DNA of 64,000 nt from Nocardioides sp. SYSU D00065 (GTDB lineage Bacteria > Actinomycetota > Actinomycetes > Propionibacteriales > Nocardioidaceae): NCBI RefSeq assembly GCF_017916425.1, contig NZ_JAFMSX010000001.1, positions 1,178,001-1,242,000 on the forward strand, written 5' to 3'. Below the pieces are notes generated by a model. That model had not been told where the DNA came from and ran no database searches. It saw only the letters and a list, made by a program, of their open reading frames with translations. Of this stretch, positions 1-64,000 are shown one piece after another (position 1 is the first letter of the stretch; each line of letters starts with the position of its first letter). The position numbers and the translations under genes were made by a program.

Positions 1-260
1 AGGATGCGGTTCTCGCCCTGGCGGACCAGGGTCGACTCGGCGACGCCGAGGGCGTCGACGCGGCCGCGGAGGACCTGCAGGGTCTTGTCGACGTTCTCGG
101 CGCTGGCGGGGGTCTGCTCGGTGCCCTCGGCCTCGAACACGAACTGTGCGCCACCGCGCAGGTCGAGGCCGAGGTTGGGCTTGACGTTGATCGCGAGCGC
201 CGCGCACCCGGCCAGGAGGCCGAGCACGAGGATGAAGCGAATCCAGACACCACGGGACAT
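1..260 (-). CDS. secD: SecD protein-export subunit, N-terminal part only
   Basis: The gene enters from beyond position 1, so only the first 86 or so residues are visible. The N-terminus has one hydrophobic segment (about residues 6-26) followed by the SecD hallmark GLDLRGG and, further on, RVDALGVAE and RQGENRIL, which match the first periplasmic region of SecD. SecD works with SecF at the SecYEG channel and uses the proton gradient to pull preproteins across the membrane. I chose the ATG at 258-260 because a GGAGG lies 9 nt upstream; an ATG 9 nt earlier abuts that GGAGG and is less likely. The next gene upstream is a divergent peptidase, not yajC. It could be a SecDF fusion, which cannot be judged from this fragment. 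Confidence 0.85.
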   Translation of the reverse strand, partial: MSRGVWIRFILVLGLLAGCAALAINVKPNLGLDLRGGAQFVFEAEGTEQTPASAENVDKTLQVLRGRVDALGVAESTLVRQGENRI

Positions 261-429
261 GCGCGACATCCTCCACCACGAGACTCCATCGCCCGAATCC
301 GGGCACGGAAACCCCAACGGACGGCTCAGGGGGAAGGTTCCGCCCGTCAGAGGCCTCGACAGGGGGCGGCCGCGGGTGTTGTGTGGATCGCACCGCGGCC
401 GGCTCCGGGCCGCACTCTCGGGAGGACAC

Positions 430-2580
430 ATGTCCATACGCACGAAGAAGCTCAGCAGCACCAGACTCGTGGCCGTGGCGGGTCTGGTGACCGCCGGCCT
501 GGCCGCCGGGGCGGGCGTCGCCTCGGGCTCCGGCCTCGACGACGGCCGCCGCCAGCTCGCGCGGACGGCCGCCGACGACACGACCCAGATCGTCATGGTC
601 CGCGCACCGGAGGTCGAGGACCGCAACGAGGTGATCGAGCTCGGGCTCGACGTCACCGAGCACGCGAACAGCCGCGGCATCGAGGTCGTCCTCCACGACG
701 CCGAGGACGCCCAGACGCTGAAGGACGCCGGGTTCACCTGGACCGTCACGGTCGACGACCTCGAGGCCCTGACCGAGGCCAACCGCCGCCAGGACGCCCG
801 GTACGCCGCCACCACGACGAGGTCGGACCTGCCCAGCGGGCGCACGTCGTACCGCACCTACGACGACTACCTGCGCGACATGTTCCGCCTCGCGCGCCAC
901 TACCCGACCCTCACCCGCCCGCTCACGCTGCCCAACCGGACGGTGCTCGGCGAGCCGATCCGCGGCCTCGAGATCAGCGTCGACGCCCGCGACGTACGTG
1001 ACGGCAAGCCGGTGTTCCTGCTGATGGGCGCCCACCATGCCCGCGAGTGGCCGAGCGCCGAGCACACCATGGAGTTCGCCTTCGACCTGCTCGAGTCCTA
1101 CTACGACCGTGACCGGGCCGTACGCGACCGCGCCCGGCGGGTGCTCTCGACGTCGCGGGTCATCGTCGTCCCGGTCGTCAACGTCGACGGCTTCAAGGTC
1201 TCGCGCGGCGCCCAGCCGCTCGGCGACTTCAGCACGTTCGACTACGAGATGAAGCGCAAGAACTGCTCGATCTCCGCGGCGACGCCCGAGCAGTACCTCG
1301 GCGGCACCTGCGCGGACAACCCCGCCGGCCGGCTGCGCGGCACCGACCTCAACCGCAACTACCCCGGCTTCTGGGGCGGCGGTGGGGCCAGCCCGATCTG
1401 GTCCAGCGACACCTACCGCGGCGACGCCCCGGGCAGCGAGCCGGAGACGGACGCGGTGCGCCAGCTGATCTCCGAGCGCGCGGTGACGGTGATGATCTCC
1501 AACCACACCTACAGCAACCTCGTGCTGCGGCCGCCGGCCATCGCGGCCACCGGGCTCGCGCCCGACGAGCCGGAGCTGAAGGCTCTCGGCGACGCGATGG
1601 CCGCGCAGAACGCCTACACCAGCCAGGCGTCGTACCAGCTCTACGACACCTCCGGGTCGACCGAGGACTGGAGCTACTGGATCACCGGCGGGCTCGGCTA
1701 CACGATCGAGATCGGCGACGAGGGGTTCCACCCGCCCTACGAGGAGGCCGTGGTCGGGGAGTACCTCGGCGAGGCGCCCGCCGACAGCGCCGGTCTCGGC
1801 GGCAACCAGGAGGCGTACTGGCTGGCGGCCGAGGCGGCGGCCGACGACTCACTGCACTCCCGCATCCGCGGGAAGGCACCGGCGGGTCGCACGATCACCG
1901 TGTCCAAGCACGTCGTGTCCCCGACCTCGCCGGTGATCCAGCCGGACGGGTCGGTCGGCGAGCCGATCCTCTACGAGGACACCCTCGTCAACCAGTACGC
2001 CACCGACCGCGGCGGGCGCTTCGTCGTGGACGTCAACCCGTCGACGAGGCCGCTGGTCGCGGGCCGCTACGGCCGCTACCCCGAGGCCCCGCCGCAGGCG
2101 ACGGTCCCGCTGGTGAACCCCGCGGAGGTCCCGCCGGTGGGCGGCAGCGAGTCCACCACGTTCGAGGTGCAGGGGCTGCCGGCGGCCGACAACGGCTACG
2201 CGGTGGTCTCGATCTCGTGGCCCTCGGACGACCCGGAGGCGCAGGACTGGGACTTCACGGTGATCGGGCCGGACGGTACGCCGGTCGGCTCGGGCGCGAC
2301 GCTGAACAATCCCGAGGTGATCCGGATCCCCGACCCGCAGCCCGGCACGTACACGGTCGTCGCCGACAACTACGCCGGCGGCTCCGCGGAGCACGACTGG
2401 ACCGGCGAGGTCACCTTCGAGAGCCCGGACCCGCCCATCGAGACCGGCGTCAAGGAGTCGTGGCTCGTCTCCTGCACCGACCGGCGCGGCCTGGTGCTCG
2501 GCACGCGCTCGGTGGTCGTCGACCGCGGTGAGGTCGTCGGCGTCGGGGACGTCTGTCGGCGGGGCAGCTACAAGCGCTGA
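430..2580 (+). CDS. Secreted M14 zinc carboxypeptidase
   Basis: A 716-residue secreted metallopeptidase that should remove C-terminal residues from extracellular peptides. A signal peptide lies at about residues 1-33 (KK, then a long Ala/Gly/Val stretch). The M14 catalytic domain runs from about 145 to 470. Visible zinc ligands are H203 and E206 in HAREW and H359 in SNHTYSN; E427 in YTIEIGDE is the expected general base, and the substrate-binding RGTDLNRNYPG segment is present. The last 150 residues contain a beta-rich domain resembling a pre-peptidase C-terminal domain. The ATG at 430 follows GGAGGACAC, giving good ribosome-binding spacing. It stands alone, divergent from secD and followed by paired hairpins. 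The family is clear; peptide specificity is unknown. Confidence 0.9.
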   Translation: MSIRTKKLSSTRLVAVAGLVTAGLAAGAGVASGSGLDDGRRQLARTAADDTTQIVMVRAPEVEDRNEVIELGLDVTEHANSRGIEVVLHDAEDAQTLKDAGFTWTVTVDDLEALTEANRRQDARYAATTTRSDLPSGRTSYRTYDDYLRDMFRLARHYPTLTRPLTLPNRTVLGEPIRGLEISVDARDVRDGKPVFLLMGAHHAREWPSAEHTMEFAFDLLESYYDRDRAVRDRARRVLSTSRVIVVPVVNVDGFKVSRGAQPLGDFSTFDYEMKRKNCSISAATPEQYLGGTCADNPAGRLRGTDLNRNYPGFWGGGGASPIWSSDTYRGDAPGSEPETDAVRQLISERAVTVMISNHTYSNLVLRPPAIAATGLAPDEPELKALGDAMAAQNAYTSQASYQLYDTSGSTEDWSYWITGGLGYTIEIGDEGFHPPYEEAVVGEYLGEAPADSAGLGGNQEAYWLAAEAAADDSLHSRIRGKAPAGRTITVSKHVVSPTSPVIQPDGSVGEPILYEDTLVNQYATDRGGRFVVDVNPSTRPLVAGRYGRYPEAPPQATVPLVNPAEVPPVGGSESTTFEVQGLPAADNGYAVVSISWPSDDPEAQDWDFTVIGPDGTPVGSGATLNNPEVIRIPDPQPGTYTVVADNYAGGSAEHDWTGEVTFESPDPPIETGVKESWLVSCTDRRGLVLGTRSVVVDRGEVVGVGDVCRRGSYKR

Positions 2581-2587
2581 AGTGCCT

Positions 2588-2633
2588 GACAACCTTAGCG
2601 ATCCCCGGTCGGCCGGGGATCGCTGAGGTTGTC
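2588..2633. terminator. 21-bp hairpin, palindromic repeat copy F1
   Basis: Arms 2588-2608 and 2613-2633 pair over 21 bp with one G-T mismatch around a TCGG loop. The outer part reads GACAACCT/AGGTTGTC and the inner part ATCCCCGG/CCGGGGAT. It sits between the 3' ends of the convergent carboxypeptidase and hflX genes, so it is placed to act as a bidirectional terminator. The same modules recur at five other loci in this window. Confidence 0.7.
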
Positions 2634-2659
2634 GGCCCATGCAAGGCCTGACAACCTGA

Positions 2660-2685
2660 GGAATCCCCGGGCAGCCGGGGATTCC
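2660..2685. terminator. Second hairpin, palindromic repeat copy F2
   Basis: Arms 2660-2670 (GGAATCCCCGG) and 2675-2685 pair perfectly over 11 bp around a GCAG loop. The left flank repeats the TGACAACCTGAG module of the preceding hairpin, but the matching right flank is missing, so this copy looks like a shortened duplicate. It probably terminates hflX transcription from the right. Confidence 0.6.
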
Positions 2686-2723
2686 TGATGCCCGAGGGAC
2701 GACCGGACGACCGACCGCCAACC

Positions 2724-4262
2724 TCAGCGCGCGTACGCCGCCAGCTCGCCGGCCAGGTCGGCGTTGGCCCGACCCACGACGAGGGTGCCGTCGCCGGTGT
2801 GCTCGAGCGTGCCGATCTCCGCCTCCTGGTGGATGCGGTTGACCAGGTCGCCGCGCTCGTAGGGCAGGAGCACGTCGAACTCGACCTGGGGACGAGGCAG
2901 CTCCGACTCGATCGTCGCGAGGGCTTCGGCGATGCCCTCGCCGGTCTTCGCGCTCACCACCACGCTGTGCGGCTCACGCGCCCGCAGCCGGCTGATGACG
3001 AGCGGGTCGGCCGCGTCGGCCTTGTTGATGACGATGATCTCGGGAACCTTGTTGGCACCGATCTCGGCGAGGACCTGGCGCACCGCGGCGATCTGGCCCT
3101 CGGGGTCGGGGTGCGAGCCGTCGACGACGTGGAGCAGCAGGTCGGAGTCGGCGATCTCCTCCAGCGTCGAGCGGAACGCCTCGACGAGGTCGTGCGGGAG
3201 GTGCCGGACGAACCCGACGGTGTCGGACATCGTGTAGATGCGTCCGTCCGCGGTCGTCGTACGCCGCGTGGTGGGGTCGAGGGTCGCGAACAGTGCGTCC
3301 TCCACCAGCACCCCCGCGTCGGTCAGCCGGTTGAGCAGCGAGGACTTGCCGGCGTTCGTGTAGCCGGCGATCGCGACGCTGGGGATGTGGTTGCGGCGAC
3401 GCGACTGTCGCTTGACCTCGCGGGTGCCGCGCATCTCCTTGAGGTCGCGGCGCAGCTTGGCGATCTTGGTGTTGATGCGCCGGCGGTCGGTCTCGATCTT
3501 GGTCTCACCGGGACCACGGCCACCGATGCCCTCACCGCCGGCGGCCCGGCCACCGGCCTGGCGCGACAGGTTGCCGCCCCAGCCGCGCAGGCGCTGCTTC
3601 ATGTACTGCAGCTGAGCCAGCTCGACCTGCGCCTGGCCCTCCTTGCTCTTCGCGTGCTGCGCGAAGATGTCGAGGATCAGCGCGGTGCGGTCGACGACCT
3701 TCACCTTGAGCCGGTCCTCGAGGTTGCGCAGCTGGCTGGGCGCGAGCTCGCCGTCGCAGATCACAGTGTCGGCGCCGGTGGCCTGCACGATTTCGCGGAT
3801 CGCGTCGACCTTGCCGCGGCCGATGTAGGTGGCCGGGTCGGGCTTCTGGCGGCGCTGGAAGACGGCCTCGAGCACCTCGGAGCCGGCGGTCTCGGCCAGC
3901 AGCGCGAGCTCAGCCATCGAGTTCTCCGCGTCGGTGACGCTGCCCTCGGTCCACACGCCGACGAGCACGACCTTCTCCAGGCGGAGCTGGCGGTACTCGA
4001 CCTCGGTGATGTCCTCGAGCTCGGTGCGCAGGCTCGCCACGCGGCGCAGGGCGTGGCGCTCGGCCAGCTCCTGGGCGCCGACGGTGAGCTCCTCGGGGTC
4101 CGGCTCGTCGTACGACGCGTCGTCGGCGTAGCCCGACTCGAAGCCGTCGTCGGCCTCGTCCTCGTCGGCGAGCAGCTCGTCGTCGAGCTCGATGGCCTCG
4201 TCGTCCCAGCCGCGGGTGGCGTCGAGTGCGTCGCGCAGGTTGAAGTCAGGTGCGTTCGTCAT
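2724..4262 (-). CDS. hflX: Ribosome-associated GTPase HflX
   Basis: A 512-residue GTPase that in other bacteria splits or rescues stalled ribosomes by binding the 50S subunit. It has an acidic N-terminal extension (residues 1-70, rich in Asp and Glu), the HflX N-terminal domain with YIGRGKVD, a Gly-rich linker (GGRAAGGEGIGGRGPGE) and the G domain. The G1 motif GYTNAGKSS begins near residue 299, followed by G3 DTVGF and G4 NKAD. It belongs to the conserved actinobacterial hflX-dapF-miaA neighbourhood, though an SDR gene now separates it from dapF. A possible -10 (TACTCT on the minus strand) lies 9 nt before the ATG, so the leader is very short. The acidic extension is longer than in proteobacterial homologues. 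Confidence 0.95.
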   Translation of the reverse strand: MTNAPDFNLRDALDATRGWDDEAIELDDELLADEDEADDGFESGYADDASYDEPDPEELTVGAQELAERHALRRVASLRTELEDITEVEYRQLRLEKVVLVGVWTEGSVTDAENSMAELALLAETAGSEVLEAVFQRRQKPDPATYIGRGKVDAIREIVQATGADTVICDGELAPSQLRNLEDRLKVKVVDRTALILDIFAQHAKSKEGQAQVELAQLQYMKQRLRGWGGNLSRQAGGRAAGGEGIGGRGPGETKIETDRRRINTKIAKLRRDLKEMRGTREVKRQSRRRNHIPSVAIAGYTNAGKSSLLNRLTDAGVLVEDALFATLDPTTRRTTTADGRIYTMSDTVGFVRHLPHDLVEAFRSTLEEIADSDLLLHVVDGSHPDPEGQIAAVRQVLAEIGANKVPEIIVINKADAADPLVISRLRAREPHSVVVSAKTGEGIAEALATIESELPRPQVEFDVLLPYERGDLVNRIHQEAEIGTLEHTGDGTLVVGRANADLAGELAAYAR

Positions 4263-4351
4263 ATGCCCTCAAGAGTAGGTCGGCGAACCCACCTGCGCGA
4301 GCCGGTTTGCGACGGGCCCGTGCGGCGGCCGGGCGCGGCCGCGGCGACGGC

Positions 4352-5128
4352 CTACTTGGGGGGCATCCGGATGCCGCCGTCGACGCGGATCGTCTCGCCG
4401 TTCATGTAGGAGTTGGTGAGGCACTCGACCACCATGCTGGCCAGCTCCTCGGCGCGGCCGAGACGCTTGGGGAACAGCACGTTGGCGCCCAGGTTGGCCT
4501 TGAACGCCTCGGGCTCGGGAAACGAGTCGTAGATCGGGGTGTCGATCAGGCCCGGCGCCACGGTGTTGAGCCGGATTCCGGCGGCGGACAGGTCGCGCGC
4601 GACGGGCAGGGTCATGCCGACCACGCCGCCCTTGGAGGCGGAGTACGACGCCTGACCGATCTGGCCGTCGAAGGCGGCGACCGAGGCGAGGTTGACGATC
4701 GCGCCGCGCTGGCCGTCGGCGTCCGGCTCGTTGCGGCTCATCACGGTCGCGGCCTGCCGGGTCATGTCGAAGGTGCCGATGAGGTTGATCTCGATGACCC
4801 TGCGGAACGCGTCGAGGTCGTGGGCCGACTCCAGCAGGCCGTCGCGACCGATGGTGCGCTGGGCCCAGCCGATGCCGGCGGAGTTCACGCAGGCGCGCAG
4901 CGGCGCGACCTCGGCCGCCGCCTCGACCGCGGCGGCGACCTGGTCGGTCCGGGTCACGTCGACGGACACGAACAAGCCGCCCACCTCGTCGGCCAGCGCC
5001 TGGCCCTTCTCGGCGTTGAGGTCGGCGACCACGACGGTGGCGCCCTTCGCGGCGAGCGCTCGGGCGACGGCGGCACCGATGCCGCTGGCGCCGCCGGTGA
5101 CGATGGCGGAGGATCCGGTGATGTCCAT
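4352..5128 (-). CDS. SDR dehydrogenase, 3-hydroxyacyl-CoA type
   Basis: A 258-residue short-chain dehydrogenase with a Rossmann NAD-binding motif TGGASGIG near residue 11, the NSAGIG segment and the catalytic YSASK near residue 167. The sequence and length fit the group annotated as type-2 3-hydroxyacyl-CoA dehydrogenases, which oxidise 3-hydroxyacyl-CoA or hydroxysteroids with NAD. This assignment is by family resemblance and the substrate is not shown. The gene is monocistronic between dapF and hflX. A -10-like TAGGAT on the minus strand ends 7 nt before the ATG, so its mRNA is probably leaderless. Confidence 0.85.
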   Translation of the reverse strand: MDITGSSAIVTGGASGIGAAVARALAAKGATVVVADLNAEKGQALADEVGGLFVSVDVTRTDQVAAAVEAAAEVAPLRACVNSAGIGWAQRTIGRDGLLESAHDLDAFRRVIEINLIGTFDMTRQAATVMSRNEPDADGQRGAIVNLASVAAFDGQIGQASYSASKGGVVGMTLPVARDLSAAGIRLNTVAPGLIDTPIYDSFPEPEAFKANLGANVLFPKRLGRAEELASMVVECLTNSYMNGETIRVDGGIRMPPK

Positions 5129-5135
5129 GGCTCGG

Positions 5136-5141
5136 ATCCTA
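5136..5141 (-). promoter_or_regulatory. -10 box of the SDR gene, leaderless type
   Basis: TAGGAT on the minus strand, 7 nt before the ATG at 5128. This is the TANNNT plus 6-7 nt arrangement seen before several genes in this window. Confidence 0.5.
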
Positions 5142-5193
5142 GGACGTCCCAGGGATTGCGCTCGGCGGGCCCGGGTCGGGGGCGTTGATGGTC

Positions 5194-5273
5194 CATCACG
5201 GTACGTCGCCGAACGGGCACTTCCCGTGCGGAACTCACCCGGGGAAGTGCCTACTCACCGACATACCGTGATG
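5194..5273. repeat. Nested inverted repeats between dapF and the SDR gene
   Basis: The outer arms CATCACGGTA (5194-5203) and TACCGTGATG (5264-5273) enclose inner arms GGCACTTCCC (5216-5225) and GGGAAGTGCC (5242-5251). Both pairs are perfect 10-bp matches. The element is downstream of dapF and upstream of the SDR promoter. It may terminate dapF transcription or bind a dimeric regulator; nothing in the sequence decides between these. The rest of 5142-5309 shows no gene. Confidence 0.65.
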
Positions 5274-5309
5274 AATGTGGGGCCAGCGTGACGGGCGGCG
5301 GCGAGCGGT

Positions 5310-6095
5310 TCAGAGGTCGGTGACGCCCTCGGCGACCAGGACGGCGGGGCCGGTCATCAGGACCCGGTCGTCCTCGGTCCACACGATGCAGAGCGTGCCG
5401 CCGGGGACGTCGACGCGGTACGCCGTACCGCGCGGCGCCCCGTCGGCGAGCGCGGTCGCGACGGCCACTGCGCAGGCGCCCGTTCCGCAGGACCGGGTCT
5501 CCCCGGACCCGCGCTCGTGGACCCGCATCGCGACGTGGTGCTCGCCGCGGCGTACGACGAACTCGACGTTCACGCCGTCGGGGTAGATCTCGGCGTCGTG
5601 CGCGGGCGGCTCGAGCAGCGAGCCGGCGTCGGCGAGGTCGTCGACGAACGCCACCGCGTGCGGGTTGCCCATCGACACGTGGCGGGCCGCCCAGGCCCGG
5701 TCGCCGACGGACACCTCCGTCTCCCCCAGCACCTCCGGCGCGCCCATGTCTGCGGTGTACTCCTCGCCGGCGGCGTCGAGCACCTTGACCCCGGCCCGCG
5801 TCTGGATGCGCATCGGGAACGGCTCACCCTCGTGGTCGTGGAGGTAGCGCGCGAGCACGCGGACGCCGTTGCCGCACATCTCGCTGACCGAACCGTCGGC
5901 GTTGCGGTAGTCCATGAACCAGCCGTCGCCGCGGTGGACCGCACGCAGGACCCCGTCCGCCCCCAGGCCCGCGCGGCGGTCGCACAGCGCCCGCACCCGC
6001 TCGGCGGCCAGGTCGCCGTGGACCGAGCCGTCGGGGTCGGGCAGGACCACGAAGTCGTTCTCGGTGCCGTGGCCCTTGAGGAAGCGATAGCTCAC
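5310..6095 (-). CDS. dapF: Diaminopimelate epimerase
   Basis: A 261-residue enzyme that interconverts LL- and meso-diaminopimelate, the last step before lysine and a precursor of the peptidoglycan cross-link. Both active-site cysteines are visible: C74 in MCGNGVRV and C203 in SCGTGACAV, the expected two-base pair. The N-terminal KGHGTENDFV and the GNPH segment also match the family, and length is normal. The start is GTG at 6093-6095, with GGAGG almost adjacent, so a leaderless start is possible. It lies in the hflX-dapF-miaA block, downstream of the ggt terminator and upstream of a nested inverted repeat. Confidence 0.95.
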   Translation of the reverse strand: MSYRFLKGHGTENDFVVLPDPDGSVHGDLAAERVRALCDRRAGLGADGVLRAVHRGDGWFMDYRNADGSVSEMCGNGVRVLARYLHDHEGEPFPMRIQTRAGVKVLDAAGEEYTADMGAPEVLGETEVSVGDRAWAARHVSMGNPHAVAFVDDLADAGSLLEPPAHDAEIYPDGVNVEFVVRRGEHHVAMRVHERGSGETRSCGTGACAVAVATALADGAPRGTAYRVDVPGGTLCIVWTEDDRVLMTGPAVLVAEGVTDL

Positions 6096-6127
6096 GCCTC
6101 CAGTGTGGCAGCCGTGCGGAGAGCAGC

Positions 6128-6174
6128 CGGACGGTCGTGGGCTCCCCGGGATGCGCGGACCCCACGACCGTCCG
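6128..6174 (-). terminator. Terminator hairpin after ggt
   Basis: A perfect 14-bp inverted repeat (6128-6141 with 6161-6174; arm sequence CGGACGGTCGTGGG) lies 7 nt after the ggt stop codon in its direction of transcription and before dapF. No T-run follows, as is usual in high-GC actinobacteria. Confidence 0.7.
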
Positions 6175-6180
6175 AAGTGG

Positions 6181-8049
6181 CTACCGCGGGTCGACCACCT
6201 TGGCCGAGCCCTTGCCGCGGCGGCTCGGCTCGGCGACCGCCGTCATCTGGCGGCGTGGCCCGAGCTCGATCGCCGTCGCCGCGCCGATCTCGGCAGCGCT
6301 GGTGAAGGCGTCGCCCGCGGGCACCAGGGTGTGCCCGAGGGCGGTCAGCGCCGGCCCGAAGGCGGCGATGAACGCCGGCTCCGCCGTCACGCTCGTGGTG
6401 TTGCGCTGCGTGGCGCGGGGTGCTGCGATCGCCTCCTCGATGCTCATCCCGAGGTCGATGCGGTTGACGAGCATCTGGAGCACGGTGGTGATGATCGTCG
6501 AGCCGCCCGGGGACCCCAGCGCGAGGAACGGTTTGCCGTCCTTGAGCACGATCGTCGGCGACATGGAGCTGCGCGGGCGCTTGCCCGGCTGGATCCGGTT
6601 GGGGTCGGCGGCGTCGTACACCGTCGAGAAGTCGGTCAGCTCGTTGTTGAGCAGGAAGCCGTGGCCCGGCACGACCATGCCCGAGCCGCCGGTCTGCTCG
6701 ATGGTGAGGGTGTACTCCACGACGTTGCCCCACTTGTCCGCGACGGTGAGGTTGGTGGTGGAGATGTTCTCGGTGTCGGCGTCGACCGTGCCCTTCGCCG
6801 CCGCCGGGCCGCACACGCCGTCGTACGACGTCACGTCGCCGGCCGGGACCGGCTTGGCCGCCGCCTTGGTCGGGTCGAGCAGGCAGGCGCGCTCCGCCGC
6901 GAACCGATCGTCGAGCAGGCGCTTGACCGGGACGTCGACGTAGGCCGGGTCGCCGACGTACTTGCCGCGGTCGGCGAAGGCGAGGGCGCTGGCCTCGAGG
7001 TAGTGGTGCAGGGCCTGCTCGGGCGTCATCGCGGACAGGTCGTAGCGCTCGAGGATGTTGAGCGCCTCGCCGACCGTCGTGCCACCCGACGACGACGGCG
7101 CCATGCCGTAGACGTCGTGCCCGCGGTAGGTCGTCCGGGTCGCCTTCTGCGAGCGCACCTTGTAGTCGCGCAGGTCGCGCGGGGTGAGCCAGCCGGCCGG
7201 CACGGGCAGGTCGGTGTTGTTGGTCGTGCGCGGCTTGCGGACCACCTCGGACATCAGCCGGGCCAGCGGGCCGCGGTAGAACGCCCGGGGGCCGCGCTCG
7301 GCGATCATGTCGTACGTCGCGGCGAGCTCCGGGTTGCGGAACACCGAGCCGACCCGGGGTGCGTCGCCCTTGGGCAGGAACAGCTTCTTGGAGTCCTTGA
7401 AGGCGGCGAAGCGCTCCTCGTTGTCGAGGGTCTGCTGCCGGAAGGTCTCGTCGACCTTGAACCCGCGGCGCGCGACCTTGGTCGCGGGTGCCAGCGCGTC
7501 GGCCAGCGACAGGGTCCCCCAGTTGGCCAGGGCCTTGTCCCACGTCGCGAGCGTGCCGGGCGTGCCGACGCTCGCGCCGCTGGTGACGAGCTCGGGAGTG
7601 AAGTTGTAGGGCTTGCCGGTGGCCGGGTCGATGAACGCGTCCTGCGGCATCTTCATCGGCGCGGTCTCGCGGCCGTCGAGCGTGCGCACCTTGCCCGACT
7701 TGGCGTTGTAGAACACGAAGTAGCCGCCGCCGCCGATGCCGGCGCTGTAGGGCTCAGTGACGCCGAGCGTCGCGGCGGCTGCCACGGCGGCGTCGACGGC
7801 GTTGCCGCCCGCCTTGAGGACCTTGAGGCCGGCTGCGCTGGCCTCGGGGTCGACGGTGCTGATCGCGCCGCCCTTGCCGACCGCGGTGGGGTCCTTGACG
7901 GTCGGGCGGCGCTCCTCGGCCCCGGCGGGCGCGAGGGACGGCGACGACGCGGCCGTCGACGCGCTGGGCGCGACGAGGAGGCCGACGGCCAGGGTGAGCC
8001 CGCTGGTGGCGGACAGGACGGCGGTGAGCCGCCGGGCGTGCTGGTGCAT
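6181..8049 (-). CDS. ggt: Secreted gamma-glutamyltransferase
   Basis: A 622-residue exported Ntn-hydrolase that cleaves the gamma-glutamyl bond of glutathione and related peptides. The precursor is expected to cut itself before T431, which begins TTNLTVAD and aligns with the TTH nucleophile motif of the family; the His is replaced by Asn here. GGGGYFVF near the N-terminus and GSPGGSTI (oxyanion region) in the small subunit are also present. A signal peptide covers about residues 1-32 (HQHARR, then a hydrophobic stretch ending with Ala-rich sequence). The ATG at 8047-8049 has GGAGG 5 nt upstream, so longer upstream extensions are rejected. It may support use of extracellular glutathione. Confidence 0.92.
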   Translation of the reverse strand: MHQHARRLTAVLSATSGLTLAVGLLVAPSASTAASSPSLAPAGAEERRPTVKDPTAVGKGGAISTVDPEASAAGLKVLKAGGNAVDAAVAAAATLGVTEPYSAGIGGGGYFVFYNAKSGKVRTLDGRETAPMKMPQDAFIDPATGKPYNFTPELVTSGASVGTPGTLATWDKALANWGTLSLADALAPATKVARRGFKVDETFRQQTLDNEERFAAFKDSKKLFLPKGDAPRVGSVFRNPELAATYDMIAERGPRAFYRGPLARLMSEVVRKPRTTNNTDLPVPAGWLTPRDLRDYKVRSQKATRTTYRGHDVYGMAPSSSGGTTVGEALNILERYDLSAMTPEQALHHYLEASALAFADRGKYVGDPAYVDVPVKRLLDDRFAAERACLLDPTKAAAKPVPAGDVTSYDGVCGPAAAKGTVDADTENISTTNLTVADKWGNVVEYTLTIEQTGGSGMVVPGHGFLLNNELTDFSTVYDAADPNRIQPGKRPRSSMSPTIVLKDGKPFLALGSPGGSTIITTVLQMLVNRIDLGMSIEEAIAAPRATQRNTTSVTAEPAFIAAFGPALTALGHTLVPAGDAFTSAAEIGAATAIELGPRRQMTAVAEPSRRGKGSAKVVDPR

Positions 8050-8149
8050 GAAGACCTCCGAAGTGACGATCACTCCACCTTGCCGCCGTGACCGGCGGTT
8101 GTCCACGACCCCGGGGGTGGGTCGGGACCGGCACCCTTCGGTCCGCGGC

Positions 8150-8668
8150 TCACCGGACCACCGAGTAGCGCCCGCACATGAAGTCGCGGTTGCGCGCGGT
8201 CTCCTCGAGCCGCAGCTCCACGTGGCGCGGCAGCACGGGAGCGCCGCCCCCGAGGGCGACCGGTGCGTACTGCAGCCACACCTCGTCGAGCAGCCCGGCG
8301 TCGTGGAACTGACCGGCGAGCTCTCCTCCACCCACCACCCAGATGTCCCGGCCGCCGGCCGCCTCGGTCATGTCCGCGTGCACGCGAGCCACGTCGTCAC
8401 GGTCGAACCGGACGCTGGCGGGCGCCTCGGGGAACGTGCGGTGGGTCAGCACCCACGTCGGCAACGAGCCCCACGGCTCCTCGTCGTGGTCGAGGATCCA
8501 CTGCCAGGTCGAGGCGCCCATGACGCAGGCGCCGAGCCGCCGCTGGAACGCGGGGTAGGCCATGGGGCCGTCCAGGTCGATGTCGCGCGAGGTCAGCCAG
8601 TCGAGGGAGTGGTCCGTGGTCGCGATGAAGCCGTCGAGGGTGCACCCGGTGTAGTAGATGGTCGCCAT
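8150..8668 (-). CDS. DHFR-like (RibD C-terminal family) reductase
   Basis: A 172-residue protein of the RibD C-terminal/dihydrofolate reductase-like superfamily (YwjB-type). It begins with the beta strand and loop TIYYTGCTLDGFIA, contains VMGASTWQW in the position of the NADPH-binding helix, and has the conserved VVGGGELAGQF nucleotide-binding loop near residue 113. These proteins are NADPH-dependent reductases of mostly unknown substrate and are not the housekeeping folA enzyme. It lies upstream of ggt and downstream of a TetR gene on the same strand, with about 100 bp before ggt that hold no gene. Function beyond the family is unknown. Confidence 0.8.
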   Translation of the reverse strand: MATIYYTGCTLDGFIATTDHSLDWLTSRDIDLDGPMAYPAFQRRLGACVMGASTWQWILDHDEEPWGSLPTWVLTHRTFPEAPASVRFDRDDVARVHADMTEAAGGRDIWVVGGGELAGQFHDAGLLDEVWLQYAPVALGGGAPVLPRHVELRLEETARNRDFMCGRYSVVR

Positions 8669-8716
8669 CGCACCACCATGACAGCCGGCACCGACATCCG
8701 GCGCCGGGTCGACGAG

Positions 8717-9301
8717 CTACTGCACGAGCGCGTGCAGGGCGGGCTCGGCCGCCTCGAGCGGCAGGTGCCCGAGCGTGATCAGCTGCGCCATCCCGTGGAC
8801 CGTGGACCAGAGCGCGGCCGACAGCGCCATCGGGTCGCGTCCCTCGTAGCCCGGCTCCCGCACCAGCGCGGCCACCTCGCTGCCCAGCAGCTCCTCGTTG
8901 CGGGCGATCAGGGGCGCCATTCCCGCGCTGGGCGAGCCTGCTGCGCAGTAGTCGGGGTCGAAGACGAGGGAGAACGCCTGGGGATGCGCCGCGGCGTAGC
9001 GCACGTAGGCCAGCCCGAGCGCGCGGACCCGTTCGACCGGCCCCTCGGCCGCAGCGACGGCCTTCTCCTGGGCGTCGAGCAGCGCAGCCATGCCGCGGAC
9101 CCCGAGCGCGCCGAGCAGCGCCGCGCGGTCGCCGAAGTGGTGGTAGGGCGCGTTGTGGCTGACCCCGGCGCGCCGGGCGACCTCGCGGAGGCTGATCTTC
9201 GCCGCCGAGGTGGTCTCGAGCAGCTCGAGCGCGGCGTCCTCCAGCGCGACATGGAGGTTTCCGTGGTGATAGCCCCCGCTGGATCTTGACATGCGCAACA
9301 T
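8717..9301 (-). CDS. TetR-family regulator with WHG-type C-terminal domain
   Basis: A 194-residue repressor-type protein. The helix-turn-helix is at about residues 28-60 (ISLREVARRAGVSHNAPYHHFGDRAALL), and the C-terminal ligand-binding domain resembles the WHG group of TetR regulators. The start at 9301 has GGAG 4 nt upstream; an in-frame ATG three codons later has poorer spacing. It is divergent from a flavodoxin-fold oxidoreductase at 9358, and the 6-bp inverted repeat CAACAT/ATGTTG at 9296-9316 lies across its start codon. I infer it represses itself and the oxidoreductase. The ligand is unknown; a quinone or electrophile would fit the neighbour. Confidence 0.88.
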   Translation of the reverse strand: MLRMSRSSGGYHHGNLHVALEDAALELLETTSAAKISLREVARRAGVSHNAPYHHFGDRAALLGALGVRGMAALLDAQEKAVAAAEGPVERVRALGLAYVRYAAAHPQAFSLVFDPDYCAAGSPSAGMAPLIARNEELLGSEVAALVREPGYEGRDPMALSAALWSTVHGMAQLITLGHLPLEAAEPALHALVQ

Positions 9302-9316
9302 CGTACTCCAATGTTG
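9296..9316. promoter_or_regulatory. Candidate TetR operator
   Basis: Inverted repeat CAACAT (9296-9301), 9-bp spacer, ATGTTG (9311-9316), lying between the divergent TetR and oxidoreductase genes and overlapping the TetR start codon. Position and symmetry fit an autoregulatory operator. Confidence 0.5.
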
Positions 9317-9357
9317 GCAGTGTCCACTTTCTTGACACCGTCCAGATCGGAATCGCC

Positions 9358-9966
9358 ATGTCCCACGTCCTCGTCATCGACGGCCACCCCGACCCGCGCT
9401 CGCTCACCGCCGCGCTCGCCTCGAGCTATGCGGCCGGTGCGGGCGCCGACGCACTCGCACTCCCTCTGCGCGACCTCCACTTCGACGTGAACCTGCGCAC
9501 CGGCTACCGCACGCCGCAGGACCTCGAGCCCGACCTCGTCCGAGCCCAGGAGCTGCTGCGCTGGGCCGATCACGTCGCCGTCTTCACCCCGCTGTGGTGG
9601 GGCTCGGTGCCCGCCCTGCTCAAGGGGTTCTTCGACCGCACCCTCGAGCGCGGCTGGGCCTTCCGCTACAAGGACAACGGCATGCCCGAGGGCCTGCTGG
9701 CCGGGCGCACCGGCCGGCTCGCGGTCACCTCGGACTCGCCCCGGTGGTACCTCCCGCTCGTCGGCGACACCACTGCCAAGCAGGTGCGCGGGCGGACTAT
9801 GGAGTTCTGCGGGATCAAGCCCACCCGGCTCACCCGCTACGCCGGCGTACGCGGGCGCAGCGAGGCCGAGATCGCGGCCTGGATCCGCGAGGCGGCCGAC
9901 CTGGGGGCGAGCGACGCCGCCCGCGCCGGCGGCGTACGCCGTGAGCTCACGGCCGCGAGCCGCTGA
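9358..9966 (+). CDS. Flavodoxin-fold NAD(P)H quinone oxidoreductase
   Basis: A 202-residue protein of the NQO1/KefF/MdaB flavodoxin-like family, expected to bind FAD or FMN and reduce quinones with NAD(P)H in two-electron steps. It starts with the strand and phosphate-binding loop VLVIDGHPDPRSLTAAL, and the TPLWWGSVPALLKGFFDR segment (about residues 80-97) is the typical active-site and dimer region. The C-terminus is normal for the family. It is divergent from a TetR gene with a shared operator candidate, which suggests induction by a toxic quinone or electrophile. The ATG at 9358 is chosen because the upstream extension overlaps the operator. Its stop is 3 nt from the convergent miaA stop. 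Confidence 0.85.
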   Translation: MSHVLVIDGHPDPRSLTAALASSYAAGAGADALALPLRDLHFDVNLRTGYRTPQDLEPDLVRAQELLRWADHVAVFTPLWWGSVPALLKGFFDRTLERGWAFRYKDNGMPEGLLAGRTGRLAVTSDSPRWYLPLVGDTTAKQVRGRTMEFCGIKPTRLTRYAGVRGRSEAEIAAWIREAADLGASDAARAGGVRRELTAASR

Positions 9967-9969
9967 ACC

Positions 9970-10896
9970 TCAGCCCTGCAGCCGCTCGACTGCCCGGACC
10001 GCCTGCTCGACGCGGCCCGGGTCGTCGTGCGCGACCCAGACGGTGCGGGGGTCCTTGCGGAACCAGGAGTCCTGGCGTCGGGCGAAGCGCCGCGTGGCGG
10101 TCTTCGTCTGCTCGATCGCCTCAGCGAGCGTGCGGTCTCCGGCGAGGAAGCCCATCACCTCGCGGTATCCGATGGCGCGAGGAGCGGTGCGACCCGCGGC
10201 GAGGCCGCGCGCCAGCAGCGCCTCCACCTCCTCGACGAACCCGGCGGCGAACATCTGGTCCACCCGCCGGCCGATCCGCTCGTCGAGCGTCGGCCGGTCG
10301 ATGTCCACCCCGACCTGCACGGTCAGCGGGTCGGCGTACTCCAGGCGCGGCAGGCTCGCGCTGAACGGTCGCCCCGTGAGGGCGACCACCTCCAGTGCGC
10401 GTACGACGCGGCGCCCGTTGTCGGGCTGGATCTGTGCGGCAGCCTCCGGGTCCACGCCGGCCAGCCGGGCGTGCAGCGCCCGGCTGCCCAGCCGCTCGAG
10501 CTCGGCCTCGAGCTCGCGGCGCAGGGAGTCGTCGGTGCCGGGGAACTCGAAGCGGTCGACGATCGCGCGGGTGTAGAGCGCGGACCCGCCCACGAGCACC
10601 GGTGTGGCGCCGCGGCTGCGGACGTCGGCGACCGCCTCACGCGCCCACTCCTGGAACAGCGCCACGGTGGCCGGTTCGGTGACCTCGAGGACGTCGAGGA
10701 GGTGGTGTGCGATGCCGCGCCGCTCCCCCGCCGGCAGCTTGGCGGTGCCGATGTCCATGCCGCGGTAGACCTGCATCGCGTCGGTGTTGACGACCTCTCC
10801 CCCGACCCGCTCGGCGAGGTCGAGGCTGAGCCCGGTCTTGCCCGACGCGGTGGCGCCCACGACGGCGACGATCGGCTGCGGCATCGGATCGGGCAC
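9970..10896 (-). CDS. miaA: tRNA dimethylallyltransferase MiaA
   Basis: A 308-residue enzyme that transfers a dimethylallyl group to A37 of tRNAs reading UNN codons. The P-loop GATASGKT is at about residues 14-21, NTDAMQVYRGMDIGTAK follows, and the DVL and FRKDP segments near the C-terminus match the family. The product is the substrate of MiaB, whose gene is at 27163-28665. In related actinobacteria miaB and miaA are close together; here about 16 kb separate them. The GTG at 10896 has a -10-like GACAAT ending 6 nt upstream, fitting a leaderless mRNA. An ATG at 10884 is the alternative start. Confidence 0.95.
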   Translation of the reverse strand: MPDPMPQPIVAVVGATASGKTGLSLDLAERVGGEVVNTDAMQVYRGMDIGTAKLPAGERRGIAHHLLDVLEVTEPATVALFQEWAREAVADVRSRGATPVLVGGSALYTRAIVDRFEFPGTDDSLRRELEAELERLGSRALHARLAGVDPEAAAQIQPDNGRRVVRALEVVALTGRPFSASLPRLEYADPLTVQVGVDIDRPTLDERIGRRVDQMFAAGFVEEVEALLARGLAAGRTAPRAIGYREVMGFLAGDRTLAEAIEQTKTATRRFARRQDSWFRKDPRTVWVAHDDPGRVEQAVRAVERLQG

Positions 10897-10918
10897 AAGT
10901 CGATTGTCCCAGCCCGGC

Positions 10919-10924
10919 TACGCT
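10919..10924 (+). promoter_or_regulatory. -10 box of the antitoxin-like gene, leaderless type
   Basis: TACGCT ends 7 nt before the ATG at 10932. A minus-strand -10 candidate for miaA (GACAAT, 10903-10908) is only 10 bp away, so the two divergent promoters are closely packed. Confidence 0.5.
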
Positions 10925-10931
10925 CGCCGGC

Positions 10932-11249
10932 ATGGGATTCCTGGACAAGGCCAAGGACAAGCTGACCAAGGTCGTCGACGAGCACGGCGACAAGATCACC
11001 CAGGGCATCGACAAGGCCGGGCAGGTCGTCAACGAGAGGACCGGCGGCAAGCACGCGGACAAGGTCGAGAAGGCCACCGGCAAGGCGCGCGAGACGCTCG
11101 ACCAGCACCGCAGCACGGGCGGCACCGCTGGCGGCACGGACGACGCTCCCGCCACCCCGCCGCCGGCCGGTCCCGCGGGCGACCCCCTGCGCCCCGAGAC
11201 TCAGCAGCCCGGACTGCCCACCGACCCCACCAACCCTGCCACCGGCTGA
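10932..11249 (+). CDS. Rv0909/MT0933-type antitoxin-like protein
   Basis: A 105-residue protein. The first 60 residues (GFLDKAKDKL, DKITQGIDKAG, RTGGKHADKVEKA) match the MT0933 antitoxin-like family, named after M. tuberculosis Rv0909. The rest is a Pro/Gly/Ala-rich tail that looks disordered. In M. tuberculosis the Rv0909 antitoxin precedes the SRPBCC-fold toxin Rv0910; no such gene follows here, the next gene being a NUDIX hydrolase. It is therefore either an orphan antitoxin or a protein with another role, since many genomes carry lone copies. The mRNA is probably leaderless. Confidence 0.75.
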   Translation: MGFLDKAKDKLTKVVDEHGDKITQGIDKAGQVVNERTGGKHADKVEKATGKARETLDQHRSTGGTAGGTDDAPATPPPAGPAGDPLRPETQQPGLPTDPTNPATG

Positions 11250-11257
11250 GCAGCCCC

Positions 11258-11263
11258 TAGGTT
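11258..11263 (+). promoter_or_regulatory. -10 box of the NUDIX gene, leaderless type
   Basis: TAGGTT followed by 6 nt and the GTG start at 11270. Confidence 0.5.
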
Positions 11264-11269
11264 GGGCCG

Positions 11270-11758
11270 GTGACCGACCGCTTCGTGCTCGTCCCCGCCT
11301 CCTACGTCTACCTGCTGCGCGACGGCGCCGAGGGCCCCGAGGTCCTGCTCCAGCTGCGACAGGGCACGCCCTACATGAACGGGCACTGGGCGGCCGCCGC
11401 TGCCGGGCACGTGGAGCGCGGCGAGACGGCGTACGACGCCGCGCGCCGCGAGGCGGTGGAGGAGCTCGGCATCACCGACCTGGAGCTCGAGTTCGCCTTC
11501 ACGATGCAGCGCACCCAGCACGCGGACGCGATCGACGAGCGGGTGGACTGGTTCTTCACCGCCCGGTCGTGGACGGGCAAGCCCCGAGTCGTGGAGCCGG
11601 AGAAGTGTGCGGAGATCCGGTGGTGCCGGCTCGACCGGCTGCCGGAGCCGATGGTCCCGCACGAGGCGCACGCACTGGCGCACCTCGGCAGCGGGGCGGC
11701 GTACCTCACCTTCGGGTGGGAGCAGCAGGACCGGCCTCGTCCCGCCCCCCGGGGGTAG
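11270..11758 (+). CDS. NUDIX hydrolase
   Basis: A 162-residue pyrophosphohydrolase of the NUDIX family, which cleaves nucleoside diphosphates linked to another group. The NUDIX box is complete at about residues 45-67: GHVERGETAYDAARREAVEELGI, with the Gly, the REAVEE metal-binding glutamates and the final Gly in register (GX5EX7REUXEEXGU). Surrounding sequence (TYLLRDG at the start, EIRWCRLDRLP near the end) resembles MutT-like and dCTP pyrophosphatase-like members, but the substrate cannot be assigned. The GTG start has a -10 box 6 nt upstream, so the mRNA is probably leaderless. Confidence 0.9.
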   Translation: MTDRFVLVPASYVYLLRDGAEGPEVLLQLRQGTPYMNGHWAAAAAGHVERGETAYDAARREAVEELGITDLELEFAFTMQRTQHADAIDERVDWFFTARSWTGKPRVVEPEKCAEIRWCRLDRLPEPMVPHEAHALAHLGSGAAYLTFGWEQQDRPRPAPRG

Positions 11759-11811
11759 CCGGGACGACGGCGGGACGACAGGATCGTGCGACCTGAACAG
11801 GGAGGGAAACC

Positions 11812-12102
11812 ATGGACAGCGACAACCTGAGCCCGATGCCCACGCCGACCACCGAGGACCCCGAGCTGCACCCGGGCGGCGCGGACGCGCTCGAGGAGGA
11901 CCCCGCGGACAACGGCCTGGGGCGCGACCTGCAGCCGGAGGGGAACCCCGCCGCGGACGACGTGCCCGAGGCGATCTCGGAGCCGGACGACAAGCAGCAG
12001 GCTCCTGACGAGGACACCTCGCACCAGGAGGCCGGGGAGCCCGTCGGTGACCCGGACGCCGGTCAGGAGGCCGAGGACGGTTCGCCGGAGCCTCCGGCCT
12101 GA
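11812..12102 (+). CDS. Small acidic disordered protein
   Basis: A 96-residue protein of unknown function, preceded by GGGAGGGAAACC, a strong ribosome-binding site. It is very rich in Asp, Glu, Pro, Gly and Ala with almost no hydrophobic residues, so it is probably disordered. I see no known domain, signal peptide or membrane segment. Codon positions look real: the third position is strongly GC-biased and there is a good start signal. The 3' end is followed by 100 bp and then a palindromic repeat. Confidence 0.6.
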   Translation: MDSDNLSPMPTPTTEDPELHPGGADALEEDPADNGLGRDLQPEGNPAADDVPEAISEPDDKQQAPDEDTSHQEAGEPVGDPDAGQEAEDGSPEPPA

Positions 12103-12200
12103 GCGTTCTCGGGGTCTTCGGCTGGGGCTTCGAGTGAGGTCTGTGGCTGAGGTCGCCTGGCTGAGGTCTTTGGCTAGCCCCGTGACTGGCCCGCGCCAAC

Positions 12201-12274
12201 AGCGTGGAGGATCCGGGTCACCTAGTGGCTCGGATCCTCCATGATCCTGCAGGGATCCCCGGCTAGCCGGGGAT
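12201..12274. repeat. Palindromic repeat copy A (two modules)
   Basis: Module 1 pairs 12201-12215 with 12231-12245 (GTGGAGGATCCG against CGGATCCTCCAT, nearly perfect). Module 2 is the 21-bp palindrome 12254-12274 centred on GGCTAGCC. It lies between convergent 3' ends and is in the same orientation as copy B at 13336, so the two copies bracket the gene between them. 12103-12200 shows no gene. Confidence 0.8.
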
Positions 12275-12289
12275 TCCCACCCGCCCGTC

Positions 12290-13270
12290 TCAAGCGACCC
12301 GCGCCACCGCGCAGTCGACCCCGCACGGCCGCGCAGCGGGCCAGCCGTCGCGCTCGAGCAGCGCTGACAGCTTGGCCGCGGTGGAGCACGGCCGGCCGAC
12401 CACCTGCCCGTACGTCAACCGCACGGTGCCGCGGCCCTCGACCGCCGCGTCGAGGTCGCGCTCGAAGTCGCGGTCGCGCTGCTCGGCCGTGTCGTGCCAG
12501 AGCCGGCCGTCGAGCTCGACGAGGCGCTCGCCGTATGCCACGTCCCGGTAGACGACCCCGCTCGCCGTCCCGGCACGGAGCTGGCGCTGAGCGCGCGGCA
12601 ACCCGTGCGGCTGCTCGACCAGTGTGAGGAAGGCGTGCTCGAGCACCGAGCAGGTGCCGGCCGCCACGTCGCTCAGCACCCCGGCGAGGAAGTCCCGCCG
12701 GGAAGCGCGGCTGCGGCTCGCCAGGGCTGCCTGCATGCGTACGGCGGTCGTGTGTCGCCCCTGGACGGCGCGGGCGACCACGCCAATCGCCGCGATGTCC
12801 TCTGCGGCCGCCAGCGCCACGTCGAGCGCCGCCTCCTCGTAGCGCAGCCGCGGCGGCCCGAGGTGCCACTGGACGCGTTCGTCGAGATCGAAGGTGCGCA
12901 CGACGTTGACGCCCGCGGGCGCGACGACCCGCCGCTCGCGTGGCACCGCCACCACCATCGGACCTCGCTCGACGCCCCCGGCGCGCCCGGGCCCGTCGGC
13001 GGCACGCATGGCCGACTCGCCGGCGAGGGCTGCGCCCCGTTCGCGCGTCGATCCTGCGACCGGGCGCCCGCACACCAGGACGGCTCCCCAGGCCCGCTGC
13101 ACCCACGTCGGCGACCCGGTGTGGTCGACGTACACCCCTGCGAAGAGCGGCGTGAGCTCGCGGCGGCGCACCAGGCGGCGTACGTCGTGCAGCGCCAGGT
13201 CGAGATCGAGCAGCTGCGCGCGGGTCACGACGCCGCCCTGGCGAGCGAGCAGTGCCTGCAGTCGGTCCAT
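12290..13270 (-). CDS. AbiEi-antitoxin-like / DUF559 nuclease-fold protein
   Basis: A 326-residue protein. Residues 1-50 (LLARQGGVVTRAQLLDLDL, LFAGVYVDH) match the winged-helix N-terminus of type IV AbiEi-like antitoxins. The C-terminal 90 residues (YGERLVELDGRLWHD, RDRDFERD, VRLTYGQVV) resemble the DUF559/Vsr-like PD-(D/E)XK fold, with E and D of VELDG as the likely acidic pair. No AbiEii nucleotidyltransferase toxin is nearby. The ATG at 13270 has GGTGAG upstream; two longer readings lack a site. Directly oriented copies of a two-module repeat flank it within 20 bp downstream and 66 bp upstream. It may be a DNA-binding or nuclease protein, perhaps linked to the repeats. Confidence 0.65.
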   Translation of the reverse strand: MDRLQALLARQGGVVTRAQLLDLDLALHDVRRLVRRRELTPLFAGVYVDHTGSPTWVQRAWGAVLVCGRPVAGSTRERGAALAGESAMRAADGPGRAGGVERGPMVVAVPRERRVVAPAGVNVVRTFDLDERVQWHLGPPRLRYEEAALDVALAAAEDIAAIGVVARAVQGRHTTAVRMQAALASRSRASRRDFLAGVLSDVAAGTCSVLEHAFLTLVEQPHGLPRAQRQLRAGTASGVVYRDVAYGERLVELDGRLWHDTAEQRDRDFERDLDAAVEGRGTVRLTYGQVVGRPCSTAAKLSALLERDGWPAARPCGVDCAVARVA

Positions 13271-13335
13271 GCCGCTCACCTTCCGGCACCGGCCGACGCC
13301 GCGCGACCGACTCTCCACAGGCTGTGGACAACACC

Positions 13336-13410
13336 ATCGTGGAGGATCCGTGTCGCTGGGTGGCTCGGATCCTCCACGATCCTGCAGGGATCCCCGGCTA
13401 GCCGGGGATC
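13336..13410. repeat. Palindromic repeat copy B (two modules)
   Basis: Module 1 has perfect 15-bp arms (13336-13350 with 13366-13380, ATCGTGGAGGATCCG) around a 15-nt loop. Module 2 is a perfect 22-bp palindrome at 13389-13410 centred on GGCTAGCC. It lies after glycerate kinase and before the AbiEi-like gene, both on the minus strand, so it is placed to terminate the kinase transcript. Confidence 0.85.
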
Positions 13411-13459
13411 GCAACCGCAGCGACCCCCGCAGCGACCCCCGCAGGCCCGCCGCGAGACC

Positions 13460-14557
13460 TCAGCCCAGGTAGCGGCGCGCGACCAGCGCGCCCAGGTCGG
13501 TCAGCAGCCGGTCCGGCTCGCGCAGGCAGACGTCGACGTCGGGCTCGAGGTCGGTCAGCGCGTGGGCGCCGGCGAAGCCGGCGGCGGCCACCTGGTCGGC
13601 GGTGAGCAGGCTGCGCCCGCACACCGCGACCACCGGAACGCCGACCCGCGCGGCGGCGGTGGCCACGCCGACCGGCGCCTTGCCGCGCAGGCTCTGCTCG
13701 TCGAGCGACCCCTCGCCGGTGATGACCAGGTCCGCCCCGGGCACCCGGTCGGCGAACCCGAGCAGGTCGAGCATCAGGTCGATGCCGGGCCGCAGCTCGG
13801 CGCCGAGCACCGCGACGAGGCCGAAGCCCACGCCGCCGGCCGCTCCCGCGCCCGGCTGGTCTCGGCGGTCGGTCCCGGTTGCGGCTGCGACCGCATCGGC
13901 CCAGCGCACCAGCCGGGCGTCGAGGAGGGCGACCTGCTCGGGCGTGGCGCCCTTCTGCGGCGCGTACACCGCGGCCGCGCCCTCCGGACCGGTCAGCGGG
14001 TTGTCCACGTCGCAGGCGACCACGATGCGCGACTGTGCGAGCGCGGGGTGCAGGCCGGACAGGTCGAGGTGCACGTCCGACGACAGGTCGTGCGGGTCGA
14101 CCGCCGCCCCCAGCGCAGCCAGCATCCCGACCCCGCCGTCGGTGCTGGCGCTGCCGCCGATCCCGATCACGAGGTCGCGGCACCCCGCGTCCAGCGCGGC
14201 CGCGACGACCTCGCCGAGCCCGCGGCTCGTCGCGGTCGTCGGAGCAGGTACGCCGCCGGGCAGGCGGGCCAGCCCGCACGCGTCGGCCATCTCCACGACC
14301 GCGGTCGTGCCGCGCCGGGCGTACGCCGTCGCCACCGGCTCGCCGGTCGGCCCGCTCGCGACCACCGGCACCCGCTCGAACCCACTCGCGACGGCCGCGT
14401 CGAGGGTGCCGTCGCCGCCGTCGGCGACGGGTAGGACGTCGACGACCGCCTCGGGTCGCACCCGGCGCAGGCCCGTCGCCAGGGCGCGCGCGACCTCGTG
14501 GGCGGGGAGGGACCCCTTGAACTTGTCGGGCGCGACCAGCACGCGTGGCGTCGTCAT
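13460..14557 (-). CDS. glxK: Glycerate kinase (GlxK/GarK family)
   Basis: A 365-residue kinase that phosphorylates glycerate with ATP, feeding 2- or 3-phosphoglycerate into lower glycolysis. Family marks are the start VLVAPDKFKGSLPAHEVA, DGGDGT near residue 49, GIGGSASTDGG near residue 135 and TGEGSLDEQSLRGKAP near residue 275. Its ATG overlaps the LacI stop by 4 bp (ATGA), so the two are co-translated. The pair is divergent from an ABC importer and sugar-oxidation operon, which suggests glycerate or a precursor is a product of that pathway. Repeat copy B follows its stop. The phosphorylated position (2 or 3) cannot be read from sequence. Confidence 0.9.
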   Translation of the reverse strand: MTTPRVLVAPDKFKGSLPAHEVARALATGLRRVRPEAVVDVLPVADGGDGTLDAAVASGFERVPVVASGPTGEPVATAYARRGTTAVVEMADACGLARLPGGVPAPTTATSRGLGEVVAAALDAGCRDLVIGIGGSASTDGGVGMLAALGAAVDPHDLSSDVHLDLSGLHPALAQSRIVVACDVDNPLTGPEGAAAVYAPQKGATPEQVALLDARLVRWADAVAAATGTDRRDQPGAGAAGGVGFGLVAVLGAELRPGIDLMLDLLGFADRVPGADLVITGEGSLDEQSLRGKAPVGVATAAARVGVPVVAVCGRSLLTADQVAAAGFAGAHALTDLEPDVDVCLREPDRLLTDLGALVARRYLG

Positions 14558-15588
14558 GCGGGCGGCGGTGCGGTCGAGTCGCGGACCACCAGCTCGGCGC
14601 CGACCGGTCGGCGGCGGGGGCGGGCCCCCGGCTCCTTGAGCGCGAGGAGCAGCGCCTGCTCGCCCATCTCCCCCATGGGCAGCCGGACGGTGGTGAGCGA
14701 GGGGGCCAGGTCGCCCGCGACGGCGACGTCGTCGAAGCCGGTGACCGACACTTGTCCTGGGACCGAGATGCCGCGGGCGCGGAGGGCCGACAGCACGCCG
14801 ATCGCCATGTCGTCGTTGAGCGCGAGCACGGCGGTGACGCCCGGGTGTCGGTCGAGGATCTCCTCGGCGGCGGCCTTGCCGCCGGCGCGGGTGAAGTCGG
14901 CCTCCACGAGAGGTACGTCGGCGAAGTCGAGGCCGGCGGCGGTGAAGGCCGCCTCCAGACCGGTGATCCGGTCGGCGACCGTGGTGAGCCCGCGCGAGCC
15001 GGTCGCCACTGCCACCCTGCGATGGCCGAGGTCGAGCAGGTGCTGGGCGACCGAGCCGGCCCCGCCGGTGTTGTCGGGCAGCACGGCGTCCACGCCGAGG
15101 TGGTGCCGGCCGATCACCGCCACGCGACCCCCCGCACGCTGGAAGGCCTGGAGCTCGGCCTTGGCCGGCGCCTGCAGGCTCGGGTCGACCAGGCCGGATC
15201 CGGCGATGACGATGGCGCCGACGCGGTTGGCGACCAGCATCCGCAGCTGTTCGAGCTCGCGCTCGGGGTCGCGACCGGTGTGGCAGATCTGGACGGTGAG
15301 CCCCTCGCGAGCGCCGACGCCGAGCAGGCCGCTCGCGATCTCGGAGAAGTAGGGGTCGCCGATCTCGTGGACCACCAGGCCGACCGAGCGGCTCGGGCCG
15401 CCCGCGAGGCTGCGGGCGTGGACGTTGGCGACGTAGCCCAAGGAGGTCGCCACCGCGCGGACCCGCTCGGCCACCGGCACGCTCACCCCGGGCGCCCCGG
15501 ACAGGCTGCGCGAGGCGGTGGCGATCGAGACGCCGGCCGCCTCGGCCACGTCCTTGAGGCGCAGCGCGGTCGCCCGCTCCTTGTGCAT
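14554..15588 (-). CDS. LacI-family regulator of the sugar cluster
   Basis: A 344-residue regulator with the LacI HTH at residues 8-30 (LKDVAEAAGVSIATASRSLSG) and hinge helix near YVANVHARSLAGG, followed by the periplasmic-binding-protein-like effector domain. The ATG at 15588 is chosen because the longer reading has no site and the HTH normally starts within the first ten residues. Two tandem AAGCGCTT boxes at 15667-15686, in the promoter of the divergent ABC importer, are the expected LacI-type operators. I infer it represses the importer and its own kinase operon until the substrate or a product binds. The effector is unknown. Confidence 0.92.
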   Translation of the reverse strand: MHKERATALRLKDVAEAAGVSIATASRSLSGAPGVSVPVAERVRAVATSLGYVANVHARSLAGGPSRSVGLVVHEIGDPYFSEIASGLLGVGAREGLTVQICHTGRDPERELEQLRMLVANRVGAIVIAGSGLVDPSLQAPAKAELQAFQRAGGRVAVIGRHHLGVDAVLPDNTGGAGSVAQHLLDLGHRRVAVATGSRGLTTVADRITGLEAAFTAAGLDFADVPLVEADFTRAGGKAAAEEILDRHPGVTAVLALNDDMAIGVLSALRARGISVPGQVSVTGFDDVAVAGDLAPSLTTVRLPMGEMGEQALLLALKEPGARPRRRPVGAELVVRDSTAPPPA

Positions 15589-15630
15589 CTCGCCCCCTCG
15601 CGTCCGTCCCGGTCGATCCGATTGTGACCC

Positions 15631-15660
15631 TTGCCACATCCGGCGGATGCTGCCTACAGT
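15631..15660 (+). promoter_or_regulatory. Promoter of the ABC importer operon
   Basis: -35 TTGCCA (15631-15636), 18-bp spacer, -10 TACAGT (15655-15660). The LacI-type boxes begin 7 bp after the -10, covering the likely transcription start. Confidence 0.65.
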
Positions 15661-15666
15661 AGCCGA

Positions 15667-15686
15667 AAGCGCTTACGAAAGCGCTT
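15667..15686. promoter_or_regulatory. Tandem LacI-type operators
   Basis: AAGCGCTT at 15667-15674 and again at 15679-15686, each a perfect palindrome with the central CG typical of LacI/GalR operators, spaced 12 bp centre to centre. They lie between the -10 box and the start codon of the substrate-binding protein, 23 bp upstream of the ATG. Confidence 0.75.
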
Positions 15687-15709
15687 ACGCATTGGACCCG
15701 AGGAGTGAC

Positions 15710-16939
15710 ATGAAGGTCAAGACCCCCTACCGCGTGGCCGGACTCGCGATGGCGTCCTGCATGGCCCTGACGGCGTGCATGAGCTCCGGCTCGGACAGCG
15801 GATCCGCCGAGGACGGCGACGGCCCGATCAAGATCGGCATCTCCCTCCCGCTGACCGGCGACTTCTCCGAGCCGGGCAAGGGCGTGCAGCGCGGCTACGA
15901 GGCGTGGGCCGACTACGTCAACGAGAACGGCGGCCTCCTCGGCCGCGACGTCGAGCTCACCATCCTCGACGACCAGTCCAACGCCGACCGGGTCGCCGCC
16001 GACTACGAGAAGCTGATCAACCAGGACGGCGTCGACCTCGTCTTCGGCCCGTTCTCCACCCGACTCGTCGTGCCCGCGGCCCAGGTCGCCCAGGACTACG
16101 GATTCCTCTTCGTCGAGCCGGCCGGTGCCGCCGAGGAGGTCTTCACGCAGGGCTTCGACAACCTCTTCTACGCCGCCCCCGCCGTGGCCGACGACCACTA
16201 CAACTACCTCGCCGACGCCATCGAGGCGCTTCCCGAGGACCAGCGACCCAAGACCGCGGCGTACGCCGCGATGGACGACCCGTTCGCGATGGGCACGGCC
16301 TACGGCCTGAAGGACCGCCTGGAGGAGATGGGCGTCGAGACCGTCGTCGACGAGGTCTACCCGCCCAACACCACCGACTTCGGCTCCATCGCCGCCAAGA
16401 TCGCCGACAGCGAGGCCGACGTGGTCGTCGGCGGCACCCAGTACCAGGACGCGGTCAACATGATCGTCGCGCTCCAGCAGCTCGACTACCAGCCGAAGAT
16501 GGCGGCCTTCTCCACCGCGCCCACCAACCCCGAGTTCCCCGAGGCGATCGGCAGCAAGACCGAGGGCATCCTCTCCCCCACCGGCTACACCCCGGAGGCG
16601 GACTTCCCCACCAACCAGGAGTTCGTCGACTACTACACCGAGAAGAACGGCACGCCGCCGGCGGAGGACGAGGCCAACGCCTGGACCACCGGCCAGGTGG
16701 TCGCCGCCGCGGTGGAGGCCGTCGAGTGCGCCAGCCCCGACCCGGAGTGCCAGAGCCAGCTCATCGACTGGCTGCGTGAGAACGAGGTCGACACCGTCGT
16801 CGGCCCGCTCACCTGGGACGCCGAGGGCCGGCCGGAGGGCGCCCACCTGATCCAGCAGTACGTCGACGGGGAGATCCGCATCGTGCTGCCCGAGGAGGCC
16901 AAGGAGGCCGACCTCATCATCGAGAAGCCGGCCTGGTGA
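15710..16939 (+). CDS. ABC substrate-binding lipoprotein, branched-chain amino acid type
   Basis: A 409-residue extracellular binding protein (peripla_BP_6/LivK-like). The signal peptide ends in the lipobox LTAC (Cys near residue 23), so it is anchored by lipid. The mature part starts IKIGISLPLTGDFSEPGKGVQRG, typical of the family. It is the first gene of a five-gene importer. Although this transporter class is named for amino acids, members also carry amides, aromatic acids and other ligands. LacI control and the downstream sugar-type enzymes suggest a carbohydrate-like or sugar-acid ligand here. The ATG at 15710 has AGGAG 4 nt upstream. Confidence 0.9.
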   Translation: MKVKTPYRVAGLAMASCMALTACMSSGSDSGSAEDGDGPIKIGISLPLTGDFSEPGKGVQRGYEAWADYVNENGGLLGRDVELTILDDQSNADRVAADYEKLINQDGVDLVFGPFSTRLVVPAAQVAQDYGFLFVEPAGAAEEVFTQGFDNLFYAAPAVADDHYNYLADAIEALPEDQRPKTAAYAAMDDPFAMGTAYGLKDRLEEMGVETVVDEVYPPNTTDFGSIAAKIADSEADVVVGGTQYQDAVNMIVALQQLDYQPKMAAFSTAPTNPEFPEAIGSKTEGILSPTGYTPEADFPTNQEFVDYYTEKNGTPPAEDEANAWTTGQVVAAAVEAVECASPDPECQSQLIDWLRENEVDTVVGPLTWDAEGRPEGAHLIQQYVDGEIRIVLPEEAKEADLIIEKPAW

Positions 16940-17001
16940 CCCCGACCCGCCACGACGTCCCCGTCCGAGCGACCGACGCTCCCGACCGTTAGGCCCCTGT
17001 C

Positions 17002-17880
17002 ATGTCCTTGCTCTTGCAGAGCCTGGTGCTGGGCGTGCTGCTGGGTGGGCTCTACGCCCTCCTGGCAGCCGGCCTCACCCTCTACTTCGGCGTGATGCGC
17101 GTGGTGATGATCGCCCACTCGGCCTTCCTCATCCTCGCCGCCTACCTCGCCTGGTGGTTCTCCACCGAGACCGGCCTCGACCCGCTGCTGTCCCTCGTGC
17201 TGACGGTGCCGCTCTTCTTCGGGATGGGGGTCTTCATGCAGCGGGTGCTGATCAGCCGGCTGCGGCCGGCGACCCTGACGATGATGTCGGTGCTGCTCAC
17301 CTTCTCGATCGCGCTGGTCATCGAGGGCATGCTCGGCTTCGCGTTCAGCGGCACCCAGCGGCGCATCCGCCTCGACTACGGCGGTGCCAACTTCGAGGTG
17401 TTCGGCGCCAACGTCGCGGTGGTCAAGCTCATCGCCTTCGCCCTCGCCGCCGTCTCGCTCGCCGCGCTCTTCCTCCTCATGAAGAAGACGCAGTTCGGCC
17501 AGGCGCTGCGCGCCACCATCCAGCACCCGGAGGCGGCCCGGCTGATCGGGATCAACACCGACCGCGTGGCCGGCTACGGCTTCGGTCTCGGACTGGCGAC
17601 CGCAGCCGTCGGCGGCACCGCGCTCGCCCTGGACTCCACGTTCTACCCCTCGCTGCACTGGCACTGGATCGGCCCGCTGATGGCGATCATCGTCGTCGGC
17701 GGACTGGGCAGCATCCCCGGAGCGGCCATCGCCGCGATGGTGCTGGGCATGGGTCAGTCCCTGCTCCAGATCCCGCTCGGGACGACGTGGGCCCAGACGT
17801 TCTTCTACATCGCGTTGTTCGCCACCCTCATGGTGCGACCGCAGGGATTCTTCGGAGGTCGTCTTGCCCAGCGCTTCTGA
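17002..17880 (+). CDS. ABC permease, LivH type
   Basis: A 292-residue inner-membrane permease of the branched-chain amino acid family, with about eight hydrophobic segments. The start LLLQSLVLGVLLGGLYALLAAGLTLYFGVMRVVMIAH is the classical LivH N-terminus, and GGLGSIPGAA near residue 235 is the conserved loop that contacts the ATPase. It pairs with the LivM-type protein that follows and overlaps it by 17 bp. The ATG at 17002 has only a weak site, which suggests reduced or coupled translation relative to the binding protein. Confidence 0.92.
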   Translation: MSLLLQSLVLGVLLGGLYALLAAGLTLYFGVMRVVMIAHSAFLILAAYLAWWFSTETGLDPLLSLVLTVPLFFGMGVFMQRVLISRLRPATLTMMSVLLTFSIALVIEGMLGFAFSGTQRRIRLDYGGANFEVFGANVAVVKLIAFALAAVSLAALFLLMKKTQFGQALRATIQHPEAARLIGINTDRVAGYGFGLGLATAAVGGTALALDSTFYPSLHWHWIGPLMAIIVVGGLGSIPGAAIAAMVLGMGQSLLQIPLGTTWAQTFFYIALFATLMVRPQGFFGGRLAQRF

Positions 17881-19051
17881 CACCACGACCGTGACCTCGG
17901 CCGCGACCGGGGACACCACCCGCCGCCGCGGGTCCATGCTCCTCAAGGCGGTCGCCCTGGCCGTCCTCGCGGCGGGAGTCCTGTCCTTCCCGTCCGTCGC
18001 GGCCAACCCGTTCATCCTGTCGGTGGGCGTGGTCATCATGAGCTACGCCGTGCTGGCGACCTCGTGGAACTTCGTGGGGGGCTTCACCGGCTACATCTCC
18101 CTCGGCCACGCCGCCTACTCCGGCCTCGGCGGCTACGCCACCGGGCTCCTGGTCATCCACACCGGGATCAACCCGTGGCTCGCGATGGTGCTCGCCGGCC
18201 TGGTCGTCGCCGCGCTCGCGGTCCCGATCGGGATCGCCAGCCTCCGGGTGCGCGGCGCCTCCTTCGTGATCGTCTCGATCGCACTGGTGCTGATCCTCCT
18301 GCTGGTCTTCCAGTCGTGGGGCTCCTTCACCGGCGGCTCCAACGGCCTGCGGGTGCCGCGCCCGTTCGGCCCCGAGGTGCTGCGGCCCGAGCAGCACGAG
18401 CGGTTCTTCTACCTCCACGCGCTCCTGCTGGGCGTCGCCCTGCTGGTGTGGTGGCTCATCGACCGCTCCCGCTTCGGCACGGGCCTCAAGGCGATCCGCG
18501 AGGACGAGGACAAGGCGCAGGCCCTCGGCGTGCCGACCTTCACCTACAAGCTCATCGCGTTCGTCGTCTCGGCGTTCTTCACCGCCCTCGGCGGTGGCCT
18601 CTACGCCCTGTGGTTCGGCTTCCTCGACCCGATCTTCCAGTTCTCGATCCTGGTCGGCTCCTACATGGTGCTGATGAGCCTGCTCGGCGGCATCCGCAGC
18701 CTCTTCGGCCCGTTCCTCGGCGCCGTGATCGTCGGCTACGCGGTGGAGTACTTCAAGAACCAGTACGGCGACTCCCAGTTCCACCTCGTCGCGATGGGCC
18801 TGCTCCTGGGCCTGGTCGTGCTGTTCATGCCCGACGGCATCATCCCGGCCGCCACGAACCTCGTCGAGCGGTTCCGGCCGCAGAAGACCTCCATCCGCGA
18901 GGTCAGCGCGGCCGACCTGGCCGAGCAACGCCGTACGGCGGGACCCGAGGCGGGACAGGCCGACCAGCAGGCGCGGACCGACGACGGCACCGACATCCCC
19001 AGCACCGACACCCCGACCGACACCAGCGTCACGGAAGGAGCCCGCCGATGA
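17864..19051 (+). CDS. ABC permease, LivM type
   Basis: A 395-residue membrane permease with about ten hydrophobic segments and the LivM-like motif TSWNFVGGFTGYISLGHAAYSGLGGYATG near residue 66. The start is TTG at 17864 with GGAGG 5 nt upstream inside the end of the LivH gene. The last 60 residues (after EVSAADLAEQRR) form an Ala/Thr/Asp-rich tail not typical of LivM and probably cytoplasmic and disordered. The stop overlaps the next ATG (ATGA). Confidence 0.92.
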   Translation: MPSASDTTTVTSAATGDTTRRRGSMLLKAVALAVLAAGVLSFPSVAANPFILSVGVVIMSYAVLATSWNFVGGFTGYISLGHAAYSGLGGYATGLLVIHTGINPWLAMVLAGLVVAALAVPIGIASLRVRGASFVIVSIALVLILLLVFQSWGSFTGGSNGLRVPRPFGPEVLRPEQHERFFYLHALLLGVALLVWWLIDRSRFGTGLKAIREDEDKAQALGVPTFTYKLIAFVVSAFFTALGGGLYALWFGFLDPIFQFSILVGSYMVLMSLLGGIRSLFGPFLGAVIVGYAVEYFKNQYGDSQFHLVAMGLLLGLVVLFMPDGIIPAATNLVERFRPQKTSIREVSAADLAEQRRTAGPEAGQADQQARTDDGTDIPSTDTPTDTSVTEGARR

Positions 19052-19827
19052 CCGCCACCAGCGAGACCGCCGGCCCGAGCACCGCCGCGCCGTCCACGCC
19101 GAGCCTGGCCACGGTCGAGCTCCGGAAGTCCTTCGGCGGCGTGCACGCCGTCGACGGCGCGACCGTCACCTTCCACCACGGCAAGGTCAACGCGCTGATC
19201 GGCCCCAACGGCTCGGGCAAGACGACGTTCTTCAACTGCGTCACCGGCATGATCAAGCCCGACTCCGGCTCGGTGAGCTACCGGGGCGCCGACATCACCG
19301 GCAAGGCCCCGCACCGCATCGCGCGGGCCGGGGTGGGTCGCAGCTTCCAGCTGTGCCGGATCTTCCCGCGGATGACGGTGATGGAGAACATGCTCGTCGC
19401 CGTCCGGTCCACGAGCCTGCGCCGCCAGCTGTCCTCGGCGCGCAACCCCGAGGAGCTCGACCGTGCCCGCGGCCTGCTCGCCCGGGTCGGCATCGAGCAC
19501 CTCGAGCACTCGCTGGCGCGCGACATCTCCTACGGCCAGCAGAAGCTCCTCGAGCTCGCCGGCGTGCTGATGGCCGACCCCGACACGATCATGCTCGACG
19601 AGCCGGCGGGGGGCGTGAACCCGGCGCTGATCGACCGGATCGCCAACCTCGTGCGATCCCTCAACGCCGAGGGCAAGACCTTCATCGTCGTCGAGCACAA
19701 CATGGACCTGGTCATGTCGCTCTCCGACCACGTCGTGGTCTTCGACCGCGGCCGCCCCATCTGCGAAGGCACCCCGTCGGTCGTGCAGAACGACCCCCGA
19801 GTCCTGGAGGCCTACCTTGGCATCTGA
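19048..19827 (+). CDS. ABC ATPase, LivG type
   Basis: A 259-residue ATPase. Walker A is GPNGSGKTT (about residues 52-60), the signature is ISYGQQK in place of LSGGQ, and Walker B is IMLDEPAGGVNP, as usual in LivG. About 20 Thr/Ser/Pro-rich residues precede the domain. It overlaps the LivM gene by 4 bp and the LivF gene by 11 bp, so all four cytoplasmic and membrane components are translationally coupled. Confidence 0.92.
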   Translation: MTATSETAGPSTAAPSTPSLATVELRKSFGGVHAVDGATVTFHHGKVNALIGPNGSGKTTFFNCVTGMIKPDSGSVSYRGADITGKAPHRIARAGVGRSFQLCRIFPRMTVMENMLVAVRSTSLRRQLSSARNPEELDRARGLLARVGIEHLEHSLARDISYGQQKLLELAGVLMADPDTIMLDEPAGGVNPALIDRIANLVRSLNAEGKTFIVVEHNMDLVMSLSDHVVVFDRGRPICEGTPSVVQNDPRVLEAYLGI

Positions 19828-20569
19828 CGCCCCCTACCTGCTGGAGCTCGACGACATCGAGGCCGGCTACGGCCGCGCCGCGCTCGTCCTGCGCGGCCTC
19901 ACCGTCAAGGTCCCGCCCGCCACGGTGGTGTGCCTGGTCGGCCCCAACGGCGCCGGCAAGTCCACCGTCCTCAAGGTCGCCAGCGGCATGCTGACCCCGC
20001 GCTCGGGCGCCATCCGGGTGGCCGGGCAGGACGTCACGAAGAACTCGCCGCAGCAGATGCTGGCCGCCGGGCTCTCCCACGTCCTGCAGGGCCACAGCGT
20101 GTTCAAGGAGATGACGGTCGAGGAGAACGTCCGCCTCGGCGCCTACTCGGTCAAGGACAAGAGCGAGGTCAACGACCGCATCGACTTCGTCAAGACGCTC
20201 TTCCCGGTCGTCGCCGACCGCTGGAACGCGCTGGCGGGCGCCCTCTCGGGCGGGCAGCAGAAGCAGGTCGAGTTCGCCCGCTCGCTGATGGTCAGCCCGC
20301 AGGTCGTGCTGCTCGACGAGCCCTCCATGGGCCTGGACCCCAAGGCGACCGGCACCGTCTTCGAGCAGGTCGTGCGGATGCGCGACGCCGGCACCGCGGT
20401 GCTGCTGGTCGAGCAGAACGCCCGCCGGGCGCTGGAGACCGCCGACCTCGGCTGCGTGCTCGACCTGGGGCGCGTCCACATCTCCGGCCCCGCCGACGAG
20501 CTGCTGCGCGACCCGCAGCTCGCCGAGCTCTACCTGGGCGGACGGCCGAGCGCCGCGCCCACCGCCTGA
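19817..20569 (+). CDS. ABC ATPase, LivF type
   Basis: A 250-residue ATPase partner of the LivG-type protein. Walker A is GPNGAGKST, the signature LSGGQQKQVEFARSL and Walker B VVLLDEPSMGLDP. The start is TTG at 19817 with GGAGG 6 nt upstream, the second TTG start in this operon. It is followed after 38 bp by the oxidoreductase gene, with no terminator visible between them, so the importer and enzymes are probably one transcript. Confidence 0.92.
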   Translation: MASDAPYLLELDDIEAGYGRAALVLRGLTVKVPPATVVCLVGPNGAGKSTVLKVASGMLTPRSGAIRVAGQDVTKNSPQQMLAAGLSHVLQGHSVFKEMTVEENVRLGAYSVKDKSEVNDRIDFVKTLFPVVADRWNALAGALSGGQQKQVEFARSLMVSPQVVLLDEPSMGLDPKATGTVFEQVVRMRDAGTAVLLVEQNARRALETADLGCVLDLGRVHISGPADELLRDPQLAELYLGGRPSAAPTA

Positions 20570-20607
20570 CGTACGCCCACCCGACGACCTCGACGTGAGG
20601 ACCCACC

Positions 20608-21747
20608 ATGCCTGACAGCACACTCCGCATCCTGATGAACGGCGTCACCGGACGCATGGGCTACCGCCAGCACCTGCTGCGCTCGATCCTGGCCATCCGC
20701 GACGACGGCGGGATCGCGCTGCCCGACGGCACCCGGCTGCAGGTGGAGCCGGTGCTGCTGGGGCGCAACGCCGACAAGCTGGCGCGCCTGGCCGACCAGC
20801 ACGGCATCGCCGACTGGTCCACCGACCTCGACACCGCGCTGGCCGAGGACCCCGCCCCGATCTACTTCGACGCCCAGGTCACCAGCGAGCGCAAGAAGGC
20901 GATCCTCAAGGCCGCCGCCGCCGGCAAGCACGTCTACACCGAGAAGCCGATCGCCGAGACCGTCGCCGAGGGCCAGGAGCTCGTGGACGCCGCGGAGCGC
21001 AGCGGCATCATCAACGGCGTCGTCCACGACAAGCTCTACCTGCCCGGGCTGATGAAGCTCAAGCGCCTGGTGGACTCCGGCTTCTTCGGGCGCATCCTGT
21101 CGGTGCGCGGGGAGTTCGGCTACTGGGTGTTCGAGGGCGACTACCTCCCGGCCCAGCGACCCAGCTGGAACTACCGCGCCGAGGACGGCGGCGGGATGGT
21201 GCTCGACATGTTCTGCCACTGGAACTACGTGCTCGAGAACCTGTTCGGCGGCGTCGAGGCGGTCACCGCCAAGGCGGTCACGCACATCCCGGAGCGGTGG
21301 GACGAGAACGGCGAGCGCTACGACGCCACCGCCGACGACGCGGCGTACGCCATCTTCGAGCTGGCCGGCGGCATCATCGCGCAGGTCAACTCCTCCTGGG
21401 CGGTCCGCGTGGAGCGCAAGGAGCTGGTGGAGTTCCAGGTCGACGGCACCCACGGCTCGGCGGTCGCCGGCCTGTTCAACTGCCGCATCCAGCCGCGCGA
21501 GTCGACCCCGATGCCGGTGTGGAACCCCGACCTGCCGACCACCGAGGACTTCCGCGGCCAGTGGCGCGAGATCCCGGACAACCAGGTCTTCGGCAACGGC
21601 TTCCGCGCGCAGTGGGAGCAGTTCCTGCTCGACGTGCACCACGGCCGTCCACACCGCTACGACTTCTCCGCCGGCGTCCGCGGCCTCGAGCTCGTCGACG
21701 CCGGCCTCACGTCCTCGCGCGAGGGCCGGCGGGTGGCGCTGCGATGA
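20608..21747 (+). CDS. Gfo/Idh/MocA-family oxidoreductase
   Basis: A 379-residue NAD(P)-dependent dehydrogenase of the glucose-fructose oxidoreductase/inositol dehydrogenase/MocA family. The dinucleotide-binding loop GVTGRMGYRQ is near residue 12, EKP (E112-K113-P114) is the catalytic-lysine motif, and residues after 130 form the alpha/beta C-terminal domain with the conserved GGGMVLDMFCHW region carrying the likely catalytic Asp and His. Such enzymes oxidise a ring or chain hydroxyl of sugars, cyclitols or sugar acids. It begins the enzyme part of the LacI-controlled operon; the two following genes overlap by ATGA. Substrate unknown. Confidence 0.9.
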   Translation: MPDSTLRILMNGVTGRMGYRQHLLRSILAIRDDGGIALPDGTRLQVEPVLLGRNADKLARLADQHGIADWSTDLDTALAEDPAPIYFDAQVTSERKKAILKAAAAGKHVYTEKPIAETVAEGQELVDAAERSGIINGVVHDKLYLPGLMKLKRLVDSGFFGRILSVRGEFGYWVFEGDYLPAQRPSWNYRAEDGGGMVLDMFCHWNYVLENLFGGVEAVTAKAVTHIPERWDENGERYDATADDAAYAIFELAGGIIAQVNSSWAVRVERKELVEFQVDGTHGSAVAGLFNCRIQPRESTPMPVWNPDLPTTEDFRGQWREIPDNQVFGNGFRAQWEQFLLDVHHGRPHRYDFSAGVRGLELVDAGLTSSREGRRVALR

Positions 21748-22922
21748 GCCCCGCCCGCGTCGAGGTCCCGCTGGCCGACGGCGGGTGGCAGGAGGTCACC
21801 CTCGCCGAGCCGCGCCAGTGGAAGGACCACCCGCAGCCCTACGCCCAGCGCGTCGCCTTCGCCGCGGCCCACGTCGTGGCCGACCCCCGCGGGGAGAACG
21901 TCCCGGGTGCGCCCGCGGTGGTCGACTGGGACGCCACGCTCGCCTTCCGGCGCGAGCTGTTCCGCTACGGCTTCGGCGTCGCCGAGGCGATGGACACCGC
22001 CCAGCGCAACATGGGCCTGGACTGGCCCGCGGTGCAGGAGCTGGTGCGCCGCAGCGCCGAGCAGGCGCGGGAGTACGACGCCCGCATCGCCTCCGGTGCC
22101 GGCACCGACCACGCGCCGGCAGCCGCCACCCTCGACGAGGTGCGTGCGGCGTACGCCGAGCAGGTGGCGTTCGTCGAGTCGACCGGCTCCCAGGTGATCT
22201 TGATGGCGTCGCGCCAGCTGGCCGCCGTCGCGGCGGGACCCGACGACTACCTGTCGGTCTACGCCGAGCTGCTCAGCCAGGTGCGCGAGCCGGTGATCCT
22301 GCACTGGCTCGGCGAGGCCTTCGACCCGCAGCTGCGCGGCTACTGGGGCTCGGCCGACGTCGACGCCGCCACCGCGACGTTCCTCGACCTCGTGCGCGCG
22401 CACGCCGACAAGGTCGACGGGGTGAAGGTGTCGCTGCTGTCGGCCGACCACGAGACCGGGCTGCGCGCGCAGCTGCCGGACGGCGTGCGCCTCTACACCG
22501 GCGACGACTTCAACTACCCCGAGCTCATCCGCGGCGACGGACGGCACCACTCCGACGCGCTGCTCGGCGCGTTCGCGGCCATCGCCCCGGCCGCCTCGGC
22601 GGCACTGACCGCGCTGGACGAGGGCGACCTCGAGACCTACGACGCGGAGATGGCGCCCACCCTGCCGCTCTCGCGGCACGTGTTCGAAGCCCCGACGTAC
22701 CACTACAAGGTCGGCATCGCCTTCCTGTCGTGGCTGTGCGGCCACCAGCCCGGCTTCACCATGGTCGGCGGCCTGCAGTCCGCGCGCAGCGCGGTGCACC
22801 TCGGCCGGCTCTTCGCGCTGGCCAACGAGGCCCGGCTGCTGCCCGACCCCGAGCTGGCGGCGCACCGGATGCAGCTGTGCCTGCAGGTCGCCGGCCTCGA
22901 CGGCCCGGGACGTACGCGATGA
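21744..22922 (+). CDS. DUF993 aldolase-like (dihydrodipicolinate synthase-like) protein
   Basis: A 392-residue protein matching the DUF993 family, usually described as dihydrodipicolinate synthase-like. The middle and end follow the class I aldolase pattern: DGVKVSLLSADHE places K228 where the Schiff-base lysine of DHDPS/NAL enzymes lies, and LYTGDDFNYPELI matches the GDD segment that follows. The first 120 residues have no clear DHDPS counterpart. It overlaps the oxidoreductase and the TIM-barrel gene by ATGA on both sides, so the three act together. I infer a retro-aldol cleavage or dehydration of the oxidised sugar; this is not shown by sequence alone. Confidence 0.75.
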   Translation: MSPARVEVPLADGGWQEVTLAEPRQWKDHPQPYAQRVAFAAAHVVADPRGENVPGAPAVVDWDATLAFRRELFRYGFGVAEAMDTAQRNMGLDWPAVQELVRRSAEQAREYDARIASGAGTDHAPAAATLDEVRAAYAEQVAFVESTGSQVILMASRQLAAVAAGPDDYLSVYAELLSQVREPVILHWLGEAFDPQLRGYWGSADVDAATATFLDLVRAHADKVDGVKVSLLSADHETGLRAQLPDGVRLYTGDDFNYPELIRGDGRHHSDALLGAFAAIAPAASAALTALDEGDLETYDAEMAPTLPLSRHVFEAPTYHYKVGIAFLSWLCGHQPGFTMVGGLQSARSAVHLGRLFALANEARLLPDPELAAHRMQLCLQVAGLDGPGRTR

Positions 22923-23824
22923 CCGCCGTCGACGTGGCCCTCGACGTCCCCTCGGGTGCCCCCGCGCGAGTCGCGACACCCGCCCCGGGCGACCCCCGCC
23001 TGGCCCGGCTCTCCCTCAACCAGAAGACGGTCGACGGGTGGAGCCTCCGAGAGGCGATCGACGGCTGCGTCGCTGCCGGGCTGCCGGCCCTCGGTGCGTG
23101 GCGCGAGCCGGTCGCCGAGGTCGGGCTCGAGACGGCCGCTCGCTGGGTGCGCGAGGCGGGCCTGCGGGTCTCCTCGGTGTGTCGCGGCGGCTTCTTCACC
23201 GGCGCCGGCGACCTGTCGCGGGCCGAGCGGCACGACGACAACCGTCGAGCCCTCGACGAGGCCGCGGCGCTCGGCGCCCCGTGCCTGGTCCTGGTGCCGG
23301 GCGGCCTGCCCGCCGGCGACCGCGACCTCGGTGCCGCGCGCGCCCGCGCGGCCGACGCGATCGAGGCGCTCGTCCCGCACGCGCTCGACGTCGGCGTACG
23401 TCTCGCGATCGAGCCGATGCACCCGATCTTCGCCGCCGACCGCGGCGTCGTCTCCACGCTGGCACAGGCCCTCGACATCGCCGAACCGCTCCCGTCGGCC
23501 GCCGTCGGCGTCGTCGTCGACACGTTCCACGTGTGGTGGGAGCCGGGCGTGGAGGAGCAGATCGCCCGCGCCGGCGAGCGGATCGCGTCCTACCAGGTCT
23601 GCGAGTGGATCACCCCGCTCCCGCCGGACGCCCTGCTGTCCCGCGGGATGATGGGCGACGGCCACATCGACTTCGCGCGACTGACCTCCCTCGTCGCCGC
23701 CGCCGGCTACACCGGCGACGTCGAGGTCGAGATCTTCAACGCCGACGTCTGGGCCGCCGACGGCCGGGCTGTCGTCGACACGCTCGCCCGCCGCTACGTC
23801 GAGCTCGTGGAGCCGCACCTCTGA
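22919..23824 (+). CDS. Sugar phosphate isomerase/epimerase-like TIM barrel
   Basis: A 301-residue AP-endonuclease-2/xylose-isomerase-like barrel. Metal-ligand candidates lie at the ends of predicted strands: E in AIEPMHPIF, D and H in VVDTFHVWW, H in GDGHIDF and E in EVEIFN. Members isomerise or epimerise sugars or dehydrate inosose-like ketoses. The gene overlaps the DUF993 gene and ends 64 bp before the secreted-protein gene. Together with the Gfo/Idh/MocA enzyme it suggests oxidation followed by epimerisation or dehydration and then aldol cleavage. Confidence 0.85.
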   Translation: MTAVDVALDVPSGAPARVATPAPGDPRLARLSLNQKTVDGWSLREAIDGCVAAGLPALGAWREPVAEVGLETAARWVREAGLRVSSVCRGGFFTGAGDLSRAERHDDNRRALDEAAALGAPCLVLVPGGLPAGDRDLGAARARAADAIEALVPHALDVGVRLAIEPMHPIFAADRGVVSTLAQALDIAEPLPSAAVGVVVDTFHVWWEPGVEEQIARAGERIASYQVCEWITPLPPDALLSRGMMGDGHIDFARLTSLVAAAGYTGDVEVEIFNADVWAADGRAVVDTLARRYVELVEPHL

Positions 23825-23888
23825 CCTCACCGGCCCGCCGGGCCACTGCACGCCCCCACTCTGGATTCTCGGAAAGGAACGGGAGCAC

Positions 23889-24596
23889 ATGCACCGCAGG
23901 ACCATCCCCACCACGCTCGTCAGCACCGCCCTCCTCACCACGGCGGTCCTCGCCTCGCCCGCTACGGCGGCGACAGCCGCCCCCGACCACGACCGGACGG
24001 TCAGGGTCGTCGCACCGGCGACCCCCCAGCACTGGGACCCGCTGACCGACGAGCTGTGGGACTACCGGGGCAACCAGGTCGTCCTCACCCGCGCCGGCAC
24101 CAACCCGAACGACGGCGTGCGTCGCCCCTTCGAGTACGCCGTCGTGACCAAGGGGCCCGAGCTCGCCGACGTCGACGTCAGCGCCGAGGTGCGTCTCGAC
24201 GAGTCGGTCACCGTCAGCAACCGCGACGTGGTGGTCATCTGGAACTACCAGGGACCTCGGCGCTTCTACTACGCCCACTTCTCGCAGGACAACACGATCT
24301 ATCCGCACAACGGGATCTTCGTGGTGGACGAGGCCGACCGCCGGCGCATCGACGACCAGTGGACCGGCTCGGTGGGCGCCCCACCCGCCGTCACCGACGC
24401 CGACTGGCACGACGTGCGGGTGTCCTACGACGCGGACACCGGCCGCATCGAGGTCTACGTCGACGGTGCCGACGAGCCGCTCATGACGGCCACGGACACC
24501 ACGTTCTCCGGCGGCCGCGTGGGCTTCGGCTCGTTCGACAACTTCGGTCGCACGCGCCACTTCCGCGCGGTCGGCACCGCGGTCACCACGCCGTGA
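23889..24596 (+). CDS. Secreted concanavalin-like (DUF1080-like) protein
   Basis: A 235-residue exported protein. A signal peptide covers about residues 1-30 (HRR, hydrophobic core, ATAATAAP). The mature part has the beta-sandwich pattern of LamG/DUF1080 proteins: SAEVRLDESVTVSNRDVVVIWNY, NGIFVVDE, WHDVRVSYDADTGRIEVYVDG and GGRVGFGSFDN. DUF1080 proteins include 3-keto-disaccharide hydrolases; others only bind glycans. It follows the catabolic operon on the same strand, and a strong terminator comes after it. GGAAAGGAACGGGAGCAC precedes the ATG. Hydrolase or binding activity is undetermined. Confidence 0.75.
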   Translation: MHRRTIPTTLVSTALLTTAVLASPATAATAAPDHDRTVRVVAPATPQHWDPLTDELWDYRGNQVVLTRAGTNPNDGVRRPFEYAVVTKGPELADVDVSAEVRLDESVTVSNRDVVVIWNYQGPRRFYYAHFSQDNTIYPHNGIFVVDEADRRRIDDQWTGSVGAPPAVTDADWHDVRVSYDADTGRIEVYVDGADEPLMTATDTTFSGGRVGFGSFDNFGRTRHFRAVGTAVTTP

Positions 24597-24611
24597 CCAC
24601 CCCCTGATCCC

Positions 24612-24643
24612 CGTCGGTCCCCCGGCGAACCGGGGGACCGACG
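24612..24643 (+). terminator. Strong hairpin terminator
   Basis: A perfect 14-bp stem (24612-24625 with 24630-24643) closed by a CGAA tetraloop, 15 bp after the stop of the concanavalin-like gene. It likely ends the operon that starts at the LacI-controlled promoter, leaving the next secreted protein with its own promoter or partial read-through. Confidence 0.8.
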
Positions 24644-24715
24644 AGGGCTGCCGCGGACCCGGGCAAGGAATCGCGGCAGCAGTCGTCTCCAACCACCTCA
24701 ACGATAGGGACCCCC

Positions 24716-27001
24716 ATGCGACACACACGCTGGTGGACCGCTGCCCTCACCACCTCCCTGGTGGCAGCGGCCCTCTCCCCCCTGGCCGCCCCGGCCACGG
24801 CCACGCGCTCCTCCGGGCCGGGGGCGCCACCGATCCCGCCCGACCCGCAGCCGTCCAACCTCGGCCTGGTGCTGGAGGAGTACGCACAGCTGCCCGCCTC
24901 CGAGCCGACCCCGGCGCCCACGGACGCCCGGCTCATGCGGCACAACCGGATCAACTACATCGGCGAGGTCCCCGACGGCTCCGGGCGCCTCTACGTCCCG
25001 GACCTCAACGGCCCGCTCTACCTGCTGCGGGACGGGGAGGAGACCGTCTACCTCGACATCAAGGCACGCTTCCCGGAGTTCTTCTCCGGCCGCGGCATGG
25101 GCTCGGGGTTCGGCTTCGTGACGTTCCACCCCGAGTTCGCGGACAACGGCAAGTTCTACACCGTCCACACCGAGGACCGTGACGCGATCGCGACCCAGCC
25201 GCCGACGTACCCCAACCAGCCCAACGCCTTCGTGCAGAGCGTGGTGACCGAGTGGACGGCGAGCGACCCCTCTGCCGACACCTTCGAGGGCACCTCGCGC
25301 GAGATCTTCCGCTTCGGCTTCACCGAGCAGATCCACGCCATCCAGCAGATCGACTTCAACCCGACGGCCGAGCCGGGCGACGAGGACTACGGCCTGCTCT
25401 ACCTCGCGGTCGGCGACGGCGGCAACGGCGTACGGAGCACGGTCCCGCAGGAGCTCGACAACCCCGCCGGCAAGATCCTGCGCATCGACCCCTTCGGCAC
25501 CGACGGCCCCAACGGCCAGTACGGCATCCCGGACAGCAACCCGTGGGTCGGCGAGCCGGGCGCGCTGGGTGAGATCTGGGCGATCGGCATGCGCGACCCG
25601 CACCGCTTCAGCTGGGACCTCGAGGGCAAGCACGACATGTACCTCGGGCACATCGGGCAGCGCGCCATCGAGGCGGTCTACGAGGTCGACGCAGGTGACG
25701 ACTTCGGCTGGCCCGACGTCGAGTCGCGGCTGGACTACCAGAACGACACCCAGTGCCGTCTCGACCCGATGACGCCCGAGCAGGCCGCCAAGGGCTACGA
25801 CTTCCCGGTCGCGTCGTACTCCCACGACACCCCGGCCAACTGGAGCTGCAACTCCGACTCCGGCCACGCGATCTCCGGCGGGCACGTGCACCGCGGTGAC
25901 CTCAAGGGCCTCTACGGCAAGTACGTCTTCGGCGACCTCGTCGAGGGCAAGGTGTTCTACACCGACGCCGCGCAGATGCGCGACGACCGCGACCGCGAGG
26001 CGACCGTCCACGAGCTGCAGCTCTTCACCACCGACGGCCAGCGCGTCCGGATGCCCGACCTGGTCGGCGACGGCCGCATCGACCTGCGCTTCGGCACCGA
26101 CTCAGAGCGCAACCTGTACCTGCTGGCGAAGGCCAACGGGATGATCTGGAAGGTCGTCGACACCGAGCGGGAGCAGTGGCCCGACGACGTCGAGCCGGCG
26201 CTGCGCAAGCACCTGGTCGCGTCGTACGACTTCGAGCACCCGTTCGCGGCCAACGACTCCTACGAGGAGGACCAGGGCCCCAGCCGCACGCTGATCTCGC
26301 TGATCAACGGCGGTGAGCGGATGCGCGTCGACGACGGCGCCTACCCCGGCTCCAACAACGCCCTGCAGGTCCACAGCGCTGCGGAGTCGCCGACCGGCAC
26401 GGCGTGGAAGGCCGGGGTCTACGAGGCCGACGCCGACGGCGTCGCGTCCCTGTCGAGGTTCAACAACGCCAAGGGCACGACGGTGATGGGCTGGTTCAAG
26501 ATGACCGGCCAGAACCCGACGCCCGGCTACAACGCGATCGGCCTCGCCGGGGTGCTGGCCGGCAACTCCGACGGCCACGGCGTACGCGCGCTGCTCGAGC
26601 TCATCCAGGTCAACGGCGAGCTCAAGCTGGTGGCGTTGGGCCGGCGGCTCGACACCGGCGCCTCGCAGACCTTCGCCGCGACGCAGGACTGGCAGGAGCT
26701 GCTCCCGCAGGGCGAGTGGGTCCACCTGGCGGCGACGTTCGACTTCGCGAAGGGGACGATGGCGCTCTACCGCAACGGCAAGAAGGTCGACGGCTTCTAC
26801 ACCGCGACCAACGACCCGTGGCAGGTCGACGGCACCGGCACGTCCGCGACGAACCCGCGCGGGATCAAGATCGGCGGCTCGTTCCCGCAGAACGGCACCG
26901 AGCGCAACCCGTGCAACTGCCGGATGGACGCGCTGATGTTCCTCGACGACGTGGCCAGCGCGTCGGAGGTGGCGCGCCAGTACCGCCGGTTCCGGCGCTG
27001 A
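24716..27001 (+). CDS. Secreted glucose/sorbosone dehydrogenase-type propeller with LamG-like domain
   Basis: A 761-residue exported protein. A signal peptide covers about residues 1-30. Residues 40-500 match the six-bladed GSDH propeller family, which includes PQQ-dependent sugar dehydrogenases: GFGFVTFHPEFADNGKFY, LYLAVGDGGNGV, NPAGKILRIDP, AIGMRDPHRFSWD and DDFGWP. Residues 510-761 look like a LamG/concanavalin-like domain (GTTVMGWFKMTGQ, WVHLAATFDFAKGTMALYRNGK, IKIGGSFP). It may oxidise an extracellular sugar or polymer end. Sequence does not prove PQQ use, and many family members are of unknown activity. It follows the LacI cluster after a terminator and ends beside repeat copy C. Confidence 0.85.
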   Translation: MRHTRWWTAALTTSLVAAALSPLAAPATATRSSGPGAPPIPPDPQPSNLGLVLEEYAQLPASEPTPAPTDARLMRHNRINYIGEVPDGSGRLYVPDLNGPLYLLRDGEETVYLDIKARFPEFFSGRGMGSGFGFVTFHPEFADNGKFYTVHTEDRDAIATQPPTYPNQPNAFVQSVVTEWTASDPSADTFEGTSREIFRFGFTEQIHAIQQIDFNPTAEPGDEDYGLLYLAVGDGGNGVRSTVPQELDNPAGKILRIDPFGTDGPNGQYGIPDSNPWVGEPGALGEIWAIGMRDPHRFSWDLEGKHDMYLGHIGQRAIEAVYEVDAGDDFGWPDVESRLDYQNDTQCRLDPMTPEQAAKGYDFPVASYSHDTPANWSCNSDSGHAISGGHVHRGDLKGLYGKYVFGDLVEGKVFYTDAAQMRDDRDREATVHELQLFTTDGQRVRMPDLVGDGRIDLRFGTDSERNLYLLAKANGMIWKVVDTEREQWPDDVEPALRKHLVASYDFEHPFAANDSYEEDQGPSRTLISLINGGERMRVDDGAYPGSNNALQVHSAAESPTGTAWKAGVYEADADGVASLSRFNNAKGTTVMGWFKMTGQNPTPGYNAIGLAGVLAGNSDGHGVRALLELIQVNGELKLVALGRRLDTGASQTFAATQDWQELLPQGEWVHLAATFDFAKGTMALYRNGKKVDGFYTATNDPWQVDGTGTSATNPRGIKIGGSFPQNGTERNPCNCRMDALMFLDDVASASEVARQYRRFRR

Positions 27002-27034
27002 CCCGAAGCTTCGGTAACCAGAAGTAACCATCGG

Positions 27035-27162
27035 ATCGTGGAGGATCCGGGTCACCAGGTGGCTCGGATCCTCCACGATCCTGGTGATTTCCCCGGCTAG
27101 CCGGGGATCGCAACGCCCGCGCGCAAGTTTCCCCGGCTAGCCGGGGATCGCAACGCCCGCGC
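27035..27162. repeat. Palindromic repeat copy C with duplicated second module
   Basis: Module 1 has perfect 15-bp arms (27035-27049 with 27065-27079). Module 2 occurs twice as a direct repeat of about 35 bp with a 40-bp period (27088-27122 and 27128-27162), each holding the GGCTAGCC-centred palindrome and the tail GATCGCAACGCCCGCGC. It fills the space between the convergent ends of the GSDH-type gene and miaB and abuts the miaB stop codon. Confidence 0.85.
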
Positions 27163-28665
27163 TCAGCCGCACGCCGGCGCCGCCGGTAGCGGCGCCGGTA
27201 CGCCGACCGAGGGCATGCCGAGGCCGACGGCCGAGGGGGCCGGCGGGGCGGACGTACGCCGCTCCCAGGCGTCGCCGGCACGCGTCCGGCGCACCGACCG
27301 GACCGGGCCGTCGGCCACCAGGTGGTGCGGAGCGGCGTAGGTGATCTCGACCGTGACCATGTCGCCCGGGCGCACCGAGTCGGCCTCGACCTCGGAGAAG
27401 TCGGCGGCGAAGTGCACCAGCCGGTTGTCCGGGGCCCGGCCCGAGAGCCGCTGCGTCGCGGCGTCCTTGCGACCCTCGCCCTCGGCGACCATCAGCTCGA
27501 CGGTGCGCCCGACGAGACGCTTGCTCTCCTCCCAGGCGATCTCCTCGACCACGGCCACGAGCCGCTGGTAGCGGTCCGTCACCACGGCCGGGTCGACCTG
27601 GTCCTCGAGCACGGCAGCGGGGGTGCCGGGACGCTTGGAGTACTGGAACGTGAAGGCCGCCGAGAACCGGGCGGCGCGGACCACGTCGAGCGTCTCCTGG
27701 AAGTCCTCCTCGGTCTCGCCGGGGAAGCCCACGATGATGTCGGTGGTGATCGCGGCGTCGGGGATGGCGGCGCGCACGCGCTCGATGATCCCGAGGTACT
27801 TCGAGCGGCGGTAGGACCGACGCATGTCCCGCAGCACCTTGTCGGACCCGGACTGCAGCGGCATGTGCAGCGACGGCATGACGGTCGGCGTCTCGGCCAT
27901 CGCCTCGATGACGTCGTCGGTGAACTCGGCCGGGTGCGGCGAAGTGAACCGCACCCGCTCCAGGCCGTCGACCTGCCCGCAGGCGCGCAGCAGCTTGGAG
28001 AACGCCTGCCGGTCGCCGAACTCCACGCCGTAGGCGTTGACGTTCTGGCCGAGCAGGGTGATCTCGGTGACGCCCTCGGCCACCAGCGCCTCGACCTCGG
28101 CGAGGATCTCGCCGGGGCGGCGGTCCTTCTCCTTGCCGCGCAGCGCCGGGACGATGCAGAACGTGCAGGTGTTGTTGCACCCGACCGAGATCGACACCCA
28201 GGCGGCGTACGCCGACTCGCGCTTGGTCGGCAGCGTCGACGGGAACACCGACAGCGACTCGAGGATCTCGACCTGGGCCTCCTCGGCCACGCGAGCCCGC
28301 TCGAGCAGCACCGGCAGCGAGCCGATGTTGTGGGTGCCGAAGACGACGTCGACCCACGGCGCCCGCCGCGTGATCGTGTCGCGGTCCTTCTGCGCCAGGC
28401 AGCCGCCGACCGCGATCTGCATCCCGGGTCGCTGCGCCTTGACCGGCGCGAGGTGGCCGAGGTTGCCGTAGAGCTTGTTGTCGGCGTTCTCGCGCACCGC
28501 ACAGGTGTTGAACACCACGACGTCGGCCTGCTCGCCCCTGCCGGCCCGGACGTAGCCCGCGTCCTCCAGCAGGCCGCTGAGCCGTTCGGAGTCGTGCACG
28601 TTCATCTGGCACCCGTGGGTCTTGACCTCGTAGGTGCGGGCTGCGGTCTCTGCGGTGGCGCTCAT
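27163..28665 (-). CDS. miaB: tRNA methylthiotransferase MiaB
   Basis: A 500-residue radical-SAM enzyme that adds the 2-methylthio group to i6A37 of tRNA, the step after MiaA. The N-terminal domain has cluster cysteines in [15 protein letters not shown] and VGGCLAQ; the radical SAM motif is CNNTCTFC; a TRAM domain follows near residue 385 ([17 protein letters not shown]). After about residue 455 a Pro/Ala-rich tail exceeds the usual length. It is the gene that in related genomes sits near miaA and gluABCD; here gluABCD is still nearby, but miaA is 16 kb away. Confidence 0.96.
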
Positions 28666-28921
28666 GACCGGTCAAGGGTACGGCGGCGAGCGAGGTCGCC
28701 CGAATCCGAACTCCGCTCACCCCCGGGGGTGAGCCGGCGCTGGTCACGCCTAGTCACTTCGGGCCACGCCCGGCGCTCGATCGGGTGGTTCTGTCCCAGC
28801 CGGTCGACGCGGCTCTTCTGAACCACTCAAGATCTCCTCAGACATGCACAAACTGGTAACACCCGGGAACGCCAGCTCGTCGTCGTCCCGGGTCGCCACG
28901 TCCACGGTGGGGGGAGACGTC

Positions 28922-30241
28922 ATGCAGCACATCAGCGCCCGTGATCGATCCCAGCCGAGCCGGGAGGCGGCCGTCCTTGTCGTCACGTCCGGTGCCACGG
29001 TGCTCGTCCTCGGCCTGCTCGTCGGCCTGCTCGTCGGCCTGCTCGTCGGGCTGCTGCCCGGCACCGCCCACGCCGCCGACGACGCGACCATGAGCACCGC
29101 CGCCACCACGACCGTTACGGACGCGCGCCGCTCCGGCGCCGTGCGCGGCACCCTCGCCGCGCTCCCCCCGATCGTGCAGCCCGGCACCAGCGCCGCCGCA
29201 CCGCAGGACGGCGGGGTGCTGCTCGCCACGTTCGCCCCTGCCGCGCCCGGACGCACCGTCACCCTCGAGCGACGTACCGATCGCGGCTGGCGCGTCGTCG
29301 CCAGCGCCCGGGAGGACGCCTGGGGCTCGGCCGCGTTCTCCCCGCGCAGCGGCGCGTATCGCGCCCTCACCACGTCCGCCGGGCGCACGTGGGTGACCGG
29401 CACCGTCGCCACCACGCGGTGGGAGCCCGTGTTCGAGGACACCTTCTCCGGCTCCGACCTCGACCCGGCCGTCTGGAACGACCAGAAGCGGGAGCACGAG
29501 AGCGTCTACGCCCCTCGCACCTGCGCCCGGGTCGACCCCGCCGCCCGCCGCGTCGAGGACGGCGTGCTCCATCTCGGCGTCGCCGCCGACCCGGCCCGCG
29601 CCGGACTCCCCTGCGCCTACACGAGCGGCGGCACCGCCGGCACCAGCAGGTACCTGCTCAACAGCCAGGTCGCCACCGAGCACACCCGCGCGTTCCGGCA
29701 CGGCATCGTCGCCGCCCGCATCAAGCCGCAGCGGGCCAAGGGCATGCACTCCGGCTTCTGGATGCTGCCGCAGGGCACGACGTACGTCGACGGCGTCCCG
29801 GCCGCCGGCACCGAGATCGACGTGATGGAGTTCTTCGGGGAGAACGGCCGCGGCACCGAGACCGTCGGCTCGCACATCCACTACTACGAGCCGGGCTGGC
29901 ACAAGGTCAGCCTCGGCGACTACTTCCCCACGGCCCGCCGCTCGCTCGGCGCCGGCCGCAGCTGGTGGCAGGAGTTCCACGTGTTCTCGGTCGAGTGGAC
30001 CCCAAGCGAGTACATCTTCCGCATCGACGGTCGGGAGTACTACCGCGAGACCAGGGCCGTCTCCCAGGCGCCGCAGTACCTCGTCCTGTCCAACCTCACC
30101 TCCGACTACGAACTCGACAAGCTCACCGCCGACGAGCTCGGCGACACCGCCCAGGTCGACTGGGTGCGGGTCTTCGACGCCACCTCGCAGCAGGCCTCCC
30201 GCATCACGCTCGGCCGCAAGGCCGCCCGACCCGCCGCCTGA
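28922..30241 (+). CDS. Secreted GH16-family glycoside hydrolase
   Basis: A 439-residue exported enzyme. The GH16 active site EIDVMEFFGE is complete (E298 nucleophile, D300, E303 acid/base), followed by WHVFSVEWTPSEYIFRIDG-type sequence. GH16 enzymes cleave beta-1,3/1,4-glucans, galactans and related polymers; specificity is not evident. The start ATG at 28922 follows GGGGGGAGACGT. The leader is unusual: its hydrophobic core repeats VGLLVGLLVGLL because of 12-bp tandem repeats in the DNA. Residues 60-150 form an unassigned beta-rich domain before the catalytic part. The gene is monocistronic and is followed by a 2H phosphoesterase with its own leaderless promoter. Confidence 0.9.
   Translation: MQHISARDRSQPSREAAVLVVTSGATVLVLGLLVGLLVGLLVGLLPGTAHAADDATMSTAATTTVTDARRSGAVRGTLAALPPIVQPGTSAAAPQDGGVLLATFAPAAPGRTVTLERRTDRGWRVVASAREDAWGSAAFSPRSGAYRALTTSAGRTWVTGTVATTRWEPVFEDTFSGSDLDPAVWNDQKREHESVYAPRTCARVDPAARRVEDGVLHLGVAADPARAGLPCAYTSGGTAGTSRYLLNSQVATEHTRAFRHGIVAARIKPQRAKGMHSGFWMLPQGTTYVDGVPAAGTEIDVMEFFGENGRGTETVGSHIHYYEPGWHKVSLGDYFPTARRSLGAGRSWWQEFHVFSVEWTPSEYIFRIDGREYYRETRAVSQAPQYLVLSNLTSDYELDKLTADELGDTAQVDWVRVFDATSQQASRITLGRKAARPAA
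29012..29047 (+). repeat. 12-bp tandem repeat in the GH16 signal peptide
   Basis: Three exact copies of GGCCTGCTCGTC (29012-29023, 29024-29035, 29036-29047) followed by a degenerate fourth. They encode the GLLV repeats of the signal-peptide core, so slippage would change its length by four residues without a frameshift. Confidence 0.85.
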
Positions 30242-30252
30242 CCCGCTCGACC

Positions 30253-30258
30253 TAGGCT
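30253..30258 (+). promoter_or_regulatory. -10 box of the 2H phosphoesterase gene, leaderless type
   Basis: TAGGCT followed by 7 nt and the ATG at 30266. Confidence 0.5.
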
Positions 30259-30265
30259 CACGGGC

Positions 30266-30763
30266 ATGGCCCGCATGCACGCCCTCGAGCTGCTGCCCGA
30301 CGAGGCCGGCCGCGACGTCGTACGCCGGGACTGGCAGGCGCTGCGCGACGCCGGGCTCCCCTCGCAGCTCGACCACCGCGGCGCCACCAACACCCCGCAC
30401 CTGACGCTGATCGCCGCGCCTTCGCTCGGACCTTTGGAGGAGCAGCGGGCGGTCGAGCTGCTCGGGCCGCTGCTGCCCGTCGAGGTCAGGGCGGCGGGCA
30501 TCGCGCTGCTGGGCGGCGCCCGGGTGACCCTCGTGCGCCTCGTCGACGTGCCCGACCCCCTCGTCCGCGCGGTGCTCGACCTCCGCGCCGCGGTGACCGA
30601 GCCGCAGCACCCCGGTTGGCTGCCGCACGTCACGCTGGCGCGCCGGGTCCCCCGGGCCGACGTGCCGCGCGCGCTCGACGTGCTGGGCCACGACGACGTG
30701 GTGCTCAGCCTGTCCGGCCTGCGACGCTGGGACCCCGACGCGGGCGTCGTGCACCCGCTCTGA
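30266..30763 (+). CDS. 2'-5' RNA ligase/2H phosphoesterase family protein
   Basis: A 165-residue protein with the two HxT/Sx motifs that define the 2H phosphoesterase superfamily: HLTLIA near residue 47 and HVTLAR near residue 122, with conserved spacing between them. Family members hydrolyse or ligate cyclic phosphodiester or 2'-5' linked RNA ends; the exact substrate here is unknown. It lies between GH16 and gluA with a likely leaderless transcript. The 100 bp after it hold the gluA promoter. Confidence 0.85.
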   Translation: MARMHALELLPDEAGRDVVRRDWQALRDAGLPSQLDHRGATNTPHLTLIAAPSLGPLEEQRAVELLGPLLPVEVRAAGIALLGGARVTLVRLVDVPDPLVRAVLDLRAAVTEPQHPGWLPHVTLARRVPRADVPRALDVLGHDDVVLSLSGLRRWDPDAGVVHPL

Positions 30764-30851
30764 CGCGCGCAGCGGCGCGGTGACGGATCACGAATAGGTG
30801 ACGGTCACCCGGCCGGGCCGGGCGCCGATGGCTGCGCGAGCCGCGTACGGA

Positions 30852-30857
30852 TAGGTT
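30852..30857 (+). promoter_or_regulatory. -10 box of gluA, leaderless type
   Basis: TAGGTT followed by 7 nt and the ATG at 30865. It supports that ATG over the in-frame TTG at 30856, which lies inside the -10 box. Confidence 0.5.
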
Positions 30858-30864
30858 GCCGCCT

Positions 30865-31641
<777 letters not shown>

Positions 31642-31687
31642 CCCGCCCCCACGAGTTACCCGCACCCACAGATCAAGGGAGATGCAC

Positions 31688-32572
31688 ATGCGATTCATCC
31701 GTACGAAGGCGGTGGTGGCCGGTCTCGGCCTCGCGCTGAGCCTGGCCGCCTGCGGCGACGCCGGCGAAGACACCGAGGGCGCGGACGTCGAGGTCGCCGA
31801 GAACGCGGCCGACGAGTTCGACGACGGCACCCGCATGAAGGAGCTCGCCGAGGCCGGTTCCATCAAGATCGGCGTGAAGTTCGACCAGCCCGGCCTCGGC
31901 TTCAAGGACGCCGCCTCCGACGTCCCGACCGGCTTCGACGTCGAGATGGCCAAGGTGCTCGCGGCCGATCTCGGTATCGATCCGGAGACCGACGTGGAGT
32001 GGGTCGAGACGATCTCGGACAACCGCGAGCCGTTCCTGCAGGACAAGACGGTCGACCTCGTGCTGGCGTCGTACTCCATCACCGACGAGCGGCGCCAGGT
32101 CGTCGGCCAGGCCGGCCCGTACCTCGTGACCGGACAGCAGCTCCTCGTCACCGCCGACAGCGACATCTCCGACGTGGCCGACGTGAAGGGCGAGGAGGTG
32201 TGCTCGGTGACCGGGTCCACCTCGCTGGACAACGTCGAGGCCGAGGGCGCCAAGCCGGTCGGCTTCGACACCTACTCCGAGTGCGTGGAGAAGGTGCTCG
32301 ACGGCACGGTGCAGGCGATGACGACCGACGGCACGATCCTCGCCGGCTACGCCGCGCAGAACGAGGGCGAGCTCAAGGTCGTCGGCGAGGAGTTCTCCGA
32401 GGAGCGCATCGGCGTCGGCTACTCCCAGGACTACCCCGAGATGTGCCAGTGGATCGTCGACACGATCACCGAGGCCTACGAGGACGGGACCTACGAGGAG
32501 GCGTTCGAGGCGACGCTCGGCCCCTCGGGCGTCGAGGTGCCCGAGCTCCCCGAGATGGACTCCTGCGAGTAA
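31688..32572 (+). CDS. gluB: Glutamate ABC transporter binding lipoprotein
   Basis: A 294-residue extracellular binding protein of the SBP_bac_3 family. The lipobox is LAAC, with Cys near residue 22. GSIKIGVKFDQPGLGFKD begins the ligand-binding core, and FDVEMAKVLAADLG follows. The ATG at 31688 has AGGGAG 6 nt upstream; an ATG 6 nt earlier touches it and is rejected. A hairpin follows the stop, which probably makes gluB mRNA more abundant than the permease mRNA. Confidence 0.9.
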   Translation: MRFIRTKAVVAGLGLALSLAACGDAGEDTEGADVEVAENAADEFDDGTRMKELAEAGSIKIGVKFDQPGLGFKDAASDVPTGFDVEMAKVLAADLGIDPETDVEWVETISDNREPFLQDKTVDLVLASYSITDERRQVVGQAGPYLVTGQQLLVTADSDISDVADVKGEEVCSVTGSTSLDNVEAEGAKPVGFDTYSECVEKVLDGTVQAMTTDGTILAGYAAQNEGELKVVGEEFSEERIGVGYSQDYPEMCQWIVDTITEAYEDGTYEEAFEATLGPSGVEVPELPEMDSCE

Positions 32573-32588
32573 CACACCCTGATGCCGT

Positions 32589-32617
32589 CCCGGGCCCGTC
32601 GACGTGACGGGCCCGGG
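32589..32617 (+). terminator. Intercistronic hairpin after gluB
   Basis: A perfect 12-bp stem (32589-32600 with 32606-32617, CCCGGGCCCGTC) with a 5-nt loop, between gluB and gluC. Position fits partial termination or mRNA stabilisation, giving excess binding protein over permeases. Confidence 0.7.
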
Positions 32618-32643
32618 GCGGCCCCCCATGTGAGAGGAGTGGC

Positions 32644-33333
32644 GTGAACGCCGTCCTGGACAATTTCGACCTGGTGCTGAGGGCCTTCGGCTACACGGTC
32701 TTCCTGTTCCTCGTGTCCGCCGTGATCTCGTTGCTCCTCGGCACCTTGCTCGCCGCCATGCGCGTCGGCCCCGTCGCCGTTCTCCGGATCTTCGGCACCG
32801 GCTACGTCACCCTCGTGCGCAACACCCCGCTCGTCATGATCTTCCTGTTCTTCCAGCTCGGCGCAGGCAAGATCTTCGACTGGCTGCGCTTCAGCTGGGT
32901 CGACATCCACATCGGCCCCTTCGACTTCACGTCCTTCTTCAGCGCTGCCGTCGCCGCGCTCAGCCTCTACACCGCCGCCTTCATCTGCGAGGCGATCCGG
33001 GCCGGCGTCAACGCGGTGCCCCTGGGCCAGGCCGAGGCCGCCCGCGCCATCGGGCTGCCGTTCTCCGGCGTGATGTCGCAGGTCGTGCTCCCCCAGGCGT
33101 TCCGCGCCTCGGTGCCGCCCCTGGCGAGCACCTTGATCGCGCTGCTCAAGAACACCTCCGTCGCCGGCGTCTTCGGCGTCATCGAGGCGGTCGGGCGGAT
33201 GAAGGGCTTCACCAACGACTACGCCGACCAGCGCTGGGGCATCTTCCTGGCCTTCGCCATCGGCTACGTCATCCTCGTCGAGATCGTGTCGCTGGTCTCG
33301 ACCCTGATCGAACGTCGTTGGAAGGTGGCCTGA
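32644..33333 (+). CDS. gluC: Glutamate ABC transporter permease 1
   Basis: A 229-residue inner-membrane permease of the polar amino acid (HisMQ) family with about five hydrophobic segments. The EAA-type loop EAARAIGLPFSGVMSQVVLPQAFR (near residue 135) contacts the ATPase. The start is GTG at 32644 with GAGAGGAG upstream. It is followed after 1 bp by gluD, indicating coupling. Confidence 0.9.
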   Translation: MNAVLDNFDLVLRAFGYTVFLFLVSAVISLLLGTLLAAMRVGPVAVLRIFGTGYVTLVRNTPLVMIFLFFQLGAGKIFDWLRFSWVDIHIGPFDFTSFFSAAVAALSLYTAAFICEAIRAGVNAVPLGQAEAARAIGLPFSGVMSQVVLPQAFRASVPPLASTLIALLKNTSVAGVFGVIEAVGRMKGFTNDYADQRWGIFLAFAIGYVILVEIVSLVSTLIERRWKVA

Positions 33334-33334
33334 C

Positions 33335-34198
33335 ATGAGTGCCGGAGTCCTCTTCGACAGCCCCGGTCCCGCGACCCGCGCACGCCACCGGATCTACAGC
33401 ATCCTGTCCGGCGTCGCCCTGGTCGCCGCGCTCGCCTTCGTGCTGTGGCGCCTCTACGACACCGGCCAGCTCGAGTACGAGAAGTGGGAGCCGTTCGTCA
33501 CCCCGCGCTACATCGAGGCGATTCTCGTCGACGGCCTGCTGATCACCCTGCAGATGGCGTTCAGCGCCGTCATCGGAGCCGTGGTGTTCGGCGTGGTGTT
33601 CGGCGTCGGCAAGCTCTCCGAGCACCGGTGGCTGCGCTGGCCGTGCTGGCTCGTCGTGGAGTTCTTCCGCGCCGTCCCCGTGATCATGCTGATGATCTTC
33701 TGCTTCTACGCGATCTTCGGGGGGATGGACGAGCTCAGCCGGCGGACGTACTGGTCCGTCGTGCTCGCGCTCACCCTCTACAACGGCGCCGTTCTCGCGG
33801 AGGTCTTCCGCGCCGGCATCAACGCCGTGCCGCGCGGCCAGGCCGAGGCGGCGTACGCCATCGGCATGCGCAAGACGCAGGTCATGACGATCGTGCTGCT
33901 GCCACAGGCGGTGAAGATCATGATCCCGGCGATCATCAGCCAGATGGTCGTGGCGCTCAAGGACACCAGCCTCGGCTACGCGGTCGCCGGGCTCGGCCTG
34001 ACCCGCATCGCCAAGCCGATCTACCAGCAGTTCGGCAACCACGTGCCCACGATCATCGTCATCACCGCGATCTACGTCGTGGTCAACCTGTTGCTGACGG
34101 CGCTGGCCATGTGGGTGCAGCGCAAGTTCGTCGGCGAGAAGAAGGTGCTCGACGTGCCGATGGTGGGCGAGGCGCAGTCCCAGCGGGGCCCCTTCTAG
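33335..34198 (+). CDS. gluD: Glutamate ABC transporter permease 2
   Basis: A 287-residue permease partner of GluC. A cytoplasmic N-terminus (about 25 residues) precedes the first hydrophobic segment, and the EAA loop AEAAYAIGMRKTQVMTIVLLPQAVK is near residue 170. It ends the operon; the following 42 bp before the convergent VOC gene hold no strong hairpin that I can see. Confidence 0.9.
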   Translation: MSAGVLFDSPGPATRARHRIYSILSGVALVAALAFVLWRLYDTGQLEYEKWEPFVTPRYIEAILVDGLLITLQMAFSAVIGAVVFGVVFGVGKLSEHRWLRWPCWLVVEFFRAVPVIMLMIFCFYAIFGGMDELSRRTYWSVVLALTLYNGAVLAEVFRAGINAVPRGQAEAAYAIGMRKTQVMTIVLLPQAVKIMIPAIISQMVVALKDTSLGYAVAGLGLTRIAKPIYQQFGNHVPTIIVITAIYVVVNLLLTALAMWVQRKFVGEKKVLDVPMVGEAQSQRGPF

Positions 34199-34240
34199 CG
34201 TCTGACCGGACCCGGGGCGGAACGTCGGCCGGCCCGGGGC

Positions 34241-34621
34241 TCAGGACGTCGGGGCCAGCACCTCGACGCGGTTGCCGTGGCCGTCGTACGTGTGCAGCCG
34301 GGCGTGCCCGGGGAAGCTGTCGCGCTGGCCCTCGTCGACCTCGAAGCCGAGGCCGCGCAGGCGGGTGGCGACCGCGTCGAGGTCGGCGACCACGAAGGCG
34401 GGGTGCGCCTTGCGGGCGGGCGCGAACGGCTCCTCGACGCCGACGTGCAGCTCGGCGGTGACCCGGCCGGAGTCGTCGTACGCCCGGAACCAGCACCCGC
34501 CACGCGCGGCGAGGTCGGCCGGCTTCTCGACCTCCGTCATGCCGAGCCCGTCGACCCAGAAGCGGCGCGCGACGTCCTCGCCGCCCGGCGGGCAGGCCAC
34601 CTGGACGTGGTGCAGGCGCAT
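34241..34621 (-). CDS. VOC-family (glyoxalase/bleomycin-resistance-like) protein
   Basis: A 126-residue protein of the vicinal oxygen chelate fold, made of two beta-alpha-beta-beta-beta repeats. The start RLHHVQVACPPGGEDVARRFW holds the first metal-ligand position (H in HHVQV), HPAFVVADL the second repeat, and the end GNRVEVLAP the terminal Glu ligand region. The family covers dioxygenases, glyoxalases, epimerases and resistance proteins, so no activity is assigned. Its ATG overlaps the methyltransferase stop (TGATG), so it is translated with it. Confidence 0.85.
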   Translation of the reverse strand: MRLHHVQVACPPGGEDVARRFWVDGLGMTEVEKPADLAARGGCWFRAYDDSGRVTAELHVGVEEPFAPARKAHPAFVVADLDAVATRLRGLGFEVDEGQRDSFPGHARLHTYDGHGNRVEVLAPTS

Positions 34622-35433
34622 CAGCCGGCGGCCCGTACGGCGCCGCGGGCCGGCTTGTGCGCCACCACGAAGATGCGCCGGAAGGGCAGGACCACCCGTC
34701 CCGAGGCGTCGGCGGGGTACGCCTCGCGCAGCAGCGCCTTGAACTCCTCCTCGAACAGCGGCCGCAGGTCGTCGGGCAGGGCCTGCAGCGTCGGTCGCGC
34801 CCCCGTGCCGGACACCCACTCGAAGACGGGGTCCTCGCCGGTGAGCACGTGCAGGTACGTCGTCTCCCACGCGTCGACCTCGCAGCCCAGGTCGAGGAGC
34901 ACGCGGGCGTAGTCGACAGGGTCGTGGCTGGTGGGCACCCGCGCGTCCCGGACGTGCGCGGCGTACGGCTCGCGCGAAGCCAGCGCCGTGCGCGTGGTGT
35001 GGCTCGGCTCGTCGAAGTTGCCCGGCACCTGGAAGGCCAGCCAGCCGCCCGGCGCGACCCGGTCGAGCAGCCCCGGCAGGAGGTCGAGGTGCTCGGGCAC
35101 CCACTGCAGCGTGGCGTTGGAGACGAGCACGTCGATCGGCTCCCGCAGCGCCAGCGGGTCGGGCGCCGCCCACTCGCGCAGGTCGCCCACCTCCCACGTG
35201 ACACCGGGGATCTCGCGGGCGGCGGCGATCATCTCGGCACTGCTGTCGACGCCCGTGACGACAGCGCCGCTCCACCGGTCGGCCAGCAGGGCGGTGAGGT
35301 TGCCCGGGCCGCAGCCGAGGTCGACCACGACGCGCGGGGTCTCGGCCGGCACGCGGGCGAGGAGGTCCACGAACGGTCGCCCGCGCTCGTCGGCGTACGC
35401 GAGGTAGCGGTCGGGATCCCAGGTGTGGCTCAT
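34621..35433 (-). CDS. tam: Trans-aconitate 2-methyltransferase-like enzyme
   Basis: A 270-residue SAM-dependent methyltransferase. Motif I VVVDLGCGPGNLTALLA is near residue 32, and DVLVSNATLQWVPEH near residue 95 is typical of the trans-aconitate methyltransferase group, as is the start HTWDPDRYLAYADERGRPF. Tam methylates trans-aconitate, an inhibitor of aconitase. The ATG at 35433 follows GAGGAGGAGAACGTC, a strong site. It is divergent from a MarR gene; a long perfect inverted repeat and two MarR-like boxes lie between. Naming is by resemblance and is moderately sure. Confidence 0.82.
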   Translation of the reverse strand: MSHTWDPDRYLAYADERGRPFVDLLARVPAETPRVVVDLGCGPGNLTALLADRWSGAVVTGVDSSAEMIAAAREIPGVTWEVGDLREWAAPDPLALREPIDVLVSNATLQWVPEHLDLLPGLLDRVAPGGWLAFQVPGNFDEPSHTTRTALASREPYAAHVRDARVPTSHDPVDYARVLLDLGCEVDAWETTYLHVLTGEDPVFEWVSGTGARPTLQALPDDLRPLFEEEFKALLREAYPADASGRVVLPFRRIFVVAHKPARGAVRAAG

Positions 35434-35459
35434 GACGTTCTCCTCCTCGCCGAGTCCTC

Positions 35460-35535
35460 GTGGAGGGTATCTAGGGACGTTGTCGTAGCGATTGTCGTCC
35501 ATCGTCCTACCAGGACGTCCCTAGATACCCTCCAC
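35460..35535. repeat. Perfect 21-bp inverted repeat between tam and MarR
   Basis: Arms 35460-35480 and 35515-35535 are exact reverse complements over 21 bp (core TATCTAGGGACGT) and enclose 34 bp. This is in the tam leader on the minus strand. It could form a hairpin in the tam mRNA, be a double operator, or be the ends of a decayed mobile element. No gene lies in 35434-35612. Confidence 0.85.
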
Positions 35536-35540
35536 AAGTG

Positions 35541-35592
35541 TCTTGATGTCGAGACATCCCCACTGTCAGCGAGAAGCCTCTCGATGTCAAGA
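35541..35592. promoter_or_regulatory. Two MarR-type operator boxes
   Basis: TCTTGATGTCGAGA at 35541-35554 and TCTCGATGTCAAGA at 35579-35592 share the pattern TCTYGA-TG-TCRAGA, each nearly palindromic and mirror images of one another, 38 bp apart. They lie directly upstream of the MarR gene and fit autorepression, and perhaps control of the divergent tam gene. Confidence 0.65.
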
Positions 35593-35612
35593 TTCTCGAC
35601 CGATCTGGCAGG

Positions 35613-36107
35613 ATGTCCGACATGCGCGACGAGGTGGACGACCTGGTCGAGGCCTGGAGCCGCGAGCGCGGCGACCTGGACCTCGCCCCCGTCGAGGTGT
35701 TCTCGCGCATCAGCCGCCTGGCTCGCCACCTCGACCTCGCCCGTCGCGACGCGTTCACCGCCCACGCCATCGAGTCGTGGGAGTTCGACGTGCTGGCGGC
35801 GCTGCGGCGCGCGGGCAGCCCGTACGAGCTCTCCCCCGGCCGGCTGCTGCGCGAGACGCTCGTGACCAGCGGCACGATGACCAACCGGGTCGACCGGCTG
35901 ACGGGCCGCGGACTCGTCGAGCGCCTCCCCGACCCGCACGATCGCCGGGGGGTGCTCGTCCGGCTGACCGCCGAGGGGAAGGCGGCGGTCGACGGGGCGT
36001 TCGAGGCGCTGCTGGCGGCCGAGGCCGACCTGCTCGCCGACCTGCCGGAGCGCGACCGGGCCCGGTTGGCGTCGCTCCTGCGCTCGCTGCTCGCGCCGTT
36101 CAGCTGA
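35613..36107 (+). CDS. MarR-family regulator
   Basis: A 164-residue winged-helix regulator. The recognition region is SPGRLLRETLVTSGTMTNRVDRLTGRGLVERLPDPHDRRGVLVRLT (about residues 73-118), with the DxRG wing motif. The first 55 and last 40 residues form the dimerisation helices. The ATG at 35613 is kept, but the ATG at 35622 has AGG 9 nt upstream and is equally plausible. Two candidate operator boxes lie upstream. The probable targets are itself and the tam-VOC operon. Confidence 0.88.
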   Translation: MSDMRDEVDDLVEAWSRERGDLDLAPVEVFSRISRLARHLDLARRDAFTAHAIESWEFDVLAALRRAGSPYELSPGRLLRETLVTSGTMTNRVDRLTGRGLVERLPDPHDRRGVLVRLTAEGKAAVDGAFEALLAAEADLLADLPERDRARLASLLRSLLAPFS

Positions 36108-36197
36108 CCGGGCGGCGCACACGCGCGGACGAAGGTCCGGCGGCGCGCGTGTCGGCACGCTGAGTCGTCGCGTGCACGGCGAGCAATGTCCGCGCGC

Positions 36198-38075
<1,878 letters not shown>

Positions 38076-38125
38076 GTCATCCCGATTCTCTCAGGCGGCA
38101 CCCCGCCGGGACGCATCCGCGGTGG

Positions 38126-39025
38126 TCAGGCCAGCACGTGGGCGCCGGCCACCGGGCCCGTGGCGGTGAGCACGACGCCGTGCCCGGCGCCGGCCAGGGC
38201 GCCGGCGGTCTCGCGTGCGCCCTCGGCGGAGTCGCACAGGAACACCACCGTGGGGCCGGAGCCGCTCACCATGCCGCGCAGCGCCCCCTCGGCCTCCCCG
38301 AGGTCGATCAGGTCGCCGAGCTCGGGACGCAGGTCCACCGCCGGCTCCTGGAGGTCGTTGTGCAGGGCGCGCGCCAGGCGTACGGGCTCGCGGCTGGCCA
38401 GCGCGGCGAGCACCGGCTCGGCCGAGGCCGGCACCTCGGGGGCGTCGGGCCGCAGGGCGTCGAAGTGGCGATAGACGTCCGGCGTCGACAAGCCGGCGGT
38501 CGACGGGACCGCGACCCACCACCAAGCACCGCCGTCGTCGACCGGCGTGACCAGCTCGCCGCGGCCGAGGCCGCGCGCCGTACCTCCCACGAGCGAGAAC
38601 GGCACGTCGCTGCCCAGCCCGGCCGCCAGCGCGAGCAGGTCGTCGTCGGAGGTGTGCAGGTCCCACAGCCGGTCGCAGGCCACGAGGGCGGCCGCCGCGT
38701 CCGCCGAGCCACCGGCCATGCCGCCGGCCACCGGGATGTCCTTGCGCACCTCGAACGCGCCGGAGGCGGTGACGCCGTGGTGGGCCGCCAGCGCCCGGGC
38801 GGCGCGCAGCACGATGTTGTCGGCGCCGTCGGGCACCGCCGCGGGATCGATGTGGTCAGCCACCCGGGTGGTGAGCGAGAGCCGGTCGGCCTGCGTCAGC
38901 GTCAGGTCGTCGTGGATCCCGATCGCCTGGTAGACCGTGTCGAGCGGGTGGAACCCGTCGTCGCGGGCGCGGCCGACGCCGAGGTGGAGGTTGATCTTCG
39001 CGGCCGCGCGGACCGTGATGCTCAT
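38126..39025 (-). CDS. ispE: 4-diphosphocytidyl-2-C-methyl-D-erythritol kinase
   Basis: A 299-residue GHMP kinase of the MEP isoprenoid pathway. [27 protein letters not shown] is the characteristic start, and the ATP-binding GHMP motif [14 protein letters not shown] is near residue 95; GSGPTVVFL near the C-terminus completes it. Its start overlaps the rsmA stop by 4 bp. The ispE-rsmA-rpf-tatD order is conserved in actinobacteria. Confidence 0.94.
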
Positions 39026-39897
39026 CGGGCTCCCACCGCGGCCAGGCCCTCGGCGATGCGGGCGAAGTCCTCCACCGCGAGCACCTCGCCGCGCGCCGTC
39101 GGATCGACCCCCGCCGACTCCAGCGCTGCGGTGGCGGCCTCGGCGGAGCCGGCGAGCCCGCGCAGCGCGGCCCGCACCTGCTTGCGCCGCTGGGCGAAGG
39201 CGGCGTCGACCACCGCGAACACCTCCGCGCGGCTCGCGGTGGTCACCGGCGGCTCGCGCCGGGTCCAGGCGACCAGGCCCGAGTCGACGTTGGGGGCCGG
39301 CCAGAACACGTTGCGCCCGATCGCACCCGCTCGCCGGACGTCGGCGAACCAGGCCGCCTTCACGCTCGGCACACCGTAGGTCTTCGATCCCGGGCGCGCG
39401 GCGAGCCGGTCGGCCACCTCGGCCTGCACCATGACCAGGCCGCGCTCGAGGGACGGCAGCAGCGTCAGCAGGTGGATGAGCACCGGCACGGACACGTTGT
39501 AGGGGAGGTTGGCGACCAGGGCGGTGGGCGGCGGGCCCGGCACCGACTCGACGCGCATCGCGTCGGCCAGCACGACCTCGAAGCGGTCCGCCTGCGCCGG
39601 GGCGTACGCCGCGACCGTGGCGGGCAGCCGCTCGGCGAGCAGCGGGTCGACCTCGATCGCGATCACCCGGCGGGCGACCTCGAGCAGGGCCAGCGTCAGC
39701 GACCCCAGGCCGGGGCCGACCTCGACGACCACGTCCTCGCCGGTGACGCCCGACTCGCGCACGATCCGGCGGACCGTGTTGGCGTCGATGACGAAGTTCT
39801 GGCCGCGCTGCTTGGTGGGGCGCAGGTCGAGCTCGGCGGCGAGCCGGCGCACCTCGGCCGGCCCGAGGAGCCTCGGGCCGGCCGGGTTCTCGATCAT
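39022..39897 (-). CDS. rsmA: 16S rRNA (adenine1518/1519-N6)-dimethyltransferase
   Basis: A 291-residue KsgA/RsmA enzyme that dimethylates two adjacent adenosines near the 3' end of 16S rRNA. The opening [13 protein letters not shown], motif [18 protein letters not shown] and the catalytic segment [17 protein letters not shown] (motif IV NLPY) are all present. The mRNA is probably leaderless: TAGGCT on the minus strand ends 6 nt before the ATG. It precedes ispE with ATGA overlap. Confidence 0.95.
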
Positions 39898-39903
39898 GGG
39901 TCC

Positions 39904-39909
39904 AGCCTA
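39904..39909 (-). promoter_or_regulatory. -10 box of rsmA-ispE, leaderless type
   Basis: TAGGCT on the minus strand, 6 nt before the rsmA ATG. It touches the stop region of the upstream rpf gene at 39911, so rsmA-ispE has its own promoter. Confidence 0.5.
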
Positions 39910-39910
39910 G

Positions 39911-41317
<1,407 letters not shown>

Positions 41318-42226
41318 CTACCAGGGTCCCCCGAAGGCCGCCTCGGTGTTGGCGTCGATGGCCCGGCACAGCTCCTCCAGGTCGGCGTGCAGCACCTCGG
41401 CCATGGCGCGCACGGTGAGGGGCACGAGGTAGGAGGCGTTCGGCCGGCCGCGGTAGGGCGTGGGGGTCAGGAACGGCGCGTCGGTCTCGACCAGGATCCG
41501 GTCGCGCGGCGTCACGGCGAGGGCGTTGCGCAGCGAGGCGGCGTTCTTGAACGTCACGGTCCCGGCGAAGCTCAGGTGGGCGCCGCGGTCGAGGCACTGG
41601 CGGGCGAAGGCGTCGTCGCCGGAGAAGCAGTGCATCACCCAGCGCTGCGGGGCGCCCTCCTCGTCGAGCACCCGCAGCACGTCGTCGTGCGCGTCGCGGT
41701 CGTGGATGACCAGGGTCTTGTCGAGCCGCTTGGCCAGGTCGATGTGGCGCCGGAAGCTCTCCTCCTGCGCGGCGCGACCCTCCTCGCCGGTGCGGAACCT
41801 GTCGAGGCCCGTCTCGCCCACCGCGCGCACCTTGTCGTGCGCGCCGGCCAGCCGCTCGATCTCGGCGAGCGCGTCCTCGAGCCGCCCCGCCGCCGCGAGC
41901 ACGGGCGCCTCGTTGGGGTGCAGCGCGACGCCGGCGACCAGCGCCGCGTGCTCGGCTGCGGCGGCCACCGCCCACCGGGCGCCGGGCAGGTCGCAGCCGA
42001 TCTGCACGATGCGCGGCACCCCCACGGCTGCAGCGGCGGCGACGGCGTCGTCGATGGAGATCCAGTCGCCGTCTGCGATGTCGAGGTGGCAGTGGTTGTC
42101 GACGACCGGGTGCGGCAGCGGCTCGGGGGCCGGCGGCCGTTGCCGGTCACGCCGCGCACCCGACGTCTCCTGGGTGGCGGCGCGGCTGCGCGTGGGACCG
42201 GCGCCTGCCGGCTCAGCGGTGGACAA
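41318..42226 (-). CDS. tatD: TatD-family metal-dependent DNase
   Basis: A 302-residue TIM-barrel metal-dependent hydrolase. Metal ligands are H and H in DNHCHLDIAD, E in GETGLD, H in VIHDRDAHDD, H in HCFSGD and D in ETDAPFLTP. Family members are 3'-5' exonucleases or deoxyribonucleases. The first 35 residues are low-complexity and hydrophilic. The start is a TTG at 42226 overlapping the rsmI stop by 14 bp, and may instead lie further in. It is transcribed with rsmI and upstream of rpfB. Confidence 0.92.
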   Translation of the reverse strand: MSTAEPAGAGPTRSRAATQETSGARRDRQRPPAPEPLPHPVVDNHCHLDIADGDWISIDDAVAAAAAVGVPRIVQIGCDLPGARWAVAAAAEHAALVAGVALHPNEAPVLAAAGRLEDALAEIERLAGAHDKVRAVGETGLDRFRTGEEGRAAQEESFRRHIDLAKRLDKTLVIHDRDAHDDVLRVLDEEGAPQRWVMHCFSGDDAFARQCLDRGAHLSFAGTVTFKNAASLRNALAVTPRDRILVETDAPFLTPTPYRGRPNASYLVPLTVRAMAEVLHADLEELCRAIDANTEAAFGGPW

Positions 42227-43043
42227 CGTCGTACACCTCCCGCTTGGGCAGGCCGGCGCGACGGGCGACCTCGGCGATCGCCTCCTTGCGCGTGGACCCG
42301 GTGGCCTCGAGCTCGGCGACGGCGGTCCGCAGCGAGCCGGGGTCGGTGGCGACCGCAGGCGCGCCGCTCGAGCCCTCGACGACGATGGTGACCTCGCCGC
42401 GGACGCCCTCGGCAGCCCACGCGGCGAGCTCGGCCAGGGGCCCGCGCCGGACCTCCTCGTGGGTCTTGGTGAGCTCGCGGCACACGGCGGCCGATCGGTC
42501 CTCGCCCCAGGCCTCCGCCATCGCGGCGAGGGCGGCCTCGGCGCGGTGCGGCGCCTCGAAGAACACCATCGTGCGCTCCTCGGCGGCCAGCGCGGCGAGG
42601 CGCCGGTCGCGCTCGCCGGCCTTCCGGGGCAGGAACCCCTCGAAGCAGAACCGGTCGACGGGCAGCCCGCTCACCGCGAGCGCGGTCAGCACGGCGCTGG
42701 GGCCGGGCACGGCCGTGACGCGTACGTCGTGCGCGACCGCCGCGGCCACGAGCCGGTAGCCGGGGTCGGACACGCTGGGCATCCCAGCGTCGGTGACCAG
42801 CACGACCCGGTCGCCGGCGAGGAGCGCCTCCAGCAGGGCGGGGGTGCGCGCCTGCTCGTTGCCCTCGAAGTAGGACACCACCCGGCCGGCGAGGGTGACG
42901 CCGAGGTCGGCGCAGAGGCGCTTGAGGCGACGGGTGTCCTCGGCGGCGACCACGTCGGCGCCGGCGAGCTCGGCGGCCAGTCGCGGCGGGGCGTCGCCGG
43001 CCTGGCCGATCGGGGTGCCCGCGAGGACCAGGACGCCAGCCAT
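42213..43043 (-). CDS. rsmI: 16S rRNA (cytidine1402-2'-O)-methyltransferase
   Basis: A 276-residue tetrapyrrole-methylase-fold enzyme that 2'-O-methylates C1402 in the decoding centre. Marks are LVLAGTPIG at the start, AAEDTRRLKRL near residue 34, SYFEGNE, VTDAGMPSVSDPGYRLV near residue 83 and AVPGPSAVLTAL near residue 110. Length is normal. The opposite-strand pmt gene is the neighbour in mycobacteria too; here an extracellular copper-domain protein is inserted between them. Confidence 0.93.
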   Translation of the reverse strand: MAGVLVLAGTPIGQAGDAPPRLAAELAGADVVAAEDTRRLKRLCADLGVTLAGRVVSYFEGNEQARTPALLEALLAGDRVVLVTDAGMPSVSDPGYRLVAAAVAHDVRVTAVPGPSAVLTALAVSGLPVDRFCFEGFLPRKAGERDRRLAALAAEERTMVFFEAPHRAEAALAAMAEAWGEDRSAAVCRELTKTHEEVRRGPLAELAAWAAEGVRGEVTIVVEGSSGAPAVATDPGSLRTAVAELEATGSTRKEAIAEVARRAGLPKREVYDVVHR

Positions 43044-43077
43044 GGGTCGATCATCGCAGGCCGCCCGGAGCCGGGCG

Positions 43078-44880
43078 TCAGCGGCGGATGCGGAACCGCC
43101 ACGTCTCGGTCGAGCGGTTGCCCGCCGTGTCGCGGGCGACCAGCCGTACGACGTGCCGTCCGGGCGTCAGTCGCCGCCGCGGGGTCCAGCGCACCAGCCC
43201 CCGGCCGGCGGCGTACGTCACCCCGGACATCCGCCGGCCGTCGACCCGGAGCACGATCGACCTCGCTCGGACGCCGGAGTCGCCGTCACGCAGCCGGGCC
43301 GTGACGGTGGGTGTCACGTCGCGGACGGTGCGGCGCGGGGCGACGCGGGAGATGCGCGGGCCGGTGGTGTCGGCCGGCGGCGGGGCGACCGGCGGAGCGA
43401 CCGGCGCTGCGCCGCCGCCGACGGTCACCTGCACCGTGTCGCTCACCGACAGGTGCCCGGCGTGCGCGCCGGAGCCGCGGGCGACGGTGACCGTGGCGGT
43501 GTAGGTGCCGGGGCGAGCGTAGGTGTGATCGGGGTCGGGGCCCGTCGCGGTCGAGCCGTCGCCGAAGTCCCAGGCGTAGGTCAGGTCGGCGGTGCCGGGA
43601 CCCAGGTCGGCGCACCCGATGCGCCGCGCGGCGTTGTCCGGGTCGTGCACGACCACGGAGACGGCCAGGGGTCCGGCCCGCTGCGGCTTGGTCACCTCGA
43701 CCAGGCCGCTCGAGCCGGCGGCGTCGGCGGTGAAGGCCGGCCAGATCTCGTTGACCTCCGCGAAGGGCCGGGTGGTGTCGAAGCGGAAGTGCGCGCCGCC
43801 GTCGGAGACCGCGCAGGGCCGCTCGTGGACGTGCACCGGGTGGGCCGCGAGCGGCCGGGCCCCGGTGACGACGAGCGAGGTGTAGGTCTGTCCACGCCGT
43901 CGCACCAGGACCGCGGTCCCGGACAGGTCCGCGTCGCGGGGCTGCGCGTCGGCGAACGGGCGCAGGGTGCCGGTCGTCGTCACCTGCGTGGCGAACGAGA
44001 CGCCCAGGCCCGGGCCCGCTGCGGCGCTCGCGTCGACCGCCGGCAGCGCCCCGTCCGCCGTCGGCGGCTCCGGACCCGTCGGTGGCGCGGGCTGCCCGGT
44101 GACGGTGATCGGGAACTCCTGCTCGTGGAGCCCACCGCGTCCGTCCGTGACGCGGAGCCGGGCGACGTAGGTGCCGGGGGTGGTGTACTCGAACATCGCG
44201 TGGTCGGCGTACGTCGCAGCCGCACCGGTGCCGAAGTCCCAGCTCACCGCCACCGGGTCGCCGTCGGGATCGGACGCGTTGGCGGTCGCGTGCACCACGA
44301 GAGGGGCGTCGCCGCTGGTGGGCGTGACCACCGGGGCGGCGGTGGGCTGCTGGTTGTCCCCGCCGTCGGTGACGACGACGACGCCCGTCATCACCGTGCC
44401 GTGCATGGCGCAGTAGTAGAAGTAGGTGCCCGGCTCGTCGAAGGTGCGCCGGACCGGCTCGCCGCCTGCGTTGCGCGCCTCGCGCAGCGGCGGCGACCAG
44501 TCGGTGCCGTCGTCGAGCGAGGTCAGGTCGTGGCCCTGCTGGGCACGGTCGAACTGCCACTCGACCGTGTCGCCGACGCCGATGGTGACCGTGCTGTCGC
44601 CGGTGTCCACCGACTCCCACCGGGTGCCCCGGTCGTCGTCGACCGCGTCGACCACCCAGGTGCGGGCGTGCTCGGCAGCGGCGGTGCCCGTCGCCGCGAC
44701 CGCGCCACCTAGGACGGCGACAGCCACGACGGAGGCGCCCAGGACGAGGGCGAGGAGCGCGGCCTGCAGCCGCGCGAGCCCGCGTCGCGGGACGTCGCGC
44801 GGCGGCGTGCCCGGGCGGCGAGGAGGCTGGATCACGGGCGCGAGGACCTCTCGGAGCGACATGTCGAACGCGGTTCGCAT
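43078..44880 (-). CDS. Secreted cupredoxin-PKD-SOD-like-PKD fusion protein
   Basis: A 600-residue exported or anchored protein (hydrophobic segment at residues 40-62). Residues 85-172 are a plastocyanin-like domain with type 1 copper ligands H117, C157, H160 and M164. Residues 180-262 are a PKD-like domain (DPDGDPVAVSWDFG). Residues 290-430 resemble Cu/Zn superoxide dismutase: H350 and H352 in HPVHVHE, C356, H364 in GGAHF, H412 in SVVVHD and C423. The zinc-ligand His residues and Asp are not evident. A second PKD domain (TYAWDFGDGSTATGPDPDHTY) and an Ig-like domain follow. Possible roles are copper binding or superoxide defence at the cell surface. Confidence 0.75.
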   Translation of the reverse strand: MRTAFDMSLREVLAPVIQPPRRPGTPPRDVPRRGLARLQAALLALVLGASVVAVAVLGGAVAATGTAAAEHARTWVVDAVDDDRGTRWESVDTGDSTVTIGVGDTVEWQFDRAQQGHDLTSLDDGTDWSPPLREARNAGGEPVRRTFDEPGTYFYYCAMHGTVMTGVVVVTDGGDNQQPTAAPVVTPTSGDAPLVVHATANASDPDGDPVAVSWDFGTGAAATYADHAMFEYTTPGTYVARLRVTDGRGGLHEQEFPITVTGQPAPPTGPEPPTADGALPAVDASAAAGPGLGVSFATQVTTTGTLRPFADAQPRDADLSGTAVLVRRRGQTYTSLVVTGARPLAAHPVHVHERPCAVSDGGAHFRFDTTRPFAEVNEIWPAFTADAAGSSGLVEVTKPQRAGPLAVSVVVHDPDNAARRIGCADLGPGTADLTYAWDFGDGSTATGPDPDHTYARPGTYTATVTVARGSGAHAGHLSVSDTVQVTVGGGAAPVAPPVAPPPADTTGPRISRVAPRRTVRDVTPTVTARLRDGDSGVRARSIVLRVDGRRMSGVTYAAGRGLVRWTPRRRLTPGRHVVRLVARDTAGNRSTETWRFRIRR

Positions 44881-44947
44881 TCCTGAATCGTGACCCGAGT
44901 CTCGGATGTGTCGGGCGTCACGTCAAGGGCTGGCAGGAGTCGCTCGC

Positions 44948-44953
44948 TAGAGT
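44948..44953 (+). promoter_or_regulatory. -10 box of pmt, leaderless type
   Basis: TAGAGT followed by 7 nt and the GTG at 44961. Confidence 0.5.
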
Positions 44954-44960
44954 TCGCGTC

Positions 44961-46532
44961 GTGACCCCGACGGCCGAGGAGCGCAACCGGGCGCCCTGGC
45001 GGTCGGAGTCGCCCCTCCTCGGCTGGGTCGGGGCACTGTGCCTGACGGCCCTGGCCTTCTTCCTGCGCCGGTGGCACCTCGGCACGCCGCACCAGTTCTC
45101 GTTCGACGAGACCTACTACGCCAAGGACGCCTGGTCGCTGCTGAACTTCGGCTACGTCCGCAGCTACGTCGAGGACGCGGACAAGACCATCCTCAACGGG
45201 GACGTCACAGGCCTGTGGCAGGACGGTCCGTCCATGATCGTCCACCCCGAGGTGGGCAAGTGGCTGATCGCCGCCGGCATCGAGGTCTTCGGGATGGACC
45301 CGGCTGGCTGGCGTACGGCATCGGCCGTGGTCGGCGCCCTCATGGTGCTGCTGATGTGCCGCTTCGTGCGCCGCGTCACCGGCTCGACCGTGCTCGGGCT
45401 GCTCGCCGGCCTGCTGCTCTCGATCGACGGACTCCAGCTGGTGCTGTCGCGACTCGCGCTGCTCGACATCTTCCTCGCCTTCTTCCTGCTGTGCGGGGTG
45501 CACTGCGTCGTCGCCGACCGGCAGTGGCTGCGCGACCGGCTCGCGGCGGGCGCGACCCGGGTGCTGTGGCGGCCGTGGCTGCCGGCCGGCGGGGTGGCGT
45601 TCGGCCTGGCTTGCGGCACGAAGTGGTCGGCGATCTACACCCTCGCGGTCTTCGGCCTCCTCGCCTGGCTGTGGAGCGCGGGCGCGCGTCGCGCGTTCGG
45701 CCAGCGCCGGCCACTGCTCCGCTCGGTGTTCCTCGACGGCGTACCGGCGTTCCTGGCGCTGGTCGGCGTCGCGCTGGTGACGTACGTCGCCTCGTGGACC
45801 GGCTGGCTCCTCCACGCCGACGCCTACGAGCAGGCGTTCAGCAACACCCAGTACACGACGTACGGCGGCGGCGAGCCGTGGCCGACCGCGAGCGAGCCCG
45901 ACGCCGACGGCCTCGGCGAGGTGACCCAGTCGCTGCGGTCGCTGTGGTCGTACCACCAGGACGTCTACACGTTCCACAGCCACTTCCTCGACGACTCGAC
46001 GCACGTCTACGCCTCGCGGCCCTCCACCTGGCTGGTGATGGGCCGCCCCGTGGGGGTCGATGCCCAGACCGACATCCAGCCCGGCTCGCAGGGCTGTGAC
46101 GCGCCCAGCGGGTCGACCTGCATCCGGCAGATCCTGCTGATCGGCAACCCCGTCATCTGGTGGGGCGGCTGCCTGGCCATGGTCGCCTCGCTGCTGCTGT
46201 GGATCGGCGCTCGCGACTGGCGCCACGGCGTCGCCGTGACAGGCCTGGCCAGCACCTGGCTGCCGTGGTTCCTCTACGACGACCGCCCGATCTTCTTCTT
46301 CTACGCGATCGCGTGCCTGCCGTTCATGGTGCTGTCGATCGCCCTGGCCGCCGGGCACCTGATCGGCACCTCGGACGTGCCGACGCCGCGGCGTACGTTC
46401 GGCGTGGTCGTCGCGGGGAGCTACACCGTGCTCGCCCTGGTCGCCTTCGCCTGGTTCTGGCCGGTGTGGACCGACGTCCTGCTGACGAAGTCCGAGTGGG
46501 ACGCGCGGATCTGGTTCCAGCGCTGGATCTGA
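44961..46532 (+). CDS. pmt: Dolichyl-phosphate-mannose-type protein mannosyltransferase
   Basis: A 523-residue polytopic membrane enzyme of the GT39 family (similar to M. tuberculosis Rv1002c), which transfers mannose from a polyprenyl phosphate to Ser/Thr of exported proteins. The first extracytoplasmic loop has FSFDETYYAKDAWSLL with the catalytic Asp-Glu pair, and HPEVGKWLIAAG follows. At least nine hydrophobic segments are seen. Orientation opposite to rsmI matches the mycobacterial arrangement. Targets could include the secreted proteins of this window, although that is only inference. A degenerate repeat copy follows its stop. Confidence 0.92.
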   Translation: MTPTAEERNRAPWRSESPLLGWVGALCLTALAFFLRRWHLGTPHQFSFDETYYAKDAWSLLNFGYVRSYVEDADKTILNGDVTGLWQDGPSMIVHPEVGKWLIAAGIEVFGMDPAGWRTASAVVGALMVLLMCRFVRRVTGSTVLGLLAGLLLSIDGLQLVLSRLALLDIFLAFFLLCGVHCVVADRQWLRDRLAAGATRVLWRPWLPAGGVAFGLACGTKWSAIYTLAVFGLLAWLWSAGARRAFGQRRPLLRSVFLDGVPAFLALVGVALVTYVASWTGWLLHADAYEQAFSNTQYTTYGGGEPWPTASEPDADGLGEVTQSLRSLWSYHQDVYTFHSHFLDDSTHVYASRPSTWLVMGRPVGVDAQTDIQPGSQGCDAPSGSTCIRQILLIGNPVIWWGGCLAMVASLLLWIGARDWRHGVAVTGLASTWLPWFLYDDRPIFFFYAIACLPFMVLSIALAAGHLIGTSDVPTPRRTFGVVVAGSYTVLALVAFAWFWPVWTDVLLTKSEWDARIWFQRWI

Positions 46533-46549
46533 CCGTCGGGGGGGCGGCT

Positions 46550-46646
46550 GTTGCGATCCCCGGCTAGCCGCTCAAACTCGAGCCTCACCCCCGAAACTTC
46601 GCACCGGAACCTCGGGTTTCCCCGGCTCGCCGGGGATCGCAACCCG
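46550..46646. repeat. Palindromic repeat copy D (degenerate)
   Basis: Half of a module lies at 46550-46570 (TTGCGATCCCCGGCTAGCCG, inverted relative to the others) and a complete one at 46617-46646 (TTTCCCCGG, CTCG loop, CCGGGGATCGCAA). It follows the pmt stop codon. The 280 bp from pmt to the next small gene hold no other gene. Confidence 0.7.
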
Positions 46647-46815
46647 GGCGTCGCCGGCGCCCGCGGATACCGAGCGCTGCGGGGCAACTCGGCACGAACG
46701 TTCGAGGTTGCGTCAAGACCGCTCGAAGTTCCGCGGTCCCCCATGGCTTTCGCCGTCCCCGCCGCCCACGATGGCGGCACCCGAGTCGTTCGGGCGAGGC
46801 ACGGGAGGGCTGCAC

Positions 46816-47046
46816 ATGGACTCGACGCTGATCCACATCTGCCTGGAGACCGCGGGCGCACCGTCACCCGAGGAGCACCACGAGGTGGGCGAGCGATGGG
46901 TCTGCGCCTGCGGCGACAACTTCGTCTACCGCGAGGGGTTCAACCGGGCCGGCTACGCCAGTCTCGACTGGTGGCCGGCACCGGCCATTCCCCGGCCACG
47001 CCGCTCTCCGGTGCGCGGGCTGCTGTTCGGACCGCGCCGGGGCTGA
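46816..47046 (+). CDS. Small protein of unknown function
   Basis: A 76-residue protein beginning DSTLIHICLETAG, with GGGAGGG 6 nt before the ATG. It has three cysteines, two of them in VCACGDNF, a Trp-rich stretch (SLDWWPAP) and a basic Pro/Arg-rich end. It has no signal peptide or membrane segment and no match that I recognise. The start signal makes translation plausible; longer upstream readings lack a site. Confidence 0.5.
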   Translation: MDSTLIHICLETAGAPSPEEHHEVGERWVCACGDNFVYREGFNRAGYASLDWWPAPAIPRPRRSPVRGLLFGPRRG

Positions 47047-47077
47047 CCGGGCGGCGGCACCCCGCTCGCCGGACTCG

Positions 47078-47695
47078 TCACCAGGAACCGGGGAACCGCG
47101 ACGAGCTCGCGACCGCCAGGACCGCGACGACCACGGCGACCCCCGTCCCGACCAGCAGCGCCCGGCCCCAGTGACCGCGCCCGGGCACGACCAGCAGGAC
47201 GACCGCCGCGAGGACGACGAGTCCCGGCAGCACCCAGACGGGCAGGAGCGGCGACGCCAGCCCCGTCGCCAGCGCGAGGGCGATGCCACCGGCGGCCGCC
47301 CAGCCAAGGGGCACCGGCCGGGGTGCGCGAGGCAGCCCGACCTCCGTCACCGGCCCGGACTCCGGCAGCTGGTCGGGGGCGAGGGCCCGCAGCAGCAGCG
47401 TCACGGTGGCGGGGTCCGCGACCACGACCACGTCGCGGTAGCGGTCCTCCACCGCATGACGGCGAACGAGGTCGTCGAGGCGGTGCCCGCGGTCGACGTC
47501 GGGGAACCGCACGGGAGCGAGCAGGACGTCGGGGACGGGCGTACGACCCAGTGCCTCGACCACGCGCCGCGCCTCGCTCGTCGGCGCGGTCAGCACCCTC
47601 GCACCCGGCGACAGCCCCGTCCGCACACGCTCGACGTGGGAAGCGCTCGCCTGCGTGCTGACCACGAGGATGCGCTGGAGTTCCCTCACTCTCAC
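47078..47695 (-). CDS. Membrane protein of unknown function
   Basis: A 205-residue protein with an N-terminal soluble half (residues 1-115, including RILVVSTQASASHVERVR and VVVVADPATVTLLLRALA, which looks like an alternating beta/alpha fold) and a C-terminal membrane half with about three hydrophobic segments (AAAGGIALALATGL, VWVLPGLVVLAAVVLLVV, LLVGTGVAVVVAVLAV). The start is GTG at 47695, with another in-frame GTG two codons later. No family recognised. The N-terminal half slightly resembles stress-response UspA-like or GerMN-like folds, but I would not name it. Confidence 0.6.
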   Translation of the reverse strand: MRVRELQRILVVSTQASASHVERVRTGLSPGARVLTAPTSEARRVVEALGRTPVPDVLLAPVRFPDVDRGHRLDDLVRRHAVEDRYRDVVVVADPATVTLLLRALAPDQLPESGPVTEVGLPRAPRPVPLGWAAAGGIALALATGLASPLLPVWVLPGLVVLAAVVLLVVPGRGHWGRALLVGTGVAVVVAVLAVASSSRFPGSW

Positions 47696-47816
47696 GACCG
47701 TAGCGCCGTGACCACGTGGCCGGCGTGCGGTCAGGCGCGCCGCCGATTCAGGACCCGACGAGAGGGGTACCGCTGGCGCACGTCGCCGTAGCCGCCATGG
47801 AGGCCGCGGTGACCAG

Positions 47817-47847
47817 GCCCGGGTGCTTGAGCAAAGGGCACCCGGGC
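47817..47847 (-). terminator. Terminator hairpin
   Basis: A 10-bp perfect stem (47817-47826 with 47838-47847, GCCCGGGTGC) with an 11-nt loop, 35 bp after the stop of the 48457-47882 gene. The remaining gap 47696-47881 shows no gene. Confidence 0.65.
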
Positions 47848-47881
47848 CGTCCCATGCCATGCCCCGGCGTTCTCGGACTGG

Positions 47882-48457
47882 TCAGACGGGGCAGTTCTGG
47901 TCCAGGTACGCCGTGAAGGCGGCCTCGGCCCCCTCCAACGACAGCGAGGCGGCACCGACCGCCTCAGGGGCCAGCTCCAGACCGATGTGCTCGTAGACGT
48001 CCGACATGACCTCGAAGTAACCCGTCCTGGCCGGCAACGACATGCTCGCCGGGACGCCCACGGCGACCAGGTCATTCGCGAGCCGCTCGAGCCGGTCGGT
48101 GCGCGTCTCGCGCGTGCCGGGGGCCTGTCCCTCGCTCTTCACCATCGCGACGAACGCGTCGCAGAACGCCTTCTCCGTCGCCCGTCGAGGTGGCTCCGTC
48201 GCCTCCAGCTGTGCCGGCGCGCGGCGAGACGCCTGGGCGTCCGAGGAGGCCGAGTCCTGCGCCGGTGGTGATGGACTCCGTTCGCCACCCGGCCTGAAGA
48301 CGAAGAGGACGCACACGGTCACGACGACGAGCGCGGCACCCAGGACGTACGACTGCGGGGCGCGGCGACGACTCGACGAGGGCGCGGGTGCTCCGGTCGC
48401 GTGCGCCCTTCTGGCTGGGTTGCCGGAGACGCCGTGTCGCTCCTTGCGCTTCGCCAT
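47882..48457 (-). CDS. Single-pass membrane or anchored protein of unknown function
   Basis: A 191-residue protein with a basic cytoplasmic start (MAKRKERHG), one hydrophobic segment (about residues 37-54, SYVLGAALVVVTVCVLFVF) and an extracytoplasmic part with a Ser/Ala/Pro-rich linker and a helical C-terminal domain (ATEKAFCDAFVAMVKSEG through LDQNCPV). Two cysteines (FCDAF and QNCPV) could form a disulfide across that domain. No family recognised. It precedes the tRNA-Ala gene on the same strand. Confidence 0.6.
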   Translation of the reverse strand: MAKRKERHGVSGNPARRAHATGAPAPSSSRRRAPQSYVLGAALVVVTVCVLFVFRPGGERSPSPPAQDSASSDAQASRRAPAQLEATEPPRRATEKAFCDAFVAMVKSEGQAPGTRETRTDRLERLANDLVAVGVPASMSLPARTGYFEVMSDVYEHIGLELAPEAVGAASLSLEGAEAAFTAYLDQNCPV

Positions 48458-48562
48458 GCGGGCATCCCATCACGCGAACGCACGATCCCGCCGCCGATCT
48501 CGATCCGAGCCTGCCCGGAACCCGCCGTGTCGGTCCCGCGCCCGTTGCGGCGGTGCATGCAA

Positions 48563-48592
48563 GGACCCGCAGACCAGGCGGCCTGCGGGTCC
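48563..48592 (-). terminator. Terminator of tRNA-Ala
   Basis: A 10-bp perfect stem (48563-48572 with 48583-48592, GGACCCGCAG) on the minus strand after the tRNA, followed by TTGCAT. Confidence 0.75.
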
Positions 48593-48600
48593 TGTCGTGC

Positions 48601-48676
<76 letters not shown>

Positions 48677-48734
48677 ATGCGCCTCACGGCGCGTCGCCAA
48701 GATACACGAGCCGCGCGCGGCCCCACGAATCGGC

Positions 48735-49694
48735 TCAGGCGCCGCTCGCGCGACGCGTCTCCTCGCTCTCGCGTGCCGCCCTCGCGGACTGCTCGGCGGA
48801 GCGGGCGAGAGCGGAGTCCTCGTCGCTGCGGCCGCTCGACCACACCCCCGTGGAGTCGAGGTCGATCGTGGAGACCGTACGCCGCTGGGCGGCGGGCTTG
48901 CCGACGTACGTCGGCAGCGTGGTGGGCACCATGTCCCAGCCGCCGGCGACCGGGGTCGCGCTGCTCGGCACGCGGGCCGGTACGTCGTCGGCACCCACGT
49001 GCTCCTCGGGCTCGTCGGGCACCGCGGGCGCCTCGGGAGCAGCCGGCAGCTCGCCGGTCAGCTCCACGTCGTCGCCCTCGTCCTCGACCGGCGGCAGGCC
49101 GACCTCGATCGCGGCACGGGACGTGCGTCGGCGACGCTCTGCGCGGACCGAGACGCGGCAGGCGACCAGCCAGGCGACGAGGAGGCCGGCGGGCGCGGCC
49201 GTCCAGGGCCACGCGACGACCGACGCAACGGCCAGCCCGAGCACGACCACGTTGCCGAGCAGGACGAGAGCGAGCACGTTGCGGCGGCGGGCCGCGGCTC
49301 GGCGGGCCGCAGCGCGCTGGGCGCCGGCGGGCGACGTCGCCGTACGGCTCGCGGTGACGGACGTAGTCACGTCGCGGGTCACGGTCGTGGTGACCGACGC
49401 CGCGGCGACGGACACGACGGTGTCGGGCGCGGCGGCAGGCTCCGGGCGGGACTCGGCGCTCGGATGGGCCTTGGTCTCGACCGGCGGGCGCAGGGACGTG
49501 CGAACGGGAGCGACGACGAGGCGCGCGTTGCGGCGGTCGACCGGCTCGCGGCGGGCCAGGACGCGCATGGTGTGGGAGAACTTCTCGACCGAGCGGCTGC
49601 GGACGACCTCGTCGTGGTGCTTGAGGGCCTTGGGGATCAGGTAGACGGCCCACGCCACGGCAAGGGCGACGAAGATGAGAGCGCTCAGGTCCAC
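48735..49694 (-). CDS. glpR: GlpR/SepX-like membrane receptor of gephyrin-like Glp
   Basis: A 319-residue membrane protein: one hydrophobic segment at about residues 4-20 (LSALIFVALAVAWAVYLIPKALKHHDE), a linker of about 120 residues, two close hydrophobic segments at about 139-180, then a cytoplasmic tail ending in basic and acidic low complexity. This topology and the start LYLIPKALKHHDE-like signature match GlpR of corynebacteria and SepX of Streptomyces, which bind the MoeA-like Glp and help place the division and polar growth machinery. It lies in the glpR-rimJ-mog-moaC-moeA-UGPase order, which supports the assignment. A leaderless -10 (TACGCT) precedes the GTG. Confidence 0.8.
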   Translation of the reverse strand: MDLSALIFVALAVAWAVYLIPKALKHHDEVVRSRSVEKFSHTMRVLARREPVDRRNARLVVAPVRTSLRPPVETKAHPSAESRPEPAAAPDTVVSVAAASVTTTVTRDVTTSVTASRTATSPAGAQRAAARRAAARRRNVLALVLLGNVVVLGLAVASVVAWPWTAAPAGLLVAWLVACRVSVRAERRRRTSRAAIEVGLPPVEDEGDDVELTGELPAAPEAPAVPDEPEEHVGADDVPARVPSSATPVAGGWDMVPTTLPTYVGKPAAQRRTVSTIDLDSTGVWSSGRSDEDSALARSAEQSARAARESEETRRASGA

Positions 49695-49700
49695 GTTCGA

Positions 49701-49706
49701 AGCGTA
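49701..49706 (-). promoter_or_regulatory. -10 box of glpR, leaderless type
   Basis: TACGCT on the minus strand, 6 nt before the GTG at 49694. Confidence 0.5.
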
Positions 49707-49754
49707 GGAGCGGGGAGCGGGGGCGGGGCGGATGTCAGGTGGTGTGTCGCAGGA

Positions 49755-50318
49755 CTACTGGTGTGACTGGTGTGTCGAGAGCCGCGCGGTGATGCCGCCG
49801 GCTGCCTCCTCGACGGTCACCGCGAAGATCCGGTGGTCGCGCCAGGCGCCGTCGATGTGCAGGAAGTGCGGGGCGTAGCCGACCTGGTGCAGGCCGAGCT
49901 TCTCGACCACGCGCAGCGAGTTGGTGTTCTCCGGGCGTACGCAGATCTCCACCCGGTGCAGGCCCACCGGCCCCAGGCAGTGGTCGATGACCATGGCCAC
50001 CGCGCGCGGCGCCACGCCGCGGCCGGCCACCTCGGCGGCCACCCAGTAGCCGATCGAGGCCCACTGCGCGGAGCCGCGGGCCACGTTGCTGACGGTGACC
50101 TGGCCGGCGAACTTGCCGTCGACCTCGATCACGAACGGCAGGCACTGCCCCTGCTTGGCCTGGTGCAGCAGCGAGCGCGTCACGACCCGGTACGACGAGG
50201 GGCGCGGGGCGGCGCCGGGAGGGATCGTCGCGTCCCACGGACGCAGCCAGTCGTGGTTGCGGGCCCGGACCGCGCGCCACTCCTCGGCGTCCGACCTGCG
50301 CAGCGACCGCACCACCAC
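49755..50318 (-). CDS. RimJ-like GNAT acetyltransferase
   Basis: A protein of about 187 residues of the GNAT family, similar to RimJ/Rv0995, which acetylates ribosomal or other protein N-termini. Acetyl-CoA-binding motif A is ASIGYWVAAEVAGRGVAPRAVAMVIDHCL, and the ending HRVEICVRPENTNSLRVVEKLG is typical. The start is uncertain: the GTG at 50318 has GGAG 9 nt upstream, but sequence before it (GWPARLESQG) also looks like family N-terminus, which would need a CTG at 50360 overlapping the Mog stop. It follows Mog and precedes glpR in the Glp locus. Confidence 0.85.
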   Translation of the reverse strand: MVVRSLRRSDAEEWRAVRARNHDWLRPWDATIPPGAAPRPSSYRVVTRSLLHQAKQGQCLPFVIEVDGKFAGQVTVSNVARGSAQWASIGYWVAAEVAGRGVAPRAVAMVIDHCLGPVGLHRVEICVRPENTNSLRVVEKLGLHQVGYAPHFLHIDGAWRDHRIFAVTVEEAAGGITARLSTHQSHQ

Positions 50319-50356
50319 CCCCTGCGACTCCAGCCGCGCGGGCCAGCCGGGCGCGC

Positions 50357-50833
50357 TCAGTGGTCGCTCCCCACGACCTGCTCCACCGCGTGGCGCAGCA
50401 CCGGCGCCAGGACGCCCAGCCCGTCCTTCACCCCGCCGCGCGAGCCGGGGAGATTGACGACCAGGCACTCGCCGGCGATCCCGGCCAGCCCGCGCGAGAG
50501 CATCGCCGTCGGCACACCCTGCGCGACGCCGGCGGCGCGCACGGCCTCGGCGATGCCGGGCACCTCACGATCGAGGAGCGGCGCGGTCGCCTCCGGCGTG
50601 CGGTCGGTGGGGGTCAGTCCCGTGCCCCCGGTCGTGAGCACGACGCGGGCGCCGGCCTCGATGGCGGCGGCGATCGCCTCGCGCACGGCATCGCCGTCCG
50701 GCACGACCACCGCGTCGCCGCAGTCGAACCCCTGCTCGCGCAGCCACCGCGCGATCAGCGGGCCCGTCTCGTCGGCGTACACCCCCGCGGCGGCGCGGTT
50801 GGAGGCGACCACGACGGCGGCGCGCAGGCTCAT
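50357..50833 (-). CDS. mog: Molybdenum cofactor biosynthesis Mog/MoaB protein
   Basis: A 158-residue MoCF-fold protein that adenylates molybdopterin. The hallmark LTTGGTGLTPTDRTPEAT is near residue 68 and NLPGSRGGVKDGLG near residue 130. The ATG at 50833 lies within the moaC-mog junction; a GTG three codons upstream is an alternative start. It sits between moaC and rimJ. Together with MoaC and MoeA it could serve molybdenum cofactor, but the local MoeA may be the cell-division paralogue. Confidence 0.92.
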   Translation of the reverse strand: MSLRAAVVVASNRAAAGVYADETGPLIARWLREQGFDCGDAVVVPDGDAVREAIAAAIEAGARVVLTTGGTGLTPTDRTPEATAPLLDREVPGIAEAVRAAGVAQGVPTAMLSRGLAGIAGECLVVNLPGSRGGVKDGLGVLAPVLRHAVEQVVGSDH

Positions 50834-50846
50834 CGGCTCCACTGCC

Positions 50847-51329
50847 TCATCGGCTCCACGAGCCGGACCGGCCCCCGGTCTTGGTCTCGACCCGGACGTC
50901 GGTGATGACGGCGCCCTTGTCGACGGCCTTGACCATGTCGACGACGGTGAGCGCGGCGACCGAGACGGCGGTCAGCGCCTCCATCTCGACGCCCGTGCGG
51001 TCCGTGGTGCGCACGGTCGCGGTGATGTCCACCGACTCGTCGGTGACGACCAGGTCGACGCTGACGCCGGAGATCGACAGCGGATGGCACAGCGGGACGA
51101 GCATCGGGGTCTGCTTGGCCCCCATGATCCCCGCGACGCGGGCCACGGCGAGCGCGTCGCCCTTCGGCACGCCCTCGCCGCGGAGCAGGTCGACCACGGT
51201 GCGGCTCACGAGGACGCGGCCGGACGCGGACGCCGTACGCGTCGTGACGGGCTTGTCGCCCACGTCGACCATCCGGGCGGCGCCGGACTCGTCGACGTGC
51301 GTGAGGCGCTCCTGCTCGGGCGGTGCCAT
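50847..51329 (-). CDS. moaC: Cyclic pyranopterin monophosphate synthase MoaC
   Basis: A 160-residue enzyme of molybdenum cofactor synthesis. AARMVDVGDKPVTTRTASASGRV at the start, MGAKQTPMLVPLCHPLSISGV (the conserved KQTPxLIPLCHP motif) and GVEMEALTAVSVAALTVVDMVKAVDK are all diagnostic. Its ATG overlaps the MoeA stop as TGATG, so the two are coupled. Confidence 0.96.
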   Translation of the reverse strand: MAPPEQERLTHVDESGAARMVDVGDKPVTTRTASASGRVLVSRTVVDLLRGEGVPKGDALAVARVAGIMGAKQTPMLVPLCHPLSISGVSVDLVVTDESVDITATVRTTDRTGVEMEALTAVSVAALTVVDMVKAVDKGAVITDVRVETKTGGRSGSWSR

Positions 51330-52570
51330 CAGAACTCCTCGTCGAGCTTGCGGATCGCGACCATCTCGCCGGCCTGGACGGCGGTGACGTCGGCCGGCAC
51401 CTCGATCAGGCAGTTGGCCGTGGCGAGGTCGCCGATCAGGTGCGAGCCGGGACCGCCGACCGGCGAGACGAACGTGCCCCCGCGGTCGGTCTCGTGCAGG
51501 CCGCGGACGAGCTGCACCTTGCCGGCCGGCGAGGACAGGCCGTGGGTGAGCCGGGCGCGGGCCGTGGGACGGACGTAGGGAGCCTTGCCCATCATCCGGC
51601 GGATGGCCGGCAGGACGAACATCTCGAAGGAGACGTAGGAGGAGACCGGGTTGCCCGGCAGGGTGAAGACCGGCGTGGCGTCCTCGCCGATCGTGCCGAA
51701 GCCCTGCGGCTTGCCGGGCTGCATGCCGACGCCGCCGAACCACATCGTGCCGTGGCTCGACAGCGACTCCTTCACCACGTCGAAGTCCCCCTCGCTCACT
51801 CCCCCGCTGGTCACGACGAGGTCGGCGCGCACCAGCTGGTCGCTCAGCGCTTCGGTGAAGGCGTGCGCCTCGTCGGGGACGATGCCGACCCGGTAGGCGA
51901 TCGCGCCCGCGGCCCGGGCGGCGGCGGCGAGGAGGTAGGAGTTGCCGTCGTAGATCGAGTCGCGGCCCAGCGGGGTGCCCGGGTCGCGGAGCTCGGAGCC
52001 GGTCGAGATCACCACGACCCGGGGTCGCGGGCGGGTGCGGACCGTCGCGCGTCCCACGGCGGCCAGCATGCCCAGGTGGCGCGGGCCGAGGACCGTGCCC
52101 TCCTCGAGCAGCATGTCGCCCTCGGTGATGTCGTCGCCGGTCGGCCGGATGTGCTGGCCGGGCCGCGCGGCACGGCTGATGCGCACGGTCGCGACCCCGC
52201 GGTCGGTCCACTCGTAGGGGACGACGGTGGTCGCGCCGGCAGGCACCGGCGCGCCGGTCATGATCTTGACCGCGGTGCCCGGCGACAGCGCCAGGATCGA
52301 GGACTGCCCGGCACCGATCTCGCCCACCACCGGCAGCGTCACCGGCTCCGCCTCGCTCGCAGTGGCGACGTCGTCGGCCAGCACGGCGTAGCCGTCCATC
52401 GCTGAGTTGTCGAAGCTCGGCAACGAGATGGGCGCGACGACGTCCTCGGCCAGGGCCAGGCCCAGCGCCTCCATCAGGGGCTGCGGGAAGGCCGGCAGCG
52501 GGGAGATGGTGGCGAGGATGCGCTCGACGTGCTCGCCGACCGGCAGCAGATCCGGCAGCGGCTCAGCCAT
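51329..52570 (-). CDS. glp: MoeA/gephyrin-like protein, probably Glp
   Basis: A 413-residue MoeA-type protein with the usual four domains: the start LPVGEHVERILATISPLP, PSFDNSAMDGYAV near residue 60, KIMTGAPVPAGA near residue 105, VVISTGSEL and VTSGGVSEGDFDVV in the central MoCF domain, TLPGNPVSSYVSFEMFV, and the C-terminal beta domain. In this position beside glpR, rimJ and UGPase, corynebacterial and mycobacterial homologues act as Glp, a gephyrin-like partner of FtsZ and GlpR. MoeA enzyme activity is not excluded. The ATG at 52570 overlaps the UGPase stop by 8 bp. Confidence 0.82.
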   Translation of the reverse strand: MAEPLPDLLPVGEHVERILATISPLPAFPQPLMEALGLALAEDVVAPISLPSFDNSAMDGYAVLADDVATASEAEPVTLPVVGEIGAGQSSILALSPGTAVKIMTGAPVPAGATTVVPYEWTDRGVATVRISRAARPGQHIRPTGDDITEGDMLLEEGTVLGPRHLGMLAAVGRATVRTRPRPRVVVISTGSELRDPGTPLGRDSIYDGNSYLLAAAARAAGAIAYRVGIVPDEAHAFTEALSDQLVRADLVVTSGGVSEGDFDVVKESLSSHGTMWFGGVGMQPGKPQGFGTIGEDATPVFTLPGNPVSSYVSFEMFVLPAIRRMMGKAPYVRPTARARLTHGLSSPAGKVQLVRGLHETDRGGTFVSPVGGPGSHLIGDLATANCLIEVPADVTAVQAGEMVAIRKLDEEF

Positions 52571-53987
52571 CGTGGCCCTGGCGCTCCTGGTCATCGAGCA
52601 CGGCGCCGCCCTCGACGCGCTTGGCCGCCTTGGCGGCGAGAGCGACCTCCCCGCGGACCTTCACCCCGGGGCCGAAGGTCCAGTCGCCCTGCACGGTGAA
52701 CGAGTCGGCCTCGCGCAGCGACGGCGCGCCCTCGGGGAAGCGCTTGTCGAAGTCGCCGACCAGCTTGTAGAACTCGGCGTCGAGCGAGACGTACGGCACC
52801 TGCTCTCCGGCCTGGTCGAGCACGAAGTCCCGGCGCAGGTCGTAGACGTCGGAGCGGAGCACGAGCAGGTCGTCGGTGGTCTTGACCGGCACGAACCGGT
52901 CGCGGCCGACCTCGATGGTGCGCGCTCCCTCGAACACCTCGATCGCCGCACCCATGGCGGTCTCGATCTGGATCACCTCCGGGGTGGAGGGGTCGCTGGG
53001 GTCGAGGTGCTTCACGTTGCGGATCAGCGGCAGCCCGAGGATGCCGCTGCGCGCGTCGAGCGCCTCGACCATCGCCTGCACGTCGAACCACAGGTTGTTG
53101 GTGGAGGTGAACTGGTGCCGGTCGAGGTCGGCGAGCGCCTCCTTGTCGGCCTCGAGGGTCTGGGCCGACTCGCGCAGCACGATCCGGCCGTCCTCCTTGC
53201 GCCGAGCGAAGTGGCCGCCCTTGCGGTCCGACGGCGTACGCCGCACCGCCTCGATCGCGAACGGCGCCCCGCTCGTCGCGAACCAGCCCGCGACCCGCGC
53301 GTCGGGCACCGCGCCCAGGTTGTCGGAGTTGGAGACGAAGACGTAGCGGTAGCCGGCGTCGAGGAGCCGCTGCAGCAGGCCGGTGCCGCGCAGGGCGGTG
53401 TAGATGTCGCCGTGGCCGGGCGGGCACCACTCGAGATCGGGAGCCTTCGGGTAGGAGGCCGGCATCAGGTCGGCGGCGAGGAGCTTGGGCTCCTTGTTCT
53501 GGAGGAACTCCAGGGGCAGGCCCTCGACGGGGAGCTCGTCGTAGCGGGCGAGGGCCGCCATGGTGTCGGCGGAGGTCCGGAAGGAGTTCATGAACATCAG
53601 CGGCAGCGTCGCGTCGTACTGCTTGCGCAGGTGCAGCACCTGCCGGGCGATGATGTCGAGGAAGCTCAGCCCGCGGCGCACGCACAGCAGCGACTTGGCG
53701 CGCTCCATGCCCATCGAGGTGCCGAGGCCGCCGTTCAGCTTGATCACGGCCGTCTCCCGGATCGCCGCGGCAGCGGTCTCGTCGGGGACCTCCACGTCGG
53801 CGAGCGCCTCCATGTCGAGCGGCTCGATGGTGTCCTCGGCGATCATGCCGGTCTCGCCGTGCTCGAGGAGCCGGTAGTAGTGCGCGAACGTGTCGATCGC
53901 GACCTCGTCCACCCCGGCCTGCCGCATCTTCTCGCGCGCCAGCTCGAGACCCTTGGCGTTGCCCTTGGCGGTGCCCTTGCTTGCCAT
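52563..53987 (-). CDS. UTP-glucose-1-phosphate uridylyltransferase, UDPGP (eukaryote-like) type
   Basis: A 474-residue UDP-glucose pyrophosphorylase. The nucleotide-binding KLNGGLGTSMGM (K83-L-N-G-G-L-G-T) and ELPVEGLPLEFLQNKEPKLLA, WCPPGHGDIYTAL and FVSNSDNLGA are marks of the UDPGP/PF01704 family, the type used by eukaryotes, rather than the GalU-type found in most bacteria. It makes UDP-glucose for cell-wall and storage glycans. It holds the position of galU in mycobacteria. The ATG is chosen with a leaderless -10 6 nt upstream; the divergent 5-FTHF cyclo-ligase starts 22 bp away. Confidence 0.93.
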   Translation of the reverse strand: MASKGTAKGNAKGLELAREKMRQAGVDEVAIDTFAHYYRLLEHGETGMIAEDTIEPLDMEALADVEVPDETAAAAIRETAVIKLNGGLGTSMGMERAKSLLCVRRGLSFLDIIARQVLHLRKQYDATLPLMFMNSFRTSADTMAALARYDELPVEGLPLEFLQNKEPKLLAADLMPASYPKAPDLEWCPPGHGDIYTALRGTGLLQRLLDAGYRYVFVSNSDNLGAVPDARVAGWFATSGAPFAIEAVRRTPSDRKGGHFARRKEDGRIVLRESAQTLEADKEALADLDRHQFTSTNNLWFDVQAMVEALDARSGILGLPLIRNVKHLDPSDPSTPEVIQIETAMGAAIEVFEGARTIEVGRDRFVPVKTTDDLLVLRSDVYDLRRDFVLDQAGEQVPYVSLDAEFYKLVGDFDKRFPEGAPSLREADSFTVQGDWTFGPGVKVRGEVALAAKAAKRVEGGAVLDDQERQGHDG

Positions 53988-53993
53988 GGTTCG

Positions 53994-54003
53994 ATCGTAG
54001 GCT
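53994..54003. promoter_or_regulatory. Overlapping divergent -10 boxes of UGPase and 5-FTHF cyclo-ligase
   Basis: Minus-strand TACGAT (53994-53999) ends 6 nt before the UGPase ATG; plus-strand TAGGCT (53998-54003) ends 6 nt before the cyclo-ligase GTG at 54010. They share the two bases 53998-53999. The full intergenic gap is 22 bp and both mRNAs would be leaderless. Confidence 0.6.
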
Positions 54004-54009
54004 GCCCAC

Positions 54010-54606
54010 GTGGACGCGTCATGGGGCGGGGACAGGTCGACGGCCAAGACGGCCCTGCGCGACCAGGTGCTGGCCGCCCGCAGGCGGCGACCGCTGGAGG
54101 CCGCGGCGTCCTTCGCCGAGGCGGTCACCGACGTCGCGCTCGGCTGGGCGCCGGTCCGCGACGCGGCCACCGTCGCCGCCTACGTCTCGGTGGGCAGCGA
54201 GCCCGGCACCGGCCTGCTCCTCGACGCGCTCGTGGCCCACAGCAAGCGGGTCATCGTGCCGGTGCTGCGCCCCGACGACGACCTCGACTGGGCGGCGTAC
54301 GCGGGCCCGGCGAGCCTGGCTCCCGCCGCGCGCGGGTTGCTCGAGCCGGTCGGCGAGCGGCTCGGCGTGGAGGCGGTCCGGACTGCCGACGTGGTCCTGG
54401 TCCCGGGCCTCGCCGCCTCCCCCGTCGGCGAGCGCCTCGGCCGCGGCGGGGGGTCGTACGACCGCGCGCTGGCGCGGGTGCCGGCCGGGACGCCGGTGGC
54501 GGTGCTGCTCTACGACGACGAGGTCGGCCTGGCCGTGCCGACCGAGCCGCACGACGTACGGGTCGGCTTCGCCCTGACCGGGGGTGGGGTTGCGCGGTTT
54601 TTGTGA
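54010..54606 (+). CDS. 5-formyltetrahydrofolate cyclo-ligase
   Basis: A 198-residue enzyme of the 5-FTHF cyclo-ligase (MthfS) family, which converts 5-formyl-THF to 5,10-methenyl-THF using ATP. AKTALRDQVLAARR at the start, AYVSVGSEPGT near residue 57, and LGRGGGSYDRALAR near residue 142 (the ATP-binding GRGGGYYDR motif) are present. Length is normal. It is divergent from UGPase, an arrangement shared with mycobacteria (Rv0992c/galU). Confidence 0.93.
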   Translation: MDASWGGDRSTAKTALRDQVLAARRRRPLEAAASFAEAVTDVALGWAPVRDAATVAAYVSVGSEPGTGLLLDALVAHSKRVIVPVLRPDDDLDWAAYAGPASLAPAARGLLEPVGERLGVEAVRTADVVLVPGLAASPVGERLGRGGGSYDRALARVPAGTPVAVLLYDDEVGLAVPTEPHDVRVGFALTGGGVARFL

Positions 54607-54693
54607 TCCCCGGCTGGCAGGCTCTTCCTGAGGTTGTCAGGGGTTGCAAGCGCCGACAACCTGAGGGATCCCCGGCCGGCCGGGGATTCCTCA
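54605..54693. repeat. Palindromic repeat copy E
   Basis: A half-copy GATCCCCGGCTGG (54605-54617) is followed by AGGTTGTC/GACAACCT arms and a hairpin at 54662-54693 (TGAGGGATCCCCGG-type arm around CCGG). It lies between the convergent cyclo-ligase and penicillin-acylase-family genes and fits a bidirectional terminator. Confidence 0.75.
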
Positions 54694-54711
54694 CGGGCCG
54701 TCAGCAGCGCC

Positions 54712-57354
54712 TCAGCCGGAGGCGGGCGTCAGCACCAGCCGATCCTCGGCCGCGGCCTCGACCGCGCCGCGGGTCCAGGCCCAGGGCAGCGTGTCGCCCT
54801 CGACGTAGAGCTCGGTCTGGTCGGAGTAGTGCGCGGACGCGGGGTGCCCGGAGACGCCGGTGAGGTTGATCCACCGCGACTCGTCGAAGTCGGCCAGGGA
54901 GACCACCATGCGCATCGAGGGGGCGGCGGTGACCTCGTAGCCGTCGACGGCGTTCCACGAGGTGGCGTCCACGATCGCCGAGCCGCCGCCGACCTGCCAG
55001 CCGTCCCGGTTGAACAGCCGCTCCACGGGCGCGATCCCGGACTCCCCGAGCGTCGAGCTGTGGAGGTGCATCCGGTGCAGGTGGCCCCAGGTCCACAGCC
55101 GCGGGTCGCGGGCCTGGCGCCGGGTCATCTCGTCGCGCGCGGCGATCATCGCGGCGCGCAGGATGTCGTCGCGGGTCTCCACCTCGTCGGTCGTCGAGTC
55201 GTCCCACCACGGGCCGGCCGGCTCGGTCAGCATCCGGCTGACCACCAGGAACCAGCGGTCGCCGCCGTCGGGCCAGGTGCGGCGGCGCAGGTCGTCGTGG
55301 AAGGTCAGCTCGAGCAGGGTGCGCCAGACGACGTTGAAGTACGCCGCCGGCGCGCTGTCGACCGGCTGGGTGAAGTCCCAGCCGCGCAGCAGGTTCTGGG
55401 CGTTGCGGTAGTAGGGGGACGGCAGGTCCCGGATGTCGAGGAGGTAGGGCACGAGCGTCTCGGCCATCGGGTTGGTCGAGTCGAGCTGTACGTCGAGCAT
55501 CTCCTGCACCGACAGCTCGCCCTCGGCCTGCAGCGCCTCGCGGATCCGGGTGGAGCGGAAGCCGTAGTCCCAGTCGCGGGTGAGGAGGTAGGGGTAGTCC
55601 TCCCCGACCACCGCCTGGTTGGCGGTCGCGAGGAAGCCCTCCTCCGGGTCGAGCACGCTCGGCAGCCCGTCGAAGGGGATGTAGTCGCCCGTCCAGTCGT
55701 TGGCGCTGACCCAGCCCTCGACGGGCATCGTGCCGTCGTTGCCGGCGCGGCGGATGGGGATGCGGCCGGGTGCCTGGTAGCCGATGTGGCCCTCGCGGTC
55801 GGCGTAGACGAGGTTCTGCGCCGGTACGGCGAAGTCGGCCGCGGCCGCCCGGAACTCGTCCCAGTCCGAGGCCCGGTTGAGGCCGAGGATGGCGTCGGCG
55901 GTGGGAGCGGGGTCGAGCGCGGTCCACGCCAGCGCCACGGCGTAGCCGCTGCCCCGCTCGCCGGGCTCGTCGGTCGGGGCGTTGGCGCCGACCGTCGCGA
56001 ACTCCGACGACACGTCGCTGATCAGGGGTCCGTGCACGGTCTCGCGGACCCGCAGCTCGACGTCGTCGCCGCCGCGCACCCGGATCGTCTCGGTGCGGAC
56101 CTCCATCGGCTCCGAGCGGCCGTCGCGGACGTAGCGGTCGTCGCCGTCGGTCTGCTCGAGGAACAGGTCGCTCACGTCCGGGCCGAGGTTGGTGAACCCC
56201 CACGCGATGTCGGCGTTGTGCCCGATGATCACGCCGGGCACGCCGGAGAACGTGAAGCCGGAGGTGTCGAGGGTGCACTCGGCGCTCTGCTCGCGGCAGT
56301 GCAGTCCCATCTGCATCCAGATGCCGGGCTGGCTGATGCCCAGGTGCGGGTCGTTGGCCAGCAGCGGCATGCCGGTCGCGCTGTGCTCCCCGTCGACGAC
56401 CCACGAGTTGCTGCCGATGCCGCGTCCCTTGCCCACCAGCGACGGCATCGCGTCGAGGCTCTCCTGCACGCGCTCGAGGGCGTCCACGACCGCGGGCGGG
56501 TACGCGGGCCGGCGCGGGTTGCGGGTGGCGTTGCCGGTCGCGTTCTGCTCGAAGACGCCGTCCACCACGCCGCCGCCGGACACGATCGGCGGGTGGTCGT
56601 CGTAGGGATAGGCCGGCCACAGCGCGGCGATCTCCTCCGGCGTGTGGTCGAGCGAGAGCAGCACCCGGTCGACCTCGGCGTCCATGTTGCCGCGCAGGTC
56701 CCAGGCCATCGCCTTGAGCCACGCCAGCGAGTCGACCGGCTGCCACTCCTCGGGGGTGTAGTCGAGCCCGGTCAGGCCCAGGACGCTGTACTCCGCAGCG
56801 AGCTGGGAGGGGCTGCGCTCGCCGATGTAGGCGTTGACCCCCTCGGCGTACGACGTCAGCGCGTCGCGGGTCGCGGGCTGGAGCAGGGCCAGCTCCTGCT
56901 CCGCGACCCGCCGCCAGCCCATCGTCCGGATGAACCGGTCGGTCTCGAGCGTGTCCTCGCCGAAGATCTCCGAGAGCCGGCCGGCCGTGATGTGGCGCCG
57001 GACGTCCATCTCGAAGAACCGCTCCTGCGCGTGCACGTAGCCCTGGGCGAACATCAGGTCGGCGTCGGTGTCGGCGTAGACCTGCGGGATGCCGTGGTCG
57101 TCACGCAGCACCTCGACGGACGCGCTCAGCCCCGGCACCTCCACCTCGCCGTCGGTCTGCGGCAGCGGACGACGTACGACGACGACGGCCGCCGCGGCCA
57201 GGACGAGCAGCACGAGCACCAGGACCAGCGCCGTCCACGCGGCCCAGCGCACGCCCCGGGGGGCACGTCGGAAGGTGTGCCACCAGCCTCCGCGCCGGGC
57301 GGGGGCGTCCTCGGCGGCGGGGGTGTGCGCGGGTGTGACCGGCTGCTCGCTCAT
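54712..57354 (-). CDS. Penicillin-acylase-family Ntn-hydrolase
   Basis: An 880-residue exported or anchored Ntn-hydrolase precursor (S45 family), cut internally into two chains. A hydrophobic segment lies at about residues 42-62 (WTALVLVLVLLVLAAAAVVVV). The N-terminal chain starts VEVLRDDHGIPQVYADTDADLMFAQGYVHAQERFFEMD; the nucleophile Ser is S315 in GIGSNSWVV at the expected self-cleavage point, followed by NDPHLG. These enzymes hydrolyse amides such as beta-lactam side chains or acyl-homoserine lactones; the physiological substrate is unknown. An earlier start at 57366 is possible. It ends at repeat copy E. Confidence 0.9.
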   Translation of the reverse strand: MSEQPVTPAHTPAAEDAPARRGGWWHTFRRAPRGVRWAAWTALVLVLVLLVLAAAAVVVVRRPLPQTDGEVEVPGLSASVEVLRDDHGIPQVYADTDADLMFAQGYVHAQERFFEMDVRRHITAGRLSEIFGEDTLETDRFIRTMGWRRVAEQELALLQPATRDALTSYAEGVNAYIGERSPSQLAAEYSVLGLTGLDYTPEEWQPVDSLAWLKAMAWDLRGNMDAEVDRVLLSLDHTPEEIAALWPAYPYDDHPPIVSGGGVVDGVFEQNATGNATRNPRRPAYPPAVVDALERVQESLDAMPSLVGKGRGIGSNSWVVDGEHSATGMPLLANDPHLGISQPGIWMQMGLHCREQSAECTLDTSGFTFSGVPGVIIGHNADIAWGFTNLGPDVSDLFLEQTDGDDRYVRDGRSEPMEVRTETIRVRGGDDVELRVRETVHGPLISDVSSEFATVGANAPTDEPGERGSGYAVALAWTALDPAPTADAILGLNRASDWDEFRAAAADFAVPAQNLVYADREGHIGYQAPGRIPIRRAGNDGTMPVEGWVSANDWTGDYIPFDGLPSVLDPEEGFLATANQAVVGEDYPYLLTRDWDYGFRSTRIREALQAEGELSVQEMLDVQLDSTNPMAETLVPYLLDIRDLPSPYYRNAQNLLRGWDFTQPVDSAPAAYFNVVWRTLLELTFHDDLRRRTWPDGGDRWFLVVSRMLTEPAGPWWDDSTTDEVETRDDILRAAMIAARDEMTRRQARDPRLWTWGHLHRMHLHSSTLGESGIAPVERLFNRDGWQVGGGSAIVDATSWNAVDGYEVTAAPSMRMVVSLADFDESRWINLTGVSGHPASAHYSDQTELYVEGDTLPWAWTRGAVEAAAEDRLVLTPASG

Positions 57355-57457
57355 CGCGTCGACCATAGTGCCGTACCATTGGCAGTCGAAGGGCTTGAGT
57401 GCCAGCGCGTCGCGCCGGCCGGCCCGGCACCACGTCGGATCACCTCGAGGACCACAC

Positions 57458-57778
57458 ATGCCCACCTACCAGTACGCCTGCACGGAGTGCGGTCACGCCT
57501 TCGAGCAGTTCCAGAGCTTCAGCGAGGACGCGCTGACCACGTGCCCGGAGTGCCAGGGCCGGCTGCGCAAGCTGTTCAACGCCGTCGGCGTCGTCTTCAA
57601 GGGCTCGGGGTTCTACCGCACCGACAGCCGCTCGGGGTCGTCCGGCTCCGATGGGTCCGGATCCTCGTCCGGGTCCTCGTCCGGGTCCTCCGACGCCTCG
57701 TCCGGCAGTGGCTCGACCAAGGCCGCGTCGAGCGCGGCGACGTCCTCGGCCTCCTCGACCGCCTCGTCGTCCGACTGA
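57458..57778 (+). CDS. FmdB-type zinc-ribbon protein
   Basis: A 106-residue protein. The start PTYQYACTECGHAFEQFQSFSEDALTTCPECQGRLRKLF contains the CxxC...CxxC zinc ribbon of the FmdB (CxxC_CXXC_SSSS) family, as in M. tuberculosis Rv0991c. The last 50 residues are Ser/Gly-rich, as the family name SSSS suggests. In mycobacteria the homologue is linked to proteostasis (redox-responsive chaperone). GAGG lies 8 nt before the ATG. Confidence 0.9.
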   Translation: MPTYQYACTECGHAFEQFQSFSEDALTTCPECQGRLRKLFNAVGVVFKGSGFYRTDSRSGSSGSDGSGSSSGSSSGSSDASSGSGSTKAASSAATSSASSTASSSD

Positions 57779-57827
57779 GCGCCCGCCGCCCTGTGGAGAG
57801 GCCGAGCGCGGGCACGCCGTACGCCTC

Positions 57828-57833
57828 TAGCGT
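57828..57833 (+). promoter_or_regulatory. -10 box of the SAF gene, leaderless type
   Basis: TAGCGT followed by 6 nt and the ATG at 57840. A GGAGG occupies the spacer, so a very short leader is also possible. Confidence 0.4.
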
Positions 57834-57839
57834 CGGAGG

Positions 57840-58472
57840 ATGCTCCCGGGACTCCCACCGATGCGGCGCAGGCTGCGCGCCGTACGCCACCAGCTGCGGC
57901 GCCGCCGCCGGCTGATCGCCGCGACCCTCGCAGCGCTCGCCACGCTCAGCGCGCTGCGGACGCTCGCGCCGCCACCGGCGGAGACGACCGACGTCCTCGT
58001 CGCCACCCGCGACCTCCCGTCGGGCACCGTCCTGGGCGACGACGACCTCGCGCTGCGGGCGTACCCCGCCGACCTCGCCCCGCCCGGCGCGGCGACCTCC
58101 GCCGCCGGCCGGGTGCTCGCCGGCCCGATCGCCAGCGGCGAGGTGGTCACCGACGTGCGGGTCGTGGGTCCCGGGCTGGCCCGCGCCGAGCCTCACGAGA
58201 CGGTCCTGCCGGTGCGGCTGCCCGACGCGGGCATGGCGACGCTGCTGCGACCGGGCGACGAGGTGGACCTGCTCGCCACCGACCCGGGGACGGGCACCTC
58301 GACGGTGGTGGCTCGCGACGTCACGGTCCTCGCGACGCCGAGCGGTGTCGGCGACGGACCGACGGGCGCGCAGGGCGGCGCGCTGGTCGTCGTCGGGACC
58401 AGCGCCCCCGAAGCGATGGACCTCGCCGGAGCCGCGTTGACGCAGTTCCTGACGGTGTCGTGGAGCCGCTAG
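57840..58472 (+). CDS. SAF-domain (CpaB/RcpC-like) membrane protein
   Basis: A 210-residue protein with a basic start (many Arg), one hydrophobic segment near residues 26-42 and an SAF domain (about residues 51-110, VLVATRDLPSGTVLGDDDLALRAYP), followed by a beta-rich region with VLPVRLPDAGMATLLRPGDEVDLLAT that resembles CpaB/RcpC proteins of Flp pilus assembly. No other pilus genes are nearby, so a role in pili is not supported. A homologue near mscL and fmdB is seen in mycobacterial gene order, which suggests a housekeeping envelope role. Confidence 0.8.
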   Translation: MLPGLPPMRRRLRAVRHQLRRRRRLIAATLAALATLSALRTLAPPPAETTDVLVATRDLPSGTVLGDDDLALRAYPADLAPPGAATSAAGRVLAGPIASGEVVTDVRVVGPGLARAEPHETVLPVRLPDAGMATLLRPGDEVDLLATDPGTGTSTVVARDVTVLATPSGVGDGPTGAQGGALVVVGTSAPEAMDLAGAALTQFLTVSWSR

Positions 58473-58523
58473 CGTGACGGGGTCCGTCTGCACGTCCGGC
58501 CCCGACCTCACCAGGAGCTGACC

Positions 58524-58895
58524 ATGAGCGGTTTCAAGAACTTCATCCTCCGCGGCAACCTCGTCGAGCTCGCCGTGGCAGTCATCATGGGCACGGCGTT
58601 CGCCGCGGTCGTCACGACCTTCACCGGCATGCTGCTCTCCGCCATCGCCCGGGCCACGGGCGGTGCGCAGCCCAACTTCGACGACTACGCTCCCGGCGGC
58701 ATCGAGGTCGGCCCGTTCCTCACCTCGCTCGTCGCCTTCCTGATCCTGGCGGCGGTCATCTACTTCTTCGTGGTGCTGCCCTACACCAAGGCCAAGGACC
58801 GCTACTTCCCCACCGAGACGCCCGGCACCCCGGCCGACGTGGCTCTGCTCGAGGAGATCCGCGATCTGCTCAAGGCGCGCAACGGCGACGTCTGA
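58524..58895 (+). CDS. mscL: Large-conductance mechanosensitive channel MscL
   Basis: A 123-residue channel subunit that opens under membrane stretch to release solutes during osmotic downshock. GFKNFILRGNLVELAVAVIMGTAFAAVVTTF is the S1/TM1 signature with the pore-lining residues, TM2 (LTSLVAFLILAAVIYFFVVLPYTK) follows and the C-terminal helix (VALLEEIRDLLKAR) ends it. AGGAG lies 6 nt upstream. Length is slightly below E. coli MscL, as in other actinobacteria. Confidence 0.95.
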   Translation: MSGFKNFILRGNLVELAVAVIMGTAFAAVVTTFTGMLLSAIARATGGAQPNFDDYAPGGIEVGPFLTSLVAFLILAAVIYFFVVLPYTKAKDRYFPTETPGTPADVALLEEIRDLLKARNGDV

Positions 58896-58917
58896 GCGGG
58901 TGCTCCGGTCGCGGCGG

Positions 58918-59106
58918 TCAGCCGTGGTGCGGCGGCACCTGCTCGCGGTACCAGTCGTCACCCTTGCCCGAGGTGTCCTCGCGCGGGTCACGGTCGTCGC
59001 TGGTCTGCTCGGGCGTCGCGTCGCCGAAGACCGAGGCGAGACGCCGCCGACGCTGCCACTCCGGGTCGGTCCCGGCGTGGTCGGAGCCGCCCGCCACGGG
59101 GCTCAT
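58918..59106 (-). CDS. Small hypothetical protein next to the LCP gene
   Basis: A 62-residue hydrophilic protein ending DDWYREQVPPHHG, a tail I recall from short actinobacterial proteins found beside LytR-CpsA-Psr genes. No domain is known. Its start overlaps the LCP stop by 4 bp, so it is translationally coupled to it. The first residues (SPVAGGSDHAGTDPEWQRRRR) contain a short basic patch. Confidence 0.6.
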   Translation of the reverse strand: MSPVAGGSDHAGTDPEWQRRRRLASVFGDATPEQTSDDRDPREDTSGKGDDWYREQVPPHHG

Positions 59107-60401
59107 GCGCAGATGCCCGGGACCGGCTCGGGCTCCGTCGTCACCGGGGCGCTCGGCGTGGTGCTGGGTGCGTCGGTGGGGCTCTCGGTGGCGGTCTCCG
59201 ACTCGGTGTCGGGAGGGGTCACGGGGGTCTCCGAGGCGGTCTCCGAGGTCTCGGTGCCGGGCGTCTCGCTCTCCCCCGCGCTCGGCGTCTCGGTCGTCGA
59301 GGCGCCCGGAGGCCCCTCGGCGCTGACGGAGGTGCCACCGATCAGCTTGGCCGGGAGCTCCTTGTCCTGCTGGAGGAGCTCCCAGATCCGGGTGGCGTCC
59401 TCGGTCCAGTAGACCTTGCCCCAGAACTCGGACTCGCGGTCGTAGTACTCGGTCGGCAACGTGACGAACCGGATCTTGTCGAGGCCGATGCCCTGCAGCT
59501 GCATGGCGACCTTGCCCAGTCGGGTGACCGAGGCGAACTCCTCATCGGTGGTCAGGGACTCGGTCGCGGCGTCGAGGAACCGCACGACCCTGTCGAGCCG
59601 GGTGAGCGTCCCGGCTGACATCACCTCGCGCACGAGCGCGCCGATGAACTCCTGCTGGCGGCGGATCCGGGAGATGTCGTTCTGCTGGATCACCTCACCG
59701 ACGTAGCGGGCGCGCACGTAGTCGAGCGCCTCGTCGCCATCGAGGACGGACGGGTCGCCCTTCGGCACGAAGATCTGGTGCTCCCTGTCGACGATGTCCT
59801 CGGGCACGCAGACCGGCACCCCGCCGACGGCGTCGACCATGTCGCCGAAGCTCGCGAAGTCCACCACCACGAAGTGCTCGACCCTGATGCCGGTGTTGTG
59901 CTCCACCTGGGCGAGGGTGCACACCGGGCCACCGAGGCCGTAGGCGGCGTTCCACATCACGTCAGTCGCTGCAGGAGCGTCGCAACCGTCCTCGGGGCGC
60001 TCAACGATGGAGTCGCGCGGGATCGAGACGGCGTACGCCCTGCTGCGATCGGCCGAGAGGTGCACCAGGATCGTGGTGTCCGAACCGCCGCCGCCCTCCT
60101 GATCGATTCCGCAGCCCTCGCAGTCGCGGGAGTCGGACCCCATCACGAGGATGTCGAGCGGCTCGCCGTTGCCCTTGTAGACCTCCTCGGGACGGTCGCC
60201 GAGCGCGTCGAGCGAGACTCCGTCGATGTTGCCGTTGAGGTGGCGGATCAGGTACACGGTGCCGAGACCGGTGATCAGGGCGAGCACCACCGCGCTGATG
60301 AGGATGACGCGGCCGACGGTGTGCTTGCGGGGCGCCTTCCCCTTGCGCTTGGGCGCGCCAGCGGCCGCATCCGGGCGCGACTCATCGGACACGGGACTCA
60401 C
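59103..60401 (-). CDS. LytR-CpsA-Psr (LCP) cell-wall ligase
   Basis: A 432-residue membrane-anchored phosphotransferase that attaches wall polymers (arabinogalactan- or teichoic-acid-like) to peptidoglycan. A short cytoplasmic tail with KRKGKAPRKH and one hydrophobic segment (about residues 29-50) precede the LCP domain: LDILVMGSDSR, SDTTILVHLSADRSRAYAVSIPRDSIV, VDFASFGDMVDAVGGVPVCVPEDI and LDYVRARYVG contain the conserved Arg/Asp residues. The last 80 residues are Thr/Ser/Glu/Pro repeats, probably a disordered stalk, ending PGICA. It starts the operon with the 62-residue gene. Confidence 0.93.
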   Translation of the reverse strand: MSPVSDESRPDAAAGAPKRKGKAPRKHTVGRVILISAVVLALITGLGTVYLIRHLNGNIDGVSLDALGDRPEEVYKGNGEPLDILVMGSDSRDCEGCGIDQEGGGGSDTTILVHLSADRSRAYAVSIPRDSIVERPEDGCDAPAATDVMWNAAYGLGGPVCTLAQVEHNTGIRVEHFVVVDFASFGDMVDAVGGVPVCVPEDIVDREHQIFVPKGDPSVLDGDEALDYVRARYVGEVIQQNDISRIRRQQEFIGALVREVMSAGTLTRLDRVVRFLDAATESLTTDEEFASVTRLGKVAMQLQGIGLDKIRFVTLPTEYYDRESEFWGKVYWTEDATRIWELLQQDKELPAKLIGGTSVSAEGPPGASTTETPSAGESETPGTETSETASETPVTPPDTESETATESPTDAPSTTPSAPVTTEPEPVPGICA

Positions 60402-60511
60402 CTTCGACAGGGGGGCGGACTCGGCTCAACGGACCGAACCTACTTCACTCCGGCAAGAATCCGACTCCACCGGCGCCGAATGACGTCGCGGCGTGCGTAC
60501 GCCGGGACGCG

Positions 60512-60910
60512 TCAGGCACGTCGTGCGGCGAGCAGCCCGATGAACTCGTCGGCCATCTCGAGCTGACGGACGAGTCGGTCGCGTCGCTGCGCCGCGTCGT
60601 CCTCGATGTCCGCCAGCCGCTGCCGCGCCGCCGCGCGCTCGGTGTCCGCCAGGTCCGGGTCGTCGAGCACCTCGAGGTCGGACATCACGGCCTTCATCTC
60701 GTCGAGGCTGAACCCCAGGGGCTTCATCCGGCGAATCACCAGGATCTTGTCCACGTCGGAGTCGGTGTAGAGGCGGAACCCGCCTTCGGTGCGTCCGGAC
60801 GGCTGGAGGAGCCCGACCTCCTCCCAGTGCCGCAGGCTGCGCAGCGAGAGCTCGGTGCGGGCGGCGACCTCGCCGATGTGCATGACGGGACCGCCGGGTG
60901 CCTCGCCCAT
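60512..60910 (-). CDS. MerR-family regulator
   Basis: A 132-residue regulator. The winged HTH is HIGEVAARTELSLRSLRHWEEVGLLQPSGRTEGGFRLYTDSDVDKILVIRRMKPLGFSLDEM, followed by the long dimerisation coiled coil (RQRLADIEDDAAQRRDRLVRQLEM). No cysteine metal-binding motif is present. The ATG at 60910 has AGGAGG 6 nt upstream. It is divergent from a SulP transporter, and the perfect palindrome at 60943-60962 in the shared promoter region is its likely operator. It probably responds to a small molecule linked to the transporter. Confidence 0.92.
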   Translation of the reverse strand: MGEAPGGPVMHIGEVAARTELSLRSLRHWEEVGLLQPSGRTEGGFRLYTDSDVDKILVIRRMKPLGFSLDEMKAVMSDLEVLDDPDLADTERAAARQRLADIEDDAAQRRDRLVRQLEMADEFIGLLAARRA

Positions 60911-60942
60911 GGCTGCCTCCTGACGTCGTGCGGATGCCAACT

Positions 60943-60962
60943 CTACCCTTACGTAAGGGTAG
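60943..60962. promoter_or_regulatory. MerR operator, perfect 20-bp palindrome
   Basis: CTACCCTTACGTAAGGGTAG, a perfect palindrome in the merR-sulP intergenic region. Minus-strand TAGAGT (60940-60945, for merR) and plus-strand TAGGGT (60960-60965, for sulP) overlap its two ends and could be the -10 boxes, placing the operator over both promoters. Confidence 0.8.
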
Positions 60963-60994
60963 GGTTGGGCCACGTGCCTGCCGCTCTGGACCCT

Positions 60995-62488
60995 ATGGTC
61001 GCCGCCACCACCGAGCCGTCCGTCCGCGCCGCCCTCCGCTCGCCGCGGATGCTGCGCACCGAGGTGCTCGCCGGCCTCGTCGTCGCCCTCGCGCTCATCC
61101 CCGAGGCGATCTCGTTCTCGATCATCGCCGGTGTCGACCCGCGCGTCGGCCTGTTCGCGTCGTTCACCATGGCCGTGTCCATCGCCTTCCTCGGCGGCCG
61201 CCCGGCGATGATCTCGGCCGCGACCGGTGCCATCGCCCTGGTCATCGCGCCCGTCATGCGCGAGCACGGGATGGACCACCTCATCGCCACCGTCCTGCTC
61301 GGCGGCGTGATCCAGGTCGCCCTGGGGTTGCTGGGCGTGGCCCGGCTGATGCGGTTCATCCCCCGTCAGGTGATGGTCGGGTTCGTCAACGCGCTCGCGA
61401 TCCTCATCTTCCTCGCGCAGGTGCCCCACCTGGTCGACGTGCCGTGGCCGGTCTACCCGATGGTCGCCGCCGGCATCGCCGTCATCGTCGCCCTGCCCCG
61501 CGTCACGAACGTCGTCCCGGCGCCCTTGGTCGCTATCGTCGCCCTGACCGCCTTCACCCTCGTGGCGGCGCTCGACGTGCCCGACGTCGGCGACGAGGGC
61601 GAGCTGCCCGAGAGCCTCCCGTCGCTGTTCTTCCCCGACGTGCCGTTCACCCTCGACACGCTGCAGATCATCGCCCCGTACGCGCTCGCGATGGCGCTGG
61701 TCGGCCTGCTGGAGTCGCTGCTGACCGCCAAGCTGGTCGACGACATCACCGACACCCACTCCGACAAGACCCGCGAAGCCTGGGGCCAGGGCGCTGCCAA
61801 CCTCGTCACCGGGTTCTTCGGCGGCATGGGCGGCTGCGCGATGATCGGTCAGACGATGATCAACGTGAAGGTCTCCGGGGCCCGCACCCGGATCTCCACG
61901 TTCCTCGCCGGCGTGTTCCTGCTGGTCCTCGTCGTCGGGTTCGGCGAAGTCGTCGCCCTCATCCCGATGGCGGCGCTGGTCGCGGTGATGATCATGGTCT
62001 CGGTCGGCACCTTCGACTGGCACTCCGTCCGGCCGGCCACGCTGCGCCGGATGCCCAAGTCCGAGACGACCGTCATGGTCGCCACCGTCGTCGTCACCGT
62101 CCTCAGCCACAACCTCGCCATCGGCGTCGGCGTCGGCGTGCTGGTCGCGATGACCCTGTTCGCGCGACGGGTTGCGCACCTCACCGAGACGCACCGAGAG
62201 GTCGTCACGCACCATGACGGCACCACCTCGGCTGTCTACCGGGTCACCGGCGAGCTGTTCTTCGCCTCCAGCAACGACCTCTACACCCAGTTCGAGTACG
62301 CCGAGGACCCCGAGCACGTGGTCATCGACCTGTCGGCCTCCCACGTGTGGGACGCCTCCACCGTCGCCGCCCTCGACGCCATCACCACGAAGTACCACCG
62401 CAAGGGCAAGACGGTCGAGATCGTCGGCCTCAACCCCGCGAGCGCCGCACGTCACGAGCGCCTCAGCGGCTCCCTGCCCTCGCACTGA
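60995..62488 (+). CDS. SulP-family anion transporter with STAS domain
   Basis: A 497-residue inner-membrane transporter of the SLC26/SulP family (sulfate, bicarbonate or dicarboxylate). The membrane part, with about ten or more hydrophobic segments, contains the family start EVLAGLVVALALIPEAISFSIIAGVDPRVGLFAS. The STAS domain follows at about residues 395-497 (YRVTGELFFASSNDLYTQF, HVVIDLSASHVWDASTVAALDAI). The ATG at 60995 lacks a strong site; a GTG at 60974 is an alternative. It is divergent from merR. The ion carried cannot be assigned. Confidence 0.9.
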   Translation: MVAATTEPSVRAALRSPRMLRTEVLAGLVVALALIPEAISFSIIAGVDPRVGLFASFTMAVSIAFLGGRPAMISAATGAIALVIAPVMREHGMDHLIATVLLGGVIQVALGLLGVARLMRFIPRQVMVGFVNALAILIFLAQVPHLVDVPWPVYPMVAAGIAVIVALPRVTNVVPAPLVAIVALTAFTLVAALDVPDVGDEGELPESLPSLFFPDVPFTLDTLQIIAPYALAMALVGLLESLLTAKLVDDITDTHSDKTREAWGQGAANLVTGFFGGMGGCAMIGQTMINVKVSGARTRISTFLAGVFLLVLVVGFGEVVALIPMAALVAVMIMVSVGTFDWHSVRPATLRRMPKSETTVMVATVVVTVLSHNLAIGVGVGVLVAMTLFARRVAHLTETHREVVTHHDGTTSAVYRVTGELFFASSNDLYTQFEYAEDPEHVVIDLSASHVWDASTVAALDAITTKYHRKGKTVEIVGLNPASAARHERLSGSLPSH

Positions 62489-62545
62489 TGGGCGGCGTGG
62501 CGCGCCGTCGTGGCATCATGCTGCCCGCCGCCGTTGCGCGGCACC

Positions 62546-62621
62546 GCCCCAGTAGCTCAGTGGATAGAGCAGCCGCCTCCTAAGCGAAAGGTCGCAAGTT
62601 CGACTCTTGCCTGGGGCACCA
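62546..62621 (+). tRNA. tRNA-Arg (anticodon CCT)
   Basis: Acceptor GCCCCAG pairs with CTGGGGC and CCA is encoded (62619-62621). D-arm GCTC/GAGC and T-arm GCAAG/CTTGC are perfect. The anticodon loop is CTCCTAA (anticodon CCT, codon AGG). The anticodon stem GCCGC/GCGAA has only three pairs (C29-G41, G30-C40, C31-G39); positions 27-43 and 28-42 are mismatched (G-A and C-A). Confidence 0.9.
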
Positions 62622-62841
62622 GACACGCTCGGACGAGTCGCTCGACGCGCTGGCCGGCACGATCTCGTGGCCGTGGGTCGGCTCGGCGTCCGCGAACCCG
62701 CAGCCCGGCCGCTGACGCGAAGGGGGGACCGGCAGGCCCTGAATAACGTCGCGGATCTGCGCGACCGTTGGTCCACGCAGCACCGGAGCCGCACGGCGCC
62801 GCTGCTGCACACAGCCCTCGACGACCAACAGGAGCGACAGC

Positions 62842-63846
62842 ATGCCTCGAACCGCCATCGACATCACCGTCCCGGACCTCTCCGGCAGACGCGCCCTGGT
62901 GACAGGAGGAAGCGACGGCATCGGCCTCGAGATCGCCAAGCGCCTCGCCGCAGCGGGTGCCGAGCTCGTCCTGCCGGTGCGCAACCTCGGCAAGGGTCAG
63001 TCGGCAGCCGCCGAGATCCGCGCCGCCACGCCGGGCGCCACCGTCGTGCTCGAGTCCCTCGACCTGTCCTCGCTGGAGTCCGTCGCCACCCTCGGGGAGG
63101 CGCTCCGTTCCGAGGGCGCGCCGATCCACGTGCTCGTCAACAACGCCGGCGTGATGACACCGCCGACCCGGCAGGCGACCGCCGACGGCCACGAGCTGCA
63201 GCTGGCCACCAACCACCTCGGGCACGTCGCCCTCGTGGCGCACCTGTTGCCGCTGCTGCAGGCCGGCCGGGCGCGGGTGACCTCGCAGATCAGCGTCGCG
63301 GCCAGCAGCGGCACCATCAACTGGGAGGACCTCGACTGGGAGCGCTCCTACGACCCGATGAAGGCCTACCGCCAGTCCAAGATCGCGTTCGGACTCTTCG
63401 GCCTCGAGCTCGACCGCCGCAGCAAGGCGCTCGGCTGGGGGATCACCAGCAACCTCTCGCACCCCGGGGTCGCTCCCACCAGCCTGCTCTCGGCCCGACC
63501 CGAGCTCGGCCGCCAGCGCGACACCGGCGCGGTGCGGCTGATCCGCGCCCTGTCCAAGCGCGGGATCCTGGCGGGCACTCCCCGCACGGCCGGGCTTCCG
63601 GCTCTGCTCGCGGCCACCTCGCCCGACGCCGAGGGCGGCGCGCTCTACGGACCCAGCGGGTTCCAGCACATGAGCGGGGCACCCGCCCAGCAGCAGATGT
63701 ACAAGCCGCTGCGCGACGTCGACGAAGCCCAGCGCGTCTGGCTGGAGTCCGAGAGGCTCACCGGGGTCGCCTTCCCCGCCGGCCAGGACGGCAGCCAGCC
63801 GTCGGACCGGCCGGTCACCCGTCTGCCGCGCCCGCCTGCTGCCTGA
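62842..63846 (+). CDS. SDR-family oxidoreductase
   Basis: A 334-residue short-chain dehydrogenase related to retinol or protochlorophyllide reductase-like SDRs. TGGSDGIGLEIAKRLAAAGAELVLPVRN is the NADP-binding loop, NNAGVMTPP follows and the catalytic YRQSK lies near residue 174. It is longer than the 250-residue classical SDRs by a C-terminal extension (after about residue 280, TSPDAEGGALYGPSGFQH). AGGAGCGACAGC precedes the ATG. The next gene encodes an XRE regulator on the same strand, about 76 bp downstream. Substrate unknown. Confidence 0.87.
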   Translation: MPRTAIDITVPDLSGRRALVTGGSDGIGLEIAKRLAAAGAELVLPVRNLGKGQSAAAEIRAATPGATVVLESLDLSSLESVATLGEALRSEGAPIHVLVNNAGVMTPPTRQATADGHELQLATNHLGHVALVAHLLPLLQAGRARVTSQISVAASSGTINWEDLDWERSYDPMKAYRQSKIAFGLFGLELDRRSKALGWGITSNLSHPGVAPTSLLSARPELGRQRDTGAVRLIRALSKRGILAGTPRTAGLPALLAATSPDAEGGALYGPSGFQHMSGAPAQQQMYKPLRDVDEAQRVWLESERLTGVAFPAGQDGSQPSDRPVTRLPRPPAA

Positions 63847-63922
63847 CGTACCGGTGCAGCGCAGGACCAGGTAGACAACATCCGAGCAGCCCGGCGCACC
63901 CGCCGGCGTAGGAGGCACACGA

Positions 63923-64000
63923 TGATCGACCGGACCCAGCTGGCGGAGTTCCTGCGCCGCCGCCGTGAGGCGCTGCAACCCGAGGACGTCGGGATGCCCC
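63923..64000 (+). CDS. XRE/MmyB-like HTH regulator, N-terminal part only
   Basis: Only the first 26 residues lie in the window: IDRTQLAEFLRRRREALQPEDVGMP. This is the typical start of the MmyB-like XRE regulators of actinobacteria, with an HTH expected next. AGGAGG is 6 nt before the ATG. It follows the SDR gene on the same strand, an arrangement often seen when the SDR is regulated by this protein class, although here the order is not proof. Confidence 0.7.

Follow-up and report, generated by a model that had tools for sequence, protein, structure and literature searches.

A Nocardioides gene cluster that combines a DUF993 protein, a predicted Schiff-base aldolase, with glycerate kinase

The closest described systems for the locus reported here include the branched or non-phosphorylative Entner-Doudoroff pathway and the dihydrodipicolinate synthase (DHDPS) enzymes, in which the catalytic tyrosine of barrel strand 5 is Tyr133 in E. 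coli. Another is a carbohydrate cluster of the pAO1 megaplasmid of Paenarthrobacter nicotinovorans, for which a study reportedly proposed an oxidative xylose pathway; this proposal may cover the related MocA, DUF993 and GlxK genes. A title on the proposal stands in the reference list of PMC6305408. Excerpts of two further papers state that KDG aldolases belong to the DHDPS/NAL family (PMC9795676) and that the branched pathway uses a class II glycerate kinase (PMC2063504). In S. meliloti, the genes numbered beside SMc04130 and SMc04132 are listed as oxidoreductases and a solute-binding protein, and these listed genes carry negative values in a PhaR gene table that gives no substrate for them (PMC12542648).

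The present locus lies in a window of 64,000 nucleotides from Nocardioides sp. SYSU D00065 (contig NZ_JAFMSX010000001.1). The original prediction had described LacI and glycerate kinase genes divergent from an importer and a row of enzymes, with ATGA-type overlaps between several of them; all of the named genes were found in the window, and the ORF coordinates and Pfam families agree with this description. On the minus strand stand the class I glycerate kinase GlxK (13460..14557; PF02595, 406.9 bits; TIGR00045, 355 bits against a cut-off of 168.45), with a second PF02595 copy elsewhere in the genome, and the LacI-family regulator (14554..15639; Pfam LacI and Peripla_BP_3), whose start was set at 15639, the automated gene call offering 15588 as an alternative. 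The plus strand carries all remaining genes, beginning with the HAAT-type substrate-binding protein LivK (15710..16939; Peripla_BP_6, 201.1 bits), which has Leu/Ile/Val-binding proteins as relatives in the PDB; its ATG at 15710 is preceded by GAGGAG, and the long-ORF start at 15518 was discarded. Two BPD_transp_2 permeases, LivH (17002..17880) and LivM (17891..19051), and two ATPases, LivG (19048..19827; ABC_tran and BCA_ABC_TP_C) and LivF (19817..20569; ABC_tran), make the HAAT/Liv importer complete by Pfam. They are followed by a GFO/IDH/MocA NAD(P)-dependent dehydrogenase assigned by Pfam (20608..21747; 480.6 bits to 3oqb), the DUF993 protein (21744..22922; PF06187, 599.6 bits, cut-off 24) and an isomerase/epimerase-like TIM-barrel enzyme of the AP_endonuc_2 family (22919..23824; 120 bits). 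By coordinates, overlaps of 4 bp join LacI to GlxK (14554-14557), MocA to DUF993 (21744-21747) and DUF993 to the TIM barrel (22919-22922). Two secreted proteins close the row: a putatively all-beta, lectin-like protein of 235 aa (23889..24596) and a GSDH protein, of the glucose/sorbosone dehydrogenase type, with a Laminin_G_3 domain (24716..27001; PF07995, 73.8 bits against a cut-off of 25, and 40.8 bits, respectively). No plasmid record spans most of the cluster, since none of 13 matching records exceeds 80% coverage.

Between the divergent operons stand two adjacent LacI-type operator motifs, GAAAGCGCTTAC at a 12-bp period (15664..15689, without strand), and with up to one mismatch this type of motif occurs at exactly two sites genome-wide, both of them here. 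Similar palindromes stand in the loci of relatives, as found by a palindrome scan run without a shuffled control. The shared operator-like sites support the claim of a single unit, and the cluster is likely under the control of its own LacI-type regulator. The terminator claimed upstream of the GSDH gene survived in part: a perfect 14-bp hairpin is present on the plus strand (24612..24643), followed by a second hairpin (z of -4.2 for the whole stretch), but the T run is absent, which is why the terminator consensus scan does not list this tail-less candidate.

The predicted structure of the DUF993 protein is a (beta/alpha)8 barrel of the DHDPS fold. Lys228, on barrel strand 6 (E224-230), is invariant in 157/157 loci, with the profile alignment to the DHDPS family placing the strand-6 lysine one residue off; His187, on strand 5, is likewise histidine in all 157 and aligns with the position of the DHDPS catalytic tyrosine. 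This alignment was used after a profile comparison with DapA and KdgD had proved too weak from a single sequence. Given the fold together with the invariant Lys228 and His187, DUF993 is probably a Schiff-base aldolase, whose chemistry may differ from that of DHDPS, as a histidine replaces the tyrosine. Because of the same replacement, it is classed on the modelled fold as a distant DHDPS/NAL relative, outside the DHDPS or NAL enzymes proper; no PF00701 match was reported by Pfam. In the literature collection searched, neither the name nor the Pfam accession led to a paper on DUF993, and no paper on the cluster's genes stood among the matches listed.

MocA, DUF993 and the TIM barrel travel together as a conserved module, found in actinobacteria, proteobacteria and bacilli. 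A MocA orthologue occurs in 39/294 same-family genomes, with DUF993 in all 39 of these, while DUF993 itself is present in 43/294 same-family and 24/296 same-phylum genomes, the own genome counted. None of the three was found in 40 control stretches, which were taken at round coordinates from the family and phylum genomes only, the loci being drawn from more sources. Because distant genomes carry the set again and these three genes are absent from the controls, the cluster exceeds chance. All locus counts given below are dominated by closely related genomes, with statistics that ignore kinship, and each marker family was represented by a single query protein or by two, so that distant members may be missed. 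Naming the DUF993 reaction would annotate a catabolic module in all three of these lineages.

A glycerate kinase lies within 10 kb of DUF993 at 53/155 distinct loci, against 1/40 control stretches, and these kinases fall into two unrelated classes, PF02595 and DUF4147/MOFRL. Since both classes recur beside DUF993, glycerate is likely a product of the pathway, which lends support to the end product originally proposed. Such a kinase is missing near DUF993 at 73/80 genome_contigs loci, which are the best 80 of at least 587 confirmed, nearest relatives rather than a random sample and partly on short contigs, and at all 18 named Streptomyces loci among these best 80. The linkage to two kinase classes suggests a few candidate reactions for DUF993.

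The reading tentatively put first, as possible though short of an even chance, is that a small sugar acid is imported, oxidised, rearranged and split by DUF993, with part of it ending as glycerate; all of its chemical steps we infer. The Liv-type transporter would import the sugar acid, the MocA dehydrogenase would oxidise it and the TIM-barrel enzyme would rearrange the product. An alpha-keto sugar acid would then be bound by Lys228 of DUF993 as a Schiff base, and retro-aldol cleavage would release hydroxypyruvate and an aldehyde. A 2-hydroxyacid dehydrogenase encoded outside the cluster could turn hydroxypyruvate into glycerate, and GlxK would convert glycerate into phosphoglycerate; candidates for such a dehydrogenase exist elsewhere in the genome and stand beside the MocA-DUF993-TIM triad in a few other genomes. 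Outside the cell, the secreted GSDH protein might oxidise an aldose to a lactone or acid for uptake. Its H207 and R293 are among the columns conserved at 95% or more in an alignment of 25 sequences, and may correspond to the conserved His/Arg pocket of PQQ-type aldose dehydrogenases; its best PDB sequence matches are hedgehog-interacting proteins, followed by bacterial glucose/sorbosone dehydrogenases.

The cluster genes in the window lack a hydroxypyruvate reductase and an aldehyde dehydrogenase (ALDH), and neither a dehydratase nor a lactonase is among them. Against the hydroxypyruvate route, PF02826-type neighbours occur at just 3/155 distinct loci, and ALDH-type neighbours at 16/152 (3/80 in the best 80 of at least 587, 4/42, 4/16 and 5/14) against 0/40 controls, so that an aldehyde route is favoured. 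These ALDH counts also speak for a non-phosphorylative Entner-Doudoroff-like route, judged rather unlikely overall, in which MocA would act as a dehydrogenase on an aldose or an aldonate, dehydration would fall to the TIM barrel, and DUF993 would cleave a 2-keto-3-deoxy acid to pyruvate and glyceraldehyde or glycolaldehyde, an outside aldehyde dehydrogenase making glycerate and GlxK completing the route. A DHDPS-family aldolase with a glycerate kinase is the same architecture, glycerate kinase being linked here to the predicted aldolase-type gene DUF993; moreover, pAO1 has ALDH, MocA, DUF993 and GlxK consecutively, and one locus (L189) has a run of an MR_MLE protein, DHDPS, ALDH and GlxK with the triad. 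However, ALDH is lacking from the window cluster, whose protein families also include no sugar-acid dehydratase (MR_MLE, IlvD/Edd or similar), and the queries used gave no ALDH or dehydratase match near Liv-type clusters in the same-family genomes. The MR_MLE query matched only L189, L190, L193 and L272 of 157 loci, L189 has its separate DHDPS-family protein beside DUF993, which makes a mere duplicate unlikely, and the histidine in place of the DHDPS tyrosine counts against this route as well.

A bolder form of the preferred sugar-acid reading, which we consider improbable, would make DUF993 the first aldolase of its kind to form hydroxypyruvate: it would cut a non-deoxy 2-keto acid, the second product would be tartronate semialdehyde, and all six carbons would pass through glycerate. 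A sugar acid that is aldaric or derives from a uronic acid would be oxidised by MocA next to its carboxylate, the TIM barrel would interconvert the two C3 pieces, and both would be reduced to glycerate and enter glycolysis via glycerate kinase. If true, this would be a dehydratase-free sugar-acid pathway across actinobacteria, proteobacteria and bacilli. A uronate substrate is a hint only, as UxaC, GH4, DUF2264 (presumably a beta-glucuronidase family), MR_MLE or KdgD-type queries matched at 11/155 loci against 0/40 controls (p 0.12, not significant). Actinomadura- and Arthrobacter-type loci carry, close to the triad, genes labelled XylA or XylB by eye, as were NMT1, SsuC, TIM2, TIM3 and ROK; a D-xylose link was dropped (10/155 loci against 1/40, p 0.47, not significant), as was 4-O-methyl-glucuronate, for which there is no sensible C3 split. 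In some lineages the substrate may be a sugar rather than an acid, because sugar-type ABC importers are found there (sugABC permease label at 7/80, 0/42, 5/16 and 4/14 loci; rbsC at 5/80, 6/42, 3/16 and 3/14; the 80 being the best of at least 587). The MocA protein of pAO1 may be an aldose 1-dehydrogenase, which would also count against the sugar-acid reading.

TIM-barrel and MocA pairs carry out oxidation at C3 and elimination in C-glycoside and levoglucosan degradation. By analogy, MocA might oxidise a glucosyl-glycerate type compound at C3 and the TIM barrel might beta-eliminate, freeing glycerate for GlxK, while DUF993 handles the remaining keto-sugar. The glycerate kinase linkage would fit, and MocA weakly resembles levoglucosan dehydrogenase and disaccharide 3-dehydrogenase, but these NCBIfam scores (64.5 and 28 bits, each of 650) lie far under the cut-offs. 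The secreted 235-aa protein, in which a DUF1080-like activity on 3-keto-glycosides had been suspected, has no match at E up to 1 to PF06439/DUF1080, which we take to be the 3-keto-disaccharide hydrolase family; that suggestion was not borne out. Of its concanavalin-like character a weak likeness remains, the Laminin_G_3 score of 17.6 bits lying under the family cut-off, and its low-confidence model (pLDDT 54.5) matched lectin-like and other proteins in Foldseek, which were not used as evidence. TTT and TRAP importers, which suit small acids and not glycosides, occur in other lineages, and a 3-keto-glycoside route is rated as improbable.

Several residues of the two partner enzymes are well kept: K113 of MocA is present in 145/145 relatives and D200 and H204 in 144/145, the remaining one being uncovered, and E165, D201 and E271 of the TIM barrel (PDB relatives 7vpf, 3ju2, which is SMc04130, and 3qc0) are identical wherever covered across 148 loci, with Q or H at position 226. 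A very unlikely reading takes these two and DUF993 as the only functional unit, with GlxK, Liv and GSDH belonging elsewhere, as unrelated transcription units that are neighbours by chance. It draws on the distant DUF993 loci, most of which lack Liv, the concanavalin-like protein and GSDH (LivK at 7/80 of the best 80 of at least 587, 1/16 and 0/14), and on the tail-less hairpin that sets GSDH apart. Of the co-conservation originally expected, the MocA-DUF993-TIM part held, whereas LivKHMGF, the concanavalin-like protein and GSDH belong to an actinobacterial version; other lineages carry other importers, and overall at least five kinds of importer stand beside the module. Against chance neighbours, three loci (L162, L164 and L165) keep the same contents in rearranged order, with GSDH before LacI and GlxK after the TIM barrel, a locus from another class (L194) has LacI-LivKHMGF-MocA-DUF993 with GSDH nearby, and the operator region is common to both operons. 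That the cluster serves a known pathway, the catabolism of inositol or levoglucosan fed by an unusual importer, is scarcely credible and was rejected here. The MocA and AP_endonuc_2 families are shared with inositol enzymes such as IolE and with levoglucosan enzymes, but these matches are weak, the equivalog cut-offs are missed widely (IolG 54.2 bits of 355, and levoglucosan dehydrogenase as above), no other inositol enzyme family occurs among the cluster proteins (Pfam for all 12, NCBIfam for 8), and the match to inositol catabolism that the original prediction had named as its refutation was thus not found.

Set beside the known systems, the cluster shares a dehydrogenase, a predicted aldolase related to the DHDPS/NAL family and a glycerate kinase with the branched and non-phosphorylative Entner-Doudoroff pathways of Thermoproteus and Picrophilus, as far as excerpts of the two sources describe them (PMC2063504, PMC9795676), and differs in having no gluconate dehydratase, an extra TIM-barrel enzyme and DUF993 in place of a PF00701 protein. 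The S. meliloti cluster SMc04130-SMc04139 offers relatives with solved structures for the TIM barrel (SMc04130; 3ju2) and DUF993 (SMc04132; 4dnh), both deposited as uncharacterised, whereas its importer is annotated there as amino acid/peptide-type (PMC12542648). On pAO1, MocA, DUF993 and GlxK are adjacent, with 62%, 56% and 48% identity, but a sugar-type ABC importer, a GMC oxidoreductase and AldH stand in place of LivKHMGF, and no TIM, ConA or GSDH is annotated within 10 kb on each side; in view of the 'oxidative xylose' proposal, at least part of the module may already be described. With the DHDPS/NAL superfamily DUF993 shares the TIM-barrel fold, the strand-6 lysine and a GDD motif after it, and departs from it by an N-terminal extension and the strand-5 histidine. 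What is new here is the DHDPS-fold model of DUF993 with its invariant Lys228 and His187, and the linkage of this family to two classes of glycerate kinase.

In the 3.87-Mb genome (window at G000:C1:1178001-1242000), the cluster at 13460-27001 carries LacI and the glycerate kinase GlxK on the minus strand, with a 4-bp overlap between the two genes, and LivK-H-M-G-F, the dehydrogenase MocA, DUF993, the TIM barrel and a secreted beta protein (ConA), in that order, on the plus strand. A secreted GSDH-LamG protein follows on the plus strand, 3' of a strong hairpin without a T tail. A genome search found a single copy of DUF993 and two of the PF02595 glycerate kinase. On the far side of a gene that by eye is MiaB-like, just outside the cluster, lies a secreted protein resembling by eye a family-16-type beta-glucanase (28844-30241), and further on four genes resembling by eye an amino-acid ABC importer (30919-34198). 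The related loci L166, L168, L169, L171 and L175 also have a block of four genes 3' of the cluster, one labelled as an ABC ATPase.

DUF993 occurs in 43 of the 294 genomes of the family. TIM is also found in 43, with 42 common to both sets, G412 extra and G556 without TIM, and MocA orthologues occur in 39/294; Fisher tests of co-occurrence with DUF993, uncorrected for relatedness, gave p values of about 2e-44 (MocA) and 1e-48 (TIM). The neighbour contexts of the 42 other DUF993 genomes of the family contained MocA (38), TIM (41), LacI (37), class I glycerate kinase (32), LivK (29), GSDH (25) and ConA (23). In the phylum sample, DUF993 was present in 24/296 genomes, and the 16 contexts examined all contained MocA, TIM and LacI, with glycerate kinase in six and LivK and GSDH in one each. 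Among named genomes (the best 80 of 587 confirmed loci nearest to ours), MocA, TIM and LacI were counted within 10 kb of DUF993 in 78, 78 and 62 loci, respectively. The 40 control stretches held no DUF993, MocA, TIM, LacI, ConA or GSDH, and glycerate kinase and LivK once each. Since MocA and TIM stand beside DUF993 across the sets, LivK and GSDH are rare in the phylum sample and the controls hold none of MocA, DUF993 and TIM, the core of the system is the MocA-DUF993-TIM triad. Of the LacI-GlxK-Liv-triad set in the original prediction, the triad is conserved together (39/39 MocA genomes of the family carry DUF993); LivKHMGF belongs to an actinobacterial version.

This version, which adds LivKHMGF, ConA and GSDH to the triad, was observed in loci of Nocardioides, Amycolatopsis, Saccharopolyspora and Tamaricihabitans. 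The added genes are nonetheless part of the system, because LacI, Liv, the triad, GSDH and GlxK are found together but rearranged in L162, L164 and L165, and LacI-LivKHMGF-MocA-DUF993 recurs in L194, a locus of another class, where GSDH is close by. Other importers near DUF993 include an NMT1/SsuABC-type system, which in Nocardia-type loci accompanies LacI and GlxK (labelled by eye; NMT1 was assigned by test in an L207 relative), sugar and ribose-type ABC systems, TTT (L205, L206, L208, L272), TRAP (L274) and MFS (L083, L270) transporters. The sugar-type ABC importers of several lineages argue against an acid as the sole substrate type. In L270, a Chimaeribacter arupi plasmid, the unannotated DUF993 match falls in two pieces, apparently a broken copy.

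Two identical 12-bp motifs lie head to tail between LacI and LivK (15665-15676 and 15677-15688). No further target with the motif was found, because the whole genome has just these two sites at up to one mismatch. A scan of 80 LacI/LivK or LacI/MocA intergenic stretches of relatives, run with no shuffled control, included 33 in which LacI faces LivK, and 32 of these contained window-type palindromes (L004 and L156 are a single locus; L156, from a genome of the same genus, has the DUF993 sequence of Nocardioides lianchengensis L004). These were mostly two or three and overlapping (e.g., L146, L149, L152, L164, L171), with one in L004/L156 and in L150 and none of this type in the L194 stretch; L012 and L013, where LacI faces MocA, also have them. 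In the same uncontrolled scan, GGAAAGCGCATTCC was the palindrome of Nocardia-, Rhodococcus- and Mycolicibacterium-type loci, GGAAAGCGCTTGCC and GGAATGCGCTTTCC those of Arthrobacter-type loci, and AGAAAGCGCTTGCT that of most Streptomyces loci. The pattern suggests that both divergent operons are controlled locally.

The strongest single clue to glycerate as a product is that unrelated enzymes for one reaction have been recruited independently. Passages of PMC2063504 describe the glycerate kinase classes as without common origin. Either class lies within 10 kb of DUF993 in 53 of 155 distinct DUF993 sequences (157 loci) versus 1/40 controls (p 1.5e-5), with LacI, after TIM, after DUF993 or after ALDH. 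DUF993-bearing plasmid records carried a DUF4147/MOFRL kinase in 7/19 and a PF02595 kinase in 2/19, and Pfam confirmed the type in all six plasmid proteins tested (four MOFRL, two PF02595). No glycerate kinase was found within 10 kb in 102/155 sequences, nor nearby in any of 18 Streptomyces-named loci among the best 80 of 587, where a kinase encoded elsewhere could substitute.

In the proposed route, the substrate would enter via the Liv importer, be oxidised by MocA, rearranged by the TIM barrel and cleaved by DUF993, with the resulting glycerate passing to GlxK. Hydroxypyruvate is the preferred glycerate source, because a DHDPS-type lysine takes the keto acid, glycerate is a single step away from the keto acid hydroxypyruvate, and a crystal structure of a DHDPS/NAL-family enzyme with hydroxypyruvate is reported in passages of PMC9795676. 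A PF02826 gene stands directly 3' of TIM in L185 and L053; in total, 3/155 loci have a PF02826 neighbour. The main rival derives glycerate from glyceraldehyde instead; ALDH is near DUF993 in 16/152 loci, and neighbour counts favour this route over the hydroxypyruvate one.

Regarding the substrate, L189 encodes in one run with the triad an Epimerase-family protein, a DHDPS protein, ALDH, GlxK and an MR_MLE protein that is talarate/galactarate dehydratase-like (216.6 against a cut-off of 500); uronate dehydrogenase belongs to the Epimerase family. By tblastn, L190 has the same markers. The L185 run includes GH4, PF02826 and glucuronate isomerase, the last scoring 488.8 bits against a cut-off of 387. 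Close to DUF993 lie DUF2264 and a protein of GH127 type in L053, and in L070 a PL8 lyase together with a GH43 protein. The neighbours in L189, L185, L053 and L070 suggest that substrates may be polysaccharide-derived acids, but the tally of uronate-type neighbours is not significant (11/155 versus 0/40 controls, p 0.12); the XylA label was not significant either (10/155 versus 1/40, p 0.47). Four loci (L034, L053, L074, L085) have DUF2264 proteins at a distance of at most 10 kb from DUF993. Elsewhere in our genome, L202 (C1:1439204-1440064) encodes a separate DHDPS-family protein, by eye 5-keto-4-deoxyglucarate dehydratase-like, by which label the genome may have an additional dehydratase-type aldarate route.

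The window-type MocA orthologue is missing in 4/42 family contexts: L180 (G329), L182 (G583), L183 (G556) and L184 (G375). L180, L182 and L184 combine DUF993 and TIM with SDR, CoA-transferase, crotonase, ALDH and GMC-type genes, and L183 is similar without TIM. Together with L082, L084, L087, L088, L210 and L212, they form a second DUF993 context, with SDR, GMC, CoA-transferase, crotonase or ALDH, no adjoining window-type MocA, and glycerate kinase in part, in which other substrates are probably fed into the same cleavage. Small Dabb-family genes recur next to DUF993 and a MOFRL kinase in the alphaproteobacterial records L084, L210 and L271. In L211, a Halosolutus plasmid stretch in which DUF993 was not detected, a haloarchaeal MocA relative has as neighbours a kinase of the DUF4147/MOFRL type and an ABC importer.

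SMc04132 is named in PMC12542648, and SMc04130, 04131, 04133, 04135, 04137 and 04138 were not found in the literature searched outside that paper. DUF993 (PF06187) was not found in this literature, whose scope excludes most subscription journals. Given this scope and a 2013 pAO1 study that may already describe one relative, the system is not classed as categorically new; it is read as a form of oxidative, non-phosphorylated sugar-acid catabolism with an unassigned aldolase-like family.
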